From Solimonas sp. K1W22B-7 (GTDB lineage Bacteria; Pseudomonadota; Gammaproteobacteria; Nevskiales; Nevskiaceae): a DNA stretch of 64,000 nucleotides. Under the pieces are notes generated by a model. The model was not told where the DNA came from. It worked only from the letters and a program-made list of their open reading frames with translations, and made no database searches. Numbering within the stretch: the first letter of the stretch is position 1; each line of letters starts with the position of its first letter. Of this stretch, positions 1 through 64,000 are shown one piece after another. The stretch is from positions 4,724,071-4,788,070 of the forward strand of contig NZ_CP031704.1 of the NCBI RefSeq assembly GCF_003428335.1. Reading direction: 5' to 3'. The position numbers and the translations under genes are program-made.

Positions 1-172
1 CGATGCCGAAAACCACGTCGTCGACCAGAGCGGTGTCGAGCTGATTGCGATCGCGCAGTGCCGCCAGCACCGTGGAACCGAGATGTATCGAGGTGGCTTC
101 GTGCAGGGAGCCGTCGGGCTTGCCGCGACCGCGAGGGGTTCGAACGTGATCGTAGATGAATGCCGCGGACAT
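1..172 (-). CDS. Thiolase (acetyl-CoA C-acyltransferase), N-terminal part
   Basis: Partial gene running off the left edge; only about 57 codons are visible. The start MSAAFIYDHVRTPRGRGKPD followed by a VDDVVFGI segment is the usual N-terminus of a thiolase, the enzyme that cleaves 3-ketoacyl-CoA to acetyl-CoA plus a shortened acyl-CoA in beta-oxidation. The catalytic Cys lies outside the window, so activity cannot be judged. ATG at 172 is preceded by AGGAG eight bases upstream. It is the last visible gene of the alkB-like / reductase / thiolase run, about 100 bp after the reductase stop, which fits cleavage of chains made by the hydroxylase. Confidence 0.85.
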   Translation of the reverse strand, partial: MSAAFIYDHVRTPRGRGKPDGSLHEATSIHLGSTVLAALRDRNQLDTALVDDVVFGI

Positions 173-274
173 CTGTTTCTCCTGGTATCTGGCGAGGGAA
201 TCGCCGACACGAACCGCCCTATCGAGCAGTCCTGCCGGCGTCCGTAACTGGGTTTTCGGGTTACCGGCCGACGT

Positions 275-1357
275 TCAGAAGCCTGACGGCAGGAATTTGT
301 CGGCGTGGATACTGTCGGGCGCGACGCCAAGCTCGACCAGCTTCCTCTCCACTGCCTCGACCATCGGCAGGCTGCCGCAAACAAATGCGGTGGTATTGGC
401 GTAGTCGATACCCAGGCTGTCGTCGAGAGCCTCGGTGATGAGGCCGCGTTTGCCACCCCAGAGCGAGCTGGCCGGCTCATGCGACAGGATCGTCACCAGA
501 CGCAACCGGTCTCCGGCCTGGCTTTTCAGCTGCCGTAGCCGCTCGCTCGCAAAGACATCGGACTCGGTACGAACACCGAAGACGATCGTGAACTTCGAGG
601 TGGCCGAACGCGCCAGGCGATCAGCGACAATCGACAGGATCGGCGCCAGACCGGTGCCACCGGCAACACAGAGGCCATCACGTTCATAGTCCTCGACGCC
701 CATCATGCCGAAGGGCCCTTCGAGCCAGATTTTTTCGCCGCTGCGGTCGGCAGCGAAGAGCCACTCCGAGAACCGGCCGCCGGGCAGGCGCTTGACCAGG
801 AACCCGACTTCCTCGGCGCCCGCGCTGCCCGCATCGGGCGGAGCGTCGTAGAAGGAGTAGGAGCGCCGCACAAACGAGCCAGAGGCGGCGATGGTGCAGT
901 ACTGCCCGGCGTGGAATGGCAGGGGCTCATCCAGCCGCAGCCGGAGGTCCAGGACATCACCTGGGAGCTTGCGCCAGCGGACCACGCGACTGGACACGGT
1001 CTTGACTGGTAGCTGCGCCTGCTGCCCGAGGCGAACGTCGATAGTCAGATCGGTGCGCACTTTGGCTTGGCAAGCGAGCACATAGCCCTCCTGCAGTTCC
1101 TGGTTGCTCAGCGGCGACAGCGCGAAGTCGATCATCGGACTGATGCGGCCGCCCACGAGCCGTGTCTTGCACTTGCCGCAGGTACCGACGCGGCAGTTGT
1201 GGGGATACTCCACGCCCTGCGCCAGCGCTGCGAGCAACAGCAGGTCGTCCTTGCGGACGTCGAAGGCCTCGTCGTGGCCCTCCACGGTGATCCGGCAGTA
1301 ACCGGCTGGCGCGCGTGCCCCGACGCCGCTCTTGGGCGCCCTGATGACGGTTTCCAT
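275..1357 (-). CDS. Ferredoxin-NAD(P)H reductase (2Fe-2S + FAD + NAD) for the adjacent hydroxylase
   Basis: A 360-residue electron-transfer protein. The N-terminal plant-type 2Fe-2S domain has Cys55-x4-Cys60-x2-Cys63 and Cys96. An FAD domain follows with RRSYS at 164-168, then an NAD(P) domain with GGTGLAPI at 233-240 and a C-terminal FVCGSLPMVEAV segment. This layout (ferredoxin fused in front of a flavin reductase) is that of XylA, phenol hydroxylase P5 and related reductases, which pass electrons from NAD(P)H to a di-iron oxygenase. It starts 21 bp after the alkB-like gene, so the pair very likely forms one hydroxylase system that needs no separate rubredoxin. Assignment to the fold is firm; the partner is inferred from adjacency. 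Confidence 0.92.
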   Translation of the reverse strand: METVIRAPKSGVGARAPAGYCRITVEGHDEAFDVRKDDLLLLAALAQGVEYPHNCRVGTCGKCKTRLVGGRISPMIDFALSPLSNQELQEGYVLACQAKVRTDLTIDVRLGQQAQLPVKTVSSRVVRWRKLPGDVLDLRLRLDEPLPFHAGQYCTIAASGSFVRRSYSFYDAPPDAGSAGAEEVGFLVKRLPGGRFSEWLFAADRSGEKIWLEGPFGMMGVEDYERDGLCVAGGTGLAPILSIVADRLARSATSKFTIVFGVRTESDVFASERLRQLKSQAGDRLRLVTILSHEPASSLWGGKRGLITEALDDSLGIDYANTTAFVCGSLPMVEAVERKLVELGVAPDSIHADKFLPSGF

Positions 1358-1378
1358 GAGTTCTCCCGGATAGCGTGA

Positions 1379-2497
1379 TCAGGCGACCAGCGGCCGCCGA
1401 ACGATTTCGGCTTGCTCGTCGTTCAGGTCATGCCAACCCGCCCTGGCGTTCTCGGCTCGGGCTATCTCGCGTTCCTGGGGCGACGCATAGCGGCGATCCC
1501 AGTCGCGCAGAAGCGGCTTGATCATCAGGAAGAACAGCGGCGGAACCAGGGCCAGCAGTACACACATCAAGAACTGCGGCTGCTTGGGGCCATCGCGGTC
1601 CGGCTCCAACTGGTAGAACGGCTTGTAGCTGTCCTCGTGATGGCCAGCGTGGTTGGTGATCTCCAGGGCCAGGATGCGCACCATCGGCGTCAGGTGGTTC
1701 CAGGTGTGATGTTTCTGGAAGCGCCCTGGCGTCGCAGAAATCAGGCCGTAGTGATTACAGTAGTTGAACACCTCCAGCATCATCCGCGGACCCACCAGGA
1801 TGCTGAGGATGGCGAGGATGGTGCCCTTGGTTCCGCCCAGCGCGAAGAGCACGGCGGTGAAGGCGGACAGATAGGCGACCTTGCCGACCCAGGCGTTGCG
1901 CGGGTCGTACCAAGCACGGCCGCGCTTGGTCCACATCATCTTCTCGAGATGGTAGGACTCCTTCCATTGGCCGGGGAAGGTACGCAGGATGTGTCCGTAG
2001 ACCGTATCGCCGCGGCGAGCATAGTCCGGGTCATCCGGCGTGGCGGTGCGCATGTGATGGGTCACGACGTGCGTGATCTCGCGCCAGGGGTCAAAAATGA
2101 GGCATTGCCCGACGCGACCCAGGGTGCGCAGCAAAAGGTTTTCGCGATGGAACAGCTCGTGCACCGGCGGCGCGTGAACCACGAAGCCAAGCATGGCCAT
2201 GCCCACGAAAGCGCCTACAGCGGCGGACGTGGTCTCGAAGTGGCCGGTGCCGACCAGCCAGGCGTACAGGAAGACGTTGGCGAAACCCGCGAGCACTGTC
2301 AGCGACACAATGACGTCATAGATCCACACATGCTGCTGATCGCGCATGGTGTAGTCGTTTTCCAGGAAGGCGTCGAGGAACAGGAGTGCCAGAAGGCAAC
2401 CCGTGCCCAGCCAGGCGTTGTTTCCCCCCAACCACATTCCATAGGCGTGGCTGGCCAGCACCACCGGGGAAAGCAGGTACTTGAAGTAGTCGAACAT
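1379..2497 (-). CDS. AlkB-like membrane di-iron hydroxylase (alkane/terpene monooxygenase family)
   Basis: An integral membrane hydroxylase of 372 residues that should oxidise a terminal methyl group of an alkane, terpene or alkyl-aromatic using O2. Visible iron-binding histidine clusters are HELFH (113-117), HVVTHH (143-148), NYCNHYGL (245-252) and NHAGHH (282-287) followed by FYQL, the arrangement of AlkB/XylM enzymes. Several hydrophobic segments flank them. I start at the second Met because GAGGAGATACTGATC precedes that ATG; a start ten codons earlier is open but has no such site. It leads the operon with its fused ferredoxin reductase and a thiolase. The shared 18-bp element lies 84 bp upstream. 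The substrate is not readable from sequence. Confidence 0.88.
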   Translation of the reverse strand: MFDYFKYLLSPVVLASHAYGMWLGGNNAWLGTGCLLALLFLDAFLENDYTMRDQQHVWIYDVIVSLTVLAGFANVFLYAWLVGTGHFETTSAAVGAFVGMAMLGFVVHAPPVHELFHRENLLLRTLGRVGQCLIFDPWREITHVVTHHMRTATPDDPDYARRGDTVYGHILRTFPGQWKESYHLEKMMWTKRGRAWYDPRNAWVGKVAYLSAFTAVLFALGGTKGTILAILSILVGPRMMLEVFNYCNHYGLISATPGRFQKHHTWNHLTPMVRILALEITNHAGHHEDSYKPFYQLEPDRDGPKQPQFLMCVLLALVPPLFFLMIKPLLRDWDRRYASPQEREIARAENARAGWHDLNDEQAEIVRRPLVA

Positions 2498-2580
2498 GAT
2501 CAGTATCTCCTCGGCAAACCGGTCCAAGCCGGCTCGTACGCTTTGTCGAGCCTATGCTGCGCCGGAGAACCGGGAGGATT

Positions 2581-2598
2581 CCCAACCGATAGTTTGGG
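2581..2598 (-). promoter_or_regulatory. Shared 18-bp activator-like site D, upstream of the alkB-like operon
   Basis: Minus strand reads CCCAAAC TATC GGTTGGG, the most symmetric copy of an element found at seven places in the window. 21 bp further lies CAGCAT (2559-2554); an alternative better hexamer, TAGGCT, lies at 2554-2549, 26 bp away. The site sits between the LuxR gene stop and the alkB-like start. Confidence 0.5.
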
Positions 2599-2604
2599 CG
2601 GGGG

Positions 2605-5334
2605 TTAGCGTGCCAGCACGTTGAGCGCCCGGGCCCGGGCGATAGCGGCCGAACGACTGGAGACACCGAGCTTGGTGTAGAGGTTGTAGAGGTGCCACTT
2701 CACGGTGGCCACGGAGACGGACAAGCGGTCAGCCAGCTGCTGGTTGGTCAGCCCGGCCTCGATCAGGGACAGTAGCTCCAGCTCGCGGGCGGTGGGGGTC
2801 TCCGTGAGCGCGGAAGAAACGTTGAGTTCGTCGAGCTGCTCGAGCAGGCCGCTATTGGTCAGCGGCAGGCCGCGGCATATTTCCGCGAAGAAGCGGCGCT
2901 CCTCCTCGACAGCAAAGCCCCAGTCCTTGGACTTGGTTTCGTTGACAATTCCGGCCAGCAGTTCCGCCCTGTCGCGGAAGGGGCGCAGGTAGCGCCGCTT
3001 AGCGGCAATACTGATCGCCCGGGCAACGTGCCGCACGGCCGGTGCAGGGTTGTGAGTGCATATGCTGATTGCGGCCTCGTCGAGGGCGAGTTCCACCAAG
3101 CGGCCGGCGCGGTCCTCGGCCTTTGCGAGCTTGGTTTCGGCAGCGACCATGGCCGTGGCCTGCTTGAGGCGACCTGTGGCGATCGCAAGATCGATCTCGG
3201 CGGCAGCCAAGAGGTCGCGGTAGTTCGCCGTTTCCGGCACGCCCGCGGCGGGCTGGCGGCGCCCACTCTCATCACCGGTCAGGCCGATCTGCGCCGCCTC
3301 CAGAAGCGCGTCGTCGATGCGACCCAGCCGGATCAGCCGGCGAATCAGGAAGCAGGACAGCATGGCAGCAAGGCGCGGCGGATAGGCCGAGGCGATCTCG
3401 CGCAACATGGGGACGCTGACCGGATCATCCGAGTGGCCATCCCACATTTTTACGGCGGCCTCGAGTCCCGCTGCGGCGGTATCGACCAATCCATGCGAGG
3501 TTGCCTTCTTAAGTGCAGGCGACAATAGTTCGCGCGTCTCTGCATCGAGGTTCATCTCGACGGCGCTCTTGGCAGCGAGCATGGAGATGGTGCTCACGAT
3601 GCCCGGGGTCTCTCCCAGGGTCGCGCGAACGCGGGTCAGGGCCGCCAACAGATCCTGATGCGCGGTGACGAAGTCGCCTTCCTGCAGGGCGATGAATGAG
3701 GACAGCAGGCTTACCCAGGCTACGCCGTAATCGCTGTTGGCCTGGGCGATGTAGGACTGGGCTTGGCGTATGAGCTTGCGCGATTCCACAAGCTTGTAGG
3801 CGCTGGTCAGGTGAATACTGGCTGCGCAGGCCACCGTGGCGACGTTGAAAGGATCGTCGCCACGCATGCCGGACAGCCACCTGATGCAGTTGGGATAGCC
3901 TTCCTGCAAACGATCGGTGTAGACGTCGATGGCGATGAGGATGACCTCGATCCGCCGCCGGAATTCGTTGGCGTCACCGGTAGCAGTACCGGCGGCCACC
4001 TCACGGTCGATGCGCAGGCTGAGACGCTCCGTCTGGCGGCGCGCGTATTCGTAGCGCCGGTGGAAGACCAGGCCCCATACATACCAGAAGTCGGCTTCCC
4101 ATCCGCACTGGGCGCCGGTGGCGTGCAGCTTCTCCACCCATTCGATGTACTGGTGCAGGTCGCCTCGGTCGCGCACGAACATGGCGGCCACCCGCTCAAG
4201 CACGGCCGCTGCCAACGGCGCGGAGTCGGCTGCCAAGGCATATTCGATGGCGTCGTGCCAGTGGCCGCCGTGCTCGCACCACTCGGCGGCCTTCGACAGG
4301 ATTTCGCGGCGGCGCTCAACCGGAATCTGGCGCTGCGCCTCGTCGACCAGGAATTCCCGGAACAGGGCATGAAGGCGATACCAGCTACGGTTGCGGTCGA
4401 GCGGGATCACAAAGAGGTTGCGGCGCAGCAAGCTGGCGATGTGCTGGTGGGCCTGCTCGTCGCCCGTGGCAAATCGGCAGAGGTTCACGCCGAAGGTCCG
4501 CAGCAGCGAGATCTCCAGCAGGAACTTGCGCGACCGCTCGTCGAAGGCCCCCAGCACCTGTCGGTTGAGCAGGTCGGACAGGTCCTCGTCGGCGCCAGAG
4601 AAGCGTGCCAGGGCCTGCTCGGGCTGCTCTGCCGAGGACAAAACAATCTGCATCAGACGTACGGCGGCCGGCCAGCCCTCGCTTTGCGCGACGATGCTGT
4701 CGACGGCCGCGGGGGTCAGGCGGGACGCCAGTTCGCCGCCTAGGAACGCCAGAACCTCTTCGCGGTTCAGGCTCAGCTCGCCGAAGCCAAAGCTCAGGAT
4801 GCGCCCCTCGAGCTTGGCCCGGGCATGGTCGAAAGGCAGTGTGGTGGTGCTGGACAGCACCAGTTGGACCCACGACGGAGTACGGAAGATCAGCGCATCG
4901 AGCAAACGGTTGAGGGTTTCGTCAGCGCAGAAATTGAGGTTGTCGATGAACACGACCAGAGGGGTGGTGGACAGCGACATAGACTCCAGCAAGGCCGCGA
5001 TGCGCTCGTGCACCGGCTCGTCACCCTGGTGTAGCGCCTGCTGGGGATCGACCATGCTGGCAGGCGTCAGTAGCGCGCTCTCCAGATGGGTCATGACACG
5101 CTCGACCGTAACGTCGCGATCGTCCAGTGACAGCCAGCGGCACAGCGTGCCAGCTTTGCGGTAGCGCTCGAACAGCCCGGTCAGCAGCACGGTCTTGCCA
5201 TAGCCGGTCGGCGCGGTAATGGCGACCAGCTTGGACGGCGGCTTTTCCTGTTGCGACAGGGTACTGAACGCGCCGGTCCTGACCGGAGCGAATGCAAAGA
5301 AGGGCGGCTCGAAGATATGGGCGTTGCTGCTCAT
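2605..5334 (-). CDS. MalT-like LuxR-family ATP-dependent transcriptional activator
   Basis: A large signal-responsive regulator (909 residues from the chosen start). It has a P-loop APTGYGKT at 41-48, a Walker B VVFIDN near 120, a long helical TPR-like middle, and a C-terminal LuxR-type HTH (TPTARELELLSLIEAGLTNQQLADRLSVSVATVKWHLYNLY in pieces, residues about 845-905). MalT-family proteins bind ATP and an inducer, oligomerise and activate promoters. An in-frame start 63 codons upstream (5523) exists, but its extra residues look non-coding and the shorter form fits the family length near 900. From memory, pseudomonads carry a MalT-like LuxR gene beside DUF1302/DUF1329 and acyl-CoA ligase genes, as here. 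It is the best candidate in the window to act at the shared 18-bp element, but this is inference. Confidence 0.9.
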   Translation of the reverse strand: MSSNAHIFEPPFFAFAPVRTGAFSTLSQQEKPPSKLVAITAPTGYGKTVLLTGLFERYRKAGTLCRWLSLDDRDVTVERVMTHLESALLTPASMVDPQQALHQGDEPVHERIAALLESMSLSTTPLVVFIDNLNFCADETLNRLLDALIFRTPSWVQLVLSSTTTLPFDHARAKLEGRILSFGFGELSLNREEVLAFLGGELASRLTPAAVDSIVAQSEGWPAAVRLMQIVLSSAEQPEQALARFSGADEDLSDLLNRQVLGAFDERSRKFLLEISLLRTFGVNLCRFATGDEQAHQHIASLLRRNLFVIPLDRNRSWYRLHALFREFLVDEAQRQIPVERRREILSKAAEWCEHGGHWHDAIEYALAADSAPLAAAVLERVAAMFVRDRGDLHQYIEWVEKLHATGAQCGWEADFWYVWGLVFHRRYEYARRQTERLSLRIDREVAAGTATGDANEFRRRIEVILIAIDVYTDRLQEGYPNCIRWLSGMRGDDPFNVATVACAASIHLTSAYKLVESRKLIRQAQSYIAQANSDYGVAWVSLLSSFIALQEGDFVTAHQDLLAALTRVRATLGETPGIVSTISMLAAKSAVEMNLDAETRELLSPALKKATSHGLVDTAAAGLEAAVKMWDGHSDDPVSVPMLREIASAYPPRLAAMLSCFLIRRLIRLGRIDDALLEAAQIGLTGDESGRRQPAAGVPETANYRDLLAAAEIDLAIATGRLKQATAMVAAETKLAKAEDRAGRLVELALDEAAISICTHNPAPAVRHVARAISIAAKRRYLRPFRDRAELLAGIVNETKSKDWGFAVEEERRFFAEICRGLPLTNSGLLEQLDELNVSSALTETPTARELELLSLIEAGLTNQQLADRLSVSVATVKWHLYNLYTKLGVSSRSAAIARARALNVLAR

Positions 5335-5550
5335 CGCCACAGCGTGACGTGCTGCACCGCGATCATGCAAGAAACCGGCAAATTGCCTATCGCCGCGCCG
5401 TCCAGGCATGCCGTGCCCAGGCGACGAGGCCCAGGCGACGGCTTCGTCCCGACCCGCGCCAGCATCGCCGGTCCAGCCTTCGTCGACTACTTCGAATCGC
5501 TCCGGGTTACCTATCGCGCTCATCTGCCACCCCTAGCCTCCCCGGGCCGC

Positions 5551-5587
5551 AAGAAAGAAAAGTCCGGCGGCGCTTTCGCGCCGCCGG
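5551..5587 (-). terminator. Rho-independent terminator after the DUF1302 gene
   Basis: On the minus strand a 10-bp perfect stem (CCGGCGGCGC / GCGCCGCCGG, 5564-5587) with a GAAA loop is followed by ACTTTTCTTTCTT. It ends the RND-DUF1329-YCF48-DUF1302 operon and separates it from the LuxR gene. Confidence 0.85.
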
Positions 5588-5620
5588 CAGTTGGATCCCC
5601 GCGGGGAGGAGGGATGGGGA

Positions 5621-7693
5621 TCAGAACTGGTAGGAAAGACGCAGGGTGAATTCCTCGGCGAAGTCCAGGGTCGAGACCAGATTGTCATTGGGCTTGCCGT
5701 AGAGGTTCCCGTCGATATAGTTGTAGAAGCCCTCCACGGTGACACCCTTGCCGGGATTCCAGCGCAGGCCGGGCTGCACGAAGAGGCCGCCGTTGATGTC
5801 GTATAGGGCCGCGAACTCCAGCTCGTACAGCTTGTTCGGCCAGGGTTGCAGGAAGCCGAAGACCAGGTAGTTGGCGCCACCCTTCACGCCATCGGCAATG
5901 TTCTTCTCATCGCCGCCATAGCCCGACAGATGACGGCCCACCAGGTCGCTGCGGTTCTTGTGCAGGGCCTGCATCACGATGTACGTGCCCGGGAACTCGT
6001 TGAAGAAGCGGTGCCACTTGTCCGCCACCAGCGAGACCATGAACTCGTCCTGCTTGATGTAGTTCCGCGACAGCGAGGTGTTGGTGAAAGTGCGTTCCGG
6101 GGTGTACTGGACTTCCAGGTTGAAGATCAGCTGGTTCAGGAACTCCGAGCTGTCGCTCTCGGTGACATAGCTCACGCCCAGGCCGAAGACGTCTTCCTGG
6201 AAGTACTCACGAGCGATGTGTCCACGAAGCGATCCGCCGGCGCCCATGAAGAAGGTGTTCAGCTCGTTATAGGCTTCGTCATAGGTGTTGACCGACGAGG
6301 CGAAGAGCGCCTGGGCGCAGGGGAATTCGTCGATCGCGGCGTTGAGGCCGGTGATGCCGTTCAGGCGCACCTGGCCAGCGTAGTCGAACCATTCTTCCGC
6401 GTTGTAGACGCCAGCCGGCGCCACTTCGAAGGCAGTATGAGCGAGAGCTTCCGCGGTCGTCTCGCCGCACTCGGCGCGGCCGGGGCTCCCGGTCTCGTAG
6501 AGGAAGTTCACCAGCGAACCCAATTCTCCGGTCAGCGGATTGTTGCCACCTGGCAGCGGCTTGGTCACGCCGGATTCCGTCCAGCGGAAGACGCCGTCCG
6601 GATTCCAGCGGCGCACGGCCATGGCTTGCCAGCCCCAGGTGCCGTAGTCGCCCTTCAGGCGCAGGCCGTAGCTCAGCTCGTCGTCATAACCGCCCTCAGT
6701 GAACATGTCATGCACGGTGAACTGCGCCGGGATGACGTTGTACCCCGTGTTGGGATTGCCGAAGATCGAGGGCTGGAACTTGCCGACGTAAGCGTCGGCG
6801 AGGATCGAGTCATTGATCTGGTAAGTGCTGCGCACGGACAACATCGGCACGCGCTTGTCCGAGAACTCCTCCAGGGCGCGATCGAGGATCAGATGACGGC
6901 GCAGGTCGAGACCATTGGGAACGTCGAAGACGCGGAAAAAGATCGACTGGCCCCAGGCGATCTGCTGGTTGCCGGCGCGGACGACCAAGGGGCCGTCGCT
7001 GTACTCGGCGACCAGGGCCGGAAAGTAGATCTGATAGTTGCGCCCGGTCCACTCCAGCGGATTGGGCTTGTCTCCGCCCTCGACGATGTAGTCGAAGTAG
7101 TTCGGCTTGCCGTGGTACAGACGGGGATCGCCACCGCTGATGCCGCCCTGCAGGTTGGCAACGCTCTGGGCGTCGAACTCGTCGTACATGCCCGGGTCAT
7201 AGACACCACGCAGTCGTCCGACGAGGCTCAACTTGGAGCCATAGCGCACTCCGAACTCGGTTTCGCCGCGCAGGACGCTGTAGTTCGTCCAGTTTTCGTT
7301 GGTCTGAACGAGGGAGTCTCGGGTGAAGGGCTCGGTGTCGCGATAACCAAGCACGCCAACCGGAACCGACGTCCAGGTACCGGTCTGCGGCAGGTTGACG
7401 CCCAGGGCCGGCAGCACGCCACCCGTCACGCCGTTGAGATAGGCCGGAATCGCGTTCGGCGGCAGGTAGGCGGTACGCTGGAAACTGCGCCCGTTGGTGA
7501 CGTTGCCGCCCTGGTTGTTCGGATTTTCCATGGACGTCGTGCGAATCGCCGACTCGGCGCGCACGAAGCCACCGAAGCTGAAGCTCAGCTCGCTGATAAC
7601 GTCTTCGAAAGCACCTTCGGCGCGCGCCTGCCCCAGCGCGAGCGCGAGAACCGCTGCGGCGGCGCATTGCGCCACCCGGATGTTGCTGCTCAT
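5621..7693 (-). CDS. DUF1302 family outer-membrane protein
   Basis: A 690-residue protein with a cleavable signal peptide (hydrophobic core AAAAVLALALGQARA). The rest is rich in alternating hydrophobic and aromatic residues and ends in LRLSYQF, with the terminal Phe typical of outer-membrane beta-barrels. The pattern matches the DUF1302 family, which is found with DUF1329 proteins; biochemical function is not established, and transport of hydrophobic compounds across the outer membrane is inferred. ATG is preceded by GGGGGAGAGACAC. It is the last gene of a four-gene minus-strand operon (RND transporter, DUF1329, YCF48, DUF1302) and is followed by a strong terminator. Confidence 0.85.
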   Translation of the reverse strand: MSSNIRVAQCAAAAVLALALGQARAEGAFEDVISELSFSFGGFVRAESAIRTTSMENPNNQGGNVTNGRSFQRTAYLPPNAIPAYLNGVTGGVLPALGVNLPQTGTWTSVPVGVLGYRDTEPFTRDSLVQTNENWTNYSVLRGETEFGVRYGSKLSLVGRLRGVYDPGMYDEFDAQSVANLQGGISGGDPRLYHGKPNYFDYIVEGGDKPNPLEWTGRNYQIYFPALVAEYSDGPLVVRAGNQQIAWGQSIFFRVFDVPNGLDLRRHLILDRALEEFSDKRVPMLSVRSTYQINDSILADAYVGKFQPSIFGNPNTGYNVIPAQFTVHDMFTEGGYDDELSYGLRLKGDYGTWGWQAMAVRRWNPDGVFRWTESGVTKPLPGGNNPLTGELGSLVNFLYETGSPGRAECGETTAEALAHTAFEVAPAGVYNAEEWFDYAGQVRLNGITGLNAAIDEFPCAQALFASSVNTYDEAYNELNTFFMGAGGSLRGHIAREYFQEDVFGLGVSYVTESDSSEFLNQLIFNLEVQYTPERTFTNTSLSRNYIKQDEFMVSLVADKWHRFFNEFPGTYIVMQALHKNRSDLVGRHLSGYGGDEKNIADGVKGGANYLVFGFLQPWPNKLYELEFAALYDINGGLFVQPGLRWNPGKGVTVEGFYNYIDGNLYGKPNDNLVSTLDFAEEFTLRLSYQF

Positions 7694-7753
7694 GTGTCTC
7701 TCCCCCGTTTCGAACCGCTATGGGATGGGTTGGTTATGAACGGATGTCTTGAA

Positions 7754-8734
7754 CTATCTGGGGACCGAAAGGATCGTCCCCGCCTGGCCAACGACCAGGA
7801 AATCGCCGCTGCGTCGGGCGGCCGCGCTGTACCAGGCTGTGGCGATGTTGCCGCCGCGCACATGCGACCAGCGCTCGCCGCCGTCGCTGCTCGATAGCAT
7901 TTCGCGCATGCCGGTGACGATCACCTTCTGGCTGTCGCCCATCAGCACGTCGAGCAGGATGGCCTGTGTGCCGGATGCGACCGGCGACCAGTTCATGCCG
8001 CCGTCCGTCGTCCGGAGAATGCGACCCGACTGACCCACGGCTAGGCCCAGGCCGTCGTCGCGAATGTCGAGGCCGAACAGCGAGGGGTCGACCTTTCCCT
8101 CCGCGACGGAACCGCGGTTGGTAAGCATCCAGGGCTCCTCGGCGGAGGTGGACACGAGCACCAGGGACAGCTCGCCAGCGATGATGGCCGTGCCGTTGTC
8201 GAGTACCTTCACGCCATACATATGGGGAGCAAAGCTGTCGCCGAGGACCGCCGAATCGGCGGCGAACATCGATGCCCAGTCCGGCGCGACGTTGCGCCAG
8301 CTGGCGCCGCCATCCTCGGAGCGCAGCACCGTTCCGAAGGAGCCAACGGCCACTGCGACGCCGCGGAGATTGATGTCGACCGACATCAGCCGTTCCTCGC
8401 TGCCGGACTTCACCGCTTTCCAGGCCGATGCCCCCTCGCGGACCAGGATCGAACCCATCTGGCCGACCGCGATGCTGCGGCTGCCATTGGTGGCGACGTC
8501 CTGCAGGCTCAGGGGAGCCGGCGCCTTCTCGGCGCTCCAGGTCTTGCCGCCATCCGCGGTGGCAAGGATCTGCCCGCCGGCACCGACGGCAATGCCCTTG
8601 CTGCCGAGCATGTCGATACCGAAGAGGGCTTCGTGGGCAATGCCCCTGCGCAGCTCCGCCGGTTCCGCCGCATTGATCGCGGCGGCACCGGTGGCAAGCG
8701 CGAGAAGCACTACAGCCGCAATGGTTCTGCTCAT
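7754..8734 (-). CDS. YCF48/BNR-repeat beta-propeller periplasmic protein
   Basis: A 326-residue exported protein with an N-terminal signal peptide (VVLLALATGAAAINA). The body is a series of repeats of the form G-x-(I/L)-L-(R/A/S)-T/S-x-D-G-G-x-x-W, for example TADGGKTW, RSEDGGASW, RTTDGGMNW and SSDGGERW, which build a beta-propeller as in the photosystem II assembly factor YCF48. In proteobacteria such proteins recur beside DUF1302/DUF1329 and RND (MMPL) genes. A binding or scaffold role in the periplasm is likely, with no enzymatic residues recognised. CGGAGA precedes the ATG. Confidence 0.85.
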   Translation of the reverse strand: MSRTIAAVVLLALATGAAAINAAEPAELRRGIAHEALFGIDMLGSKGIAVGAGGQILATADGGKTWSAEKAPAPLSLQDVATNGSRSIAVGQMGSILVREGASAWKAVKSGSEERLMSVDINLRGVAVAVGSFGTVLRSEDGGASWRNVAPDWASMFAADSAVLGDSFAPHMYGVKVLDNGTAIIAGELSLVLVSTSAEEPWMLTNRGSVAEGKVDPSLFGLDIRDDGLGLAVGQSGRILRTTDGGMNWSPVASGTQAILLDVLMGDSQKVIVTGMREMLSSSDGGERWSHVRGGNIATAWYSAAARRSGDFLVVGQAGTILSVPR

Positions 8735-8759
8735 GTCGAATCTCCGAGAAGCTGCGCCC

Positions 8760-10148
8760 TTACACGCGGCCGAGGCGCTGGATGGCCTGCTGCGTGAAGA
8801 ACTTGTTGTACATCTCCTCGTTGTCGGCCTTGAAGATGCTCTTGTAGCCGCCTGCGCAGGATTCAGAGTGCGCCGCGCGGCTCATGCGCTTGTTCTGGAT
8901 GTCGAAGCTCATGACGTAGATCCAGGACCAGGCCGGCGTCTTGCCGTCGGCGCCATACACCACCTTGTTGCCATTCTTGTACTGGCCGAAGCCAGTCTCG
9001 AAGCTGACCCAGGGCTTGTTCTGGCGGTCGTAGCGGATGTTGCCGCAGTAGATGCAGTTGCGGACGTCGACGTACGCCAGGCGGCGACCGACCGGTGCGC
9101 GCGGATAGCCCACAGGCTTGGATTCGAGGATGGCGACTTCCGGTGCCAGCTCGAACTCGGTGTCGTAGAAGGTGATGCCCTTGGCACCGCCATGGACGCC
9201 CTTTTCCCAGTTCGGGCGGTCGCCGCTCCAGGTGGTGTTGAAGGCGCCGAGCATCGGCTTGCGCTCGATGATCTTGTAGTCGCCCCAGGTGAGCATCGGG
9301 TCACCGGCCGCCCAGGGGTCGGTGAGGAACCAGGTGACTCCCGGAATCAGCGGCTCAAAGCGCTGGTTGGTCGGGAACTGGCGGACGCGGCGGAACTGCG
9401 GCAGGTAACCGTAGAGCTCCGGGAACTTGCGCTGATCGTAGTACCAGGTGCTGAGGAAGGAACTGCCGGCGACGTCGGCCGAGGCGGTGAACAGGATCGT
9501 CTGGAAGCGCAGCAGGTCGTTCATGTCCTTGAACACCTTGCCGTCCATACGCGCCTGCACCTGAAGCTCCGACCAGATGATGTCGTAGTTGTAGGCCACG
9601 CCACCGTCCGGATTGATATCGGTTTCCTTGATGGTGTACTGGTTGTAGTCACCACGGCCCCAGCTCATGGCCATGTTGGCCTGGATCTCCATGCCGGTCT
9701 TGGGGTCAGGGAACGGCAGGCCGCCGTGCCAGGGCTTGCCCTCCTGGGTGACGACGTTGTTGTTGGCATCGAACTTGGCGTTGCCGTTGCTGCTCATGTT
9801 GCGCAGCGTTTTCTCGTAGAACTCGCCGGGGAACAGGGCCCGGTAGTCGCGCTGGGTCGCCTTGATCTTGATCTTGCGACCCATGGTCTTGACCTGCTCG
9901 TAGATGATCGGATCGAGCAGATCCTTCACCACCTCGACATTGGCCGAGGTGATCATGTCGCCGGTCTTGATCTTGCCCTTCGTGTACATCTCGATGGACA
10001 GCAGTTCGTCGGGATAGGCCTTGCCGATATCGCCCGCTGCAGCCATGACATTGGTCAGGGGCATCAGTACGCCGGCGCCGGCGCCGATCGCCACGTTCTT
10101 CATCAACTGGCGACGGCCGTAGTCGAAATCGAATTTCCGGATATGCAT
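8760..10148 (-). CDS. DUF1329 family exported protein (Tat-type signal)
   Basis: A 462-residue protein of the DUF1329 family, predicted LolA-like half-barrel proteins that could carry lipid-like ligands across the periplasm. The N-terminus has YGRRQLMKN followed by a hydrophobic stretch, a twin-arginine-type signal. The mature part begins GDIGKAYPDELLSIEMYTKG and is clearly homologous to the protein at 35135-36517 (same GDI-KAYPDELLSIE block). GAGGAGATTCAG precedes the chosen ATG; an upstream in-frame start at 10244 lacks a ribosome site. It lies second in the RND-DUF1329-YCF48-DUF1302 operon. Confidence 0.85.
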   Translation of the reverse strand: MHIRKFDFDYGRRQLMKNVAIGAGAGVLMPLTNVMAAAGDIGKAYPDELLSIEMYTKGKIKTGDMITSANVEVVKDLLDPIIYEQVKTMGRKIKIKATQRDYRALFPGEFYEKTLRNMSSNGNAKFDANNNVVTQEGKPWHGGLPFPDPKTGMEIQANMAMSWGRGDYNQYTIKETDINPDGGVAYNYDIIWSELQVQARMDGKVFKDMNDLLRFQTILFTASADVAGSSFLSTWYYDQRKFPELYGYLPQFRRVRQFPTNQRFEPLIPGVTWFLTDPWAAGDPMLTWGDYKIIERKPMLGAFNTTWSGDRPNWEKGVHGGAKGITFYDTEFELAPEVAILESKPVGYPRAPVGRRLAYVDVRNCIYCGNIRYDRQNKPWVSFETGFGQYKNGNKVVYGADGKTPAWSWIYVMSFDIQNKRMSRAAHSESCAGGYKSIFKADNEEMYNKFFTQQAIQRLGRV

Positions 10149-10258
10149 CTGAATCTCCTCAGTCCTCAAGGCCCCATATCTCCGGCGGGGCAATGCCGGG
10201 CGTTTTTCAATCAGTGTCCGGATTGGCGCCGGACGCCTTGACAATCAAATGTCTCGGA

Positions 10259-12712
10259 TCAGCTCGACGTGGCGAGTTTCCCCTCAGGAACGTTTCCCAG
10301 GTCGAACTGCGAGAGATCGATGCTCTCGCCCACGGCCAGGTCCTCGCGGGATGCGAAGCTGGGCTTGATCAGCCAGCAGAGCAGCGGCAGCACGACCAGC
10401 GACAGAACCATGTTCACAAGCATGATCGCGATGAGCAGGATTCCCATGTCGGCCATGAACTTCAGATCGGACATGAAGTACCAGGGCACGATGCCGAGCA
10501 GCATGATGCTGGCCGTGAACATGATCGCCTTGCCGGTGGTGGTCATGGAGGCCGTGATGGCTCGGCCCCAATCCTTGTCGTGCGCGGAGAATTCCTCGCA
10601 GATGCGCGACAGCATGTAAATGCCGTAGTCGATGCCGACACCGACACCCATCACCGCGACGATCACGGCGTTGATGTCCAAGCCGACGCCGAGCAGATGC
10701 ATCGCCGCCATCAGCAGGAAATTGGACATGTTCACCGGGATCAGCAGGATGATGCCGGCCACAATGGAGCGATAGGCATACGCCGATATCACGAGCAGGA
10801 TCACGTTGAGCAAGCCGAGAATGAACCAGTGATACTCGTGAACGACATTGTTCATCGCCTGCTGCAGCGCGATGGAGCCCGAAGCCATGCGGACCGTGAA
10901 GTCCGGGTGATCGGTGCCCACCGCCTCGACAGCGCGCTTCGCGCTGGCCAGGGCAGCGTCGACCGTCTCCTGCTTGCTGTCCTTGTACCAGAGTGAAATC
11001 GTGGAGTTCTGGAACTCGAAGTCGGAGATGTGGCCGAAGTTGACGGGATTGGTGCCGAAGGTGACGGCCGTACCCGCCGCGCGCACCGCGGACATGGTCG
11101 GATCCAGCGGCAGCCACTTGGGGTTGCCGCCCGAGAACAGGCGGTTGCCCTCCATCATGTAGTCGGTGAAGGACAGCGTGGCGCGCGGCGGCATCACCGG
11201 ATCAGACTCGACGATGGCCTGGATCTGCGCCGATACGGCGGCGACGTCCGGCGTGCGGGCGACACGGTTGTTGGGATCTCGCTTCTTGGCCTCCAGCACG
11301 ATTTCCAGGGTGTTCATGCCTGGGAAGTGCGCGTTGATGGCGCGCACAGCCGTGTTGTATTCCGAATCGAACCACAGCAGGTTGCTGCCCTCGACCGGGT
11401 TGCCGATCTTGATCTGCAGCGTCTCGTAGATGGCGAAAACAGCCAGGATCACCGCGCCGATAGTGGTGTACTTGGCGGCCGGGCCGAAGGTCAGGCGCGA
11501 CAGCTTGTCCAGGGCATTCTTCTGGAACAGGTGAATGCCCTTCTCCTTCGCCGCGCCGCCGGCGATGTTCTCGATATTCTTGGGCTCGGGAAGATAGGAC
11601 AGCAGGATCGAGATCAGGAACACGCCGGTCGGGATGATCCACAACGCCCAGGCGCCGCAGAACAGGGCATGGTTGATCATCGTCTCGATCGGCGCGAGGG
11701 CGATCAGGATGATGCCGAACACGTCGGTCATGATGCCTAGGACCGAGGGCGCCATCATCACGCCCATGGTGATCTCGGCAGCCTTTCGCTTGTTCTTTAC
11801 GTGCGTGAGGATTTCGTAATACCGCTCGGTGTACTGGATGCAGTGCGACAGCGTGCGCGCGACCAGCAGCAGCGGAACGATCATCAGCAGGGGCTCGATC
11901 GGGCGACCCAGCCAGCCGATAAAGCCGAAACCCCAGAGCGCGGCGACCGTGGCGCAGATGACCGGCGTGACGACGCCCGCCAGGTTGCGCATGTAGAACA
12001 ACAGCGCGGCCAGAAGCAAGCCGATGGTGACGGCGAAGATGAAGTAGGTCTGCTTCTGCAACTTGTAGACCCAGCCGGTGAGGACCGGCTCGCCGGCGAG
12101 ATAGACCTCGTGCTTGTCGTCACGGGCCTTTTCGATCAGATCGTTGGCGTACTTGAAGGCCTCTCCGTATTCGATCGAATCGAGGAAGGTGGCCTTGATC
12201 AGGGTGGCCGTTTCGTCACCGGACACGAAGAAGGTGCGGGCATTGGGAGACTGCTCGATGCGTCGGCGGAATTCCCGAACCTCATCAGGGGTGGACGGCA
12301 CGTGGTCGTCCATCAGCGGGCGCATGTCGATACCGTAGGGCGTCGCCTCCGCGAAGCGCAGCTTTTCCGTGGAGACCGAGATGATCTGGTCATGGTCCAC
12401 GCCCGGTGCGAGGTCGATGTCGCGCGTCAGCTGCCAGACCTTCTGCAGGGTTTCCGGGTTATAGATATTTCCCCCATCCTTGCGCTTGATCATGATCGCC
12501 ATGGCCAGCGGATTGCCGAAGTTCGGGTGGTCGTAATAGACCTGCACGAAGGGATCGTTCTTCGGCAGCAGGTCCTTGAAGATCGTGCGGATCTCCACCC
12601 GGGGAATTCCCGCCATGAAGGCGAGGGTGACAAGGACGAAAAGCGCGGCGAAGAGGCCGCGGTTGTCCATGATCAGCTTGGCCAGCCGGAAGCGGAAGGG
12701 CTGCTTGTTCAT
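10259..12712 (-). CDS. RND/MMPL-type inner-membrane transporter
   Basis: An 817-residue membrane protein with about twelve membrane segments in two halves, each preceded by a large periplasmic loop: one N-terminal helix, a loop, five helices, and the same again. This is the topology of MMPL/RND exporters and of hopanoid transporters such as HpnN. Typical blocks are VMGVGVGIDYGIYMLSRI and TTTGKAIMFTASIM. It is expected to move lipid-like substrates using the proton gradient. I use ATG at 12712; the open frame runs up to 12943, but the added 77 residues look non-coding. It heads the operon with DUF1329, YCF48 and DUF1302 proteins, suggesting a multi-part envelope export or import route. Confidence 0.88.
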   Translation of the reverse strand: MNKQPFRFRLAKLIMDNRGLFAALFVLVTLAFMAGIPRVEIRTIFKDLLPKNDPFVQVYYDHPNFGNPLAMAIMIKRKDGGNIYNPETLQKVWQLTRDIDLAPGVDHDQIISVSTEKLRFAEATPYGIDMRPLMDDHVPSTPDEVREFRRRIEQSPNARTFFVSGDETATLIKATFLDSIEYGEAFKYANDLIEKARDDKHEVYLAGEPVLTGWVYKLQKQTYFIFAVTIGLLLAALLFYMRNLAGVVTPVICATVAALWGFGFIGWLGRPIEPLLMIVPLLLVARTLSHCIQYTERYYEILTHVKNKRKAAEITMGVMMAPSVLGIMTDVFGIILIALAPIETMINHALFCGAWALWIIPTGVFLISILLSYLPEPKNIENIAGGAAKEKGIHLFQKNALDKLSRLTFGPAAKYTTIGAVILAVFAIYETLQIKIGNPVEGSNLLWFDSEYNTAVRAINAHFPGMNTLEIVLEAKKRDPNNRVARTPDVAAVSAQIQAIVESDPVMPPRATLSFTDYMMEGNRLFSGGNPKWLPLDPTMSAVRAAGTAVTFGTNPVNFGHISDFEFQNSTISLWYKDSKQETVDAALASAKRAVEAVGTDHPDFTVRMASGSIALQQAMNNVVHEYHWFILGLLNVILLVISAYAYRSIVAGIILLIPVNMSNFLLMAAMHLLGVGLDINAVIVAVMGVGVGIDYGIYMLSRICEEFSAHDKDWGRAITASMTTTGKAIMFTASIMLLGIVPWYFMSDLKFMADMGILLIAIMLVNMVLSLVVLPLLCWLIKPSFASREDLAVGESIDLSQFDLGNVPEGKLATSS

Positions 12713-12870
12713 CGTTCGGTGTTCCGTGTTGCCTGGGTCGGGGTGGCGGCGCCCGGCATGCGGCCGGCGCGGGAGAGGAATGGCGCGGGCTGGGTGGACA
12801 GCGAATGGCGGCTCGGCCTGCAGGCCAAGCGCACAACGTTCACATTGGAATGCCCACCGATAGCCACCAC
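12709..12870 (-). CDS. Possible small leader ORF coupled to the transporter gene
   Basis: A 53-codon open frame starting GTG at 12870 behind GGAGAGAGACTC. Its TGA overlaps the ATG of the RND transporter (ATGA), the usual geometry for translational coupling. The product (starting MVAIGGHSNVNVVRLACRPS) resembles nothing I know and has no signal peptide. It may simply be a chance frame in a long 5' leader of about 260 nt. Confidence 0.25.
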   Translation of the reverse strand: MVAIGGHSNVNVVRLACRPSRHSLSTQPAPFLSRAGRMPGAATPTQATRNTER

Positions 12871-12980
12871 GAGTCTCTCTCCGGTTCACACCACTTTCGT
12901 GCGGAGGGGTCGCCGTTCCCGGGTCCCCGCCCTGTCGCCTCACCGATCACCGAGAACGGGTCGGATTGGTTCGCGGAGTA

Positions 12981-13052
12981 AGCCTGTTCCTATCGGTTTG
13001 GGCTGATCCCAACCTTTGGTATAGGTCTTGCCCGACCCCGACCGGGGAGGAT
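12981..13052. promoter_or_regulatory. Divergent promoter region with shared site A (13008-13025)
   Basis: Plus strand 13008-13025 reads CCCAACC TTTG GTATAGG. On the plus side GAGGAT (13047-13052) lies exactly 21 bp later, giving a leader of about 30 nt to the alcohol dehydrogenase. On the minus side CAGGCT (12986-12981) also lies exactly 21 bp away, facing the RND operon. The element may therefore serve both transcription units. An extra GGTTTGGG half-site lies at 12995-13002. Confidence 0.45.
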
Positions 13053-13088
13053 TCGCTGGCCGCATTCCCAGAGAGACCGGAGGAGTCC

Positions 13089-14222
13089 ATGAGCCAGGCA
13101 CAGCAATCCCCGAGCGCGACCGCCAGAACGGCACGCGCCGCCATCGTCCGCCAGCAAGGCGGCCCCTTTTCAGTGGAATCCGTGGAGATCGCGACGCCGC
13201 GCGCCGACGAGGTCCTGGTGCGGATGGTCGGCACCGGCGTCTGCCATACCGACCTGGTCTGCCGGGACGCCTTCCCGGTGCCGATGCCGATCGTGCTCGG
13301 GCACGAGGGCGCCGGCATTGTCGAGGCTGTGGGCAGCAAGGTAAGCACCCTGCGGCCCGGGGACCATGTGGTCCTGTCGTTCAACTCCTGCGGCGGCTGC
13401 CACAACTGCGCCCACGAGGCGCCGGCCTACTGCTTCAATTTCATGCCGCTCAATTTCGGCGGCGCGCTGGAAGACGGCAGCTCACCCCTGAGCCAGGCAG
13501 GGCTGAACATCCATGCAAACTTCTTCGGCCAGTCGTCATTCGCGACTTATGCCGTGGTGCGGGAATCCAATGCCGTGGCCATTGCCACCGACCTTCCCCT
13601 GGAGATCATGGGTCCCTTGGGCTGCGGGATCCAGACGGGTGCAGGGGCAGCGCTGAACTCCCTGAAGGTGACCAAGGGCACCAGCTTCGCCATCTTCGGC
13701 GGCGGTGCCGTGGGCCTCAGCGCCTTGATGGCCGCCAAGGCCGTGGGTGCGGCACCGGTGATTGTCGTTGAGCCCAACGCGGCGCGCCGTCAGCTGGCAG
13801 TGGAGCTCGGCGCCGACGCGACGATCGACCCCCGTGCCGTGGAAGACGTCAGCGCCGCCATCAAGGCTGTTGGGAATGGAGGCGTACTGGCGGCGCTCGA
13901 CACCACCGGCATCCCCGCGGTGATCACGACTGCAGCGGACGCCCTGCTGCCGAATGGTCAGCTGGGCCTGGTGGGCGTGTCGCCGATGGAAGCGAATCTG
14001 CCGGTGAACATCATGAGCATGATCACCCGCGGCATCGGCATCAAGGCGATCCTGGAAGGCGACAGCCAGCCGCGCGAGTTCATCCCGCAGCTGGTGGAAC
14101 TCTACCGCCAGGGCAAGTTTCCCTTCGACAGGCTGATCAAGACCTTCCCCTTCGAGCAGATCAATGAGGCTGCCCACGCCTCGGAGGATGGCTCGGTGAT
14201 CAAGCCCGTGGTCGTGTTCTAG
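13089..14222 (+). CDS. Zn-dependent NAD(P)+ alcohol dehydrogenase (MDR family)
   Basis: A 377-residue medium-chain alcohol dehydrogenase. Catalytic zinc ligands are Cys52 (GVCHTDL), His72-Glu73 (GHEGAG) and the later LGCG cysteine. Structural zinc is bound by Cys101, 104, 107 and 115. The Rossmann motif FGGGAVGLSA follows. It resembles aryl/benzyl alcohol dehydrogenases and should oxidise an alcohol made by the hydroxylase to the aldehyde. The ATG at 13089 has GGAGGAGTCC in front; the frame upstream is open but has no such signal. Shared site A lies 64 bp upstream. Confidence 0.92.
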   Translation: MSQAQQSPSATARTARAAIVRQQGGPFSVESVEIATPRADEVLVRMVGTGVCHTDLVCRDAFPVPMPIVLGHEGAGIVEAVGSKVSTLRPGDHVVLSFNSCGGCHNCAHEAPAYCFNFMPLNFGGALEDGSSPLSQAGLNIHANFFGQSSFATYAVVRESNAVAIATDLPLEIMGPLGCGIQTGAGAALNSLKVTKGTSFAIFGGGAVGLSALMAAKAVGAAPVIVVEPNAARRQLAVELGADATIDPRAVEDVSAAIKAVGNGGVLAALDTTGIPAVITTAADALLPNGQLGLVGVSPMEANLPVNIMSMITRGIGIKAILEGDSQPREFIPQLVELYRQGKFPFDRLIKTFPFEQINEAAHASEDGSVIKPVVVF

Positions 14223-14315
14223 TCCCCCAAGGGTACCGGGCTGGCTTGGGCCATCCCGGGCTCCCGCGTCGGACCGGCAGGAACGCTCCCTCCTGCCGGT
14301 CTCGCCGCTTAAGCC

Positions 14316-15287
14316 TCAGGCCGTACGCTGCGCAGCCAGAGCGAGATGCTCGCGGCACTCGCTGACCATACGCTCGACCAGTTCGGCGCAACTGGGGATG
14401 TCGTCGATCAGGCCGACCGACTGACCTGCCCAGATCAAGCCCTTCGAGGAATCGCCGCTTTCCAGCGCCTCGCGCCCCTTGGCGCCCGAGACCAGTGGCT
14501 GCACATCCGCAAACTCGCATCCTCCCGGGCGGTTTTCGATGGCGATGACCTGGTCGGAGACCTCCGTCTTCAACACGCGTCCTGTGTTGTGCAGAGTGCG
14601 GAAGATCAGGTTGGTGTCGCGCTCGCTCTTGTCGATCAGGAGCTGCTTGATCGACGGATGAATCGGTGCCTCTTGAGTGGCGCAGAAGCGCGTACCCATG
14701 TTCACACCCTCCACACCCAGAGCGAAAGCCGCCGCCATGGTTCGCCCGTCGGCAATACCGCCAGAGGCGATCAGCGGAATCTTTACCTTGCGTGCAGCCA
14801 GTGCAAACAGGATCAGGCCGCCGATGCCGTCCTCGCCCGGGTGGCCGGCGCACTCGAAACCGTCGATGGAGATCGCATCGACACCGTTGCGCTCGGCCGA
14901 GAGCGCGTGCCTCACCGCCGTGCATTTGTGCACGATCTTTACGCCGACAGCCTTGGCCTTGGCGATGAACTCCTTTGGATTGTTGCCGGCCGTCTCGAGC
15001 AGCTTGATACCGCTATCGAGCACCACGTCTAGGTAGGCCTCGTACGGCGGCGGCTTGGCGCTGGGCAGGATGGTCAGGTTCACGCCGAAAGGCTTGTCGG
15101 TCATCGTGCGGCAGCGCTCGATTTCCTTGGCCAGGTGTTCCGGGGTCGGCTGGGTGAGAGCGGTCAGGATGCCCAGTGCCCCAGCATTGGATACAGCCGC
15201 TGCCAGTTCGGCACGCCCGACCCACATCATGCCGCCCTGGATGATCGGATACTTGGTACCGAGCAATTCGGTCACTCTGTTTTTCAT
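14316..15287 (-). CDS. Nitronate monooxygenase (2-nitropropane dioxygenase) family FMN enzyme
   Basis: A TIM-barrel flavoenzyme of 323 residues. Characteristic segments are KYPIIQGGMMWVG at the N-terminus, GVNLTILPS, ISIDGFECAGHPGEDG and PLIASGGIADGRTMAAAFALGVEGVNMGTRF near the FMN phosphate site. Family members oxidise nitronates, but many in catabolic clusters are of unknown substrate (enoyl-reductase-like roles are known in related proteins). ATG at 15287 follows GAGGAGCCAGCAC. It is transcribed away from the acyl-CoA dehydrogenase gene, and a variant of the shared 18-bp element lies in front. Confidence 0.88.
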   Translation of the reverse strand: MKNRVTELLGTKYPIIQGGMMWVGRAELAAAVSNAGALGILTALTQPTPEHLAKEIERCRTMTDKPFGVNLTILPSAKPPPYEAYLDVVLDSGIKLLETAGNNPKEFIAKAKAVGVKIVHKCTAVRHALSAERNGVDAISIDGFECAGHPGEDGIGGLILFALAARKVKIPLIASGGIADGRTMAAAFALGVEGVNMGTRFCATQEAPIHPSIKQLLIDKSERDTNLIFRTLHNTGRVLKTEVSDQVIAIENRPGGCEFADVQPLVSGAKGREALESGDSSKGLIWAGQSVGLIDDIPSCAELVERMVSECREHLALAAQRTA

Positions 15288-15325
15288 GTGCTGGCTCCTC
15301 GGGCCATCAGATTTTTCCAATGGGC

Positions 15326-15369
15326 ACCTTACCCGCTGGGGAGCTCCTCGTCCCCGTCAAAAGTCTGGC
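15326..15369 (-). promoter_or_regulatory. Shared site G and -10-like hexamer before the nitronate monooxygenase gene
   Basis: Minus strand 15369-15352 reads GCCAGAC TTTT GACGGGG, a weaker copy of the element. TAAGGT at 15331-15326 lies 20 bp further and would give a leader of about 35 nt. Confidence 0.35.
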
Positions 15370-15386
15370 TTGGCTGGCCCCTGCCG

Positions 15387-15431
15387 CCCAGACTTTGGTA
15401 TTGCTGCCGACAAACCGCCCGAGACTAGGCT
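15387..15431 (+). promoter_or_regulatory. Shared site B and TAGGCT hexamer before the acyl-CoA dehydrogenase gene
   Basis: Plus strand 15387-15404 reads CCCAGAC TTTG GTATTGC. TAGGCT at 15426-15431 lies 21 bp further, the same spacing and hexamer as at site C. The leader to the ATG at 15539 would be about 100 nt. Confidence 0.45.
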
Positions 15432-15538
15432 GTGATCCAAGGCAGGCATCCGATCTGCCATCCCGGATCACCGGAGGAGCCCGCAGCAACCTGCAGCGCC
15501 CGGCATTCCGCCCATCTCCTACCTAGCAGGCTGCCCAC

Positions 15539-16759
15539 ATGACCAGCATTCCTCGCCGTGCCGACAAGCTCTTCAAAGACATCTGGCTACCCGAGGAAAC
15601 CCTTCGCGTGCGCAAGGACGTCCGGCAGTTCGCGGATGACGTGGTGCGGCCCGTCGCCCAGAAAATCAACACGACCCCCGAGAGCCGCGACAGCTTCCCC
15701 CACGCGCTGTTCAAGGCGATGGGGTCAGCGGGGATCTACCGCATACCCTTCGCGCAGGACGTAGGCGGCCTGGGCCTGGAGTTCCCCACCCTGGGGACGG
15801 TGACTGTGCTGGAGGAGCTGGGCTACTACTCCCCCAGCCTCGCCTCCGCCCTCTTCGACGGCCAGGCGATCCTCGTGGGCCAGACACTCAACCGCGCCGG
15901 GGATTTCCTGCGCAAGACCTACCTGCCTCGCCTGGTCCGTGGTGAGTTCCTGGGAAGCTTCGCCACCAGCGAGCCGGAAGCCAGCACCGATCTTTCTCCG
16001 GCCAACATGCAGACCGTGGCGACCAAGGTGGACGGCGGCTGGGAAATCAGCGGCAAGAAGCGCTGGATCACCAACTCCGTGGCGGCCGACTACATCGCGG
16101 TGCTGTGCCGCAGTGGCGAACGCCAGACTTTCCTGTTCGCAGACATGCTGTCACCGGGCATTTCCGTCGGCGATCCCGATCGAAAAATGGGCAACTACGT
16201 GCAGCTGACGGCGGATGTGAACTTCGACAAGGTGTTCGTGCGCGATGATCACGTCATCGGCACGGAGGGCGCCGGCCTCAGGGCCGCCCTGGGCGCCCTG
16301 ATGCTCGGCCGCATGGGCATCGGCGCTATCGGCGTGGCGATGGCCCAGGCAGCGTTCGATTTCTCCTCGCACTACATCACCCAGCGCAAGGTGTTCGGCA
16401 AGCCGATCGCCGGCTTCCAGCACTGGCAGTTCCGTTTCGCTGATCATGCGCTGGGAATCGAGAACGCCCGCAATCTGGTGCACAAGGCCGCCATGCTCTA
16501 CGACAAGACCGGCAACGCCGAAACCGAGGCGGCCATGGCCAAGGTAGCGGGCTCGGAGCTGGCGGTGGATGTGGCTCGCGACGCCATCCAGGCTTGCGGC
16601 GCCTATGGCTTCGTCCAGACCCTGAGTGGATCCGGCGAACATTTCCCACTGGAATCGATCTATCGGGACGCGAAGATCGGCGAGATCTACGAAGGGGCGA
16701 ACGAAGTTCAGCGCTGGGTCGTGGCTCGCAACATCTTCGGACGGGATGTTACTGGGTAA
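15539..16759 (+). CDS. Acyl-CoA dehydrogenase
   Basis: A 406-residue FAD flavoprotein that introduces the 2,3-double bond in an acyl-CoA. Family landmarks are FATSEPEAST (flavin-binding region), GGWEISGKKRWITNS, GFQHWQFRFAD, and the C-terminal YRDAKIGEIYEGANEVQRWVVARN (in pieces) around the adenine-binding region. The last codons (NIFGRDVTG-stop) have a near copy 4.46 kb away at 21188-21219, suggesting that the 3' end was replaced by an insertion. Site B lies upstream. Chain-length specificity is not readable. Confidence 0.93.
   Translation: MTSIPRRADKLFKDIWLPEETLRVRKDVRQFADDVVRPVAQKINTTPESRDSFPHALFKAMGSAGIYRIPFAQDVGGLGLEFPTLGTVTVLEELGYYSPSLASALFDGQAILVGQTLNRAGDFLRKTYLPRLVRGEFLGSFATSEPEASTDLSPANMQTVATKVDGGWEISGKKRWITNSVAADYIAVLCRSGERQTFLFADMLSPGISVGDPDRKMGNYVQLTADVNFDKVFVRDDHVIGTEGAGLRAALGALMLGRMGIGAIGVAMAQAAFDFSSHYITQRKVFGKPIAGFQHWQFRFADHALGIENARNLVHKAAMLYDKTGNAETEAAMAKVAGSELAVDVARDAIQACGAYGFVQTLSGSGEHFPLESIYRDAKIGEIYEGANEVQRWVVARNIFGRDVTG
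16728..16759 (+). repeat. Left copy of a 32-bp imperfect direct repeat at the acyl-CoA dehydrogenase 3' end
   Basis: 25 of 32 bases match 21188-21219, with the first 13 (GCAACATCTTCGG) identical. Both copies are in the same orientation and encode NIFGRD(V/L)TG-stop. They flank the ferredoxin/FprA-fusion module. Confidence 0.75.
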
Positions 16760-16802
16760 ATCTCGGGCCGCAATTCATCTCATCCCGGTATATCTATCTC
16801 TT

Positions 16803-17234
16803 TCAAAGCCGAGGAAATCCTCGCCGAGATTCGGCTGTGAGGCGCCCCTGCCGGTAAAGCATGGCCGGGACGACAATCAACTCTATTGCCATAGCCCCGA
16901 GTACAAATGCTGCTCCTTCTGCGGATGTTGGAAGCCCGAATTGGATGAGGGACAGCAAGCGGCCAACGCCCCCAAGGACGACTATCCATAGGGCGGCATT
17001 CAGGATGCCGGAGTACTTCTCCAGATTCGACGAACAAACCCAGAGAAGTGCACCGAATCCAAACCAAATAGCCCCCAAGTAGCGGATTTGGCTGTTGAGT
17101 ACGGGATCGCCATAGCCCTCTTCCAGCGCAGCTCCGATGAGGTGTTGGCCTTTCAAGCCCACTACAACATCAACGCATCCGGTTACGAGGGCAATCAGCG
17201 CCAATGCTCGTACTGCAAAACAAAAACCAGTCAT
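16803..17234 (-). CDS. DUF4345-type small membrane protein
   Basis: A 143-residue protein with four predicted membrane helices (FAVRALALIALVTGCVDV; YLGAIWFGFGALLWV; GILNAALWIVVLGGVGRLL; FVLGAMAIELIVVPAML). The arrangement and the NSQIRYLGAIWFGFG block match the DUF4345 family, whose function is unknown. It overlaps the preceding gene by 4 bp (ATGA), so both are translated together. Base composition is noticeably less GC-rich than Region 1. It is the last gene of the ferredoxin/FprA-fusion operon and converges on the acyl-CoA dehydrogenase gene. Confidence 0.75.
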   Translation of the reverse strand: MTGFCFAVRALALIALVTGCVDVVVGLKGQHLIGAALEEGYGDPVLNSQIRYLGAIWFGFGALLWVCSSNLEKYSGILNAALWIVVLGGVGRLLSLIQFGLPTSAEGAAFVLGAMAIELIVVPAMLYRQGRLTAESRRGFPRL

Positions 17235-17701
17235 GGAGACACGAAGGGGATATGGGTCAGGCTGTAGGCGCTCGACGCCACCGCCGCCGCCAATGCGATT
17301 GCGACCGCCAGGAAATCACTGCCCACAGGTGAAGACTGCTGATCCGGCAAACGGATCCGAATGCATCGCTGGCGATGGGCCATGAATAGCGGCACAAAGA
17401 AGCTGATCCCGATCAGAAGGCTGCCGGCGAAGTAAACCCATGCCCATCCGGCGGCGATGCCTAGCCTGCGGCATTCGCCAAACATCCACACCAGCACCAC
17501 AGCGCCAAGCATGAGAATGTCCACAGCCAAGAACATGCTGGCAGGCGATGATAGGGCTTCGGTCCAGAACTGAATCGTTCCGTTGACCGGTCCCAGATGC
17601 AGGTAGGCCGGAAGCTGCGCGCTGGTACCAATCAAGCCGAGGATTGCGAGCAAGACGAACAGGATTTCCAGCCAGCGTGTATCGCGGACTACAGAGTTCA
17701 T
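17231..17701 (-). CDS. DUF2834-like membrane protein
   Basis: A 156-residue protein with about four hydrophobic segments (LEILFVLLAILGLIGTSA; MFLAVDILMLGAVVLVWMF; AGWAWVYFAGSLLIGISFFVPLFM; FLAVAIALAAAVASSAY). The spacing and the segment around WTEALSSPASMFLAVDIL resemble DUF2834, a family without known function. The ATG at 17701 follows the fusion gene stop by 22 bp; the open frame continues upstream inside that gene but lacks a start signal. It overlaps the next gene by 4 bp. Role: unknown, probably a membrane partner of the redox module. Confidence 0.65.
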   Translation of the reverse strand: MNSVVRDTRWLEILFVLLAILGLIGTSAQLPAYLHLGPVNGTIQFWTEALSSPASMFLAVDILMLGAVVLVWMFGECRRLGIAAGWAWVYFAGSLLIGISFFVPLFMAHRQRCIRIRLPDQQSSPVGSDFLAVAIALAAAVASSAYSLTHIPFVSP

Positions 17702-17723
17702 GAGGAGCCTCGGATGAGAAGGG

Positions 17724-20700
17724 TCAGGCGGCGTGACCAAGAAGATCGTCGCCGCGCGGTCCTCCAGAGGAGTACCCGCGAGATGCCTGGAACGGATCCC
17801 AATGCGGCCCGTGCTCCGGAAGTGCATTGCGATCCGATATGACAACGCCCTTCTGGAATTCCCGCAGCAAATCCCTGCCGATGATGTGCGAGGCCGTCCC
17901 GACGCCGCCACGCAACGTGAACGCCACTCCAAACAGGTAAGCGGTAGACGCGCCCGCCAGGAACAGGCCGGCGATCTCGGTGGTCACCGGCAGACGGCGG
18001 AACGGACCGATCTGATCCTTGGCATTCTCTGGTCCATAGGGCATGCGGGAGAGCGTGAAGCGTTCGTGAGTCAAAGGGGTTGCTGACTCCTGCCAGGCAA
18101 CGTGACCACGGAGTTCCGGGAGGACCTTCAGCGTTCGTTCGAGCAGCACGCTTTCGAACTCGGCCTTGCGCTCCTGGTAGATCTCGGAGAACTTGTAGTC
18201 GGTCCCTGCCTTGGGATCGCCGCCGCCCCAGAACTCATAGTCCGCGGGGGCTGAGGCGAAAAGCTCGATGGAGCTGTGGTCCGGAGGACCATAGTGGCGC
18301 TCGCCCCAGGTCTTGAGGGTGGGAGAGCTGATCGCCAGCCACCCCTTGGGGTCCCATTGACCCTTGTCCAGTAGATCGTAGGTCGCCTGGATGTCGTAGC
18401 GGTCGTGGAGGATATAGTTGGTTGCTGGCCTGGTCTTCGAGATGTCGATGTCCGCGCCGATGTACATCGAGAAAATCGAGTGAGGCCGACGATAGGCACG
18501 GATTCTCTCGATCGTGCGCTGGCTCAGATGGCTCGGATGGATCAGATTCTGGAACGTGCGGTGGACATCGGCATTGCTGACGACGACATCTGCCGAAATT
18601 CGTTCGCCATCGGAAAGCGTCACTCCTCGGACACGCCCGCTCTCCACGTCGATGGATCGAACCAGGGTCTTCGTGCGGATGACTCCGCCATGCGAGCGGA
18701 TGACCTCGGCCAAGTTGGCCGCAATAACCTGGCCGCCCTGCACGGGGAAATAGGCGCCAGCGCGGAAGTAGTGCTGCAGCAGGAGCGCGACGAGGAGTGC
18801 CGGCGTCCGGGCCGGCGGAGTATTGTGCAGGTGCACCAGCGCCAGCAGGGCCCCTCTGGCTTCCTGGCTAAGTTTGCACCGGTCGAACAGGTGCCCGATC
18901 GGGAATTCGAGGCCGCGCGCAATTGCCAGCGCTTCCAGAGGACGCTTCAGCAGCGGAGCGAGGACGCCAACCGAATGGGGCACATCGTTGATGCGATCTC
19001 CGCCTTCGCCGATGTATCTCAGCTCCTTGATGGCCTTTGTGAGGCCGTCGGCGTCCTTCGGGTAGGCGGCGCGGAGATTGCTGGCCAGCCCTTCCCAGTT
19101 GGTTGGAACGCGGAAGCTGTGGTCTGGGAACATGACCGTGTCCATTCCGCTATCGTCCAGCCGCGACCACTTGATGCGATCCTCTACGCCCAGCCCGCGA
19201 AGTACGGTCGAAATCATTCCGTCCGAGCCGGGCTCGCAGCCACCGACATAGTGCACGCCGCAGTCGAACTCCCATTTTCCCTTGCGACGGAAGGTCTGTG
19301 AGCAGCCGCCCAGGATTTCATGTTGCTCAAGCAAGAGAACGGACTTCCCGACGGCGGATAGGCATGCGGCGGTCGACAATCCGCCCAGGCCAGAGCCGAC
19401 CACGATGGCATCGTAGCGGCGCGATCCGCCCAAACCGCCAGGGATGGGATTGGCTCGCTCGCCGTGTGCCACGCCCAGCAAGGAGTCGATGCTGGTCAGC
19501 TTGACCCGGGGGCGCCCAGTCGTTGTGCCCGCTGCGCGTTCGGCGGCATCAATCGCTTGCCACCCTTGCCGGGTCACCAACTGAGGTTGCCGTCGAGCCA
19601 GCAGGGCGGCTATTTCCCCTCTGTCCGGAAGATCGGGCCGACCGACGATCCCGTGGGCGACGTCGCTCGCAAGTGCACGAACGGCATCGCGAGCGCACTT
19701 GCGATTTGTCCCGACGATGCCGCTCGGACCGCGTTTGGCCCAGCCGGTCACGTAGACGCCGGGCATCGCCTGCCCCTGCGAGAGGACGCGCCCGTCCTGG
19801 TTGGGAACTGTGCCTCGAGCTTCATCGAAGGGAAGACCATCGATCTTCAAGCCTCGATAGCCCACGGCGCGCAGGACAAGGCCAGCCTCGATCGTGGACT
19901 CGGCGGCCGCAGTGCTCTCCGTCGGCGCTCCATTCTGGAGATAGCCCAGTCGAAGGCCTTGAACCCGCGCTTCGCCCAGGATTTCGATGGGCGTGCTGAA
20001 GAACTTGAGATGCAGTTTGCGGGCGTACTGCCGGGCAGGCCGTTGAGCGTACGTGGTCAGGAGCTCGATTTTTCGCAGGGCACTTGCATCTGCGCCCTGT
20101 GCGATCGCGCTTTCCTTGCTCGGTAGATCGGTCGGGTCAACGATGATATCGACATCCGGAAGATCCGCGATCTCTTCAAGTTCGGCCGCGCCGAATGCTG
20201 CGTGAAGCGGACCGCGCCTGCCGACGAGAACGACTTCGCGGACGCTGCTTGCCCGCAACGCCTGCAGGGCGTGATCCGCGATATCCGTGCTGGCGAGGCT
20301 GTCCGGAGCACTCAGGAGTATCCGCGCGACATCCAGTGCGACATTCCCGTTGCCGACCACCACAGCACGTTGCGTGGACAGATCGAAATTGAAGTCTCGA
20401 GCCTCTGGATTGCCGTTGTACCAGGCAACGAAGCTCCTGGCGGAGGCGCTACCGGTCAGGTTTTCGCCTGGGATGCCGATGAGTCGATCACCCGCGGCGC
20501 CATGGGCAAGAATGATTGCGTCGTAGGATCGCGAGAGCTCCGCGACTGAAATGTTCTGGCCTACACAGATATTGCCGAAAAACCGGAAGCGCTCATGGTT
20601 GGCAAGGCGCTCGAAGGTATCAGCGATGCGCTTGCGTTCCGGGTGGTCGGGCGCGACGCCGCTGCGAATCAGCCCCCATGGGGTCGGCTGCCGTTCAAAG

Positions 20701-20849
20701 ACATCCACCTCGACCGGTTGCTGCATCAGGTGAACCATGCGGCCGTCCAGCCAGGTACCGCCCGGGCTGCCCAGAAGGTGCGCCGTCGCATACATCCCGG
20801 CAGGCCCGGAGCCCACGACCGCTACGCGGAGAGCTTTCGGGTCAGACAT
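17724..20849 (-). CDS. Fusion: FprA-type ferredoxin-NADP reductase + RetSat/CrtI-like FAD oxidoreductase
   Basis: A 1041-residue two-enzyme protein. Residues 1-460 match FprA/adrenodoxin reductase: FAD motif VVGSGPAGMYA (11-21), TPWGLIRSGVAPDHP (56-70), NADP motif VVGNGNVALDVAR (164-176), and GWAKRGPSGIVGTNR (369-383). Residues about 479-1041 form a second flavoprotein: DAIVVGSGLGG (480-490), LEQHEILGGCSQTF, and FDCGVHYVGG, as in retinol saturase and carotenoid isomerase relatives, ending in AGASTAYLFGVAFTLRGGVG-type FAD closure. The start ATG lies inside the last codons of the ferredoxin gene (8-nt overlap), so the two are coupled. Electrons could run NADPH to FprA domain to ferredoxin (or the reverse), serving reduction or desaturation of a polyene or steroid-like substrate. 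The substrate is unknown. Confidence 0.88.
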   Translation of the reverse strand: MSDPKALRVAVVGSGPAGMYATAHLLGSPGGTWLDGRMVHLMQQPVEVDVFERQPTPWGLIRSGVAPDHPERKRIADTFERLANHERFRFFGNICVGQNISVAELSRSYDAIILAHGAAGDRLIGIPGENLTGSASARSFVAWYNGNPEARDFNFDLSTQRAVVVGNGNVALDVARILLSAPDSLASTDIADHALQALRASSVREVVLVGRRGPLHAAFGAAELEEIADLPDVDIIVDPTDLPSKESAIAQGADASALRKIELLTTYAQRPARQYARKLHLKFFSTPIEILGEARVQGLRLGYLQNGAPTESTAAAESTIEAGLVLRAVGYRGLKIDGLPFDEARGTVPNQDGRVLSQGQAMPGVYVTGWAKRGPSGIVGTNRKCARDAVRALASDVAHGIVGRPDLPDRGEIAALLARRQPQLVTRQGWQAIDAAERAAGTTTGRPRVKLTSIDSLLGVAHGERANPIPGGLGGSRRYDAIVVGSGLGGLSTAACLSAVGKSVLLLEQHEILGGCSQTFRRKGKWEFDCGVHYVGGCEPGSDGMISTVLRGLGVEDRIKWSRLDDSGMDTVMFPDHSFRVPTNWEGLASNLRAAYPKDADGLTKAIKELRYIGEGGDRINDVPHSVGVLAPLLKRPLEALAIARGLEFPIGHLFDRCKLSQEARGALLALVHLHNTPPARTPALLVALLLQHYFRAGAYFPVQGGQVIAANLAEVIRSHGGVIRTKTLVRSIDVESGRVRGVTLSDGERISADVVVSNADVHRTFQNLIHPSHLSQRTIERIRAYRRPHSIFSMYIGADIDISKTRPATNYILHDRYDIQATYDLLDKGQWDPKGWLAISSPTLKTWGERHYGPPDHSSIELFASAPADYEFWGGGDPKAGTDYKFSEIYQERKAEFESVLLERTLKVLPELRGHVAWQESATPLTHERFTLSRMPYGPENAKDQIGPFRRLPVTTEIAGLFLAGASTAYLFGVAFTLRGGVGTASHIIGRDLLREFQKGVVISDRNALPEHGPHWDPFQASRGYSSGGPRGDDLLGHAA

Positions 20850-21108
20850 GGCGGAGGCCCTCGAAGTACTGCGCGTTCTGGCGGATCGCGTCCTTCCAGC
20901 GTTCCGGGACCCGGCGGGAGTCGAAGATGGCTCCGACCGGGCACGCTTCGACGCAGGCTTCACAATCTATGCAGCGAGTCGGATCGATGTAGAGCTGATC
21001 AGCGCTATCGAACGCTCTGTCATCCGGAGTGGGGCTGATAGCTCCAGCTGGGCACACCTCTACGCAGGAGTAGTCGGCTACACAAGGTGAGGTGATGACG
21101 AATGGCAT
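20842..21108 (-). CDS. 7Fe ferredoxin ([3Fe-4S][4Fe-4S])
   Basis: An 88-residue ferredoxin. The first motif Cys9-x5-Cys15-x3-Cys19-Pro is the 3Fe-4S pattern of Azotobacter FdI-type proteins. The second, CIDCEACVEACP, is a normal 4Fe-4S motif. ATG at 21108 is preceded by AAAGGAGAGCC; ten upstream codons in frame look spurious. Its stop overlaps the start of the FprA fusion, and FprA enzymes commonly use such ferredoxins, so it is almost surely the redox partner of the N-terminal domain. A perfect palindrome lies 45 bp upstream. Confidence 0.92.
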   Translation of the reverse strand: MPFVITSPCVADYSCVEVCPAGAISPTPDDRAFDSADQLYIDPTRCIDCEACVEACPVGAIFDSRRVPERWKDAIRQNAQYFEGLRHV

Positions 21109-21153
21109 AGACGGCTCTCCTTTTTGCCCTGGAGCCAAAAAATGACATAAGGG

Positions 21154-21165
21154 CTGTTATAACAG
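21154..21165. promoter_or_regulatory. 12-bp perfect palindrome in front of the ferredoxin operon
   Basis: CTGTTATAACAG, a perfect inverted repeat, with ATAA and TTAT arms on either side (21147-21150, 21170-21173). It lies 45-57 bp before the ferredoxin ATG, in AT-rich sequence. It looks like a dimeric repressor operator (TetR or GntR type), but no regulator gene for it is next to it. Confidence 0.5.
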
Positions 21166-21186
21166 TGTTTTATCTGGTTTGTACCC

Positions 21187-21219
21187 TGCAACATCTTCGG
21201 GCGGGACCTGACGGGCTGA
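21187..21219 (+). pseudogene. C-terminal tail remnant of an acyl-CoA dehydrogenase gene
   Basis: Eleven codons reading CNIFGRDLTG-stop on the plus strand, nearly the end of the intact gene at 15539-16759 (RNIFGRDVTG-stop). Nothing homologous precedes it. Codons here are GC-richer than in the left copy, so this may be the original host end displaced by the insertion of 16760-21187. Confidence 0.6.
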
Positions 21220-21228
21220 ACCCTGTCT

Positions 21229-21426
21229 TCAAGGCATCCCGATCGACGACCAGAGGATGCGCCGGACCTCACGGGGGGCGGCGTAGCCGGTGGCCGGATG
21301 CGCGGTCTCGCCGTCGTCCAGATCGAGCCGCGATTGCCGCAGCGTTCCAGACGGGAAGCGCTCAGACCACCGCCCCGATCGACCACCGAATTCGCGGTGC
21401 AAGGCCGATTTGCTGTGGTTTTCCAT
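21229..21426 (-). CDS. Small hypothetical protein behind a strong ribosome site
   Basis: A 65-codon frame. CAGGAGGTAAGCC, a near-perfect Shine-Dalgarno, precedes the ATG, and a copy of the shared element (site E) lies 68 bp upstream at the same distance as for other regulon genes. The product (starting MENHSKSALHREFGGRSGRW) is basic and soluble, without membrane segments or motifs I recognise. It could be a real small protein or the 5' stub of a gene cut short by the rearrangement on its downstream side. It follows the SDR gene by about 105 bp. Confidence 0.45.
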   Translation of the reverse strand: MENHSKSALHREFGGRSGRWSERFPSGTLRQSRLDLDDGETAHPATGYAAPREVRRILWSSIGMP

Positions 21427-21466
21427 GGCTTACCTCCTGTAGCGATGCCGCGGGAACCTGGGGTAT

Positions 21467-21511
21467 AGCGTTCCCCATCCGCGGTCGATCGACCCCAACC
21501 CTTAGTTAGTT
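21467..21511 (-). promoter_or_regulatory. Shared site E (half-match) before the small gene
   Basis: Minus strand 21511-21494 reads AACTAAC TAAG GGTTGGG: the right half is perfect, the left degenerate. AACGCT (21472-21467) lies 21 bp away; TATACC lies five bases further. The leader to the ATG at 21426 would be about 33 nt. Confidence 0.35.
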
Positions 21512-21531
21512 AGCAGGAGGCCGTCGTGGCT

Positions 21532-22341
21532 TCAGGCTGGCTGCAGGCCGTAGCGCGCATGGCCCGTCAGTGACTGCCCCCCGTCGCAGACCACAGTCGT
21601 CCCCGTGATGTAGCCGGCAGCACTCGTCGAAAGGAACAAGGCCAAGTCCGCGATCTCGTCAAGGCTGGCGTAGCGTCCCAGCGGAATACGCTCGTATAGG
21701 GCCGCGCGAGACGCCTCGTCAGGAGTCAGGCGGGCCATGCCCTCGGTACCGTCTACCGGCCCCGGGGCGAGCGAGTTCACGCGCACGCCGTCCTTCCCCC
21801 ACTCTAGGGCCAAAACCTGGGTCAGCATCTGAATGCCCGCCTTGGCAGAACACACGTGGGCCTGTCCCTCCGCGGGTAGCAATGCGTGGGTCGCGCTGAT
21901 GGCCAGCAATGAGGCGCCAGGCTTGCGCAGCCTCGGATAGGCAGCGCGGAACACGTGGAACGTCCCGTTGAGATCGATGTCGACCACAGTGCGGAACCCG
22001 TTTGATGACAGGGTGTGCGCCGGAGCGACAAAGTTGCCAGCTGCCCCGGAGACAACGATGTCGATGGGGCCCAGGCTGTCTGCGCACTGGTTGATTGCAG
22101 CCTCCACAGCAGCAAAGTCGCGCACGTCCGCGGCCGCTCCCTCAGCCTTGGCGCCCAATGCGCGCAGCTCCGCCACGGTGTCATCGATTTTCGACTGATC
22201 CCGGCTGACGACGAAAACTGCCGCGCCATGAGCCGCATAACGACGCGCGATGGCGCGATTGATTCCGCGGCTGCCGCCGGCAACGAAGGCTACGCGGCCG
22301 GAAAGTGCCGAGGCGCTGAAGAGTGACGTGGAGGAGTTCAT
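21532..22341 (-). CDS. SDR oxidoreductase (2,4-dienoyl-CoA reductase-like)
   Basis: A 269-residue short-chain dehydrogenase. It has the nucleotide motif GGSRGINRA and the segment VVSGAAGNFVAPAHTLSSNGFRTVVDIDLNGTFHV (in pieces) typical of peroxisomal-type 2,4-dienoyl-CoA reductases. The usual catalytic Tyr-x3-Lys is replaced here by HVCSAKAG, keeping the Lys but not the Tyr, as in that subgroup. It probably reduces an unsaturated acyl-CoA with NADPH. The gene at 44240-45040 is a close homologue. It lies 13 bp after the enoyl-CoA hydratase gene in the FadL operon. The start at 22341 is chosen at the family N-terminus; the ribosome site is weak. Confidence 0.85.
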   Translation of the reverse strand: MNSSTSLFSASALSGRVAFVAGGSRGINRAIARRYAAHGAAVFVVSRDQSKIDDTVAELRALGAKAEGAAADVRDFAAVEAAINQCADSLGPIDIVVSGAAGNFVAPAHTLSSNGFRTVVDIDLNGTFHVFRAAYPRLRKPGASLLAISATHALLPAEGQAHVCSAKAGIQMLTQVLALEWGKDGVRVNSLAPGPVDGTEGMARLTPDEASRAALYERIPLGRYASLDEIADLALFLSTSAAGYITGTTVVCDGGQSLTGHARYGLQPA

Positions 22342-22354
22342 GGGAGGCACCAAT

Positions 22355-23182
22355 TCAGAGACCGTAGGACGGAGCACGCTTCTGCTGCACTGCATCGAGG
22401 GATTCGCGCAGGTCTTCACCCGGCATCATGGCCGCGTTCCAGGCTGCGACGTAGGACAAGCCGTCAGCGACACTCCGGTCTCGGGCCCAGAGCAGGTTTC
22501 GCTTGATGCCTCGCAAGGCCACCGGTGATTTCGACGCAATGGTTGCCGCGAGGCGATTCACCGCCTCGCGCAGGGTATCGGGGGATTCATGAACCTGGGA
22601 TACCAATCCCAGCTTCCGCGCCTCCTGGCCGTCGAAGTGCTGGGCGGTGTAGCTGAGCTCTGCCAGGACCGAGTATCCGAGCACGTGTCTCAGGCGCTGG
22701 ATCGTGCCCACGTCAGGGACGACCCCGAGATCCGCCTCCTTGATGGAGAAGCGCGCATCCACCGTGCAGAGCCGCATGTCGCAGGCGGCAATCAGGTCCA
22801 CTCCGGCGCCGATACAGGCACCCTGAATCTCCGCGATCACCGGGACGCGCAGACCCTCGATGGCGTTGAAGGCAGCCTGCACACGTTCGATGAATGCGAG
22901 CAGCGCCTCTCGCCCCCGCGCCGAGCAAGCATTTCCAGAGGCTAGTTCCAGCAGGTGACGGATCACCGACAGGTCGATCCCCGCGCAGAAATGACGCCCT
23001 TCACCGAACAGGATCGCCACTCGTAGGCCCTGCTGGCCGGACAGCCAAGCGAAGGCCGCAGGGAGTTCCTCCCACATGGCCAGATCGAAAGCATTGGCCT
23101 TGTCCGGACGACATAGCCCGACACGTCCGATGTGGCCATCCATCGTGGCCCGAACCGCGCTACCCCTGTATTCCATGCTCAT
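22355..23182 (-). CDS. Enoyl-CoA hydratase/isomerase family protein
   Basis: A 275-residue crotonase-fold protein. Oxyanion-hole segments are FGEGRHFCAGIDLS and IQGACIGAGVDLIAACDMRL. The later SIKEADLGVVPDVGTIQRLRH carries Glu and Asp near the positions used by dienoyl-CoA isomerases (KEADLGxxxDxG), so delta3,5-delta2,4-dienoyl-CoA isomerase activity is more likely than plain hydration. This fits the dienoyl-CoA reductase-like SDR next door: together they would handle unsaturated acyl chains. Two adjacent ATGs (23182 and 23176) are possible; GAGG is better spaced for the second. It starts 5 bp after the FadL stop. Confidence 0.88.
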   Translation of the reverse strand: MSMEYRGSAVRATMDGHIGRVGLCRPDKANAFDLAMWEELPAAFAWLSGQQGLRVAILFGEGRHFCAGIDLSVIRHLLELASGNACSARGREALLAFIERVQAAFNAIEGLRVPVIAEIQGACIGAGVDLIAACDMRLCTVDARFSIKEADLGVVPDVGTIQRLRHVLGYSVLAELSYTAQHFDGQEARKLGLVSQVHESPDTLREAVNRLAATIASKSPVALRGIKRNLLWARDRSVADGLSYVAAWNAAMMPGEDLRESLDAVQQKRAPSYGL

Positions 23183-23186
23183 GTCC

Positions 23187-24434
23187 TCAGAAGCGCTTGC
23201 CCAGCGACAGGCCGGTGATGATCTGCTGCACGTGGATATCGGCCTCGCCGCCGCCGAATGCCGCGGGAATTGAGCCACTGCCGGCAACACGGCTCCGCGG
23301 CACGAACGCCGAAACGCCGGTGATTTCCCAGCCACCCGCCAGGGACTGAGTCGTACCGAGCGTGTAGTGCTCCTTCATCACCAAGGGAGCGGCCATGCCG
23401 AAGAAAGTTTCAGAGGGCGGCATGATCTCGCTGGACCGGCTGTATCCGGCGCGCAGCCGCAGGCCCGGACGCACATCCCAGGCGAACCCGAACTTGTAGA
23501 TATCCTGATCTCGCCAACCGAAGCCAGGACCGCCATCCGATCCCAGGAGACGGCCCTGGGCAAGCCGCGAGGCAGGGTTGCCCGTAGCGTCCTGACCACT
23601 GAATTCCACACGGCTGAAGTCGACACTGAAGGACAGCACAGGGGTTGCCTGGTAGCGGAGTCCCAGGCCCAGGATCGCCGGCAGGTCTAGTTGGCCACCG
23701 TTCGGCAGTAACCCGCGGTAGCGACGGAACTTGCCCAGCCGCGTCGGCGAACGCCATGCGATCCCGGAGTCCAGTTGCTCGCTCAGGCGGCCTTGCCAGC
23801 CGATCTGCAGGCTGTAGCCGAATTCCGAATCCGATCCCTGGTCGGAGACCTGGGCGGGCGATTGGGAAACCGGCGCCAGGAAGCCCAGACCCTTCGCATT
23901 GATTTCCTGATACGCAAGATTCAGCCCTACGCCGACGTTCTGGCCGGGGACGACGGCATAGGCCATCGAGGTGGAGACCACCGACTGCATGAGCTTGATG
24001 CCCGCTCGGTCGCTCCCGCCAAACCGGGCGTAGGGGCTGCGCTTGTAGTCGGTACCGAACCCCGCACCGAACACGGTGACGCCGATGGCGGCGCGATCGC
24101 CCAGCGGAGTGGACCAGCCACCCTGGGGAATGAAGAAGTGCGCCTGCCCGTCCGACCGGTAAGCATCATTGGCACCGAATGCATTGCCGCCAATGGCACT
24201 GCCTGCTTCCACGTAGAGCCAGTCCAGGCCCAGGTCGAAGCGACGCCCCAGAGACAAGACCGCTGCCGAGTTGGCCGCCATCGCGGGGGTGTCCTCGGCG
24301 CGGGCCACGGCCACGCCACCCGCCCCCTCGGATTTCAATCCGTAGCCGTGGGCAAACACCCCGTATCCGGCACTGACCGGCCCCGCATGCGCCAGCAGGA
24401 GCGCCAAGGCTCCCACGCCAGATCGCTTGAGCAC
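23187..24434 (-). CDS. FadL/OmpP1/TodX-type outer-membrane channel
   Basis: A 415-residue outer-membrane protein with a signal peptide (VLKRSGVGALALLLAHAGPVSA) and a GYGVFAHGYGLKSEGAGGVAVARAEDT segment, a form of the FadL N-terminal hatch (G-x-k-x-x-G-x-g-G-a). Later AFxxNPA-like and beta-strand segments end in GLSLGKRF, with terminal Phe. FadL proteins let long-chain fatty acids or hydrocarbons diffuse into the outer membrane. The start is GTG at 24434 behind GGAGGAGAT; the frame is open much further upstream (to 25511), but that part overlaps the aldehyde dehydrogenase gene and is not protein-like. First gene of an operon with a dienoyl-CoA isomerase-like protein and an SDR. Confidence 0.88.
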   Translation of the reverse strand: MLKRSGVGALALLLAHAGPVSAGYGVFAHGYGLKSEGAGGVAVARAEDTPAMAANSAAVLSLGRRFDLGLDWLYVEAGSAIGGNAFGANDAYRSDGQAHFFIPQGGWSTPLGDRAAIGVTVFGAGFGTDYKRSPYARFGGSDRAGIKLMQSVVSTSMAYAVVPGQNVGVGLNLAYQEINAKGLGFLAPVSQSPAQVSDQGSDSEFGYSLQIGWQGRLSEQLDSGIAWRSPTRLGKFRRYRGLLPNGGQLDLPAILGLGLRYQATPVLSFSVDFSRVEFSGQDATGNPASRLAQGRLLGSDGGPGFGWRDQDIYKFGFAWDVRPGLRLRAGYSRSSEIMPPSETFFGMAAPLVMKEHYTLGTTQSLAGGWEITGVSAFVPRSRVAGSGSIPAAFGGGEADIHVQQIITGLSLGKRF

Positions 24435-24475
24435 ATCTCCTCCGGCCGCACGCGGCTCTGCATGTTCTGAGGCCA

Positions 24476-24547
24476 AGCCTAGGCGGCCATCGCCGCATTC
24501 CCCCTGACCGAAAGTTTGGGAAACGGACGGCCTGGGCGGGGAAAGGT
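24476..24547. promoter_or_regulatory. Divergent promoter region with shared site C (24503-24520)
   Basis: Minus strand reads CCCAAAC TTTC GGTCAGG. On the minus side TAGGCT (24481-24476) lies 21 bp away, giving a 35-nt leader to the FadL gene. On the plus side AAAGGT (24542-24547) lies 21 bp away, giving a 28-nt leader to the aldehyde dehydrogenase gene. One site may thus drive both operons. Confidence 0.5.
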
Positions 24548-24581
24548 AGGACCCCGTGCTGTACCCGAGAGGAGAAAGAAC

Positions 24582-26060
24582 ATGAATATGCCTGCCCAGA
24601 CCGCGCCGGCCGTCCGCCTGCCGCCGAGCCGCAACTTCATCGGCGGCGAGTGGCTGGACGATCCCGCCGCTGAGCGTATCGAGGTCTGCGACCCCTCCAC
24701 AGAGGCAGTGATCGGGAACATCCCCCGCAGCACCCCCGCTGCCGTCGACCAGGCCGTACGGGCCGCGCGCACCGCTTTCGAAGATCCTGCATGGCGCGAC
24801 CTGCCGCTGATTGCGCGTGAGCGGCTGATCCACCGCTTGGCCGACCTCCTGGAAGCGAACACTGCCGACATGGCCGCAATCGAAAGCCTCGACAACGGCA
24901 AGCCGGTGATGTTCTCCAGCACCCTGGACGTGCCTTATTCCGTGGCCTGGCTGCGCTACTTCGCCGGCTGGCCGACCAAGCTCTCGGGCAAGTCCCTGAA
25001 CGCTGCCGTGCATGGCCCGGCCTATCACTGCTACACCCTGCGAGAACCCGTGGGCGTCGTGGGCCTGATCGTGCCGTGGAATTTCCCGCTGGTGCTGGCG
25101 GTGTGGAAGATCGCGCCGGCTCTGGCTGCAGGCTGCACGATCGTGCTGAAGCCGGCGGAGCAGACGCCCTATTCGGCCTTGCGGCTCGCTCAGCTCGTCG
25201 AGGAGGCGGGGTTCCCCAAGGGTGTCTTCAACGTGGTGCTCGGTGACGGCAGCACCGGCCAGGCCATCGTTGACCACCCTGGCGTTGCCAAGCTGTCCTT
25301 CACGGGCTCCACGGCCGTGGGCAAGCGCATCCTTGCCAGCGTCGCCAAGGACCTGAAGCGAGTAACGCTTGAACTGGGCGGCAAGTCGCCGACGATCATC
25401 CTGCCGGACGCAGACCTGGAGCAGGCCATCCCGGGTGCGGCACAGGCGGCGTTCGTGAATTCCGGCCAGATCTGCTTTGCGGGCACCCGGCTGTTCGCGC
25501 CCCGCAAGCACTTCGACAAGGTGCTGGAAGGCATCGCCGGTGTCGCCTCAATGTTCAAGATCGGCGCGGGCCTGGAATCCGACACCATGCTCGGGCCGGT
25601 GATCAGCTCCCGCCAGGCGGACAGCGTGATGGACAAGCTGCAAGCCGGCGTGAAAGCAGGCGCGACCGTATTCAGCGGCGGCAAGCGGCTGGATCGCAAG
25701 GGCTACTTCATCGAGCCCACCATCCTCGTCACCGAAGATGCCCAGAACCCTGCCTACCGCGAGGAGCTCTTCGGCCCGGTACTGACCGCAACGCCGTACG
25801 ACGACATCAACGATATCGCCGCGATGGCCAATGATTCCGACTACGGCCTCGGCGCGCACGTCTATACGCGTGATCTGTCCGCCGCGCACCAGCTCGCGCG
25901 CAAGATCCAGGCGGGCACCGTCTGGGTCAACACCCAGCTGACCCCGGACCCCAACCTGCCCTTCGGCGGCTTCAAGCAATCCGGCTGGGGTCGCGAGAAT
26001 GGCGAGGACGTGTTCGCGCACTACCTCGAAACCAAGACGGTGATGATGAAGATCGCCTGA
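24582..26060 (+). CDS. NAD(P)+-dependent aldehyde dehydrogenase
   Basis: A 492-residue aldehyde dehydrogenase superfamily enzyme that oxidises an aldehyde to the acid. Landmarks: VGLIVPWNFPLVLAVWK (cofactor and Asn), LKPAEQTPYSAL, FTGSTAVGKRI, catalytic Glu in TLELGGKSP, catalytic Cys in NSGQICFAG, and EELFGPVL. The ATG follows GAGAGGAGAAAGAAC; the upstream in-frame codons are rejected on that basis. It is the first gene of the long plus-strand operon and should take the aldehyde from the alcohol dehydrogenase step, feeding acids to the acyl-CoA ligase further down. Confidence 0.93.
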   Translation: MNMPAQTAPAVRLPPSRNFIGGEWLDDPAAERIEVCDPSTEAVIGNIPRSTPAAVDQAVRAARTAFEDPAWRDLPLIARERLIHRLADLLEANTADMAAIESLDNGKPVMFSSTLDVPYSVAWLRYFAGWPTKLSGKSLNAAVHGPAYHCYTLREPVGVVGLIVPWNFPLVLAVWKIAPALAAGCTIVLKPAEQTPYSALRLAQLVEEAGFPKGVFNVVLGDGSTGQAIVDHPGVAKLSFTGSTAVGKRILASVAKDLKRVTLELGGKSPTIILPDADLEQAIPGAAQAAFVNSGQICFAGTRLFAPRKHFDKVLEGIAGVASMFKIGAGLESDTMLGPVISSRQADSVMDKLQAGVKAGATVFSGGKRLDRKGYFIEPTILVTEDAQNPAYREELFGPVLTATPYDDINDIAAMANDSDYGLGAHVYTRDLSAAHQLARKIQAGTVWVNTQLTPDPNLPFGGFKQSGWGRENGEDVFAHYLETKTVMMKIA

Positions 26061-26080
26061 AGCGACCGGGAGACCAGGTC

Positions 26081-26887
26081 ATGGGGGAGGTGCACATGTG
26101 CGGCCAGGGCGTGCCACTGGTGCTGCTGCACGGCGTCGGCGGCAGTTGGCGGATGTGGAAGCCGGTGCTGCCGCTGCTGGAACGGCAGTTCCGCGTGATA
26201 GTACCGACGCTGCCGGGACATCGTGGTGGCGAACCACTCCCGGCTGGAGTGGAACCAACGATCGGTCTGCTCGCCGACCGTCTACTGCTTCAGCTACGCG
26301 CCATGGGCATCGAGCAGGCGCATGTCGCCGGCAATTCCCTAGGGGGCTGGCTGGCGGTGGAACTGGCGCGGCGCGGGTTCGCGCTCAGTGTTACCGCGCT
26401 TTCCCCAGCCGGTGGCTGGCGCAGCCTGCAGGACTACCGCGCCCTGGCGCGCAGCCTCGTAACCTCCTACCGGCTGATGCCGCTGCTGTTCCTGCTGTTC
26501 TGGCTGCTGATGGGCCTGGCCGCGGTGCGCCGAATCCTGTCGGTCCGCACAATGGAGCGCGGCGACCGCATGCCGAGCGATGAATTCCGCAGCAGCCTGG
26601 TGGCCTTCATGTGCTGCCGCATGATGCCGCGCCTGTTCCGCAACACCGAAGCCACCGGCGCGATCGAGCCCTACGACGCTCAGTCCCTGGCGGTATGCGT
26701 CGCCTGGTCGGAACGCGACCGTGTGCTGCCATTCGACACCTACGGCCGGCCGTTCCTCGATCGCGTCAGCGGCGCGCAGCACTGCGTGATCGAAGCCGCC
26801 GGCCACGTCCCGATGTATGACCAGCCCGAGGCCGTGGCGCGCCGCATCGCCGCCACCGCCACCGAACCGAGGGGAGTCCCGGCATGA
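26081..26887 (+). CDS. Alpha/beta hydrolase
   Basis: A 268-residue alpha/beta hydrolase. It shows the oxyanion HGVGGSWRMW, nucleophile elbow GNSLGG, acid Asp in WSERDRVLP and His in AAGHVPMYDQPE, so the triad is complete. A hydrophobic cap segment (LMPLLFLLFWLLMGLAAV) could be a membrane-associated lid. Substrate unknown; an ester, epoxide or C-C bond is possible. ATG at 26081 or, with a better GGGGGAGG, at 26096. It overlaps the next gene by 4 bp. Confidence 0.85.
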   Translation: MGEVHMCGQGVPLVLLHGVGGSWRMWKPVLPLLERQFRVIVPTLPGHRGGEPLPAGVEPTIGLLADRLLLQLRAMGIEQAHVAGNSLGGWLAVELARRGFALSVTALSPAGGWRSLQDYRALARSLVTSYRLMPLLFLLFWLLMGLAAVRRILSVRTMERGDRMPSDEFRSSLVAFMCCRMMPRLFRNTEATGAIEPYDAQSLAVCVAWSERDRVLPFDTYGRPFLDRVSGAQHCVIEAAGHVPMYDQPEAVARRIAATATEPRGVPA

Positions 26888-27906
26888 CCCAGAACCGCCG
26901 CATCGTACTGGCCGAAAGGCCACGCTACATCACGCCCACCGCCAACTGCTTCCAGCTCCAGAGCGGCGCGCTGCCGCAACCTGGCGAGGGCCAGTTGCTG
27001 GTACGCACCACCTGGCTGTCGCTGGACCCCTATTTGCACGGTCGCCTCAAGCGCACCACGGCGCAGGCCGAGCCAGTCAAGGTGGGCGACGTCATGGTCG
27101 GCGCCACCATCGGCCGCATCGAGCAGTCACGGCACCCGGACTACAAGGCCGGCGACCTCGTGCGCGGGTTCTGGGGCTGGCAAGACTATGCGGCGGTCGA
27201 GCCGAAGCGCGTACACAAGCTCGACCCCTGCCTGCAGCAACCATCGCTGGCGTTGGGTACGCTCGGCCTGCCCGGATTCGGCGCCTGGCTGGCGCTGAGG
27301 GTCCTGTCACCCGTCAAAGCGGGTGAAACCGTGGTGATCGGAACCGCCACTGGCGCGCTGGGGCAGACTGCCGGACAGATCGCAAAACTGATGGGCTGCC
27401 GCGTGGTGGGTATCGCCGGCGGCCCGGAGAAATGCCGGTTGGCCACCGAGCGCCTGGGTTACGACGCCTGCGTCGATCACCGCCAGCGCGATTTCGCCGA
27501 CCACCTGCGGGCGGCCTGCCCGAAGGGCATCGATGTTTACGTCGAGACCATCGGCGGCAAGGCCACATCGGCGGTGCTGCGGCTTTGCAATCTTCAGGCA
27601 CGCGTCACGGTTGCCGGGCTGATGTCGATGATCACGCGCCAGGGTTCGGCGGAAGATGCCTTGCTGGCCGACGACTTCCTCAACGAAGTGGTCAATCGCC
27701 GCCTGTCGATCCGCGGATTGGTGACCTTCGACCACATCGAGACGCACTTCGGCCTCTTCCAGGACGAAATGCTGGCCTGGATCGGCGATGGCCGCGTGAA
27801 GCCGGTTGAGCACGTTGTCGATGGCCTTGAGCACGCGCCGTCGGCGCTGCAAGGCCTGTTCGAAGGACGCAACCTCGGCAAGCTGATCGTGAAGGTGGCC
27901 GACTGA
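26884..27906 (+). CDS. NADPH-dependent MDR reductase (CurA/prostaglandin-reductase-like)
   Basis: A 340-residue zinc-free medium-chain reductase. The N-terminus (RIVLAERP, FQLQSGALPQPGEGQLLVRTTWLSLDPYLHGRL) and the cofactor segment GTATGALGQTAGQIAKLMGCRVVGIAGG fit the leukotriene B4 dehydrogenase/curcumin reductase group, which reduces conjugated alkenals and enones. No zinc ligands are present. It overlaps its neighbours by 4 bp upstream and 1 bp downstream. A role in saturating oxidised terpenoid or lipid aldehydes is plausible but unproven. Confidence 0.88.
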   Translation: MTQNRRIVLAERPRYITPTANCFQLQSGALPQPGEGQLLVRTTWLSLDPYLHGRLKRTTAQAEPVKVGDVMVGATIGRIEQSRHPDYKAGDLVRGFWGWQDYAAVEPKRVHKLDPCLQQPSLALGTLGLPGFGAWLALRVLSPVKAGETVVIGTATGALGQTAGQIAKLMGCRVVGIAGGPEKCRLATERLGYDACVDHRQRDFADHLRAACPKGIDVYVETIGGKATSAVLRLCNLQARVTVAGLMSMITRQGSAEDALLADDFLNEVVNRRLSIRGLVTFDHIETHFGLFQDEMLAWIGDGRVKPVEHVVDGLEHAPSALQGLFEGRNLGKLIVKVAD

Positions 27907-29750
27907 TGAACCTGCTGCGCGAAACCATGGCCGCAACGCCACTGGCGCCCGCCCTCGAAGCGCGTCGCCTGGCGCGCACGCCGGGGATGCGCGAGAAGAT
28001 CGAGGCGCTATCTCAGCGACTGTCGCGTCCCCTCCTAGCCATGCAGCGCCAGGCCGAGTCCTGCCTGCGCGAGATGGTGGCGGTCAACAGTGCGCCGGCG
28101 GAGTACCTGTTCGACCATGGGCTGGGCCCGGCCCACACCCGCGCCTTCACCATCGAAGCCGATGGGGCGGCGCTGGCCCGCCTGCGCCAACTCAATGATC
28201 GACACGCACTGATATTCCTGCCCTCGCACCGTTCCTACGCCGACCCGTTCGTCATGACCAAAACGCTGCAGGAGCATGGCGTGTCGCGCACGCACATCCT
28301 CGGCGGCGACAACCTGCGCTTCTTTCCCTTTGGCCCGATTGCGCGCCATAGCGGCGGGGTGTTCATCCGCCGGAGCTTCAAAGACGACGAGGTCTACAAG
28401 CTGGTGCTGCAGGAGTACCTCGGCCACCTTGCCGCCAGTGGCAGCAACCTGGAGTGGTACATGGAAGGCGGCCGCTCGCGTACCGGCAAGCTGCGTCCAC
28501 CCAAGTACGGCCTGCTGAGCTACCTTGTCGGTGCTATCCGCAATGGCCAGGCCGAGGATGTGATCCTGGTACCGACCTCGATCACCTACGACCAGTTGCA
28601 CGAAGTGCGCGCGATGCTGGACGACGAACTCTCCGGTCACAAGCCGAAGGAAGGCCTGGCATGGCTGGCAGCCTATGCCCGCATGCAGCGGCGCTGGATC
28701 GGCAAGGTCCATGTGCGCTTCGGAGAACCGATGTCGCTGTCCCAACGTCTGTCTCAGGAGAGCGGCGAGACGCGCAACACCGTCGCCAAAATTGCTTTCG
28801 AGGTATTCCAGCGCATCAACCAAGCAACGCCCGTAACGGCTCAGGCTCTGGTGACACTGGCCTTGCTCAGCGCTGGAGAGCGGGCGCTGACCTTGGACGA
28901 AGTGCAGCGCCACGTACACCCCTTGCTGGACTACGCCCACGCCCGGAGCCTGCCGACCTCTCAGATCGAGAATCTGCGACACCATAGCGGTGTACTGGAC
29001 ACGCTCGATTCCCTGGTCGGTACCGGCGTGGTAAGCCGCTACGATGAAGGCTTGGAGCCCGTATTCGCGATCGAACCCGGTCAGCATGGTGTGGCCGCCT
29101 TCTACCGGAACAGCGCAGTGCACTGGTTCGTTAACCGGGCCATCACCGAGCTGGCGCTCTGGCACACCCTGAACCTGGATGTCGAGAACCTGGAAGCCGA
29201 AGCGCGGCGCCGAACCCTGGCACTCAGAGACCTACTGAAGTTCGAGTTCTTCTTCTCGGAGAAGCATGCCTTCAGGGATGAGCTGCTGGAAGAGGCGTCC
29301 CTGTGGGACCCTGGCTGGCGCGAGCGCAGCAAGACTCGGGAGCAGCGCCTGGCGTTGCTGAAGAATGCCAACTTCCTCATTGCCCATACGGTGCTGCCTT
29401 CCTTCCTGGGAGCCTACTTCATCGTTTCCGATCGCTTGGCAGCCCATCCCAATACCCGTCCGATCGACCGGAAGCAGTTCCTGGACGAATGCGTCACTGT
29501 CGGCCGCCAGTACCTCCTGCAGAAGCGGCTTCTGACGCCGGAATCCATTTCCCGGGAACTGTTCACCAATGCCCTCAGGCTGGCGGACAACCGCAAGCTG
29601 CTCACGCCTGGGGGAGCCGAACTGGGCGAGCGGCGCCGGGCCTTCGCCAAGGAGTGCGCCGATGCCGTTGCCGCCACGGCGGCCTTGGGCGAGCTCAATC
29701 GGTGCCATGCCATCACCACCACTGAGGAGCCGACACATGGGGCGCTCTGA
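27906..29750 (+). CDS. PlsB-like glycerol-3-phosphate 1-O-acyltransferase
   Basis: A 614-residue acyltransferase. The catalytic His108-x4-Asp113 (SHRSYADPF), GGVFIRRSF, EGGRSRTGKL and VPTSITYD are the four PlsB blocks. It is shorter than E. coli PlsB (about 800 residues). Expected reaction: acyl-CoA or acyl-ACP plus glycerol-3-phosphate to lysophosphatidate at the membrane. It starts in the stop of the preceding gene (TGATG) and overlaps the next by 14 bp, so translation is coupled. As housekeeping PlsB is usually elsewhere, this is probably a second copy dedicated to storage lipid, with the acyltransferases that follow. Confidence 0.9.
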   Translation: MNLLRETMAATPLAPALEARRLARTPGMREKIEALSQRLSRPLLAMQRQAESCLREMVAVNSAPAEYLFDHGLGPAHTRAFTIEADGAALARLRQLNDRHALIFLPSHRSYADPFVMTKTLQEHGVSRTHILGGDNLRFFPFGPIARHSGGVFIRRSFKDDEVYKLVLQEYLGHLAASGSNLEWYMEGGRSRTGKLRPPKYGLLSYLVGAIRNGQAEDVILVPTSITYDQLHEVRAMLDDELSGHKPKEGLAWLAAYARMQRRWIGKVHVRFGEPMSLSQRLSQESGETRNTVAKIAFEVFQRINQATPVTAQALVTLALLSAGERALTLDEVQRHVHPLLDYAHARSLPTSQIENLRHHSGVLDTLDSLVGTGVVSRYDEGLEPVFAIEPGQHGVAAFYRNSAVHWFVNRAITELALWHTLNLDVENLEAEARRRTLALRDLLKFEFFFSEKHAFRDELLEEASLWDPGWRERSKTREQRLALLKNANFLIAHTVLPSFLGAYFIVSDRLAAHPNTRPIDRKQFLDECVTVGRQYLLQKRLLTPESISRELFTNALRLADNRKLLTPGGAELGERRRAFAKECADAVAATAALGELNRCHAITTTEEPTHGAL

Positions 29751-31251
29751 CTCTCCCAGCGAGAGGGCGTCCCGGCAGAGGGCGGTGGATCAGCACATCG
29801 AGGCGATCCTCCACGGCCCGCGCGGACCTGAAATCGGCGCTTTCTTCGATTTTGACGGCACCCTGATCGACGGCTATTCCGCCTCACACTACTACCGCGA
29901 CAAACTCAGCCGCAGGGCAGTGGACCTGGATGAGTTGGCCGACCTCGTCGCGTTTTCGAGGCTGAAACAGCCCACGACCGCGGACTTCGAAGCGATGCTG
30001 CGCAGCATCGCAGGACGGATGACAGGGCTGGCGCGCGAAGAGTGGGCCGGAACCTGGAAGCGCCTTTTCTGCAAGCAGATCGCCGGCACGATCTTCCCCG
30101 AAGCCTGGCGGCTGGTGCAGGCGCACCGCCACATGGGGCATACGCTCGTGATTGCCAGTTCCGCCACGGCCGAGCAGATCGCCCCGGTAGCGGACGAGTT
30201 CGACATCGAGCACCGCCTGTCATCGCGACTCGCGGATGATGGCGGCGTCCTCAGCGGCGAGCTGGACGGCATTCCGCTGTGGGGCCCTGAAAAGGCCGCC
30301 GCCGTTCGCCGCTTCGCAGCGCAGAGGGGCATGGACCTCCAGCGTTGCCATGCCTATGCCAACGGCGACGAGGACCGCGACTTCCTGGCCAGCGTGGGCC
30401 AGCCCGCGGCCGTAAATCCTCAGCCGGCATTGGCTGCCGCGGCAGCCGATCAGGCCTGGCCAGTCCTTTCCTTCGCACCACGGGCGCGGGTCAGCATGGC
30501 CGATCGCCTGCGGACGATCGGGTCCTATGGCGCGATGGCTGCCAGCTTCGCCGGCGGCGTGCTGTACGACAGACTGACGGGCGAGCGTCGCAAAGCCCTG
30601 GACGTGGTTTCCACGGTCGGCACCGAACTGGGCCTGCTGATCGCCGGCATCGACGTACGGATACAGGGCGAGCAGCACCTTTGGTCGCACCGGCCAGCAG
30701 TGTTCATCTTCAACCACCAATCGCCATTGGACCTGGTGGTGGGCCTCAAGCTGGCACAGCGCGGGTTCACCGGCGTTGTGAAGAAGGAAGCAGCAGAGGT
30801 ACCCGGCTTTGGGCAGTTCATGAAATTCGCCGATATGGCCTTCGTCGATCGCGGCAACAGTCACGCAGCGCGGCAAGCGATGGCGCCGGCCGTGGAAAAG
30901 CTGCGCCGCGGTATTTCCGTAGGTATCTGCCCCGAGGGCACGCGTTCCTACTCCCCTCGTGTTGGTCCATTCAAGAAGGGCGCGTTCCACCTGGCAATGG
31001 CGGCGGATGTGCCCATCGTTCCCGTGGTGATGCGAAACGTCGGGGAACGGATGTGGCGCAACGGTCTCTGGATGCGACCCGGCACGATCGACATTGCCGT
31101 CCTGCCGCCCCTCTCTGTCTCTGGCTGGAAGCTCGCCGATCTGGACCGCAAGGTCGAGGAAGCCCGGCAACTCTTCGTCGATACCCTAGCGCAGTGGCCT
31201 GAGTCGGGCTCGGGTGTCCCGAAATCCCCTCTCTACGCAAGCATTCCATGA
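29737..31251 (+). CDS. HAD-IB hydrolase fused to PlsC-type acyltransferase
   Basis: A 504-residue bifunctional protein. Residues 30-240 are a HAD phosphatase of the SerB/IB type: FDFDGTL at 37-43 (Asp38, Asp40), a Ser/Thr in VIASSAT and a distal YANGDEDRD. Residues about 290-500 are a 1-acylglycerol-3-phosphate acyltransferase with NHQSPLD (about 325-331) and CPEGTRS (about 397). It would turn lysophosphatidate to phosphatidate and perhaps dephosphorylate it to diacylglycerol, although the phosphatase substrate is not proven. The ATG follows GAGGAGCCGACAC and lies within the PlsB-like gene end. Confidence 0.9.
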   Translation: MGRSDSPSERASRQRAVDQHIEAILHGPRGPEIGAFFDFDGTLIDGYSASHYYRDKLSRRAVDLDELADLVAFSRLKQPTTADFEAMLRSIAGRMTGLAREEWAGTWKRLFCKQIAGTIFPEAWRLVQAHRHMGHTLVIASSATAEQIAPVADEFDIEHRLSSRLADDGGVLSGELDGIPLWGPEKAAAVRRFAAQRGMDLQRCHAYANGDEDRDFLASVGQPAAVNPQPALAAAAADQAWPVLSFAPRARVSMADRLRTIGSYGAMAASFAGGVLYDRLTGERRKALDVVSTVGTELGLLIAGIDVRIQGEQHLWSHRPAVFIFNHQSPLDLVVGLKLAQRGFTGVVKKEAAEVPGFGQFMKFADMAFVDRGNSHAARQAMAPAVEKLRRGISVGICPEGTRSYSPRVGPFKKGAFHLAMAADVPIVPVVMRNVGERMWRNGLWMRPGTIDIAVLPPLSVSGWKLADLDRKVEEARQLFVDTLAQWPESGSGVPKSPLYASIP

Positions 31252-32717
31252 ATACGCAGGCAATCCAGCCCGACGACTCCTTGCTCCGTCTGCAAGCATG
31301 GGGCGGAAACGACGAACTCGACGACTTCGAGACCCTGATGTGGCAGCTCGACGAACGCCCGAATCTCCGAGCGGCGGTCGTGGGCATCGAGATCCTCGAC
31401 TGTGTGCCTGATTGGGGCCGGTTGGTTGCCGCCCATGAACTCTGCCTGGCTGCGACACCCCGGTTGCGATCGCGGATCGTGGAAACCCCATTGGGCTTGG
31501 GCAATCCTGGTTGGAGTATCGATCCCGGCTTCCGGCTGGATCACCATCTGCGCCGCGTGTGCCTAAGCTCACCCGGCGGCCTGCGCGAGGTGCTCGACCA
31601 AGCGCAGCGCCTGGCAATGGCGCCGTTCGACAAGTCGCGCTCACCCTGGGAAGCGTTGCTGGTGGAGGGCCTTGCGGACGGCTCGGCTGCCTACATCCTC
31701 AAGCTGCACCACAGCATGACCGATGGCATGGGGATCGTGCAGTTACTGGGAGCGGCCCACAGCCGCAGCCGAGAACCGCTGCCGCGCACTGCTCCGCCGC
31801 GAAAGGCGGAACGGGAACCATCGGTGAATCCGGCCATCCTTCTGGCCCGCCAATGGGGGCGTGCGCTCTCGCGGCTACCTGCAACCCTGTCGAGCCACGC
31901 GCGTGGGGCTCGTCGTCTCCTCGGCCATGAAGGCAAGGACGCCGGAGATCTTCTGGTCGATGCTCTGCGCTATGGCGCTTCCGCGCAACGAGTGCTGGCC
32001 GGCAAGCCGGTAAAGGGATCCCCGTTGCTGGCCAAGCGCAACCATCGCTGGCACTTCGAGGTCATGGAGCTCCCGCTATCGGAACTCAAGGCTGCCGCAC
32101 GCCGGGCGGAATCCTCGCTCAACGACGCCTTCGTGTCCGGCCTGATGGGTGGCTTCGCCCGTTATCACCGCCGCTTCGGTAGCGTGCCGTCCGCCTTGCC
32201 CGTCAGCTTTCCGATCAGCCTTCGGACGGCAACGGACCAAGCAGGTGGAAACCGCTTCGTACCTGGCCAGTTTGCTGCACCACTTGCCGAGCCGGACCCT
32301 GTCCGGCGCATGCAGATTGTTGGCCGCATGGTGTCGAAAATCCGCAACGAGCCGGCACTGGAGCTGAGCCTGAGCATCATGCCGATGCTGCGCCGTCTGC
32401 CGCTGGGCCTCGTGGCCGAGGCCATGGGCGAACGCATTGCCTCCCAGGACCTGCAGCTCAGCAATGTTCCCGGCATCCGGGACGAGGTCTATCTCGCTGG
32501 AGCGCGCGTGACACAGCTTTACCCCTTCGCGCCGCTGCCCGGCTGCGCCGCGATGGTCACTCTCGTATCTCATGGTCCCCTCTGCTGTATCGGCCTGAAC
32601 CTGGACGAGGCAGCCATCAACCGGCCGGAGCTTCTCATGCAGGACCTGCATGAAAGCTTCGCTGAGCTTCTCGACAGCGGCCACACCACCGCCGCGGCGG
32701 GTAAGAGCCATGCGTAG
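31248..32717 (+). CDS. Wax ester synthase / diacylglycerol O-acyltransferase (WS/DGAT)
   Basis: A 489-residue enzyme making wax esters (acyl-CoA + fatty alcohol) or triacylglycerol (acyl-CoA + diacylglycerol). The active-site HHSMTDG lies at about 153-159, with the family C-terminal block LSNVPGIRDEVYLAGARV. It overlaps the previous gene by 4 bp and the next by 8 bp. With PlsB-like and HAD-PlsC proteins upstream, every step from glycerol-3-phosphate to storage lipid is present in one operon. Confidence 0.93.
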   Translation: MNTQAIQPDDSLLRLQAWGGNDELDDFETLMWQLDERPNLRAAVVGIEILDCVPDWGRLVAAHELCLAATPRLRSRIVETPLGLGNPGWSIDPGFRLDHHLRRVCLSSPGGLREVLDQAQRLAMAPFDKSRSPWEALLVEGLADGSAAYILKLHHSMTDGMGIVQLLGAAHSRSREPLPRTAPPRKAEREPSVNPAILLARQWGRALSRLPATLSSHARGARRLLGHEGKDAGDLLVDALRYGASAQRVLAGKPVKGSPLLAKRNHRWHFEVMELPLSELKAAARRAESSLNDAFVSGLMGGFARYHRRFGSVPSALPVSFPISLRTATDQAGGNRFVPGQFAAPLAEPDPVRRMQIVGRMVSKIRNEPALELSLSIMPMLRRLPLGLVAEAMGERIASQDLQLSNVPGIRDEVYLAGARVTQLYPFAPLPGCAAMVTLVSHGPLCCIGLNLDEAAINRPELLMQDLHESFAELLDSGHTTAAAGKSHA

Positions 32718-33552
32718 CTTCGACGGACAACTCTCCGGCGCCGGCGGAAGACGCATCTATTGGCAATCCTGGCTGCCTGTGCGGACGAGCTTTGCGGTGG
32801 TGATTGCGCATGGTGCCTGCGAGCACAGCGGCCGCTACCAGCGACTCGCGGAATACCTTCTCGAGCAGGGCGCGGCGGTCTACGCGCTTGACCACCGGGG
32901 CCATGGCCGGTCCGAGGGATCGCGGGCCTATCTCGATCGCTTCGAACATGCCTGCCAGGACATCGACCAGGTCGTGGAGATGGCGCGGCAGGCACACAGG
33001 GGCCGCCCCCTGTTCCTGCTGGGGCATAGCCTGGGTGGCGCGCTGGCCCTGCGTTACGCGTTGAAGCGACAGGGGAAGCTGGCAGGCCTGGTCCTCTCAT
33101 CTCCTGCTGTGGCGCTCGACGGAGTGCCATCTGGCCTGATGATGATCGCGAGGCTTTTGTCCGTGGTGGCGCCCCGCACTCCGCTGTACCCCATCGCCGC
33201 GCAAGGCATCTCCCGCGATCCTGCGGAAGTCACTGCGTACCAGAACGACGCCCTGATCTACCGCGGGAAGATTCCGGCTCGAACCGTCGTGGAGCTGGCG
33301 AGCTTTCTCGAGTGGCTGCCCGCAGCGCTGCCCGCGCTGCGGTTGCCTCTGCTCGTTCTGCACGGCACGGCCGACACGCTCGCGCCGGATACCGGCGGCA
33401 AGCGCGTCCACGCTGCTGCCGGAAGCCTGGACAAGAGCTTGCAGCTCTATGAAGGCGGCTACCACGAATTATTCAATGAACTGCCCGGCATGCGGGAACA
33501 GGTCTGCCAGGACCTCTCCCGCTGGCTGAAGCGGCAGCAAGGCAAATACTGA
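32710..33552 (+). CDS. Monoacylglycerol-lipase-like alpha/beta hydrolase
   Basis: A 280-residue hydrolase of the Hydrolase_4/MGL group. HGACEHSGRYQRLAEYL, ALDHRGHGRSEG, nucleophile GHSLGGALALRYAL (Ser near 106), Asp in LHGTADTLAP and His in YEGGYHELFNE make a full triad. These enzymes cleave monoacylglycerols. In this operon it could release fatty acids from stored or imported glycerides, which the ligase behind it would activate. Start ATG lies 8 bp before the WS/DGAT stop. Confidence 0.9.
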   Translation: MRSFDGQLSGAGGRRIYWQSWLPVRTSFAVVIAHGACEHSGRYQRLAEYLLEQGAAVYALDHRGHGRSEGSRAYLDRFEHACQDIDQVVEMARQAHRGRPLFLLGHSLGGALALRYALKRQGKLAGLVLSSPAVALDGVPSGLMMIARLLSVVAPRTPLYPIAAQGISRDPAEVTAYQNDALIYRGKIPARTVVELASFLEWLPAALPALRLPLLVLHGTADTLAPDTGGKRVHAAAGSLDKSLQLYEGGYHELFNELPGMREQVCQDLSRWLKRQQGKY

Positions 33553-33562
33553 GGAGAGCGTC

Positions 33563-35119
33563 ATGCAGTTCACCCAAGGCTTGCACCGTGCGCTGCAGCA
33601 GCGGCCGGACACCATCGCCACGATCTGCGGAGAAAGGAAGACCAGCTTCCGGCAGCTGCAGGATCGCGTGGCGCGCCTGGCGGGCGCGCTGCGCAAGCTC
33701 GGCGTCCGCGACGGCGACCGCGTCGCCATGCTCGGCTTCAACTCCGATCACTACCTGGCCTACTACCTTGCCGTTCCCTGGGCGGGTGCCGTGGTCAATC
33801 CGGTGAACTTCCGCTGGAGCCTCGACGAGATCATCTATTCGCTCAACGACTCCGAGTCGGTGGCGATCTTCCTCGACGACAGTTTCGCGAAGCACGCCGA
33901 CGCCCTGCTGGACGGCTGCCCATTCCTGCGCTTCGTGATCTTCTGTGGAGACGGCCAGTGCCCTGACGACCTGCTCGACCTGGAAACCCTGATTGCCGGA
34001 GCTGAGCCGATCGCGGATTCCGGCGTTGGCGACGACGAGACCTTCGGCGTCTTCTACACCGGCGGAACCACCGGCGCGCCCAAGGGGGTCCTCCTGTCTC
34101 ATCGGAACATTAGCAGCGCGGCGCTGGCCCTGATGGCCGAGGGCCCGTTCCCTGATGGAAGCATCGGGTTGCATGCCGCACCGATGTTCCACTTGGCCGA
34201 CATGATGATGAGCACCTGCCTGCTGCTGCGCGGCGGCACTCACGTCATGCTGCCTGGCTTCCGGCCGGACATCGCCTTGGACATCATCTCCAAGCACCGG
34301 ATCAGCGAACTGCTGCTGGTGCCGGCCATGCTGCAGGCCCTGGTGGATTACCCGGACATCGGCCGGCACGATCTGTCCGCGGTGAAGCACCTGCTCTACG
34401 GCGCGTCCCCTGCCTCCGAGGCCCTATTGGACCGGGCGATGAAGGCGATACCCGGCGCCGGCTTCTTCCAGGTCTACGGCATGACGGAACTGGCCGCCAC
34501 CGCCACCACGCTCCCGCCGAGCCAGCATGGCGTGGAAGGACGCATCGCAGGGCGGCTCCGTTCGGCGGGCCGTGCCTTCTGCCATCTCCAGGTCCGAGTC
34601 GTGGATACGGAGGACGTGGAGCTGCCGCGGGGCCAGGTCGGTGAAATCGTGGTGCGCGGGCCCAATGTCATGCAGGGCTACCTCAACAAGCCGGAGGCGA
34701 CGGAGGCCGCACTGCGGGGAGGATGGATGCACACCGGCGACATGGGTTACATGGATGATGAGGGCTATGTCTTCGTGGTCGACCGGCTCAAGGACATGAT
34801 CATCTCCGGTGGTGAGAACGTGTACTGCGCCGAGGTGGAGAACGCAGTGGCGCGCCACCCGGCCGTCGCGGCTTGTGCCGTGATCGGCATCCCCAGCGAG
34901 GAATGGGGGGAAGCGGTTCACGCCACCGTGGTGCTGCACAACGGCGGCGAGCTGAGCCAGGAGGCGTTGTACGCCCATTGCAAGCAACTCATCGCCGGAT
35001 ACAAATGTCCGCGCAGCATGGAGGTCCGCGATAGCCTACCGATCTCCGGCGCGGGCAAGGTGCTCAAGACGGAGCTGCGCAAGCCTTTCTGGGAAGGGCG
35101 CGAGCGCGCGGTCAACTGA
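33563..35119 (+). CDS. Long-chain acyl-CoA ligase (AMP-binding)
   Basis: A 518-residue adenylate-forming enzyme: acid + ATP + CoA to acyl-CoA. P-loop-like YTGGTTGAPKG (about 165-175), QVYGMTELAA, and HTGDMGYMDDEGYVFVVDRLKDMIISGGENV with the hinge and the C-terminal catalytic Lys in SGAGKVLK. GAGGAGAGCGTC precedes the ATG. It receives acids from the aldehyde dehydrogenase and lipases of the same operon and supplies both beta-oxidation and the acyltransferases. Confidence 0.93.
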   Translation: MQFTQGLHRALQQRPDTIATICGERKTSFRQLQDRVARLAGALRKLGVRDGDRVAMLGFNSDHYLAYYLAVPWAGAVVNPVNFRWSLDEIIYSLNDSESVAIFLDDSFAKHADALLDGCPFLRFVIFCGDGQCPDDLLDLETLIAGAEPIADSGVGDDETFGVFYTGGTTGAPKGVLLSHRNISSAALALMAEGPFPDGSIGLHAAPMFHLADMMMSTCLLLRGGTHVMLPGFRPDIALDIISKHRISELLLVPAMLQALVDYPDIGRHDLSAVKHLLYGASPASEALLDRAMKAIPGAGFFQVYGMTELAATATTLPPSQHGVEGRIAGRLRSAGRAFCHLQVRVVDTEDVELPRGQVGEIVVRGPNVMQGYLNKPEATEAALRGGWMHTGDMGYMDDEGYVFVVDRLKDMIISGGENVYCAEVENAVARHPAVAACAVIGIPSEEWGEAVHATVVLHNGGELSQEALYAHCKQLIAGYKCPRSMEVRDSLPISGAGKVLKTELRKPFWEGRERAVN

Positions 35120-35134
35120 GCGCGGAGACCGTCC

Positions 35135-36517
35135 TTGAACCTCCTTCGATTCGACCGCGGCTATTCGCGCCGCAAATTCCTGCAAGATGCCGCCATCGGC
35201 GTTCTCGGCACCGGCGTGCTGATGCCCTTGGCCAAGGCGATTGCCGCCACCGGCGACATCAGCAAGGCCTATCCCGACGAACTGCTTTCCATCGAGTCCT
35301 ACACCAAGGGACGATTGAAGGTAGGCGACATCATCGACGCGAGCAACGTCGAGCTGGTGAAGGACCTGCTGGAGCCGGTGCGCTATCAGCAAATCCTGAA
35401 GATGGGTCGCCGCCTCAAGCTGCGTGCCACGACGACCGACGTGATGCGGCTGTCTCCCTGGGAATACATCGAGGCCACGCTGCGCAACAGTGGCAAGGCT
35501 GCTTTCGACGCCAAGGGGAATGTCATCCACGCCGCAGACGGCCAGCCCTGGATTGGAGGGAACCCCTTTCCCGATCCCAAGAACGGCCTCGAGCTCTTCG
35601 CGGCCCAGACCCTCAGCTGGGGGCGACACGATTCCTCCTTCTATGCCTTCAAGGAGTACGACGTCTCCGCCAAGGGAGAGTTGGAGTTCACCTATTCGGC
35701 GGGATGGGCAGAGATGTCCCCGGTGGCACGCGTAGCCTCCGACCCTCGGCCCTATTGGAACGAGCACAAGGACAAGCTGCGCTTCCAGTCGGTGTTCTTC
35801 ATGACACCGCAGAGTTCGCGCGGCAGTTCATTCCTCAATATCTGGAACTACGACCAGAACACGTTCCCCTTGCTCTACGGCTACGTCGCCGAGTTCCGCC
35901 GGGTCCGACAGTTCCCGACCGACCAGCGCTTCGAGCCGCTGGTGCCAGGTTCCACCCTGTACCTCTCCGACGCCTGGGCCGCCGGCGACCCCCTTCATAC
36001 CTGGGGGAACTATCGGATCGTTGGCCGCGGGCCCTTCCTGGCAGGCCTGTCCGGCAACTGGAATCCCGACAGCCCGAACTGGGAGCACAAGACCCACGGC
36101 GGCGCCAAGGGACAGTCCTTCTGGGACACCGAGGTTGAACTGGTCCCCGAAGCGATCGTCGTGGAGGCCGAGCCGGTCCGCTTCCCGCGCGCCCCAGTAT
36201 CCAAGAAGCGCGTGTGGTTCGATGCCCGTAACCAGGTGGTGGTCGGCATGGTGACCTATGACCGCAAGGGACAGCCTTACCGCTCCTTTGATGGGGCGTA
36301 CACCTTGTATGAGGACAAGGGCAGGAAATTCATGGATGGCGCGCACCCCTACTGGAGCTGGACGCACGTGACGGCGTCGGACATCCAGACCGGTCGCGTG
36401 TCGCGCCTGGAGCAGGTCCGCGAGTTGGAAAAGATCCACCGCAGCGGCGCCAACCAACCCGACCTCTACAACCGATATCTCACTACCGGGGCGCTCATGA
36501 AACTGGGAGCCGTATAG
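35135..36517 (+). CDS. DUF1329 protein with a twin-arginine signal
   Basis: A 460-residue DUF1329 protein with a clear Tat signal: YSRRKFLQDAAIGVLGTGVLMPLAKA. It starts with TTG, behind GCGGAGACCGTCC, 15 bp after the ligase stop. The mature part begins GDISKAYPDELLSIESYTKG and is homologous to the protein at 8760-10148, both of the RR-signal subtype rather than the shorter ELTPIGAE subtype at 57098 and 61793. Unlike the other three copies it has no DUF1302 gene beside it. A TatA gene lies just downstream. Ligand transport in the periplasm is inferred from the fold only. Confidence 0.85.
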   Translation: MNLLRFDRGYSRRKFLQDAAIGVLGTGVLMPLAKAIAATGDISKAYPDELLSIESYTKGRLKVGDIIDASNVELVKDLLEPVRYQQILKMGRRLKLRATTTDVMRLSPWEYIEATLRNSGKAAFDAKGNVIHAADGQPWIGGNPFPDPKNGLELFAAQTLSWGRHDSSFYAFKEYDVSAKGELEFTYSAGWAEMSPVARVASDPRPYWNEHKDKLRFQSVFFMTPQSSRGSSFLNIWNYDQNTFPLLYGYVAEFRRVRQFPTDQRFEPLVPGSTLYLSDAWAAGDPLHTWGNYRIVGRGPFLAGLSGNWNPDSPNWEHKTHGGAKGQSFWDTEVELVPEAIVVEAEPVRFPRAPVSKKRVWFDARNQVVVGMVTYDRKGQPYRSFDGAYTLYEDKGRKFMDGAHPYWSWTHVTASDIQTGRVSRLEQVRELEKIHRSGANQPDLYNRYLTTGALMKLGAV

Positions 36518-36548
36518 GCACAGCGACCCTCCGGCCCAGGATTGCCCG

Positions 36549-36593
36549 GCCAGACTTAGGTTGGGGAACATCCCTGCGCACAAGGACGATCTT
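36549..36593 (+). promoter_or_regulatory. Shared site F and -10-like hexamer before the small membrane protein/tatA pair
   Basis: Plus strand 36549-36566 reads GCCAGAC TTAG GTTGGGG. GATCTT at 36588-36593 lies 21 bp further, giving a leader of about 34 nt to the ATG at 36634. Confidence 0.4.
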
Positions 36594-36633
36594 TGCATCA
36601 CTACAACAGCGTCCAGGTGCGACAGGAGACAAC

Positions 36634-36981
36634 ATGACGCTCACACAGATTTCGCTCGCTGCGTTCGTCGCGGTGGCATCCGGAGGGCTGCTGCTTGCCA
36701 GCCTGATTGCCTTGAAGAAGAGGATCCCGGCCTTCCTGGCCACCGCCCATGGCTTGGGTGGCTTAGCCGCACTTGCCCTGTTGTTCACCGCGGCCTTGCG
36801 CGGCCAGGAAGCCACGCCAGCGCTCACTTGGTGGGCACTGGTCGTGCTCCTGTCCGGCTTCGTCGGGGGCATGCTGTTGTTCCGGGTGGTCTTCCGGCAT
36901 CGAGCCACATTGCCTTTGGCAGCCCTCCATGGCGGCATCGGCGCCGTGGGGATCTACCTGCTGTATCGCGTGGCGATCTAG
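36634..36981 (+). CDS. Small membrane protein of unknown function
   Basis: 115 residues with four predicted helices: ISLAAFVAVASGGLLLASLIAL, FLATAHGLGGLAALALLFTAAL, TWWALVVLLSGFVGGMLLFRVVF and LAALHGGIGAVGIYLLYRVA. Two His residues (AHGLGG, LHGGIG) sit in equivalent positions of helices 2 and 4, as in small haem-binding or gating proteins, but I recognise no family. AGGAGACAAC precedes the ATG. It is followed 15 bp later by tatA, forming a two-gene unit behind shared site F. Confidence 0.75.
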   Translation: MTLTQISLAAFVAVASGGLLLASLIALKKRIPAFLATAHGLGGLAALALLFTAALRGQEATPALTWWALVVLLSGFVGGMLLFRVVFRHRATLPLAALHGGIGAVGIYLLYRVAI

Positions 36982-36996
36982 CCGGGAGACACACAC

Positions 36997-37248
36997 ATGG
37001 GAAGCTTCAGCATCTGGCACTGGCTGATCGTCCTGGCGATCGTCGTCGTGGTCTTCGGCACCAAGAAACTCCGAGGCGCGGGGGGCGACTTGGGCGGCGC
37101 CATCAAGAGCTTCAAGGAAGCGCTGCGGGAGGGTGAAGCTGAAGCTTCCACCTCGTTGGCAACCGGTACGGGCGACAGTCACGGAGACCCCCTGGGCGAC
37201 CAGCTCAAGGCCCGATCAATTGCTTCCAAGCTCCGAAACCTGGGCTGA
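36997..37248 (+). CDS. tatA: Twin-arginine translocase subunit TatA/E
   Basis: 83 residues: short periplasmic start, one membrane helix ([20 protein letters not shown] with the FGTKKLR hinge), then an amphipathic helix [15 protein letters not shown] and a flexible tail. This is TatA, the pore-forming part of the Tat exporter. No tatB or tatC is near, so it is an additional copy outside the normal tatABC operon. Position next to a Tat-exported DUF1329 gene, and a regulon-type promoter, suggest it boosts export of such proteins during growth on hydrophobic substrates. Confidence 0.9.
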
Positions 37249-37358
37249 GAACCACCCCTGGGGTGCCCAGCTGTTGAAGCATCTACCCGAACTCGCGGCT
37301 GGCCAAAACTGCACCGCCGAATCGCTTCCGCGACGCCTATCTGCGATGCGCCGACGAG

Positions 37359-37393
37359 GGCCACGAACGCCCCTCGGAGGGGCGTTCGTGGCC
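37359..37393. terminator. Perfect 16-bp hairpin after tatA
   Basis: GGCCACGAACGCCCCT, a 3-nt loop (CGG), and the exact complement. There is no T-tract, so it is not a classical terminator, but such a stem would stop or stabilise transcripts from either side. It may also mark the left side of the accessory region. Confidence 0.5.
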
Positions 37394-37479
37394 GGCGCAG
37401 AGTTAGCGCTGCAACCTCCCAGGCATGAACCGCCCGCACGCACGACAGTGGGTTAACTTCCGCAGCAAATGACTCCGGG

Positions 37480-37925
37480 GGAGCCCACTTGTGGGGGGCG
37501 CAGCCCCTCGCGGGACGCGAGCTGGGGGACCGCCGAAGGCGGGGTGTCGCGCCCGCGCGAAGCACCCCGCGGCCCCCAAGGCCGCGGTCGGGGGGAGCCG
37601 ACGCGAATTCCCTGAGCTTGCCTCAGGGAAAGGCGGCCCCAGGCCGCCGGTTCGGGTTGGGGGGTCCCTCGGGACCCCGGCACCGCACGGCGGGGGGGCC
37701 CCGTGGCGCGAGGGCGCGAAGCGCCCGTCAGCCCGACCTTCAGGGAGGGGGGCGCGGCACGGGGCCCGCGCGCAGCGCGGTGCCCGGGGGAGCCGCCGCG
37801 GAGCGGTGGGGGGCGGGACGCCCCCGAAGTGCTGGCGGCCGGTTGGCGCGTCCAGCGCCAAAGCTTTGAAAACACTGCGAAAGCAGCGCGTCAGCGGCCC
37901 CTCCGGGGCTGTTTCAAAGCGGTCC
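37480..37925. other. Extremely GC-rich array of hairpins (candidate structured RNA or element end)
   Basis: No credible gene. At least eight short inverted repeats stand nearly head to tail: 37507-37521 (CTCGCG/CGCGAG), 37530-37542 (CCGCC/GGCGG), 37541-37568 (GGGGTG-TCGCGC with GCGCGA-CACCCC), 37567-37587 (CCGCGGCC/GGCCGCGG), 37608-37630 (TTCCCTGAG/CTCAGGGAA), 37632-37648 (GGCGGCC/GGCCGCC), 37661-37678 (GGGGTCCC/GGGACCCC), and 37712-37726 (GGGCGC/GCGCCC). Loops are 2-5 nt. Frames through it (e.g. 37491-38240, 37403-37933) are low-complexity Arg/Gly/Pro/Ala strings and I regard them as spurious. The 915 bp from 37249 to 38163 hold this array, the 37359 hairpin and a leader for the next gene. 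Confidence 0.6.
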
Positions 37926-38163
37926 GGATGCAAGCACTTCGCCCAGCCTGCCCGCGCGGCCCTGCCCCCTTCGGGTCGAGGGCATGAGTCGAGGGTAGAG
38001 ATCGAGACTAGTTACTCAATACAGGGCTCAACCCTCTCACTCAAGGGAGCGGCTCCGTTGGCGCTCATGCAGGCCACCAAATCCAGCCCCGACAACGCCG
38101 AAAATCAAACTTCAATCGAGGCGGATACCGCAGAGGTCCATACCGCAAAAAAGGACCTTCAAG

Positions 38164-39081
38164 ATGGACACTTTGATTCTGGACGATATGCCCCCTCAGG
38201 AGCCCGAGCACCCGCGCAAGGGGGGCATCTTCACCGATAAGACTCGCGAGGCGCTGGCCAATGCTCTCGAGCACCATAGCTCGTATGAGATTGGCCGTTT
38301 GAAGATGATTCTGGCGCTGATCTGGACGTACAGATGGGGTTACTCCACGCCCACGATCCTGGACCTTGTAGTGGGCGGCAATGGCCACGGCAATATCGCC
38401 AGCCGGTTGCTCAAAGCGGGGTACATCGAGAGGTTTGGGATTTACCTCGGATCCAGATTCGATGCACTGCCGCGATGGATCACCGTTCTTACCCCCGACG
38501 GGGTGCGGGAAGCGGAGGCTAATGTGGACCATCTTGTCCACCACCTGCACCGCCACTCCGGGGAGCGAATCCAGCGCTCCAATCTTGTGCACGATTTGCG
38601 GGTACAGAGGTTCACGCTGCGGAACCTGTCCGGCGCACCGTTTGGTAACTCCTGTGGGCACGACGAGGGGTACCTCTTTGTGCCGCGCAAGGGTGTCGGC
38701 AAGGTGGTGGGTTTCATGTCTCCGGCGGAACTCGGAGAAGTTTCGTTGGGTAGCAAGCTTCCGGATGCTGTTTGGCTCATGCCCGATGGCAAGCGCCTTG
38801 CCATCGAGGTGGAACTCACCGCGAAGTGGGGCTGGGAATTCGACATCACCCTTGAGCGCACCGTTAATCTGATCCGCAACGACACCTACCAGGGTGTCCT
38901 GATCGTGACCCGCAGCAAGAGCATCCAGAAGCGCTATGAGAGTGCTTTCGCTGGTGGCCAGCCCGTGCGCCGGTGGGTGAAGAACTTGGAGCGCAAGTAC
39001 GTCCGGCGGGAGGACGAAGATAGTGTCATTGAGTCGCGCGTCGCGGATGCCATTTCCGTGGTTCTGAGGAGTGACCTCTAG
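38164..39081 (+). CDS. Replication-relaxation family protein (winged helix + PD-(D/E)xK-like domain)
   Basis: A 305-residue protein. The N-terminal part (LKMILALIWTYRWGYSTPTIL... SRLLKAGYIERF... WITVLTPDGVREAE) is a winged-helix DNA-binding domain. The C-terminal part has LPDAVWL (near 199-205) and KRLAIEVELTAK (near 210-222), the P-D...E-x-E-x-x-x-K pattern of a restriction-endonuclease-like fold, as in the replication-relaxation family of mobile elements. Those proteins are linked to plasmid or element mobilisation; enzymatic activity is not established here. AAAAAAGGACCTTCAAG precedes the ATG. It marks the start of the accessory genes. Confidence 0.75.
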   Translation: MDTLILDDMPPQEPEHPRKGGIFTDKTREALANALEHHSSYEIGRLKMILALIWTYRWGYSTPTILDLVVGGNGHGNIASRLLKAGYIERFGIYLGSRFDALPRWITVLTPDGVREAEANVDHLVHHLHRHSGERIQRSNLVHDLRVQRFTLRNLSGAPFGNSCGHDEGYLFVPRKGVGKVVGFMSPAELGEVSLGSKLPDAVWLMPDGKRLAIEVELTAKWGWEFDITLERTVNLIRNDTYQGVLIVTRSKSIQKRYESAFAGGQPVRRWVKNLERKYVRREDEDSVIESRVADAISVVLRSDL

Positions 39082-39705
39082 ATGCGCGTCTTCATTCTCG
39101 TTATGGCACTCCTGCTGGTTGCTTGCCGGCCGAACAACTTGGAAGCTCAGATCGAAGCACTTCAGGTACAAAACGAAGAGCTTCGAGCGGAGAGCTCAAA
39201 GCTCCGGGCTGAAATCCAGACCATGCAACATCGGCTGACCCGCCTCTACCAACTTGAGCGGGCAGCAGCAGTTTCCGAGGTTTGCGACCGATTCAATGTA
39301 CTCACTCGCCTGTGTCCTGAGGACACGCTACAGACTGGCAGATGGGCACTGGACAGAGGCGTGACCCCGTCCCTTGGATGGTACTGGGCCGCGCTCACTA
39401 CGCTACTCCTGGCAGTACTACTCCCGGTGACGGCCACAGTATTCATCGGTGTCGTTGGTTGGATTCGCCGGTTGACGCCAAGCCTTGAACTCTTGAAAGC
39501 CCGGAGGGAGGAACTGGCTGAGTTAACCCCGATTTGGAAGCTGGCCGGAGAGGTTTGCAATTGGCAAGACGAGATCAGTTCCAAAGCCGATGAATACAGG
39601 CAGCTGAAGGAGGCCGTTGCCAAGATGGAAGTGCGGGCGTCAGAGATGACGGCAGAAAACAACCAACTACAGCAGAAGCAAGACATGCTTCGGTCCCTTC
39701 GTTAG
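39082..39705 (+). CDS. Coiled-coil lipoprotein with an internal membrane helix, unknown function
   Basis: 207 residues. A lipoprotein signal (MRVFILVMALLLVAC, lipobox LVAC) is followed by a heptad-rich helix (LEAQIEALQVQNEELRAESS... ), a middle hydrophobic segment (YWAALTTLLLAVLLPVTATVFIGVVGWI, about 104-131), and a second coiled coil (about 140-205, ending MTAENNQLQQKQDMLRSLR). It starts on the base after the preceding stop, so the two genes are coupled. I do not recognise the family. The layout (lipid anchor, coil, membrane span, coil) would let it bridge membranes, as spanin- or tape-like proteins do, but this is only a structural reading. GC content is lower than in the flanking catabolic genes. 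Confidence 0.7.
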   Translation: MRVFILVMALLLVACRPNNLEAQIEALQVQNEELRAESSKLRAEIQTMQHRLTRLYQLERAAAVSEVCDRFNVLTRLCPEDTLQTGRWALDRGVTPSLGWYWAALTTLLLAVLLPVTATVFIGVVGWIRRLTPSLELLKARREELAELTPIWKLAGEVCNWQDEISSKADEYRQLKEAVAKMEVRASEMTAENNQLQQKQDMLRSLR

Positions 39706-39714
39706 GGGTTGCTG

Positions 39715-39754
39715 GGCTGGAACTGGGACAAGCGCACCTGCACCGGTTCCAGCC
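39715..39754 (+). terminator. Stem-loop after the lipoprotein gene
   Basis: GGCTGGAAC (39715-39723) pairs perfectly with GTTCCAGCC (39746-39754) around a 22-nt loop, 10 bp after the stop codon. No T-tract follows, so termination is uncertain. The remaining bases to 40012 hold a further small stem (CCTGAC/GTCAGG near 39813-39830) and nothing else recognised. Confidence 0.4.
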
Positions 39755-40012
39755 CCCGAGCCGCAAACGCAGAGACGGCCAGTATTCGGCGGGTTCTGAT
39801 TGGATTTGCCTGACAACCGAGTCAGGTCTTCCGCCAAGTCGCGCTCCTTTGAATTGCCTCTTCAGCGCCCTCAGGACGATGGAAAGGTGATGGGGCCACC
39901 ACAGAGCTGGATGCCACGGCCGATGGTGAGGCTCATGGCTGCAAGCGCATGGCTAAATCGGTTTCCCGATTGCAGGGATACCGTAGAGGTACAAACTCAG
40001 CGAGTACCGCAC

Positions 40013-40240
40013 ATGGAATCGGCAACAATGACGACGGACGAGGTGGCCCGGCTGCTCGGGATCACAAAGCGAACTTTGAGCAACCGGCTCTCGAAGGGCG
40101 ATGCCTGCCCTCCACACACTCGCCTTTCCCAGCGGCGCCGGATTTGGCTGCGCAGTGTAGTCATGGCTTGGCTCTCCGAGAACCAATCATCCGGCGCACC
40201 GATTGCCTTACCGGAGCGGGTGCGGCAGCGCCGCGGTTGA
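40013..40240 (+). CDS. Excisionase/AlpA-like helix-turn-helix protein
   Basis: About 75 residues: TTDEVARLLGITKRTLSNRLSKG is a MerR/excisionase-type HTH, followed by a basic wing (RLSQRRRIWLRSVVMAWLSEN). Proteins of this kind direct excision or regulate integrase genes of islands. No integrase gene is visible near it. Start ATG at 40013 (or 40028) is chosen because the upstream open frame to 39800 is not protein-like; the ribosome site is poor. It overlaps the end of the convergent methyltransferase gene by 33 bp. Confidence 0.6.
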   Translation: MESATMTTDEVARLLGITKRTLSNRLSKGDACPPHTRLSQRRRIWLRSVVMAWLSENQSSGAPIALPERVRQRRG

Positions 40241-41140
40241 TCCAACGATGAGGCCGCCCAAGCGGCGGCGCATTACCTTGATAGCCGTGGGCGATCTGTC
40301 CGCGAGGATCGCCGAGCATCCGGCTTGAATGGCAGCCACGCCAGTAGTGCCAGATCCTGCTGTCACGTCCGCTACCAAATCGCCAGGCCGAGTCGTCATC
40401 GTTAAGAGCCGCGATATCACGGCTACTGGCTTTTGCGCCGGATACCCCTGCTGCTCGGAGCGGCGAATGAATCCAGAGAGAAGCGGTTCCTCGAAGACAG
40501 TCCGCGGCGTCATCTTGAACTCGAGGCGGTTCGATTCAGCGTGTGCTCGCTGGCGCGCATTCATGAAATGCTCTGGGTACATCCTCGAGCGGGGATGGCG
40601 TAGATGCAGACACGCCTGCTGCGCCGGTCTCCATGATCGCGATCGGTTCTGCGCATTCGTGTAGCTCCACGTCAGCCAGGCTTCCAGTTTCACTCGGCTG
40701 CTCCAAAGGTCAATAAGCCTGCCCAACGCTTCGGGAAAACCCCAAACGAAAACGTGGCTCGATACCTCCGCAGCCGCGTTGATTAGCGGGAGAACTTCCG
40801 AGACAAAAGCACTGCGTCCCTGGCTAGTTTTTAACCGATACCAAGGATCCAGAATCGTGACGGTGGGCCGAACATTGAATTGCGCCATGGCTTGAAGGGC
40901 ATCCAGCGCCGATATTGACGGCAAGAGTTCAATGCGTCCGGGAGAAGGGATCGGCACTCGGTCGAGAGCCGGCACATCACGCTTGGCCCGCTTGTCCGCC
41001 GTTCCCTTTTGTCGCGCCTCAAGAATTGCGTTGACCTCAGGGATCAGATCATCCGGAATCCGGACGAGTTTTGTTCGTGAACCGAACCGACCTGTTCCCG
41101 ATGGCCGGCCGGCCCCGTTGCGCTTTCCACCTCGCGGCAT
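40208..41140 (-). CDS. Solitary DNA methyltransferase (N4-cytosine/N6-adenine type, beta order)
   Basis: A 310-residue methyltransferase. Catalytic motif IV appears as DPWY (near residue 97, TILDPWYRL) before the AdoMet motif I DVTAGSGTTGVAA (near 258), the order of beta-class N4C/N6A enzymes. The N-terminus MPRGGKRNGAGRPSGTGRFG is a basic GGxRxGAGRP tail often seen on phage and island proteins. GAGGAATAA precedes the ATG. There is no restriction enzyme next to it, so it is an orphan enzyme that may protect the element or mark its DNA. The target sequence is unknown. Confidence 0.8.
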   Translation of the reverse strand: MPRGGKRNGAGRPSGTGRFGSRTKLVRIPDDLIPEVNAILEARQKGTADKRAKRDVPALDRVPIPSPGRIELLPSISALDALQAMAQFNVRPTVTILDPWYRLKTSQGRSAFVSEVLPLINAAAEVSSHVFVWGFPEALGRLIDLWSSRVKLEAWLTWSYTNAQNRSRSWRPAQQACLHLRHPRSRMYPEHFMNARQRAHAESNRLEFKMTPRTVFEEPLLSGFIRRSEQQGYPAQKPVAVISRLLTMTTRPGDLVADVTAGSGTTGVAAIQAGCSAILADRSPTAIKVMRRRLGGLIVGSTAALPHPLR

Positions 41141-41492
41141 TTATTCCTCACTGAATTAAGTACTCGAAACAAAACAGAGTGACTGTATAGGGTCCGAGCC
41201 TCCAGGAGATATTCCGGTCGAGTAAGCCGTCGGCGCCTCGCCGATGCGCTCCGACATGCAGGAGCAGACGCATTCGGCGTAAAAAACGTGAGGGGAAAGA
41301 GCGAAACGCCTTGGCTCAAGCAAGGTGGCCGAGTACCCTGCTTTCAAGCTCGGTGCGACAGTCCTGTAAGACAAGTTCAGGACAAGAATGCCGATTATCT
41401 ACGGTGATATCGAGTGCGGTAGATGCGCTTAAAAGCTTTAAATTCAGCAACTTGAGTGACATGCGGTGACATAGAATGGCGGGGAAAGCCAG

Positions 41493-41537
41493 TTGAAAAT
41501 CCCCGTGTCGGCGGTTCGATTCCGTCCCCGGCCACCA
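41493..41537 (+). repeat. Displaced 3' half of a tRNA-Phe gene (attachment site)
   Basis: 45 bases that equal tRNA-Phe(GAA) positions 32-76: anticodon loop TTGAAAA, the 3' strand of the anticodon stem TCCCC, variable loop, T arm GGCGG-TTCGATT-CCGTC, acceptor strand CCCGGCC and ACCA. The bases before it (GGAAAGCCAG) do not give the 5' half, so no functional tRNA can form. Integrases of many islands recombine in a tRNA anticodon or T loop and leave exactly such a fragment at the far end. The intact tRNA-Phe gene is not in the window. Confidence 0.8.
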
Positions 41538-41662
41538 ATAAAGTCCAGCATCTGTTCGCGGAATCTCACCGCCGACCCTTCGGGTCGGGGTTGTCCGGCA
41601 CATCCCTGTGCCGTCCCCTCGCTTGCGCTCGGGCTACGCTCAATGGCGCTCCTGCACCATTG

Positions 41663-41686
41663 TCGATTCCGTCCCCGGCCACCAAT
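41663..41686 (+). repeat. Second copy of the tRNA-Phe 3' end (24-bp direct repeat)
   Basis: Identical to 41516-41539 over 24 bp (T loop to ACCA plus two bases), same orientation, 147 bp downstream. A shorter related block, GGCCACCAA followed by ATCCAGC, lies at 38072-38087, next to TGGCGCTCATGCA, which resembles TGGCGCTCCTGCA at 41644-41656. Confidence 0.8.
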
Positions 41687-41871
41687 TGATGCCTCTCTTA
41701 GTTTCAATGACTTAGAGCTCCATCAGGTGGTCATTGTTTGTCGAGAATTGGGGGCTTCACGACGCCCCCCGATTTTGAGTAGCGCTGGCATTTGGAATCC
41801 AATCCACCCCGGTGACTGACTGCCTCCTCCCAGCCCGAAGCAGACCCTTGGCATAAGCCGCAGCCTGCCAA

Positions 41872-43230
41872 CTACCCTTGCGCCAGCAGGACTTCTCCTG
41901 AGGCGCGGATGCCCGACTGCAGGGCACCATCCAGATAGCCGGCCCACTCGTTCGCCGTTTCCGCTCCGGCCCAGTGGATGCGGCCGCAGGGCTCGCGCAG
42001 CGCGCTGCCGTACGTGGTCATCACGCCCGGCGGCATGTGGGCGACGTAGCCGCCGAGGCTCCAGCACTCCTGCGTCCAGTCCTGGTCCACGTAGGCCAGC
42101 GGCTGCGCGGCTTCCGCGCCGAAGTACTTCACCAGGTCGGACACGGCCTGCTTGCGCCTGGCCTCTTCTCCACGGGCACTCATCTCCACGGCATGTGCGG
42201 CATCCATGAATCCCACCAAAATGCCCAGGCTTTCATCGGGCGGCGATTGATCGAAGACTGTGCTGAAATGAAGGTCGTTGCTGAACGCCATGCCGCTGAA
42301 TCCTCGCCTGCGCCAGAAGGGCGACTCGTAGGCGACATGGATCTTGATCACGGCGCCCATCGGCATCCGCTGCAATAGCCCGAGGCGCTGCGTGCTCAAT
42401 GGCCTGGCGTAGTGGACCTGCGCCGCCAGCGCGGGCGGAACCGTCATGACCAGGCGCCTGGCCGTGTAGCGAGCCTGGGGCGAGGTCACGCAGACATGAT
42501 CCTCGTGCTGTTCGATGGCCTGCACCGGCTCATTGAAGACGATGCTCCCGCCCAGGCGCTCGGCCATGCGCCGGGGAATCTGCCAGGCACCGCCCACGAA
42601 CTTGTCCTGCTGCGCCCCGCCCTCGACGCCGGTGGCTACCTCTAGCCCATGGGCCTGCCGCATGAACTCCAGCAGGCAGAGATAGGACACCTGGGATGCC
42701 TCGGCACAGAACAATGTTCGCGTGATGGCGCGCAGCAGTTCACGCGCCGCGTGCGTGCGCACGGTCTTCAGGATCCAGCTCTCCACCGAATGCGCGTCCC
42801 ATTCCCTCGCGCGCGGCGCGGACCAGGGCGCATCCGCCGGCAGCGTGCGGGTTTCCCGCTTCCAGCGCTGCTCCAGCAGCCCCATTTCCAGCAGGGAGAA
42901 CAAGGGCAACTTCGGGATGGTGGTGGCGGATTCCGTCAGCTTGCCGTCGAGCCGCATCAGGGCCTTGCCCTGGATGTACTGGGAATAGGTCTTCACGCCC
43001 AGCTCCCCGGCTTGCTTCAACAGCAGCTTCTGCCCCGGCCCCACCCATTGGCCGCCCAGGTCGATGACCTGGCCGCAGATTTCACCCGGCTTGGACCGGC
43101 CGCCGACGCGATCGCGGGCTTCCAGCACCAGCACCTTCCGGCCTGCGGCGGTGAGTTCCATGGCGGCCTTGAGCCCCGCCAAGCCTGCTCCCACTACAAT
43201 CGCATCCCAGGTCGAATCCGGATGATTCAT
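41872..43230 (-). CDS. Flavin monoamine oxidase family protein
   Basis: A 452-residue FAD amine oxidase. N-terminal dinucleotide motif VVGAGLAGLKAAMEL with VLEARDRVGGRS, then DLGGQWVGPGQ. The C-terminal FAD block is YGSALREPCGRIHWAGAETANEWAGYLDGALQSG (in pieces), as in monoamine oxidases. It should oxidise an amine with O2 to an aldehyde, ammonia and H2O2. AAGGGAACGGC precedes the ATG at 43230; the 17 upstream codons, which would cross the operator, are rejected. It is divergent from a TetR gene with a perfect operator between them. Confidence 0.9.
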   Translation of the reverse strand: MNHPDSTWDAIVVGAGLAGLKAAMELTAAGRKVLVLEARDRVGGRSKPGEICGQVIDLGGQWVGPGQKLLLKQAGELGVKTYSQYIQGKALMRLDGKLTESATTIPKLPLFSLLEMGLLEQRWKRETRTLPADAPWSAPRAREWDAHSVESWILKTVRTHAARELLRAITRTLFCAEASQVSYLCLLEFMRQAHGLEVATGVEGGAQQDKFVGGAWQIPRRMAERLGGSIVFNEPVQAIEQHEDHVCVTSPQARYTARRLVMTVPPALAAQVHYARPLSTQRLGLLQRMPMGAVIKIHVAYESPFWRRRGFSGMAFSNDLHFSTVFDQSPPDESLGILVGFMDAAHAVEMSARGEEARRKQAVSDLVKYFGAEAAQPLAYVDQDWTQECWSLGGYVAHMPPGVMTTYGSALREPCGRIHWAGAETANEWAGYLDGALQSGIRASGEVLLAQG

Positions 43231-43265
43231 GCCGTTCCCTTCACGCAGAGTTTCCGGATTTATAA

Positions 43266-43283
43266 TAATGAACGCGTTCATTA
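43266..43283. promoter_or_regulatory. 18-bp perfect palindromic operator between amine oxidase and TetR genes
   Basis: TAATGAACGCGTTCATTA, a perfect inverted repeat centred 40 bp from the amine oxidase start and 22 bp from the TetR start. The size and symmetry fit a TetR dimer site; binding would block both promoters. Confidence 0.75.
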
Positions 43284-43296
43284 ATTACAAGACACG

Positions 43297-43932
43297 ATGA
43301 AGACTCCTTCGCCCAAAACAACGCGGCGCGGCCGCCCGGCTCGCAGCGACCAGCAGGCCGAGGCCAGCCGCAGCCTGATCGTGGAGTCAGCCCGCAAGCT
43401 GTTCGCGGCGGAGGGGTATGAAGGCGTGTCCATGCGCAAGATCGCTGCGATTGCCCAATGCTCGCCGGCGGCGCTCTACACCTTGTTCCCCAACAAGCGC
43501 CAACTGCTGCGCGGCATCTGGGAAGAACTCTTTTTCGAACTGCTGGTGCAGATGGACGGCGTTTACGCGAGTGCCGCAGCGCAGGATCGCGTGGAAGCGA
43601 TCTGCCTGGCCTTCGTCGACTTCTGGCTGCAACGGCAGGACGACTATCGCGCGATCTTCATGATCGAAGATCGCTTGCAGGGCGAGCAGGACAGCTACTT
43701 CGTCGACAGCGCCCAGGTCATGCAGCGGATGGCCATATTCCGCCGCAGCATCTCGGAAGCACAAGCGCGCGGCGAGTTGCGGGCAGGAGACCCGGTGGAA
43801 ATGCAGAACGTGCTGCTATGCGGAGTCCAGGGCATCGCGCTCAACTTGATCGGGATGCCTGAAGTCTCCTGGGGCGATCCCGACAAGCTCAAGCGGGCGA
43901 CGATCCACGCACTGATTACCGGACTGCGCTGA
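43297..43932 (+). CDS. TetR/AcrR family repressor
   Basis: 211 residues. N-terminal HTH: SLIVESARKLFAAEGYEGVSMRKIAAIAQCSPAALYTLFPNKRQLLRGIWEE, the TetR pattern, after a basic tail (TTRRGRPARSDQQ). The rest is an all-helical ligand domain with no obvious relative. It most likely represses itself and the divergent amine oxidase gene through the palindrome 13 bp before its start. The ligand is unknown. Behind the stop there is a small stem (GCATCT/AGATGC, about 43949-43969). Confidence 0.9.
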   Translation: MKTPSPKTTRRGRPARSDQQAEASRSLIVESARKLFAAEGYEGVSMRKIAAIAQCSPAALYTLFPNKRQLLRGIWEELFFELLVQMDGVYASAAAQDRVEAICLAFVDFWLQRQDDYRAIFMIEDRLQGEQDSYFVDSAQVMQRMAIFRRSISEAQARGELRAGDPVEMQNVLLCGVQGIALNLIGMPEVSWGDPDKLKRATIHALITGLR

Positions 43933-44012
43933 GCTAAACGAAGCGGGCATCTGAATCGTCAAGATGCGCGACGGCTATGGGTACGTAGCCGGCTGGCCGC
44001 GATAGCGAGGAA

Positions 44013-44165
44013 CTACGATAAGACACCTTGTCGTAGGTTCCAGACTCGTTCACAAGCGCGCACCAGCGGATCGTCGTCTCCGATCATCACCAGCGCCGGG
44101 CAGCGGACGCGGTAGTCGTCGGCGATGCGATGCGCCAGCCCCAGGACACTCAGGCCACGGTGTAC
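44013..44165 (-). pseudogene. C-terminal fragment of an alpha/beta hydrolase
   Basis: Minus-strand codons read GLAHRIADDYRVRCPALVMIGDDDPLVRACERVW, the strand with the acid residue found near the C-terminus of alpha/beta hydrolases (hydrophobic-CPxLVMxGDDDPLV). The upstream two-thirds of such a gene is missing; sequence before 44165 belongs to the SDR gene end. It fills most of the 307 bp between the TetR and SDR genes. Confidence 0.5.
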
Positions 44166-44239
44166 GGGGCGCGTATCGATCTCGTGTCTGCGCGGCAAGG
44201 ACAGAACGTCTTGTGCGCTAACAAGCGCGACGGATCGCC

Positions 44240-45040
44240 TTACTTGGCATCCGCGCTCACGGCCCTTGCCAATCCTACAGCACCCCCCAGACTGCAACCG
44301 CCATCCACAGGGAGTACCACGCCGGTGACGTAACTGGCCATGGGGCTGGCGAGCCAAAGACAGGCGTCGGCGACCTCCTGCTTGGTGCCGAAACGACCCA
44401 ATGGCACGGAATCAGCGACAAGCCTGCTCAGCTCCGGCGTAGGTGAGAGGCGCGCCATACCCTCGGTGTCCGCGATGGGGCCAGGCGCCACGGAGTTGAC
44501 GCGTATTCCCGATTTTCCCCACTCCATGGCCGCGACCCGGGTAATCATGTCCACCCCCGCCTTGGCCGCACAGGCATGCATCTGAAACGCCATGGGGATG
44601 TAGGACTGAGGCGCCGATATGTTGATGATGCACGCACCGGGTTGGCGCAGGTAGGCGACTGCTGTCCGCAGCACATGAAAGGTGCCCATCAGGTCGATGT
44701 CGATGACGGTCTTGAACGCATTGGGGGAAAGGCCCAGCGCCGGGGCAGGGAAATTTCCTGCAGCGCCGGACACCAGGATATCAATGGGACCGAACCGGGC
44801 GTGAGCGGCTTTCAGCGCTGCTTCTGTGGCTGCGGGATCACGCACGTCGGCACTGAAGCCCAGCGCAACACCGCCATGGGCCTTGAGCGCCGTCACAGCA
44901 GCATCGACCTTGTCCTGGCGGCGAGACATGACAACCAGTTGTGCGCCCGCCAGGGCAAAAGCATGGGCGATTCCGAGATTGATGCCACTGGTACCACCGG
45001 CAACGAACACGGTTTTGCCGGTGTAGTCGAAAGGTTTCAT
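44240..45040 (-). CDS. atuG: SDR oxidoreductase, AtuG-like
   Basis: A 266-residue SDR: GGTSGINLGIA cofactor motif, VSGAAGNFPAPALGLSPNAFKTVIDIDLMGTFHV (in pieces) and CAAKAGVDMITRV in place of the usual Tyr-x3-Lys. It is a homologue of the 2,4-dienoyl-CoA reductase-like gene at 21532. Position after the carboxylase alpha gene matches atuG in the Pseudomonas acyclic terpene cluster, where it is assigned to oxidation of citronellol or related steps. AAGAGACATCC precedes the ATG. The symbol rests mainly on gene order. Confidence 0.8.
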   Translation of the reverse strand: MKPFDYTGKTVFVAGGTSGINLGIAHAFALAGAQLVVMSRRQDKVDAAVTALKAHGGVALGFSADVRDPAATEAALKAAHARFGPIDILVSGAAGNFPAPALGLSPNAFKTVIDIDLMGTFHVLRTAVAYLRQPGACIINISAPQSYIPMAFQMHACAAKAGVDMITRVAAMEWGKSGIRVNSVAPGPIADTEGMARLSPTPELSRLVADSVPLGRFGTKQEVADACLWLASPMASYVTGVVLPVDGGCSLGGAVGLARAVSADAK

Positions 45041-45064
45041 GGATGTCTCTTGGCTACAGAATAG

Positions 45065-47008
45065 TTAGTCCGCAATGCTCAGCAGCAATTGCCGCTTTTT
45101 GACCTGCTGCTTGAGGCTGGTGCTAAGGCTGCCGATCCTGCCGTCACGATTGGCCGTGAGCTGATATTCGATCTTCATGGCCTCCATGATGACGAGGGTC
45201 TGGCCCTTCACCACGCTGTCGCCTTGCTCCACCAGGATGGCGACGACGGCGCCATCCGTGGGCGCGCGCACGCTGCCATCGTCTGCCACGTCAGCGATTG
45301 CCGGTGGCGCATGGGTGACGTTGGTGATCGTGAGGTTGCCACCGGCGCAGCCAAGAAACAGGGTTTCATCGTCCAGTGCGTAGTGAACAAGCTGACGGAC
45401 GCCGGCCATTTCATAGGCCAGCGTTTGCGCATCCAGGGCCAAGACCCTGATGCGGGCATGCTGATCCTTGCAGGCGACATGCAGCTCACCATCAATCACC
45501 TGCGTGGAGAGCAGGTGCACTTGCTCGCCCACCTGCAATTTCAGGGGCGAACTGCTGGGCGCGCCGGTTTGCCAGCCGCCGTTGCCCGATTCGCTGTGCA
45601 GGATGATGGCGGCGGAAACGGCGAGCATCGCAGGGGGGGGCGCCGCCGGCATCATGCTGGGGTCGTCGCTGAAATGCGTATCGATAAACGCGGTCGAGGT
45701 GTCGCCGGCGACAAACACCGGATGGCGCAGAAGATTGCAGAGAAACTGCTTGTTGTTGTTGACGCCCAGCAGCACGGTGTCTTGCACACCGCTCGCCAGC
45801 AGGCGAGCGGCATCTTCGCGGGTCCTTCCCCATGCGATCACCTTGGCGACCATGGGATCGTAGTGGGGGCTGATGACGCTGCCGCTGCGCATGCCGTGGT
45901 CAATGCGCAGGCCGGGCTGTGTCGCCGGCTGCCACCGCAGGATGCGCCCGGTCTGCGGCAGGAACTTGTTGCCCGGGTCCTCGGCATAGAGACGCACTTC
46001 GATGGCGTGCCCATTGATTTGCAGTTCATGCTGCTGCAACGGCAGCTTTTCTCCATTGGCGACGCGCAGCTGCCACTCCACCAGGTCCTGGCCGGTGATG
46101 AGTTCCGTTACCGGGTGTTCCACCTGCAGGCGGGTATTCATTTCCAGAAAATAGAAGCGGCCCTGACTGTCGAGCAGGAACTCCACCGTGCCGGCACCGA
46201 CGTAGTCCACGCTTCGGGCCGCGGCAACCGCGGCTTCTCCCATCTGCCTGCGCAGCTCGGGTGTCATGACCGGGCACGGCGCTTCTTCCACCACCTTCTG
46301 GTGGCGGCGTTGAATCGAACAATCCCGCTCGAACAGATAGACGTGATTGCCGTGGGTGTCGCCAAAAATCTGGATCTCGACATGACGCGGGGCAATCACC
46401 GCGCGTTCCAGAATCAATTCGCCGGACCCAAAGGCGTTCTCCGCTTCGGATCGCGCGGTTGCCAGGGCAGCGGCCAGGTCTTCTGCCTTGTGGACCAAGC
46501 GCATGCCGCGACCGCCGCCGCCTGCCGAGGCCTTGACCATGACCGGGAAGCCGATGCGGCTGGCCTCGGCCATGAATTTCTCGGGACGCTGGTCATCGCC
46601 TTCGTAACCCGGAACGCAGGGTACGCCGGCCTTGATCATGGCGATCTTGGCCAGTCGCTTGCTCCCCATCAACTCGATCGCCGACGGGGTGGGTCCGATG
46701 AACGTGATGTGATGATCGGCGCAGGCCTGGGCAAAGGCTTCGTTTTCAGAAAGGAAGCCATAGCCCGGATGCACGGCGTCTGCTCCGGTTTTCTTGCAGG
46801 CATCGATGATGGCCTCGATGCGCAAATAGGACTCGGAGACCTTGGCGGGGCCGATGCACACGGCCTCATCCGCTGCGCTCACATGCAGGGCGTCGGCATC
46901 GGCTTCCGAATAGACCGCCACGGTGCGATAGCCCAGCATCTTGGCGCTGCGCATGACGCGTACGGCGATCTCACCGCGATTGGCGACTAGAACTTTGGAA
47001 AATGCCAT
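45065..47008 (-). CDS. atuF: Geranyl-CoA carboxylase alpha subunit (biotin carboxylase + BCCP), AtuF-like
   Basis: A 647-residue biotin carboxylase with C-terminal biotinyl domain. The N-terminus VLVANRGEIAVRVMRSAKMLG, ATP-grasp segment KASAGGGGRGMRLV, catalytic EMNTRLQVEHPVTE, and biotin site EAMKIEYQ with Lys612 (AMKIE in place of the commoner AMKME). Sequence alone does not separate methylcrotonyl- from geranyl-CoA carboxylase; gene order (atuB-C-D-E-F-G with divergent atuR) supports geranyl-CoA. It carboxylates the terpene chain so that the beta-methyl branch can be removed. Confidence 0.88.
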   Translation of the reverse strand: MAFSKVLVANRGEIAVRVMRSAKMLGYRTVAVYSEADADALHVSAADEAVCIGPAKVSESYLRIEAIIDACKKTGADAVHPGYGFLSENEAFAQACADHHITFIGPTPSAIELMGSKRLAKIAMIKAGVPCVPGYEGDDQRPEKFMAEASRIGFPVMVKASAGGGGRGMRLVHKAEDLAAALATARSEAENAFGSGELILERAVIAPRHVEIQIFGDTHGNHVYLFERDCSIQRRHQKVVEEAPCPVMTPELRRQMGEAAVAAARSVDYVGAGTVEFLLDSQGRFYFLEMNTRLQVEHPVTELITGQDLVEWQLRVANGEKLPLQQHELQINGHAIEVRLYAEDPGNKFLPQTGRILRWQPATQPGLRIDHGMRSGSVISPHYDPMVAKVIAWGRTREDAARLLASGVQDTVLLGVNNNKQFLCNLLRHPVFVAGDTSTAFIDTHFSDDPSMMPAAPPPAMLAVSAAIILHSESGNGGWQTGAPSSSPLKLQVGEQVHLLSTQVIDGELHVACKDQHARIRVLALDAQTLAYEMAGVRQLVHYALDDETLFLGCAGGNLTITNVTHAPPAIADVADDGSVRAPTDGAVVAILVEQGDSVVKGQTLVIMEAMKIEYQLTANRDGRIGSLSTSLKQQVKKRQLLLSIAD

Positions 47009-47023
47009 GTCATGGGTTCCCGA

Positions 47024-47833
47024 CTATTCAGCCCACTTGGGCGCGCGTTTCTGCACGAAAGCTTGAGTGCCCTCGACACCTTCTCCAGCGGAAACGGCGC
47101 GGGCAAACTGTCTCGCAGCGTCATCGAGCAGGCCCTCCAGGGGCTCCTTGCCGGCCCGGTGCAGCAGGGCCTTGGTTGCGCGACTGGCCTGTGGTGCAGC
47201 ACGCTTGACCAGGGCCAGTGCTTCGGCCACAGCAGCCTCCAGCGCCTGCACCGAATCCACGACCTGATGCACGATGCCGAGACGCAATGCCTCCTCGCCG
47301 TTGAAGCGGACCCCGAGCAGGGCCAGGCGGCGCGCCTGCGTCAGGCCGATGCGCTGCACCACAAAGGGAGAGATCTGCGCCGGCGGGATGCCCAGGCTTG
47401 TTTCCGGCAGGCCAAACTGCGTCGTGTCGAGGCTGATTGCCACATCGGACACGCAGGCGAGGCCAAAACCGCCACCCAGCACGGCGCCTTCCAGCGCCAC
47501 GATGACGACCTGCGGCGCCCGATCGATTTTCGTGATCAAGGTGCCGCCGCCGCGGTTGAGCGAGACATAGGCTTCGTCGTTGCCGCTGCGAGCGGCCTCG
47601 GCGCGGGCACCAGCCATGTCCTTGATGTCGCCGCCGGCGCAGAAGTTGCCGCCCTTGCCACGCAGCACCACGGCGCGGATTTCCGGGTTGGGGGCAATGG
47701 CGTCGAATACGGCGCCGAGTTCCTGCACCATTTGCAGGCTCAGGGCATTGCGGACGTCGGGGCGATTCAGCCAGATATGCAGGGCAAGACCGTCTTGCTG
47801 CAGTTCCAGGGCTTCAGTTCTGGGCAGATCCAT
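47024..47833 (-). CDS. atuE: Isohexenylglutaconyl-CoA hydratase-like enoyl-CoA hydratase, AtuE-like
   Basis: A 269-residue crotonase-fold protein: LRGKGGNFCAGGDIKDMAG and LEGAVLGGGFGLACVSDVAISL form the oxyanion hole, followed by LPETSLGIPPAQISPFVV. In the atu pathway AtuE hydrates isohexenylglutaconyl-CoA after carboxylation. It sits between the AtuD-like dehydrogenase (4-bp gap) and the carboxylase alpha subunit (15-bp gap), as in Pseudomonas. Close paralogues act in leucine degradation (LiuC), so the symbol rests on context. Confidence 0.85.
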   Translation of the reverse strand: MDLPRTEALELQQDGLALHIWLNRPDVRNALSLQMVQELGAVFDAIAPNPEIRAVVLRGKGGNFCAGGDIKDMAGARAEAARSGNDEAYVSLNRGGGTLITKIDRAPQVVIVALEGAVLGGGFGLACVSDVAISLDTTQFGLPETSLGIPPAQISPFVVQRIGLTQARRLALLGVRFNGEEALRLGIVHQVVDSVQALEAAVAEALALVKRAAPQASRATKALLHRAGKEPLEGLLDDAARQFARAVSAGEGVEGTQAFVQKRAPKWAE

Positions 47834-47837
47834 GGCC

Positions 47838-49013
47838 TTAGGCCGCCCTTTTCTTTTTGCCAGGCAGGATGTTCATCTGCTTGCAGATGATGCCGAGCAT
47901 GACCTCGTCGGCACCGCCGCCAATGGAGCCCAGACGCATGTCGCGGTAGGCGCGGGATACCGGGTTTTCCCACATGAAGCCCTGGCCGCCCCAGTACTGC
48001 AGACAGCCGTCGGTCACCTCACGCGCCAGCCGGCCAGCCTTCAGCTTGGCCATGGACGCAAGGCGTGTGACTTCGACGGCATCGCCGCCGCCGACATGGG
48101 CTTCGCAGGCCCGGTAGATCAGCGAGCGCAGCAGTTCGACCTCGGTCTGCAGTTCGGCCATGCGAAAATGAATGACCTGGTTGTCGATCAGCGGCTGACC
48201 GAAGACGCTGCGCTGGCGGCAATAGTCGATGGTCTGGTTGATGCAGTTTTCCATGCCGCCCAGTGCGGAGACGGCGCAATACAAACGCTCCTCCTGAAAC
48301 TGCGCCATCTGCATCGTGAAGCCCATGCCTTCGGCACCCACGAGGTTGCGCTGCGGGACGCGCACGTTGTCGAAGAAGACCTGCGCTGTATCCGACGAGC
48401 GCATCCCCATCTTGTTCAGTCTCCTGGATACGGTGATGCCGGGCGTTTTGGCCGGCACGATGATCATGGACTTGTTGAGGTGGGACCTGTCGTCCGAGGT
48501 ATTGGCAAGCAGGCAGAAGAAGTCAGCCTGGGTCGAGTTCGTGATCCACATCTTGGTGCCGTTGATGACGTAATCACCGCCGTCTTTCCGGGCATTGGTC
48601 TTGATGGCGGCGACATCGGAACCAGCATGGGGTTCTGAAACGGCAATCGCAGCAACGTAGTCACCGGCAATCACCGGGGTCAGGAATTCTTCACGCAAGG
48701 CCTTGCTGCCGAACCGGGCCAGGGCCGGTGTAGCCATGTCCGTCTGCACGGCGATCGCCGTGGGCACCCCTACGCAGGCGATACGACCGAACTCTTCCAT
48801 CACCACCATGTTGTAGGAATAATCGAGACCCAGGCCGCCGTTCTCCTCCGGCTTGCAGATGCCGAGCAGGCCGAGATTGCCCAGCTTCTTGAACAGGTCG
48901 TGGGCGGGAATCAGCCCTGCCTCTTCCCATTCATCGACATGGGGATTGATTTCCTTTTCGACAAAGGCGCGGGCGGTGCGGCGCAGTTGCTCATGCTCAT
49001 GGGTGAACTTCAT
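47838..49013 (-). CDS. atuD: Citronellyl-CoA dehydrogenase-like acyl-CoA dehydrogenase, AtuD-like
   Basis: A 391-residue acyl-CoA dehydrogenase. Family blocks: IAVSEPHAGSDVAAIKTNARKDGGDYVINGTKMWITNS (in pieces), QRSVFGQPLIDNQVIHFRMAEL, and the C-terminal YWGGQGFMWENPVSRAYRDMRLGSIGGGADEVM region. The GGQGFMWEN stretch near the catalytic base is typical of the AtuD group, which oxidises citronellyl-CoA to geranyl-CoA. AGGAGCGTCAA precedes the ATG. Confidence 0.88.
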   Translation of the reverse strand: MKFTHEHEQLRRTARAFVEKEINPHVDEWEEAGLIPAHDLFKKLGNLGLLGICKPEENGGLGLDYSYNMVVMEEFGRIACVGVPTAIAVQTDMATPALARFGSKALREEFLTPVIAGDYVAAIAVSEPHAGSDVAAIKTNARKDGGDYVINGTKMWITNSTQADFFCLLANTSDDRSHLNKSMIIVPAKTPGITVSRRLNKMGMRSSDTAQVFFDNVRVPQRNLVGAEGMGFTMQMAQFQEERLYCAVSALGGMENCINQTIDYCRQRSVFGQPLIDNQVIHFRMAELQTEVELLRSLIYRACEAHVGGGDAVEVTRLASMAKLKAGRLAREVTDGCLQYWGGQGFMWENPVSRAYRDMRLGSIGGGADEVMLGIICKQMNILPGKKKRAA

Positions 49014-49079
49014 TTGACGCTCCTGGTTTTGTGTGGACGCACGGGAACGGGCTGGACCCTTCCATGAGGTCTTGCGTCG

Positions 49080-50696
49080 TTAGAAGCGCGCCACGCCAAA
49101 GCTGTTGGCTTGCAGCGGGCGTGCTGCGGCTTCGCAAATGGTTTGCAGCAGGAAAACCAGCAAGCGGCGGCTGTCGCGCGGATCTATCAGGCCGTCGTCG
49201 AACAGGTGAGCCGTGTTGTACAAGGCCTTGGACTGGCGATCCAGATTGGCGGCGGCAGCCTGCTCAATGGAGTCGAGCATCTTTGGATCCACTTCCTTGC
49301 CGGCTTTCTTCAGTTGCTGCTCAGAGACGATACGCAGAACCTTGCCGGCCTGGGCGCCGCCCATGACTGCGGTGCGGGAGTTCGGCCAGGCAAAAATGAA
49401 GTGCGGATCAAGGCCACGGCCGCACATGGCGTAGGTGCCCGCGCCATAGGAGGCACCGGCCACCAGGGAAATCTTCGGCACGCGGGCATTGGCGACGGCC
49501 TGGATCATCTTGGCGCCGTGCTTGATGACGCCGCGCTGCTCGGATTCCGTCCCTACCATGAAGCCGGTGGTGTTGTGGAGGAACAGCAGAGGGCGCTGGG
49601 TCTGGTCGCACAACTGAATGAACTGAGAGGCCTTGGCCGCGCCCTGCGGAGTGATCGGGCCGTTGTTGGTGATGATGCCTACGATGAAGCCGCCGATATG
49701 GGCCCAGCCGCATACGGTCTGATTGTCGAACTCGGTCTTGAATTCGAGGAACTCGGAACCATCCACCAGGCGGGTGATCACCTCCTTCATGTTGAAGGGC
49801 TTCTTCGGATCGTTCGGCACCACGCCCAGCAGGTCGTCGGCGGAATAGAGGGGCTCCCGCATTTCGCGCTGGACCGGCGGTGTTGTTTCCTTCCAGTTCA
49901 GCATGGCGACGATTTCTCGCGCCATGCGAATGCCGTCTGCATCGTTTTCAGCCAGGTACTCGGCGGTGCCGGCCACCTGTGCATGCATTTCCGCACCGCC
50001 GAGGTCTTCATCCGTGGCGACCTCCCCGGTGGCGGCCAACAGCAGGGGTGGCCCCGCGAGGTACATGGCGGTGCGCTTGCGGACGACGATCACGTAGTCC
50101 GACAGGCCGGGCAGGTAGGCGCCGCCCGCCGTGGCATTGCCATGCACCACCGTGATCATCGGAATGCCGGCGGCGGACAGGCGGGCCTGGTTGGCGAAGG
50201 TGCGTCCGCCCTGGGCAAAGACCTCGCCGATGTGGTTGAGGTTGCCGCCACCGCTTTCGGACAGCGTGATCAAGGGCAGCTTGTTCTGCAGGGCAATTTC
50301 CTGCAGCCGCAGGCTCTTGAACATGCCGGCGGGGGAGATCGTACCGCCCTTGATGGCGCTGTTGCTGGCCACGACCAGACAGCGGGTGCCGCTGACAAAA
50401 CCGATGCCGGCGATCAGGCCGCCGCCAGCGTCCGAGCCATCCTTGTCGTCGTGCCTCAGATAGCCGGCCAAGCCGCAGATCTCGACGAAAGGCGAGCCGT
50501 GATCCAGCAGCATGCGCACCCGCTCGTGCGGCAGGACCTGGCCACGCTTCTCGAACTTGGGCTTGGCCGCGAACGACTTGTCGATCACCTTCTGCTGGAT
50601 CGCACGCATTTCGGCGATCGTTTGCAGCAATGCGGCTTCGTTGGCCTTGAATTCCGCGCTGTTGCGATCAACGGCGCTTTCGATAACGGCAGCCAT
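49080..50696 (-). CDS. atuC: Geranyl-CoA carboxylase beta subunit (carboxyltransferase), AtuC-like
   Basis: A 538-residue carboxyltransferase of the methylcrotonyl/geranyl-CoA carboxylase beta family. Characteristic segments: GHG-like LDHGSPFVEICGLAGY, SESGGGNLNHIGEVFAQGGRTFANQA, GNATAGGAYLPGLSDYVIVV, FLHNTTGFMVGTESEQRGVIKHGAKM, and SYGAGTYAMCGRGLDPHFIFAWPNSRTAVMGG. It transfers CO2 from biotin on AtuF to the acyl-CoA. It begins on the base after the atuB stop, with GAAGGAGAGCC as ribosome site. Confidence 0.9.
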   Translation of the reverse strand: MAAVIESAVDRNSAEFKANEAALLQTIAEMRAIQQKVIDKSFAAKPKFEKRGQVLPHERVRMLLDHGSPFVEICGLAGYLRHDDKDGSDAGGGLIAGIGFVSGTRCLVVASNSAIKGGTISPAGMFKSLRLQEIALQNKLPLITLSESGGGNLNHIGEVFAQGGRTFANQARLSAAGIPMITVVHGNATAGGAYLPGLSDYVIVVRKRTAMYLAGPPLLLAATGEVATDEDLGGAEMHAQVAGTAEYLAENDADGIRMAREIVAMLNWKETTPPVQREMREPLYSADDLLGVVPNDPKKPFNMKEVITRLVDGSEFLEFKTEFDNQTVCGWAHIGGFIVGIITNNGPITPQGAAKASQFIQLCDQTQRPLLFLHNTTGFMVGTESEQRGVIKHGAKMIQAVANARVPKISLVAGASYGAGTYAMCGRGLDPHFIFAWPNSRTAVMGGAQAGKVLRIVSEQQLKKAGKEVDPKMLDSIEQAAAANLDRQSKALYNTAHLFDDGLIDPRDSRRLLVFLLQTICEAAARPLQANSFGVARF

Positions 50697-51566
50697 CTAT
50701 TGGCTCTCCTTCAGAACCTCGGGAATGAAGGCACGGTGGAAGCCGTTGAAAGGTTCGGAGTTCTGGTGGTCGGCCAGCGGATAGATCGGCGAGCAGAGCG
50801 TGGCGGCACCGTCGACGGGGACGGTGACGCCGGAGACATAGGCGGCAGCATCGGACAGCAGGAAACAGGCGACGCTGGAGATTTCGGATTCGGTGCCCAG
50901 GCGTTTCAGGGGCGACTTGGATGCCAGCATGGGAATCATGGCGCGGAAGTCGCCCTTGTAGGTGTCCATGCCCGAGGACATGATCCAGCCGGGCGCCACT
51001 GCGTTGACGCGCACGCCGGATTTGGCCCATTCGAGAGCGGCCGTCTTGGTCAGGTTTTCCACCCCGGCACGTGCGGCTCCCGAATGTCCCATGCCGGGCA
51101 TGCCATTGGTGATGATGGCGCTCATGTTGACGATGGCGCCGCCATGCTGGCGCATGCTCTGGTTGTAGACTTCGCGCATCATCAGGAAAGTGCCGAGCAG
51201 ATTGTTGCGCACCACGGCATCGAAGCCGTTGGCCGAGATGCTGTCCAGCGCCGAGGGAAACTGGCCGCCGGCATTGTTGAAGAGGCCGTGGATCCGGCCG
51301 AACTCGCTGACGATCTGGGAGATGGTGTCCTTGACCTGCCCGTCCTCGCGGATGTCGCAGATCATGGTGCGTACGCTGCCGCCGTCTTCCTGTATTTCGG
51401 CGGCGACCTGGTCGAGCTTTTCCTGCTTGCGGCCGGTGATGATGACGCTGGCACCCAAGGCCGCCAATTCATGCGCGGCGCAGCGGCCGATGCCGGAACC
51501 GCCACCGGTGACCATGACGACCTTGCCCTTGAAGGCTTCAGTTCTGAAGAGGGAGTTGTATTTCAT
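50697..51566 (-). CDS. atuB: SDR oxidoreductase, AtuB-like
   Basis: A 289-residue SDR with GGGSGIGRCAAHEL, NNAGGQFPSALDSISANGFDAVVRNNLLGTFLMMREV (in pieces) and a C-terminal GVTVPVDGAAT block. The Tyr of the usual YxxxK is absent (HSGAARAGVENL), as in the 2,4-dienoyl-CoA reductase subgroup. In Pseudomonas, AtuB is assigned to oxidation of citronellol/citronellal. It directly follows the truncated atuA frame and abuts atuC. Confidence 0.82.
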   Translation of the reverse strand: MKYNSLFRTEAFKGKVVMVTGGGSGIGRCAAHELAALGASVIITGRKQEKLDQVAAEIQEDGGSVRTMICDIREDGQVKDTISQIVSEFGRIHGLFNNAGGQFPSALDSISANGFDAVVRNNLLGTFLMMREVYNQSMRQHGGAIVNMSAIITNGMPGMGHSGAARAGVENLTKTAALEWAKSGVRVNAVAPGWIMSSGMDTYKGDFRAMIPMLASKSPLKRLGTESEISSVACFLLSDAAAYVSGVTVPVDGAATLCSPIYPLADHQNSEPFNGFHRAFIPEVLKESQ

Positions 51567-51622
51567 GTTCGCTCGTATCGGGTTGTGTCGCTCTGCCCTG
51601 CTGCGGAGAGCGGCTCGTTTTT

Positions 51623-51856
51623 TTAGTTGAGCAGGCTTGCCGGAATCCTGATCGGCATGACGAAATCCGGGGCATAGCCCAGGCTGGAATCTTCCATCTG
51701 CGCCTTGGCCAGGATGGACATGGTCACTTCAGCCAGATAGTCGAACACCAGGTAGTCGATCCTGGCCAGCTTCACCAGCTGGAAAGCGGCGGTACTGGTG
51801 TCGCCCCAGAAGCCGGAAGCGCAGCCGATACGAACGATACGGTCCTGATGCGTCAC
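51623..51856 (-). pseudogene. atuA: Truncated atuA (N-terminal 77 codons only)
   Basis: From a GTG at 51856 (GGGAG ten bases upstream) the frame reads [20 protein letters not shown], then [21 protein letters not shown] and LGYAPDFV, the conserved N-terminus of AtuA (acyclic terpene utilisation protein, about 590 residues). It then changes to [11 protein letters not shown] and stops. The remaining 500 or so codons are absent: atuB starts 57 bp later. The deletion kept the first promoter-proximal codons and the rest of the operon, so downstream expression may be intact while AtuA is lost, unless AtuA is encoded elsewhere. Confidence 0.8.
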
Positions 51857-51899
51857 GACGGATTTGCTCCCGCTAACGAGCTTTCGTGGTGTGCGGCAG

Positions 51900-51927
51900 A
51901 ATACCAACCAAGCGCTTGCTTGGTATT
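51900..51927. promoter_or_regulatory. AtuR operator: 28-bp inverted repeat with one mismatched pair
   Basis: AATACCAA and TTGGTATT arms flank a CAAGCGCTTG core, with one mismatched C on each side. It lies between the truncated atuA (start 51856) and atuR (start 52038). AtuR of Pseudomonas aeruginosa is reported to repress atu genes by binding 13-bp inverted repeats in the equivalent intergenic region. A TACTAT -10-like hexamer for atuR lies at about 51938. Confidence 0.8.
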
Positions 51928-52037
51928 CAATTGAGGCTACTATACACCTCGATTTGAGGCTGTAAAGGGCGCACGTCGATGAGTTGGCAGGCAAGCTCTG
52001 GCTTCAGGGGCAGCCAGGCCTTGGTTCGAGGAAGCTT

Positions 52038-52649
52038 ATGGAAAGTGTTGCAGTGCAGAAATTGAGCGAAATTCCGCACGTTGGCGGACTGGACGACAGC
52101 CCCCGAGGCCGCGTGTTGCGCGCCGCCGCCCATCTGTTCCGCAGCCAGGGGTATGAGCGCACCACCGTGCGGGACATGGCACAGCTGGTTGGCATCCTGT
52201 CCGGAAGCCTGTTCCACCACTTCAAGACCAAGGAGGACATCCTCTGCGCGGTCATGGAGGAGGCGATCACCTACAACACCGCCCGCATGCAGGAGGCGGT
52301 GGATCTGGGAAAGACTCCGAAGGAGCGCCTGGGGGGGCTGATCCGTGCCGAACTGGAGGCCGTCAACGGCAATACCAGCGACGCAATGGCGGTGCTGATT
52401 CACGAGTGGGAAAGCCTGTCCAAGGAAAACCAGCAGCGCCTTCTCGGGTTGCGAGAGCACTACCAGAGCCTGTGGCTGGGTGTGATGACGGATTGCCGGA
52501 ATCAGGGCCTGGTCCCTCACGACCCTTTCATCTGGCGGCTGCTGATTGGCGGGTCGATTTCCTGGACCGCGACCTGGTATCGCCAGGGCGGCGAGGTATC
52601 GCTGGATCAACTGGCGGCCATGGTTCTGGACATGGCGCTCAAGGGCTAG
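52038..52649 (+). CDS. atuR: TetR family repressor of the atu operon, AtuR-like
   Basis: 203 residues. TetR HTH: RVLRAAAHLFRSQGYERTTVRDMAQLVGILSGSLFHHFKTKEDILCAVMEEAI (in pieces), then a helical ligand domain ending WTATWYRQGGEVSLDQLAAMVLDMALKG. Divergent from the atu operon with a strong inverted repeat between, as in Pseudomonas. ATG at 52038 follows CGAGGAAGCTT; 18 upstream in-frame codons overlap the promoter and are rejected. The likely inducer is an acyclic terpenoyl-CoA. Confidence 0.88.
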   Translation: MESVAVQKLSEIPHVGGLDDSPRGRVLRAAAHLFRSQGYERTTVRDMAQLVGILSGSLFHHFKTKEDILCAVMEEAITYNTARMQEAVDLGKTPKERLGGLIRAELEAVNGNTSDAMAVLIHEWESLSKENQQRLLGLREHYQSLWLGVMTDCRNQGLVPHDPFIWRLLIGGSISWTATWYRQGGEVSLDQLAAMVLDMALKG

Positions 52650-52661
52650 GCCGTCGCCGGG

Positions 52662-53681
52662 TCACGCGCCGCCTTGCGATTCCCGATAAGCCTGTGGAGA
52701 CTGGCCTGTCCAGCGCTTGAATGCGTGCGTGAAACTGGTCGCCTCGGAGTAGCCCAGGCGCATCGCGACCTCTTCAAGTTTCATGTTGGTCGTACCCAGC
52801 ATGTCCTCGGCCAAGGCCTGCAACACTTCTTCGGATAGTGCACGGAATGAAGTGCCTTCCTCTTCGAGCCGACGGCGGATGCTGCGCGGGGCCATGTGCA
52901 GTTGCTGCGCAATCGCCTCGATGGTGGGGATTTGTCCCGACATCTGGAACATGCAATCGCGCACGAGGCCGGCGACCCCCGGGCGCAGCTTGCGCTTCGC
53001 CAGCAATTGCCGGCACTGCTCCAGGCACATGCGCGCCATGACGGCATCGGCCTGTGGCAGAGGCGCGTCCACCGCGGCTGGATCGAGCGAGATCGAGTTT
53101 TCGGCCGCGTTGAAGCGCGGTTCGACACCGCACAGTTCGCGGAACTTCTCGGCGTAGGGCGGTCGCGGAAACTGAAACTGCACGGTGAGAATGGGCAGGC
53201 TACGCGGCTGGATCTCGCGGGTCACGACCAGCCATCCCGCAAACGCCCTTTCCAGCAGGAACTGGCGCAGATCCGCCGGAATGTCACTGACGTCGAAAAC
53301 CACGCGGAAATCCGTGGGCTGATAGTCGCCGCGGACACGCACGATGGCATAGCTGAGATCGAGAAAGCGCTCGACGGTCTCCGCTGCGCTGCGGTAGGTC
53401 GAACTGGTGAGCAACGCAAAACCCCAGATGCCGTAGATCGAGAGGTGGTAGCGCAAACCTGCCTGCAGGCCGAGTGCCGGGACATGTCCCAACTCACCGA
53501 GGAGATTGCGGATCAGCCGAAGCTCCTGCTCGACCGTGACCTCGGTCTGAGGATCGTCCAGAGACTCGGCAACCAGCCCCGTGCCCGCCAGGCAACGGGC
53601 CGCCGGCATGCCGTGCTCGCCCGCCAACTGCGTCAGCAGCTGCGCGCTCAGGCCATGGCGGCGAACTTCATTGTATGACAC
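52662..53681 (-). CDS. AraC family transcriptional regulator
   Basis: About 340 residues. N-terminal AraC_N-type ligand domain (LLTQLAGEHGMPAARCLAGTGL... LGLQAGLRYHLSIYGIWGFALLTSSTYRSAAE) and a C-terminal double HTH (IPTIEAIAQQLHMAPRSIRRRLEEEGTSFRALSEEV ... AMRLGYSEATSFTHAFKRWTGQSPQAYRESQ). The start is probably GTG at 53681 behind GGGGGGTAGTC; ATG at 53708 is possible. It ends 12 bp from the convergent atuR stop and is divergent from the hydrolase and DUF1302/DUF1329 genes, its most likely targets. Confidence 0.88.
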   Translation of the reverse strand: MSYNEVRRHGLSAQLLTQLAGEHGMPAARCLAGTGLVAESLDDPQTEVTVEQELRLIRNLLGELGHVPALGLQAGLRYHLSIYGIWGFALLTSSTYRSAAETVERFLDLSYAIVRVRGDYQPTDFRVVFDVSDIPADLRQFLLERAFAGWLVVTREIQPRSLPILTVQFQFPRPPYAEKFRELCGVEPRFNAAENSISLDPAAVDAPLPQADAVMARMCLEQCRQLLAKRKLRPGVAGLVRDCMFQMSGQIPTIEAIAQQLHMAPRSIRRRLEEEGTSFRALSEEVLQALAEDMLGTTNMKLEEVAMRLGYSEATSFTHAFKRWTGQSPQAYRESQGGA

Positions 53682-53948
53682 GACTACCCCCCAAAGAGCC
53701 GAAAGCACTGGCCGGAATGATCGGGCAACAGCTTGGGTTCGTCACGCGCCCCCAGCCGGGTCATCTTCAACCTTCCATGGCCAAATCGGCAACTCGCCGC
53801 GCGCTTCCGCGGCGGACGGCGGTATGAAGCCACGCCTTGTCGGCGGCGACTCACCTGGCCGGATTGATCAGGCCATAGGCCCGGTTGGTCATGTGTTTTC
53901 CGACGCGGCGTCGCCATCCTTTGTGAGCGCACCGCAGCCGAGAACCCA

Positions 53949-54899
53949 ATGGCAATCGTCCCATCCAGCTCCTGTAGCAAAGCCGCGATGCGCGGCCGTC
54001 GTGATCGGAAACTGCTGTCGGGCCTGCTGCGGCTGACGCTCAAGCCGCTGTTCTCCTCTGGCACCCCCATCTGGTTACAGCGCCGGGCGCTCAACATGGC
54101 TCACGTCATCACGCGCGTTCCGGACGGAGTGAGCTTCACTGATGAAACCCTGAACGGCGTCACCGGCGAGTGTGTCCAAAGCGCGGCGACCGCAAGCCGG
54201 ACCGTGGCCATTCTTTATCTGCATGGTGGCGGCTATTGCGTGGGCGCGCCGCGGCTTTATCGCGCGATCACGGCGCAGCTTGCGATCACGGCCGGCGTGC
54301 CCGTGCATGTGCCGGGCTATCGGCTGGCACCGGAGCACCCCTGGCCGGCCGCGCTCAACGACGTGGTTGCCGCGTATCGTGCCCTGCTGGAAAGCGGAGT
54401 CACGCGGATCGTGCTGGCGGGCGATTCGGCGGGTGGCGGTCTGGCACTCGCAGCCGCACTCGCGCTACGGGAGGCGGGCCTGACAGCGCCGAAGGCTTTG
54501 GTGCTGCTTTCACCCTGGGTCAAGCTGGGCAGTTGGCGCGATATGCAAGCCGCACAGGAAAAGCGCGACCCCATGCTGAGCCGCGATGGTCTGCGGCGCT
54601 GGGCTACGGCCTACTGCGACCGCGTCCCGCAATCGCATCCGCTGTGTTCTCCCCTGCTGGCGGATCTGCGTGGGCTGCCGCCGACGCTGATCCAGGGCGG
54701 CAGCGAGGAGCTGTTGATCGACGACTTGCTGCAGCTCGAGCGCAAGCTGCACGGCGCGGGGGTGCTTGCACAGCTCCAGATCGAACCGGATCTGTGGCAC
54801 GTCTATCAGCTGCATGCCGGCGTACTGGCCGAAGCCGACCTGGCCCTGGCGAAGATCGGCCGGTTCCTGACCGGGCTGCAACTGCAAGGCAACCGGTAA
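53949..54899 (+). CDS. Hormone-sensitive-lipase-family alpha/beta hydrolase
   Basis: A 316-residue esterase. Oxyanion HGGGY (about 91-95), nucleophile GDSAGGGLALA (about 158-168), acid Asp in GSEELLIDD and His in WHVYQLHAG complete the HSL-family triad. It probably hydrolyses short or medium acyl esters. No strong ribosome site is seen at 53949, and a start 13 codons later is possible. It is divergent from an AraC gene, separated by 267 bp in which I see no clear operator. Downstream, 54900-55173 holds only the leader of the DUF1302 gene. Confidence 0.85.
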   Translation: MAIVPSSSCSKAAMRGRRDRKLLSGLLRLTLKPLFSSGTPIWLQRRALNMAHVITRVPDGVSFTDETLNGVTGECVQSAATASRTVAILYLHGGGYCVGAPRLYRAITAQLAITAGVPVHVPGYRLAPEHPWPAALNDVVAAYRALLESGVTRIVLAGDSAGGGLALAAALALREAGLTAPKALVLLSPWVKLGSWRDMQAAQEKRDPMLSRDGLRRWATAYCDRVPQSHPLCSPLLADLRGLPPTLIQGGSEELLIDDLLQLERKLHGAGVLAQLQIEPDLWHVYQLHAGVLAEADLALAKIGRFLTGLQLQGNR

Positions 54900-55173
54900 A
54901 TCGACGGTGAGGACAGCCGTCGGCGGCACATCAAAGCCGGCGCGCCCGTCGTAGTCAGGCCCGACTCCCCAGCCAGGCTCATCAGGAATCGAACGCGTAG
55001 GGCGACTGATCGAGCGGCCTGTCGCCACGACGGCATTCCTGGCCGGCGTTCGAAGGACTGGCCACATCTGCAAAGTCCATGGCCATTCCGGACATCCTTT
55101 TAGTCGCAACGCATCGCGAAGATGGGCGGATACGACCATCAATACCAGCGAAAGTGCGAATAAGGGAGAACCT

Positions 55174-57078
55174 GTGACAAGCAGATTGGACGTGGCATTG
55201 CGCATCGGCGCAAGCGGATTGCTTCTGGCGGCGCCGTCGTTGGCGTCGGCCCTGGCATTCGAGAAGGGAGAGCTCTCTGGAAACTTCGACACCACGGTGT
55301 CGGCGGGTCTCCAGGTCCGCATGGAGGATCCGGATGACCGCCAGATCGGTGTTGCCAACGGCGGCTCGTCCCGCTCGGTCAACGACGATGACGGCAATCT
55401 CAACTACGACAAGGGTGACATCACCTCCGCACCGGTGAAGGCCACCCACGAACTGCAACTGAAGTACCACAACTTCGGCCTGTTCTCACGCGCCTCCTAC
55501 TTCTACGACTTCGAGAACCACGACTCCGACAAGCTGGGCCGGCGCGGCGAGGACCGCCTGGGCGCTGAATTCGACCTTTTGGACCTGTTTGCCTCGGCGC
55601 GCTTCAAGGTTCTGGACCGCAATCTGGACCTGCGCCTTGGCAAGCAGGTGGTCAACTGGGGTGAGAGCAGCTTCATTGCCAACGGCATCAACGCCATCAA
55701 CCCGATCGACGTCAGCAAGCTCCGCCAGCCGGGCTCCGAGATCAAGGAAGCCCTGCTGCCGACACCGATGCTGTGGGGGTCCTACCCGCTGAACGACAAG
55801 CTGAGCGCCGAGCTGCTCTGGTTGCTGGCCTGGGACAAGACGGAAATCGACCCGCGCGGCTCCTTCTTCTCCACCAACGACGTGGTGTCGGACGATGGGG
55901 TGAAGGCATTTGCCGGTTCCGGGCGTCGCCGCGACGACAACAGCCCGCCGACACCGCTGGCCGGCCCCGGCGCGAACCCCGCCGAAGCCCAGCTCTGGGC
56001 TGACCGCCGGCCGGATCGGCATCCGGACAATGGACGGGACCAGTACGGCGCGACGCTGCGCTACTTCGCATCCTGGCTCAACGACACGGAACTGGGCCTC
56101 TACTACCTGCGCTATCACAGCCGCACCCCCATCGCCTCGGTTACGCGTAGCGGCAGTCCTGGCGCTGGCCCCGGCGGTTTTCCCAACCCCCTGGGCGCGT
56201 CCACCTACAACAACGTCAACGGCACGCTGACCTACTTTGCCGAATACCCGGAGGACATCGACCTCTACGGCATCAGCTTCAACACCACCGGCCCCTATGG
56301 CATCGCGCTGCAGGGCGAATACTCCTTCCGCCCGAACCAGCCAGTGCAGGTGGAAGATATCGAGCTGCTGCTGGCCGCGGTCGGCCTGCCGAACAAGGTC
56401 ACCGGCGAGGGCTTCACCACGCTGCCCGACGGACCCGATCCGGACACCAATCCGGACGTGGTGCCCAGCGCCGCCCTGGTCCCGGCGGGTACGGATCTCC
56501 ACGGTTACCGGCGCGTGGACATGCATCAGGCCCAGATGACCGCGACCAAGGCCTTCGGACCGAAGTTCGCCGCGCAACAGTTCCTGGTGATCGGCGAAGT
56601 CGGCTACACGCATCTCGACCTGCCCAACGGCCTGCCCTTCAACGGCCCCGGCACCAACCTGCCGGCGAGCCAGTTCACCGCCGACCGCGTCTCCAATGGC
56701 AGCACGCAGAAGGGCGAGGGTTACGCGACCCGCGACTCCTGGGGCTATCGCGCGGTGGCGCGACTGGACTACGAAAACGCCATCGGCGCCGTCGGCATGT
56801 CGCCGCGCCTCGTGTTCTCGCACGACGTCAACGGCGTCAGCCCGAGCTTCAACCAGGGGGCCAAGGCACTGACCTTCGGTCTCGGCTTCAGCTACCTGCA
56901 GCGCTGGCAGGCTGACCTGGCCTACACCAGCTTCTTCGGCGGCCGCGATTTCAGCGGCACCGATCCCTCGCCCGCCACCGGCCCGGTTCCGCCCGGCCAG
57001 TCGCCGGAGTACAGCACCAGCGCAAACCCGCTGCGCGACCGCGATTTCCTCAGCGTCAGCCTGTCCTACGCGTTCTAA
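55174..57078 (+). CDS. DUF1302 family outer-membrane protein
   Basis: 634 residues, GTG start behind TAAGGGAGAACCT. Signal peptide LRIGASGLLLAAPSLASALA, then FEKGELSGNFDTTVSAGLQVRMEDPDD, the start typical of DUF1302 proteins, and a beta-rich body (DLRLGKQVVNWGESSFIANGINAINPID in pieces) ending in RDFLSVSLSYAF with terminal Phe. The family is predicted to be outer-membrane barrels. It is followed 19 bp later by a DUF1329 gene, the usual pairing. It differs strongly from the copy at 5621 in sequence, closer to the one at the right edge. Confidence 0.88.
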   Translation: MTSRLDVALRIGASGLLLAAPSLASALAFEKGELSGNFDTTVSAGLQVRMEDPDDRQIGVANGGSSRSVNDDDGNLNYDKGDITSAPVKATHELQLKYHNFGLFSRASYFYDFENHDSDKLGRRGEDRLGAEFDLLDLFASARFKVLDRNLDLRLGKQVVNWGESSFIANGINAINPIDVSKLRQPGSEIKEALLPTPMLWGSYPLNDKLSAELLWLLAWDKTEIDPRGSFFSTNDVVSDDGVKAFAGSGRRRDDNSPPTPLAGPGANPAEAQLWADRRPDRHPDNGRDQYGATLRYFASWLNDTELGLYYLRYHSRTPIASVTRSGSPGAGPGGFPNPLGASTYNNVNGTLTYFAEYPEDIDLYGISFNTTGPYGIALQGEYSFRPNQPVQVEDIELLLAAVGLPNKVTGEGFTTLPDGPDPDTNPDVVPSAALVPAGTDLHGYRRVDMHQAQMTATKAFGPKFAAQQFLVIGEVGYTHLDLPNGLPFNGPGTNLPASQFTADRVSNGSTQKGEGYATRDSWGYRAVARLDYENAIGAVGMSPRLVFSHDVNGVSPSFNQGAKALTFGLGFSYLQRWQADLAYTSFFGGRDFSGTDPSPATGPVPPGQSPEYSTSANPLRDRDFLSVSLSYAF

Positions 57079-57097
57079 CCGATTCAAGAGCATAGCC

Positions 57098-58456
57098 ATG
57101 AAGACTCTCCTATTCTCCGCGAGCCTCCTGTCGCTCGCATTGCTGTCCAGCGCTGCCGTTGCCGCAGCCTCCCCTGAAGAGGCCGGTGCGCTCGGCAAGA
57201 CGCTTACGCCGATCGGCGCCGAGAAGGCCGGCAATGCCGACGGCAGCATTCCCGCCTGGGACGGCGGCCTGACCAAGCCCGTTGCCGGCTTCGTGGCCGG
57301 CGGCTTCTATCCGGACCCCTACGCCTCCGACAAGCCGCTGTTCACGATCAACGCCACCAACCTGGCGCAGTACAAGGACAAGCTTTCGCCGGGCCAGCAG
57401 GCGCTGCTCAAACGCTATCCGGACTGGAGCATGACGGTCTATCCGACACGGCGCAGCGCAGCCTGGCCCGCGGGCATCTACGAGGAAACCCGCCAGAACG
57501 CCACCAAGGTCCAACTGGCTTCCGGTGGCAATGGCTTCACGGGCACCACCGGCGGCTTCCCCTTCCCCATCCCGAAGAGCGGTGTAGAAGCCGTCTGGAA
57601 CCACATCGCTGGTTACCGTGGCGATACCTACGCTGAATCCTGGTCCCAGGCGGCGATCACTACCGGCGGCGACTACACGCTGGTGAACTTCGACTACGAG
57701 TACGACTACGTCTACGCCAACCAGCAGAAGAAACCGGAGCAGCGCGAAGAGAACCTGCTGTTGCGGTTCCTGCAGGTGGTCAACGCTCCCCCCCGCCTCG
57801 CCGGCGGCCTGATCCTGGTTCACGAGTACACCGACCAGGTCGCTCAGCCCCGCAAGGCCTGGACCTATAGCCCCGGACAGCGCCGCGTCCGCCTCGCTCC
57901 GAATGTGGCCTACGACAACCCGGGGACCGCGGCGGATGGCCTGCGCACCAACGACGACTTCTACATGTTCAACGGCGCCACCGACCGCTACGACTGGAAG
58001 CTGGTCGGCAAGAAGGAACTGTACGTCCCCTACAACGCGTACAAGCTCAACGGCAACACGCTGAAGTTCGAGGATGTGCTCAAGAAGGGGCACATCAACC
58101 CCGAGCACGTACGCTATGAGCTGCACCGCGTCTGGATGGTCGAGGCCGTGCTGAAGCCGGGCACCTCGCACATCTACAAGCGCCGTACGTTCTACATCGA
58201 CGAGGACAGCTGGAAGATCCTGGTCGCCGACAAGTACGACAACCGCGACCAGCTCTGGCGCGTGGATGAGCAGCACACCAGCACCTTCTATGACGTTCCG
58301 TTCGTCCAGGACGGTGTCGAGGTCAAACATGACCTGCAGTCCGGCCGCTACCTGGCCATGCGCCTGCGCATGGGTGAAAAGAAGGTCTACGACCGCATCA
58401 GCCGGACCCCGGCGGACTACACCCCGGACGCCGTTCGTACGAGGGGCGTCCGGTAA
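57098..58456 (+). CDS. DUF1329 family periplasmic protein
   Basis: 452 residues. Sec signal peptide FSASLLSLALLSSAAVAAA, then ASPEEAGALGKTLTPIGAEKAGNADGSIPAWDGG, the consensus start of the main DUF1329 subtype. Further landmarks are FPFPIPKSGVEAVWNH, APPRLAGGLILVHEYTD, FYMFNGATDRYDWKLVGKKELYVPYN and RRTFYIDEDSWKILVADKYDNRDQLWR, all shared with the protein at 61793. A LolA-like lipid-carrier role with the DUF1302 barrel is inferred. Confidence 0.9.
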   Translation: MKTLLFSASLLSLALLSSAAVAAASPEEAGALGKTLTPIGAEKAGNADGSIPAWDGGLTKPVAGFVAGGFYPDPYASDKPLFTINATNLAQYKDKLSPGQQALLKRYPDWSMTVYPTRRSAAWPAGIYEETRQNATKVQLASGGNGFTGTTGGFPFPIPKSGVEAVWNHIAGYRGDTYAESWSQAAITTGGDYTLVNFDYEYDYVYANQQKKPEQREENLLLRFLQVVNAPPRLAGGLILVHEYTDQVAQPRKAWTYSPGQRRVRLAPNVAYDNPGTAADGLRTNDDFYMFNGATDRYDWKLVGKKELYVPYNAYKLNGNTLKFEDVLKKGHINPEHVRYELHRVWMVEAVLKPGTSHIYKRRTFYIDEDSWKILVADKYDNRDQLWRVDEQHTSTFYDVPFVQDGVEVKHDLQSGRYLAMRLRMGEKKVYDRISRTPADYTPDAVRTRGVR

Positions 58457-58464
58457 GGCGTGAC

Positions 58465-58488
58465 GGGGCGCGGCCTCCGCCGCGCCCC
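58465..58488 (+). terminator. Terminator-like hairpin after the DUF1329 gene
   Basis: GGGGCGCGGC pairs perfectly with GCCGCGCCCC around a CTCC loop, 9 bp after the stop codon, followed by TTCTCCT. Probably ends the DUF1302-DUF1329 transcript. Confidence 0.65.
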
Positions 58489-58571
58489 TTCTCCTGGACG
58501 ACGCTCGTGCCCCGAAACTCCTCGTCGCCGGGGCGCGTCGCAAAGCGTCGTCGTTTGGCTGATTAGCCACC

Positions 58572-58613
58572 GGCCGGCCGATCCGGGCTCCGATCGCCGG
58601 CCGTTCCATTTTT
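58572..58613 (+). terminator. Second hairpin with T-tract
   Basis: GGCCGGC-(C)-GATC pairs with GATC-GCCGGCC (one bulge), followed by GTTCCATTTTT. A back-up terminator for the plus-strand unit. The rest of the 433-bp convergent gap (58457-58889) shows only two similar GGACGCTCA blocks near 58768 and 58804 and no gene. Confidence 0.6.
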
Positions 58614-58889
58614 CAGATTCCAGGCGACGTTCGGGCGCACCCGTGATAAGTGCTCTTGTCGTTGGTTCCTGGCAGGTCCGCTGCAGACCGAACGGGACAT
58701 TCTCTCCACCGTCGACGCCGGCAGGTTGTCGCTTCCATGCCCTGCCCGCTCTCGAGAACGGACGCTCAAATCGCAACCGCCACCATCGCAGTAGTGCCAG
58801 GAGCGGACGCTCACTACCAGCTATTCGCTTAAATCTTGTTCCTTTCAGGGAATGCGGAAGATCATCGCCATCCATAGCCGCTGCGCCGC

Positions 58890-59762
58890 TCACCGCCGCT
58901 GTTTCTGGCTGGCGGCCTGCTGATCGACGCGCCGCAGGTAGTCCGCCCGGGCCGGACTGTCGTTGGCCACCAGGCCGCGGTCATCGCCCACCGCCTTCCG
59001 GGCGAGTTTCGCCATTGTCTCCGGCAGCAGGTTCGTCATGGCCGCCGCAGCGCCCACCCAGCGTGGCACCGCGGTTTCGGCACGCCGTGTTCGCAGGCTG
59101 TCGATCACCGCATCGGCAATGTCCTCGGGCTCCACGGCAGCGCTCCCCGGCACCGGAATGCCGGCAGACAGCTCGGTCTTGACCATGCTGGGCAGCACCG
59201 CGCTGACGCTGACACCGCTGTCGGCCACTTCGGCGCGCACGCTGGCGCTCAGGCCCACCACCGCGAACTTGCTGGCGCAGTAGACCGCCAGGCCGGGCAG
59301 ATGCGTCTTGCCGGCCAGCGAGGCGATGTTGACGATGTGGCCGCGACCGCGGGCGATCATGCCCGGCAGCACCAGGCGCATGCCGTGGATCGGCCCCCAG
59401 ACGTTGACGTTGAGCGTGGTGGCGCTGATTTTCTCGGACTCCTCCACGAAGCGGCCGATCGGCATCACGCCGGCGTTGTTGACCAGCACGTCGATGGGAC
59501 CGAGATCGCGCTCCGCCGCTTCCAGGAACGCGGCGAAGGAGTCCGCGCGGGTGACGTCGACGGCATAGGCACGCACGGAGGCGCCGAGTTCCCGCGCCGT
59601 GGCCGTGGCCAGCGCATGATCGAGATCGGCGATCGCGACTCTCGCACCCTCGCGGACGAAGGCCTGCGCGGTGGCGCGGCCGATGCCGCGGGCGCCGCCG
59701 GTGATGGCGACGACGGCGCCGCGCAGGGCGATGCCGGGATAGCCGTGGGAATTCCGGGTCAT
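58890..59762 (-). CDS. SDR oxidoreductase
   Basis: A 290-residue classical SDR: GGARGIGRATAQAF cofactor motif, VLVNNAGVMPIGRF, a Ser in NIASLAGKTHL and the complete YCASK catalytic motif (unlike the two dienoyl-reductase-like SDRs of this window). A C-terminal extension (AAAMTNLLPETMAKLARKAVGDDR) is seen in SDRs from steroid and fatty-acid clusters. AAGGAGTACGCAC precedes the ATG. Last gene of the minus-strand operon that starts off the right edge. Confidence 0.88.
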   Translation of the reverse strand: MTRNSHGYPGIALRGAVVAITGGARGIGRATAQAFVREGARVAIADLDHALATATARELGASVRAYAVDVTRADSFAAFLEAAERDLGPIDVLVNNAGVMPIGRFVEESEKISATTLNVNVWGPIHGMRLVLPGMIARGRGHIVNIASLAGKTHLPGLAVYCASKFAVVGLSASVRAEVADSGVSVSAVLPSMVKTELSAGIPVPGSAAVEPEDIADAVIDSLRTRRAETAVPRWVGAAAAMTNLLPETMAKLARKAVGDDRGLVANDSPARADYLRRVDQQAASQKQRR

Positions 59763-59817
59763 GTGCGTACTCCTTGCTGAATTGGGTTCAGGAATGTGCG
59801 GCAGCGCATTGGCATGG

Positions 59818-60519
59818 TCATTCGCAGGCTCGCGCCGGGCCGAGCCAGCCCCTGAAGGGTTCGGCGATCACGCCCCAGTAGTGGCCGGAGGGCATGTAGG
59901 CGCGCAGGGCATCGCTGCCACTGCACTCGACGGTGACGCGGGCCAGCCGTAGCCGCGAACGGCCGGCCTTCAGCGATGCCTGCAGCAGGCCATCCGCGGT
60001 CTCCTGTAGCAGCGTGGCAGCAGGCAGTGGCAGGTTCAGCGACAGCGCCGGCCCGTAACTTTTCGCGCTGACGCGCACGGTCCAGGACTCGCCCACCGCG
60101 GTCATGGCGCGGGTCGCCGCATCACCCTCGAAGCGCGCCAGGGTCTTGGCCAGTGCCCAGTTGGCGCGGCCGCCGACCACGCTGGCCGGCGAGTCCACCG
60201 CGATGAACGGGCAGTGATTGAACACGCCGCGCGGACCCCGTAAGGCCGTCACCGCCATCACCTCGGCATAGGTGCCGACCGGCGTGTCGTCGTAGCGCAG
60301 GATCGCGCCGATGCTCAGCAGCGGCTTGCCCTGTGCCTGCATGCGCGGCGTGAGCTGCGAGTGGAGCTGCTGCGAAGGACGCCCCCACCAGAGGATGGCC
60401 TGGGCCTGGGCGTCCCAGGGGGCCGGCGCGGCGCTGGCCGGGAGCTGGCTCAGCATGGCGGGTGAGAGGACCGATTCGGGCGAGCCCGGGATGGCGGTGA
60501 TGTCGAACGTCGGGGTCAT
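59818..60519 (-). CDS. Acetoacetate-decarboxylase-like protein
   Basis: 233 residues. The segment VGTYAEVMAVTALRGPRGVFNHCPFIAVDSPASVVGGRANWALAKTLARFEG follows the acetoacetate decarboxylase fold (Y-x-E-x-x-x ... P-x-x-x-G-R-E-x-x-G-x-P-K). At the usual GREx(W/F)GxPK block it has GGRANWALAKTLA, so the Lys position is kept but neighbours differ, and Schiff-base activity is uncertain. Probably a lipocalin-like or modified enzyme acting on a small hydrophobic acid. AGGAACCCGACC precedes the ATG; it lies 10 bp after the DUF445 stop. Confidence 0.7.
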   Translation of the reverse strand: MTPTFDITAIPGSPESVLSPAMLSQLPASAAPAPWDAQAQAILWWGRPSQQLHSQLTPRMQAQGKPLLSIGAILRYDDTPVGTYAEVMAVTALRGPRGVFNHCPFIAVDSPASVVGGRANWALAKTLARFEGDAATRAMTAVGESWTVRVSAKSYGPALSLNLPLPAATLLQETADGLLQASLKAGRSRLRLARVTVECSGSDALRAYMPSGHYWGVIAEPFRGWLGPARACE

Positions 60520-60529
60520 GGTCGGGTTC

Positions 60530-61756
60530 CTAGATCATCAGATGGACTTGCAACTCGCCCACCGCGAAGCCGAGCACGGCACCGCAGAGGACCAGGGTTT
60601 TTTCGTCTTCCTTGAAGGCCGGCCGCAGCAGACCCTCGAACTGCTCGGGCGTCAGCAGGTCCATGCGCGCCACGATGGTGTTGTTGATGTCCAGCGCGTC
60701 GAGTGCGTACTGCTCGATCTCGCGCGAGGTCTGGGGGAGCAGCTCCAGCAGCCGGACGACGATATGGCGGCGAATCTCGCCGTAGCGCGACGAGCCCATC
60801 GCGGCGACCACCAGCGGCTTGCCCAGGCCCAGCTGTTCGTCGGTGGCGTTGCGGACGTGCTGCTGCAGCAGGTCCACCACCCGGTCCGCGAAGGGTCCGC
60901 GCAGCAACTCCTCGATCATGTTCGCCGGGGTCAGCAGCTCCCTGGCGATCAGGGAGGCGTAGTCACGCGCCACTTCCTTCTGGCGCGCAATGAACTTGCC
61001 GTGCAGGGTGATGCCGAGGAACTTCTTCGGGTACAGCGGCCGGAACATCATCTGCAGGGCGATCCAGTCGCTGGTCAGGCCGACGAAGGCGCCGAAAGCG
61101 GGCAGCAGCCAAGGCTGGTGCCAGGTCATCCAGCAGGCCAGCTGAACCAGGCCCAGCAGCAGGCCGAACCAGAAGCCGGCGTTGCGGAAGAACACGAACT
61201 CCTTGCCGCCGATGCGACGGAAGATGTCGTTGAGCAGGGCTTTATCGCGCACCAGGTTGGCGACCAGCAGGTGACGCATATCGAGGTAGTGCGATGGCCG
61301 GAGTGCGATGTCCTGCCAGAGCAATACGGCGACCCGCGGAATCTCCGCCTGTACGCGTCGCACCGTCGCCTTGCGCGCGAATTCCGGCAACAGTTTCCAG
61401 AAGCCGGGGATGTAGCGCTCGCCGATCTCGCGCGCCAGGTCTTCGGATGCGCCCTGCAGCAGCGGCTCGACCTCGCGCACCATGCGCACCGGGTCGAGCC
61501 GCTGCACCAGTTCGTCGACGCGGATGATGTTGCCGAGCAGCAGGTCGGTGGCGGTGCCCGCCATCTTCTCGGCCTTGCGCGGTACCACGCCCTGCCAGCC
61601 CAGGTAGGGCCGGATGCCGACGAACTCCAGTGGCCGGAACATCATCTCCAGCGCCAGCAGCTTGGTGACATAGCCGACGAAGGCGGCGATCAGCGGCATC
61701 GACAGGTACAGCCATGCATGGGCCTGGATTTCGGCAATGACGCTATGCGTGTTCAT
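60530..61756 (-). CDS. DUF445 family membrane protein
   Basis: 408 residues. Two similar halves each carry a membrane segment followed by a conserved W-x-A-L-x-M-M-F-R-P block: YVTKLLALEMMFRPLEF near the N-terminus and LTSDWIALQMMFRPLYPKKFLG in the middle. A third hydrophobic hairpin (AGFWFGLLLGLVQLACWM) precedes the second block, and the C-terminus is hydrophobic. DUF445 proteins are widespread and of unknown function, with envelope roles suspected. Here it is placed in an operon with DUF1302/DUF1329 proteins, which suggests a part in lipid or hydrocarbon transfer. Confidence 0.85.
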   Translation of the reverse strand: MNTHSVIAEIQAHAWLYLSMPLIAAFVGYVTKLLALEMMFRPLEFVGIRPYLGWQGVVPRKAEKMAGTATDLLLGNIIRVDELVQRLDPVRMVREVEPLLQGASEDLAREIGERYIPGFWKLLPEFARKATVRRVQAEIPRVAVLLWQDIALRPSHYLDMRHLLVANLVRDKALLNDIFRRIGGKEFVFFRNAGFWFGLLLGLVQLACWMTWHQPWLLPAFGAFVGLTSDWIALQMMFRPLYPKKFLGITLHGKFIARQKEVARDYASLIARELLTPANMIEELLRGPFADRVVDLLQQHVRNATDEQLGLGKPLVVAAMGSSRYGEIRRHIVVRLLELLPQTSREIEQYALDALDINNTIVARMDLLTPEQFEGLLRPAFKEDEKTLVLCGAVLGFAVGELQVHLMI

Positions 61757-61792
61757 CTTCCGCCCCTGTGCCTGGCTGTTCCTGCCGATGCA

Positions 61793-63154
61793 CTACTTGG
61801 TCGAGCGCTTCTGTACCGCGGAGGACTCGAAGTACGAGTCGTCCAGGCGCACGGTCAGGTCGTTCGGCTGGTCCTCGTTGGCCATCGCCGTGAGGAAGTA
61901 GCGGCCCGAGTTGAAGTGGTAGATCACCTCGGGAATCGTGCCGGTAGCCAGGATGCTGTAGGCGAACACGATGTGGCCTTCCTGGAACTGGTAGAGCTGC
62001 TGGCGATTGTCGTAGTCGTCGACCGCGGCGACGGCCCAGCTGTCCTCGTCGACGTAGTAGCGACGCTTGGCGAAGGTATGGCTGGTGCCGGGGCGAATGT
62101 TGGCCTCGACCACCCAGACACGGTGCAGCTCGTAGCGCGGCAGATCCTGGTTGAGGTGCTTCGGCTTGGCCAGGTCCTTGTACTTGACCTTGTTGCTGCC
62201 GATGCGGTTGGAGTTGTAGGGAATGAACATCTCCTTCTTGCCGATCAGCTTCCAGTCGTAGCGCTCCATCGCGCCGTTGAACATGTCGACCTGGTCGTAG
62301 AACTGGTGGCCGTCGGTGCCCTCGTAGGGGTTGTCGCAGCAGACCGTCGGCGCGCGGCGGATACGCTTGAGGCCGGGCGAATACAGCCAGGCGGCGCGGC
62401 CGGAATTGCCGGAGCCCGCGCGCTCATGCACCAGGATCATCGTGCCGGCCAGGCGCGGCGGCGCGATGGTCTGCGAGAAATACTTGAGGAACAGCCCGCT
62501 GTCCTTGGTCAGCGGCACCGGGTTCTTCTCCACGGCGTAGTAGAACTTGGCCTCCTCGACGATCTTGGTCAGCTGAAACTCGCCATTGGTCTGCACGATC
62601 ATCTGGTTGTTGTAGCGGCGTGCGCCTTCGCCGCGGTACTTCAGCTTGTGGTTCCAGATCACCTCGGCGCCGGACTTGGGCACGGGGAAGGGAAAGCCGA
62701 CCTTGCAGTTGTCCAGCGTGTCGACGTCGACCAGCGTGCAGGTCGTGGCGTTCGCGGCGGTCGCCTTCTGCACGAAGTCCGGCACGGTGATCGGGCGATG
62801 GCCGGGATAGACGTTCATCTTGTAGCTGTCGTAGGTCGACAGCAGCTTGCGATGGCCCTCGCTGAGCTTGTCGGCGTACTGGCCCATGTTGGCCTTGGTG
62901 ATCGTGAACAATGGCTTTTCGGCATCGAACGCGGGGTTCGAGGGATATTCGCCCTTCAGGGCGCCGCGCCTGGCGGCCGGAGCCCAGGCCGGGATCGTGC
63001 CGTCCTTGTTCGCGGCGGGCTCGGCGCCGATGGGCGTCAGCTCCTTGCCGAGCCTGGCCGCCTCCGCCGCCGTGACCTTGGCATGGGCCAATGGCGCGGC
63101 GATCAGGCCGAGCGAGACCAGCAGAATCCGCAGGCCGGTGTGTGGGGTGTTCAT
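61793..63154 (-). CDS. DUF1329 family periplasmic protein
   Basis: 453 residues. Sec signal LRILLVSLGLIAAPLAHA, then VTAAEAARLGKELTPIGAEPAANKDGTIPAWAP. FPFPVPKSGAEVIWNH, APPRLAGTMILVHERA, DMFNGAMERYDWKLIGKKEMFIPYN and KRRYYVDEDSWAVAAVDDYDNRQQLYQ line up with the protein at 57098. AGGAGGCTGCATCC precedes the ATG. Paired with the DUF1302 gene 32 bp upstream. Confidence 0.9.
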   Translation of the reverse strand: MNTPHTGLRILLVSLGLIAAPLAHAKVTAAEAARLGKELTPIGAEPAANKDGTIPAWAPAARRGALKGEYPSNPAFDAEKPLFTITKANMGQYADKLSEGHRKLLSTYDSYKMNVYPGHRPITVPDFVQKATAANATTCTLVDVDTLDNCKVGFPFPVPKSGAEVIWNHKLKYRGEGARRYNNQMIVQTNGEFQLTKIVEEAKFYYAVEKNPVPLTKDSGLFLKYFSQTIAPPRLAGTMILVHERAGSGNSGRAAWLYSPGLKRIRRAPTVCCDNPYEGTDGHQFYDQVDMFNGAMERYDWKLIGKKEMFIPYNSNRIGSNKVKYKDLAKPKHLNQDLPRYELHRVWVVEANIRPGTSHTFAKRRYYVDEDSWAVAAVDDYDNRQQLYQFQEGHIVFAYSILATGTIPEVIYHFNSGRYFLTAMANEDQPNDLTVRLDDSYFESSAVQKRSTK

Positions 63155-63186
63155 GGATGCAGCCTCCTGTCGCAGCGTTGCGATGC

Positions 63187-64000
63187 TTAGAACGAGTACT
63201 TGACGAAGAAGCGCGCCTGGTCACGGTCACGCAGCAAGTTGGCGGCGCCACCGCCGGTGAACCAGGTGTAGCCAAAATTGAAGGCGAGGTTCGACTTGTA
63301 GCGGACCTCCAGCAGGGCGTCGGCGATCTTGCGGCCCTCGATGAAGTTGGCGGCCAGGCCGGGGGCGGTGCCGTGCACGTCGTGCTTCCACACCAGCGTC
63401 GGTTGCAGGCTGATGCCGGGCAGCACCGACTCGTACTTGATCAGCGCGACCAGGTCGTAGCCGTAGGACAGCTTGTCCGGGTACAGGTCGAGGTCCTGTT
63501 GATGCGGGTTGAAGCGCAGGCCATCCGGACCGAAGGAGCAGGCCTGGTTGGTCGAGCAGGCCTGGCGCGAGCGATCGGCGCCGGAGCCGTCGGCACCGGC
63601 ACTGGCGTGCAGGAAGGTGCCGGGCGCTTCGAGTTGCAGTTCATCCAGCGCGGGGAGACCGGGCACCCAGGTCGCACCGGTTTCCACCAGCAGCACGATC
63701 TGATCGGCGTTGATGGCCGAGGAAATCGCATGGGAGGCATCCATGATGTAGGTACCGCCGAGATTGAACTGGTAAGTGTCGAAGTACTCCCAGCCGCGGA
63801 TATAGGACTCCGGTGCGTTCTTGCCGATGGTGACGCCGCGGTAGGGCATCACGAAGGTCGGGAAGAAGCGGCCGCCGCTGGGATAGTGGCCGATGATCAG
63901 ATCATAGGTGTCGTTGAATGAGCCATGCGTGCCTTGGGCATCGACCACGAAATCGCTATCCGGATAGAGCCCCTGCGTGCCATCCGCATGCGTGCCCCAG
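63187..64000 (-). CDS. DUF1302 family outer-membrane protein, C-terminal part
   Basis: Partial gene entering from the right edge; the frame is open to the last base (WGTHADGTQGLYPDSDF at the edge), so the apparent start at 63948 is not real. Beta-rich body with PALDELQLEAPGTFLHAS, YPDKLSYGYDLVALIKYESVLPGISLQPTLVWKHDVHGTAPGLAANFIEG (in pieces), the DUF1302 C-terminal block, and a terminal RDRDQARFFVKYSF. First visible gene of the DUF1302-DUF1329-DUF445-ADC-like-SDR operon. Confidence 0.88.
   Translation of the reverse strand, partial: WGTHADGTQGLYPDSDFVVDAQGTHGSFNDTYDLIIGHYPSGGRFFPTFVMPYRGVTIGKNAPESYIRGWEYFDTYQFNLGGTYIMDASHAISSAINADQIVLLVETGATWVPGLPALDELQLEAPGTFLHASAGADGSGADRSRQACSTNQACSFGPDGLRFNPHQQDLDLYPDKLSYGYDLVALIKYESVLPGISLQPTLVWKHDVHGTAPGLAANFIEGRKIADALLEVRYKSNLAFNFGYTWFTGGGAANLLRDRDQARFFVKYSF

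Follow-up and report, generated by a model that had tools for sequence, protein, structure and literature searches.

Prophage-type integration targets protein genes, icd among them, at their 3′ ends. For Rhs loci, the published account describes a C-terminal tip displacement in which a new 3′ end is attached and the previous one moves to a silent downstream position, with homologous recombination via a circle as the proposed route (PMC2935791). For effector-immunity displacement in the Vibrio T6SS, an event like homology-facilitated illegitimate recombination (HFIR), with a homologous anchor and an illegitimate end, has been proposed (PMC5361080). HFIR itself combines a homologous joint on one side with a non-homologous joint on the other, and published inserts are ~1 kb long on average and accompanied by a deletion of matching size (PMC3240628).

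The stretch of 64,000 nucleotides from Solimonas sp. K1W22B-7 analysed here (hereafter the window) contains an intact acyl-CoA dehydrogenase (ACAD) gene whose 3′ end is found a second time beyond a set of redox genes (Table 1). The locus resembles the Rhs case in that the right ACAD tail, apparently a displaced end from this gene family, lies downstream. It differs in that Rhs tips are variable ends with core fragments, whereas the end here is 32 bp long, conserved and part of a metabolic enzyme, with redox genes as cargo; no fragment of the gene core accompanies the displaced tail, clear ACAD likeness beginning at ~21187 and the preceding WFVPC not fitting the family. As in the Vibrio T6SS, the displaced 3′ end remains, but the model there was drawn from many strains compared, whereas here there is one genome and no intermediate. 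Joints of the HFIR type, homologous on one side and non-homologous on the other, may also be present here; the locus departs from HFIR in its insert of 4.4 kb and in the probable resident tail, which is kept 9 bases from a convergent ORF with no visible loss. The duplication of a gene end with synonymous changes recalls icd-type prophage integration, but neither an integrase nor a clean element edge was found.

Table 1. Features at and around the duplicated ACAD 3′ end (positions within the window).
Feature	Position	Strand	Remarks
ACAD	15539..16759	+	406 aa, intact; Pfam PF00441, PF02771 and PF02770 above cut-off
Left tail, ACAD end in use	16728..16759	+	NIFGRDVTG-stop; GC3 2/7 in last 7 codons
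DUF4345 membrane protein	16803..17234	-	Pfam PF14248; GC 0.551
DUF2834 membrane protein	17231..17701	-	Pfam PF11196
FprA-type NADPH:ferredoxin reductase fused to CrtI/carotenoid-isomerase-like flavoprotein	17724..20849	-	NCBIfam matches below curated cut-offs
Ferredoxin, 88 aa	20842..21108	-	Pfam Fer4 (scored on longer ORF with the same end)
Operator-like site ATAAC-N3-GTTAT, one mismatch	21159..21171		only one within window
Inferred right joint, ferredoxin regulatory region/ACAD tail	21172..21188		ACAD likeness fades: WFVPC vs WVVAR
Right tail, putative displaced ACAD end	21188..21219	+	NIFGRDLTG-stop; no gene body before it
65-codon ORF	21229..21426	-	convergent with right tail, 9 bases off
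SDR family oxidoreductase	21532..22341	-	family match
ECH, enoyl-CoA hydratase family protein	22355..23182	-	family match
FadL/TodX-type outer membrane protein	23187..24416	-	start uncertain

The repeat reported by the first-pass annotation was confirmed, in the same orientation and with 25/32 positions identical, including the first 13, as were the two encoded peptides. A degenerate tail pattern matched the 5.37-Mb genome twice, both times at this locus, and its reversed control gave no match. The next best match of the 32-mer inside the window was 19/32, and the maximum in 100 first-order Markov sequences of 64 kb each was 21/32. Other loci, 3.79 million positions in total, gave 14 matches of at least 23/32, every one of them an ACAD gene end (11 distinct genes). 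Among the 46 window genes predicted by codon scoring, ACAD alone had a second, separate copy of its last 32 nt at a level of at least 24/32; one other gene reached 25, where the match is an overlapping palindrome at that gene's end.

Between the tails there are seven differences, which alter one residue (V to L) and keep the stop. Random sets of seven substitutions altered at most one position, the stop counted, in 0.08% of cases (0.2–0.3% with transition bias), and stayed within the residues of 92 family tails in 0.9–2.0%. The tails therefore diverge like two coding ends, and the right tail is read as a displaced gene end; both seem, from this pattern of substitution, to have been gene ends while they evolved, with the right one cut off later. 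A recent duplication of the gene end was rejected because the copies would be nearly identical, and an old duplication followed by neutral decay is unlikely given the coding-type divergence.

As to which tail matches the orthologues better, at protein identities of at least 65% the right tail fitted better in 19/23 cases (left 1/23, tie 3/23), and over all orthologue tails in 51/78 (left 15/78, tie 12/78), counts from which ACAD alignments short of residue 406 or of a stop were dropped, together with the copies in the window itself and repeated entries of the same gene. The right tail is probably, though not provably, the native end of the ACAD gene; its better fit may be due in part to its GC-rich codons. 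The nearest orthologue (L002, 85% identical over residues 6–406) is equally close to both tails, 25/32 each, and its own tail has a GC3 of 3/7. The last seven codons of the left tail form the GC3 minimum of the ACAD gene (1 of 401 windows of codons), and ACAD is the only one of the 46 predicted genes with a low-GC3 end of this sort. Such composition is weak evidence for a newcomer tail, since a tail GC3 of at most 2 of 7 occurs in 3/61 orthologues with a gene GC3 of at least 0.75, the window's gene counted. When ACAD was scanned for mosaicism against six orthologues, one of them (L075) of differing length, no clear breakpoint emerged.

As the first-pass annotation had stated, the family-supported genes between the tails all lie on the minus strand. 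Its claim of lower GC holds mainly for the left kilobase (0.568 in 16760–17723), the rest of the insert having 0.626 (17724–21187) and the flanks 0.632 and 0.659. The low-GC3 left tail adjoins this AT-richer left end. To speak of one redox module proved too simple, as the operon and the DUF2834 and DUF4345 genes have their nearest relatives at different genomic places: on gene comparison, the insert is composite. The best DUF4345 relative in the order (63%) does not adjoin a fused reductase gene, and the DUF2834 relatives, at 72% in two of three congeners, lie at loci without any other window gene. Full-length FprA/CrtI-like fusions were found in 3/84 other genomes of the order, plus one partial. 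In the fusion protein, the FprA-type part covers residues ~1–465 and the CrtI-like part ~478–1029; the ferredoxin is likest 7Fe ferredoxins, 7Fe types being among its PDB matches. Electrons would pass from NADPH through the FprA domain to the ferredoxin and feed the CrtI-like FAD enzyme, whose substrate may be an isoprenoid or other polyene. The arrangement was not met in the accessible parts of the literature on FprA with carotenoid isomerase, Hydrocarboniphaga ACAD clusters and gene-end integration.

In all three loci where the fused gene is complete, the ferredoxin gene is preceded by a TetR gene and by two ATAAC-N3-GTTAT sites that lie 20 bp from each other, and in Nevskia-type relatives the TetR gene is divergent from the ferredoxin/FprA-CrtI-like operon. 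The window has one operator site and no TetR gene upstream of the ferredoxin, and the right tail begins approximately where the outer site would be. The remaining site overlaps the palindrome CTGTTATAACAG (21154–21165). No close copy of the missing TetR was found in the own genome, where six weak matches reached at best an E value of 2.3e-10 at 26% identity. That the TetR gene and the outer operator have been lost close to the start of the tail suggests an illegitimate joint rather than a clean cassette end; the edge looks like a truncated regulatory region, known only by comparison with relatives of ~66–70% identity, and not like a neat element end. By eye, a -35-like TTGACA precedes the ferredoxin gene in relatives, and the 65-codon ORF has an AGGAGG-like ribosome site. 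No homologue of this ORF was found in Pfam, NCBIfam or the fetched loci, and no sigma-70-type promoter in 21090–21560 (0.2 expected by chance). For the suggestion that the surrounding genes share one regulatory element, which came without a specified sequence, a quick ungapped scan limited to intergenic DNA below position 45000 yielded a weak candidate and no convincing element.

A collinear locus in Hydrocarboniphaga daqingensis (L003), with the order YCF48, DUF1329, RND, ADH, ACAD, FadL, ALDH, has no insert. There, ACAD is 78% identical over residues 1–406, FadL follows directly, and the two stops lie 21 bases apart. This is not a clean before-state, because NMO, SDR and ECH are missing there too. 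Neither a donor nor an intermediate turned up among the 80 named loci retained from 131 confirmed ones, or in two genome searches that covered 117 and 85 genomes, own included, and no locus in the material searched places this ACAD beside a fused reductase.

The reading that we favour, to which we assign somewhat better than an even chance, is that incoming DNA displaced the ACAD 3′ end by recombination anchored there, as in Rhs or T6SS tip displacement. In the incoming DNA, redox genes on the minus strand would have been linked to an ACAD-like end, and recombination with the resident ACAD would have taken place at the 3′ end of that gene or close to it. The ACAD gene would have stayed complete with the left tail, brought in by the newcomer DNA, and the resident's own end, the right tail, would have been shifted 4.4 kb downstream, still abutting the 65-codon ORF and SDR-ECH-FadL. 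The left joint would lie inside conserved ACAD sequence, and the right joint would be illegitimate, cutting between the two operators of the ferredoxin operon and removing the divergent TetR gene; a dedicated integrase would not be needed. We infer this order of events, the left tail as newcomer and homology as the anchor. The first-pass annotation had offered integration that regenerated the gene end or recombination with another ACAD locus; its true ACAD-type right tail and complete gene end stand, and of its two routes recombination with another ACAD end is to be preferred over a putative site-specific integration.

Site-specific integration would have used an attachment site mimicking the gene end, with crossover within GCAACATCTTCGG and an integrase since lost or acting in trans. 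A direct repeat of the gene 3′ end does flank the insert, with an identical 13-bp core followed by synonymous divergence and a codon change, and with likeness fading just before the core. Against this, no tyrosine recombinase (PF00589 match) was found in the window and no recombinase domain in the insert's tested proteins, in line with the earlier remark that no integrase is present; the three Phage_integrase (PF00589) matches of the genome lie outside the window, the nearest of them ~30 kb to the left of ACAD, among weakly scoring genes that form a stretch of their own. Moreover, the right edge truncates an operator region, and the site was not seen occupied elsewhere: no second ACAD tail was found in 98 other loci (1.53 Mb, some stretches included twice) with a pattern covering ends that carry GR rather than GK. 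Nor did the searches yield a carrier, as viral contigs gave no exact match of the tail pattern, phage DNA gave no match, 14 plasmids matched at most 13% of the query stretch, in the reductase/ferredoxin part, and 0/209 plasmids with reductase-like proteins covered 80% of the fusion. We consider this route improbable. Transposition was rejected: the insert's tested proteins contain no transposase domain, and of 55 inverted pairs, the 25 longest include none that connects its two edges.

In a mirror image of the favoured events, the redox genes and an ACAD gene ending in the left tail would be the older neighbours, and the right tail, the 65-codon ORF, SDR, ECH and perhaps FadL would come from another ACAD locus. 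The right block could be a newcomer because FadL is only 49–50% identical to that of H. daqingensis, versus 73–81% for ADH, ACAD, RND, DUF1329 and ALDH (YCF48, 56%), and SDR and ECH are absent there; the left tail and L002 have the GAT and ACT codons in common. Ferredoxin-FprA pairs and ACAD genes can be old neighbours elsewhere, since in 2/80 named loci, both from Mycolicibacterium (L041 and L080), no more than 5 kb separates an unfused pair from a distant ACAD homologue. The right tail nevertheless fits the orthologues better, and FadL adjoins ACAD in H. daqingensis, whose FadL is narrowly the best match in the order (others reach 47–50%), which leaves this version unlikely.

Were the right tail all that is left of a second ACAD paralogue whose other parts were deleted when the redox genes settled, the tails would be expected to differ as they do, about as much from each other as from L002 and as for genes of ~85% protein identity; one locus (L073) does have two distant family members in tandem (43% and 45%). 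The second-best ACAD match in the genome is only 35% identical (15 scored matches), and a deletion ending at most 32 bp from a stop is required, so we give this account little weight. A small integrase-less cassette that brings its own replacement gene end and is directed to a conserved catabolic gene at the 3′ end is likewise a doubtful proposition; if true, redox operons could be docked behind ACAD genes without harm. Chance similarity, favoured by nothing except the shortness of the repeat, is contradicted by the whole-genome pattern search, the matches in other loci, the Markov simulation and the 46-gene comparison, and can be dismissed.

Displacement of the ACAD end by incoming DNA would be an acquisition scar of a kind already known in other bacteria, its new setting being an ordinary metabolic gene: gene-end displacement, best known from toxin loci, would here have occurred in a plain acyl-CoA dehydrogenase gene. 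The scar left behind may allow the direction and joints of the acquisition to be read, and the truncated regulator region predicts new control of the acquired redox operon. The fused FprA/CrtI-like reductase and its ferredoxin, as predicted from their sequences, would form a rare self-contained electron chain of biochemical interest.

The final 32 bases of the acyl-CoA dehydrogenase gene (ACAD) were found again at 21188–21219 with 25 of 32 positions identical, compared with 19 of 32 for the next-best match elsewhere in the 64 kb and a top match of 21 in 100 simulated windows. A tail pattern made degenerate at synonymous sites matched the genome, a single contig of 5.37 Mb, twice, at the window's two tails, and a control pattern gave no match. 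In a six-frame search of loci L001–L100, the tail peptide with its stop was seen solely at ACAD gene ends. A scan of 3,793,018 positions in other loci, covering both strands and counting some stretches twice, returned 14 matches of at least 23/32, every one an ACAD end, from 11 distinct genes. The second copy reported in the first-pass annotation thus stands above chance. ACAD alone among 46 predicted genes had a separate second gene end at 24/32 or better. The last bases of gene 57098–58456 (near 58421–58456) form an overlapping palindrome, matching the opposite strand at 25/32, which is possibly a terminator.

Features at the ACAD locus and operator-like pairs at fused-reductase loci of relatives
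Feature	Coordinates	Strand	Remarks
ACAD	15539–16759		Intact gene
DUF4345, DUF2834, 1041-residue fusion, ferredoxin	17724–20849 (fusion)	minus	Insert genes between the tails
65-codon ORF		minus	Past the right tail; ORF end 9 bases from tail
SDR, enoyl-CoA hydratase, FadL-type porin		minus	Beyond the right tail and the 65-codon ORF
ATAAC-N3-GTTAT pair, L144	7609–7641		Between TetR gene and ferredoxin
ATAAC-N3-GTTAT pair, L145	7949–7981		Between TetR gene and ferredoxin
ATAAC-N3-GTTAT pair, L146	1066–1098		Between TetR gene and ferredoxin

At 15361–15395, in the interval from NMO to ACAD, lies the inverted pair AAGTCTGG/CCAGACTT; CCAGACTTAGGT at 36550–36561 resembles it, and together they are a weak candidate for a shared element. 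The genes at 44240–51566 were read by eye as a carboxylase, acyl-CoA dehydrogenase and hydratase set, which may resemble acyclic terpene or leucine degradation clusters.

Of the seven differences between the tails, five fall on third positions, one on a first position (together with its third, changing V to L), and one converts TAA to TGA. Seven random substitutions altered at most one peptide position, the stop counted, in 0.08% of trials (0.2–0.3% with transition bias), and a looser test keeping residues within those of 92 family tails was passed in 0.9–2.0%. Because so few random sets spare peptide and stop, both tails probably diverged while coding, the gene body of the right one being lost afterwards. 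The ungapped repeat reaches back to 21174 (72% overall), with ACAD likeness weakening at about 21187, where WFVPC precedes the right tail versus WVVAR in ACAD.

Comparison with 78 distinct orthologue tails favoured the right tail (51 closer to right, 15 to left, 12 ties), as did the 23 at protein identity of at least 65% (19, 1 and 3, respectively); the nearest orthologue (85%) was neutral, at 25/32 to each. The last seven codons of the left tail had a GC3 of 2/7, lower than anywhere else within ACAD or at any other end among 46 predicted genes, which is weak evidence because the nearest orthologue's own tail has 3/7. With moderate confidence, the right tail is taken to be the native end.

The locus comparison covered the best 80 of 131 confirmed ACAD loci, among which the closest named relatives came from an uncultured Sinobacteraceae, Hydrocarboniphaga and Panacagrimonas; Nevskia, Solimonas and other proteobacteria ranked lower. 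Congener genomes G001–G003 lacked an ACAD orthologue (top match 34–35%). The empty locus sought was found in part: Hydrocarboniphaga daqingensis shares the gene order YCF48, DUF1329, RND, ADH, ACAD, FadL, ALDH without the insert, its ACAD and FadL stops 21 bases apart, but it is a partial empty site because NMO, SDR and ECH are missing there too. Its FadL, by a narrow margin the top FadL match of the order, is 49–50% identical, versus 73–81% for ADH, ACAD, RND, DUF1329 and ALDH; YCF48 is at 56%.

The arrangement most likely originated by recombination at the ACAD 3′ end with displacement of the resident end. Incoming DNA would have carried an ACAD-like end joined to redox genes and entered through two joints, one homologous and the other illegitimate, pushing the resident end downstream. 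Displacement by the same logic is proposed for Rhs tips (PMC2935791), and via an event like homology-facilitated illegitimate recombination (HFIR) for T6SS effectors (PMC5361080). HFIR inserts average about 1 kb with a deletion of similar size (PMC3240628), two usual traits unmatched here. A circle as in the Rhs account, entering by a single short crossover, would spare the old end, but a donor ACAD piece would be expected before that end and none was seen in the window. The 80 top-ranked ACAD loci and the genomes searched yielded no donor, no intermediate and no close relative of the locus.

Ferredoxin–FprA pairs near an ACAD homologue occurred at two of these 80 named loci, both Mycolicibacterium (L041:5733–7328, L080:12433–14026); they are unfused, 44–59% identical and 3 to 5 kb from distant homologues, which may reflect chance or a functional link. 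A 485-aa tyrosine recombinase gene (L173:8057–9514; genome C1:4708056–4709513) lies outside the window to the left, about 30 kb from ACAD. The genes in the roughly 9 kb after it score weakly, and the whole may be a genomic island of its own.

The reading of one lower-GC redox module is too simple: low GC is found mostly in the left kilobase. Judged by the locations of relatives, the insert is composite, since those of DUF2834 and DUF4345 sit apart from fused-gene loci: DUF2834 has relatives of 72% identity in two of three congeners, at loci holding no other window gene, and DUF4345, whose top relative (63%) belongs to another genus, is distant from the fused gene in genomes having both.

A divergent TetR gene (by Pfam in L145 and L146, read from the translation in L144) precedes ferredoxin in all three complete fused-reductase loci, each with two ATAAC-N3-GTTAT sites 20 bp apart and none elsewhere in the fetched stretches, one mismatch allowed; together they form a probable TetR switch. 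The window retains a single site, 50 bases ahead of the ferredoxin start versus 57–61 in relatives, whose spacing would place the outer site at about 21179–21191, where the right tail starts. A genome search for TetR returned no close copy and six weak matches (top E 2.3e-10, 26%). At the right joint a regulatory region appears to have been truncated: a single operator-like site is left, the ACAD tail begins about where the other would lie, and TetR has no close copy in the genome.

The fusion, an FprA-type reductase joined to a CrtI-like flavoprotein and with its own adjoining ferredoxin, is rare in the order: full-length in three of 84 other genomes (66–70% identity), with one further partial copy at a contig edge. 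Its first half matched FprA (1lqt, E 2.5e-122) and adrenodoxin reductase; its second resembles phytoene desaturase and carotenoid isomerase, under NCBIfam cut-offs; the ferredoxin is closest to 7Fe ferredoxins. From these protein families, we infer that fusion and ferredoxin would form a chain from NADPH to ferredoxin whose CrtI-like partner is built in.
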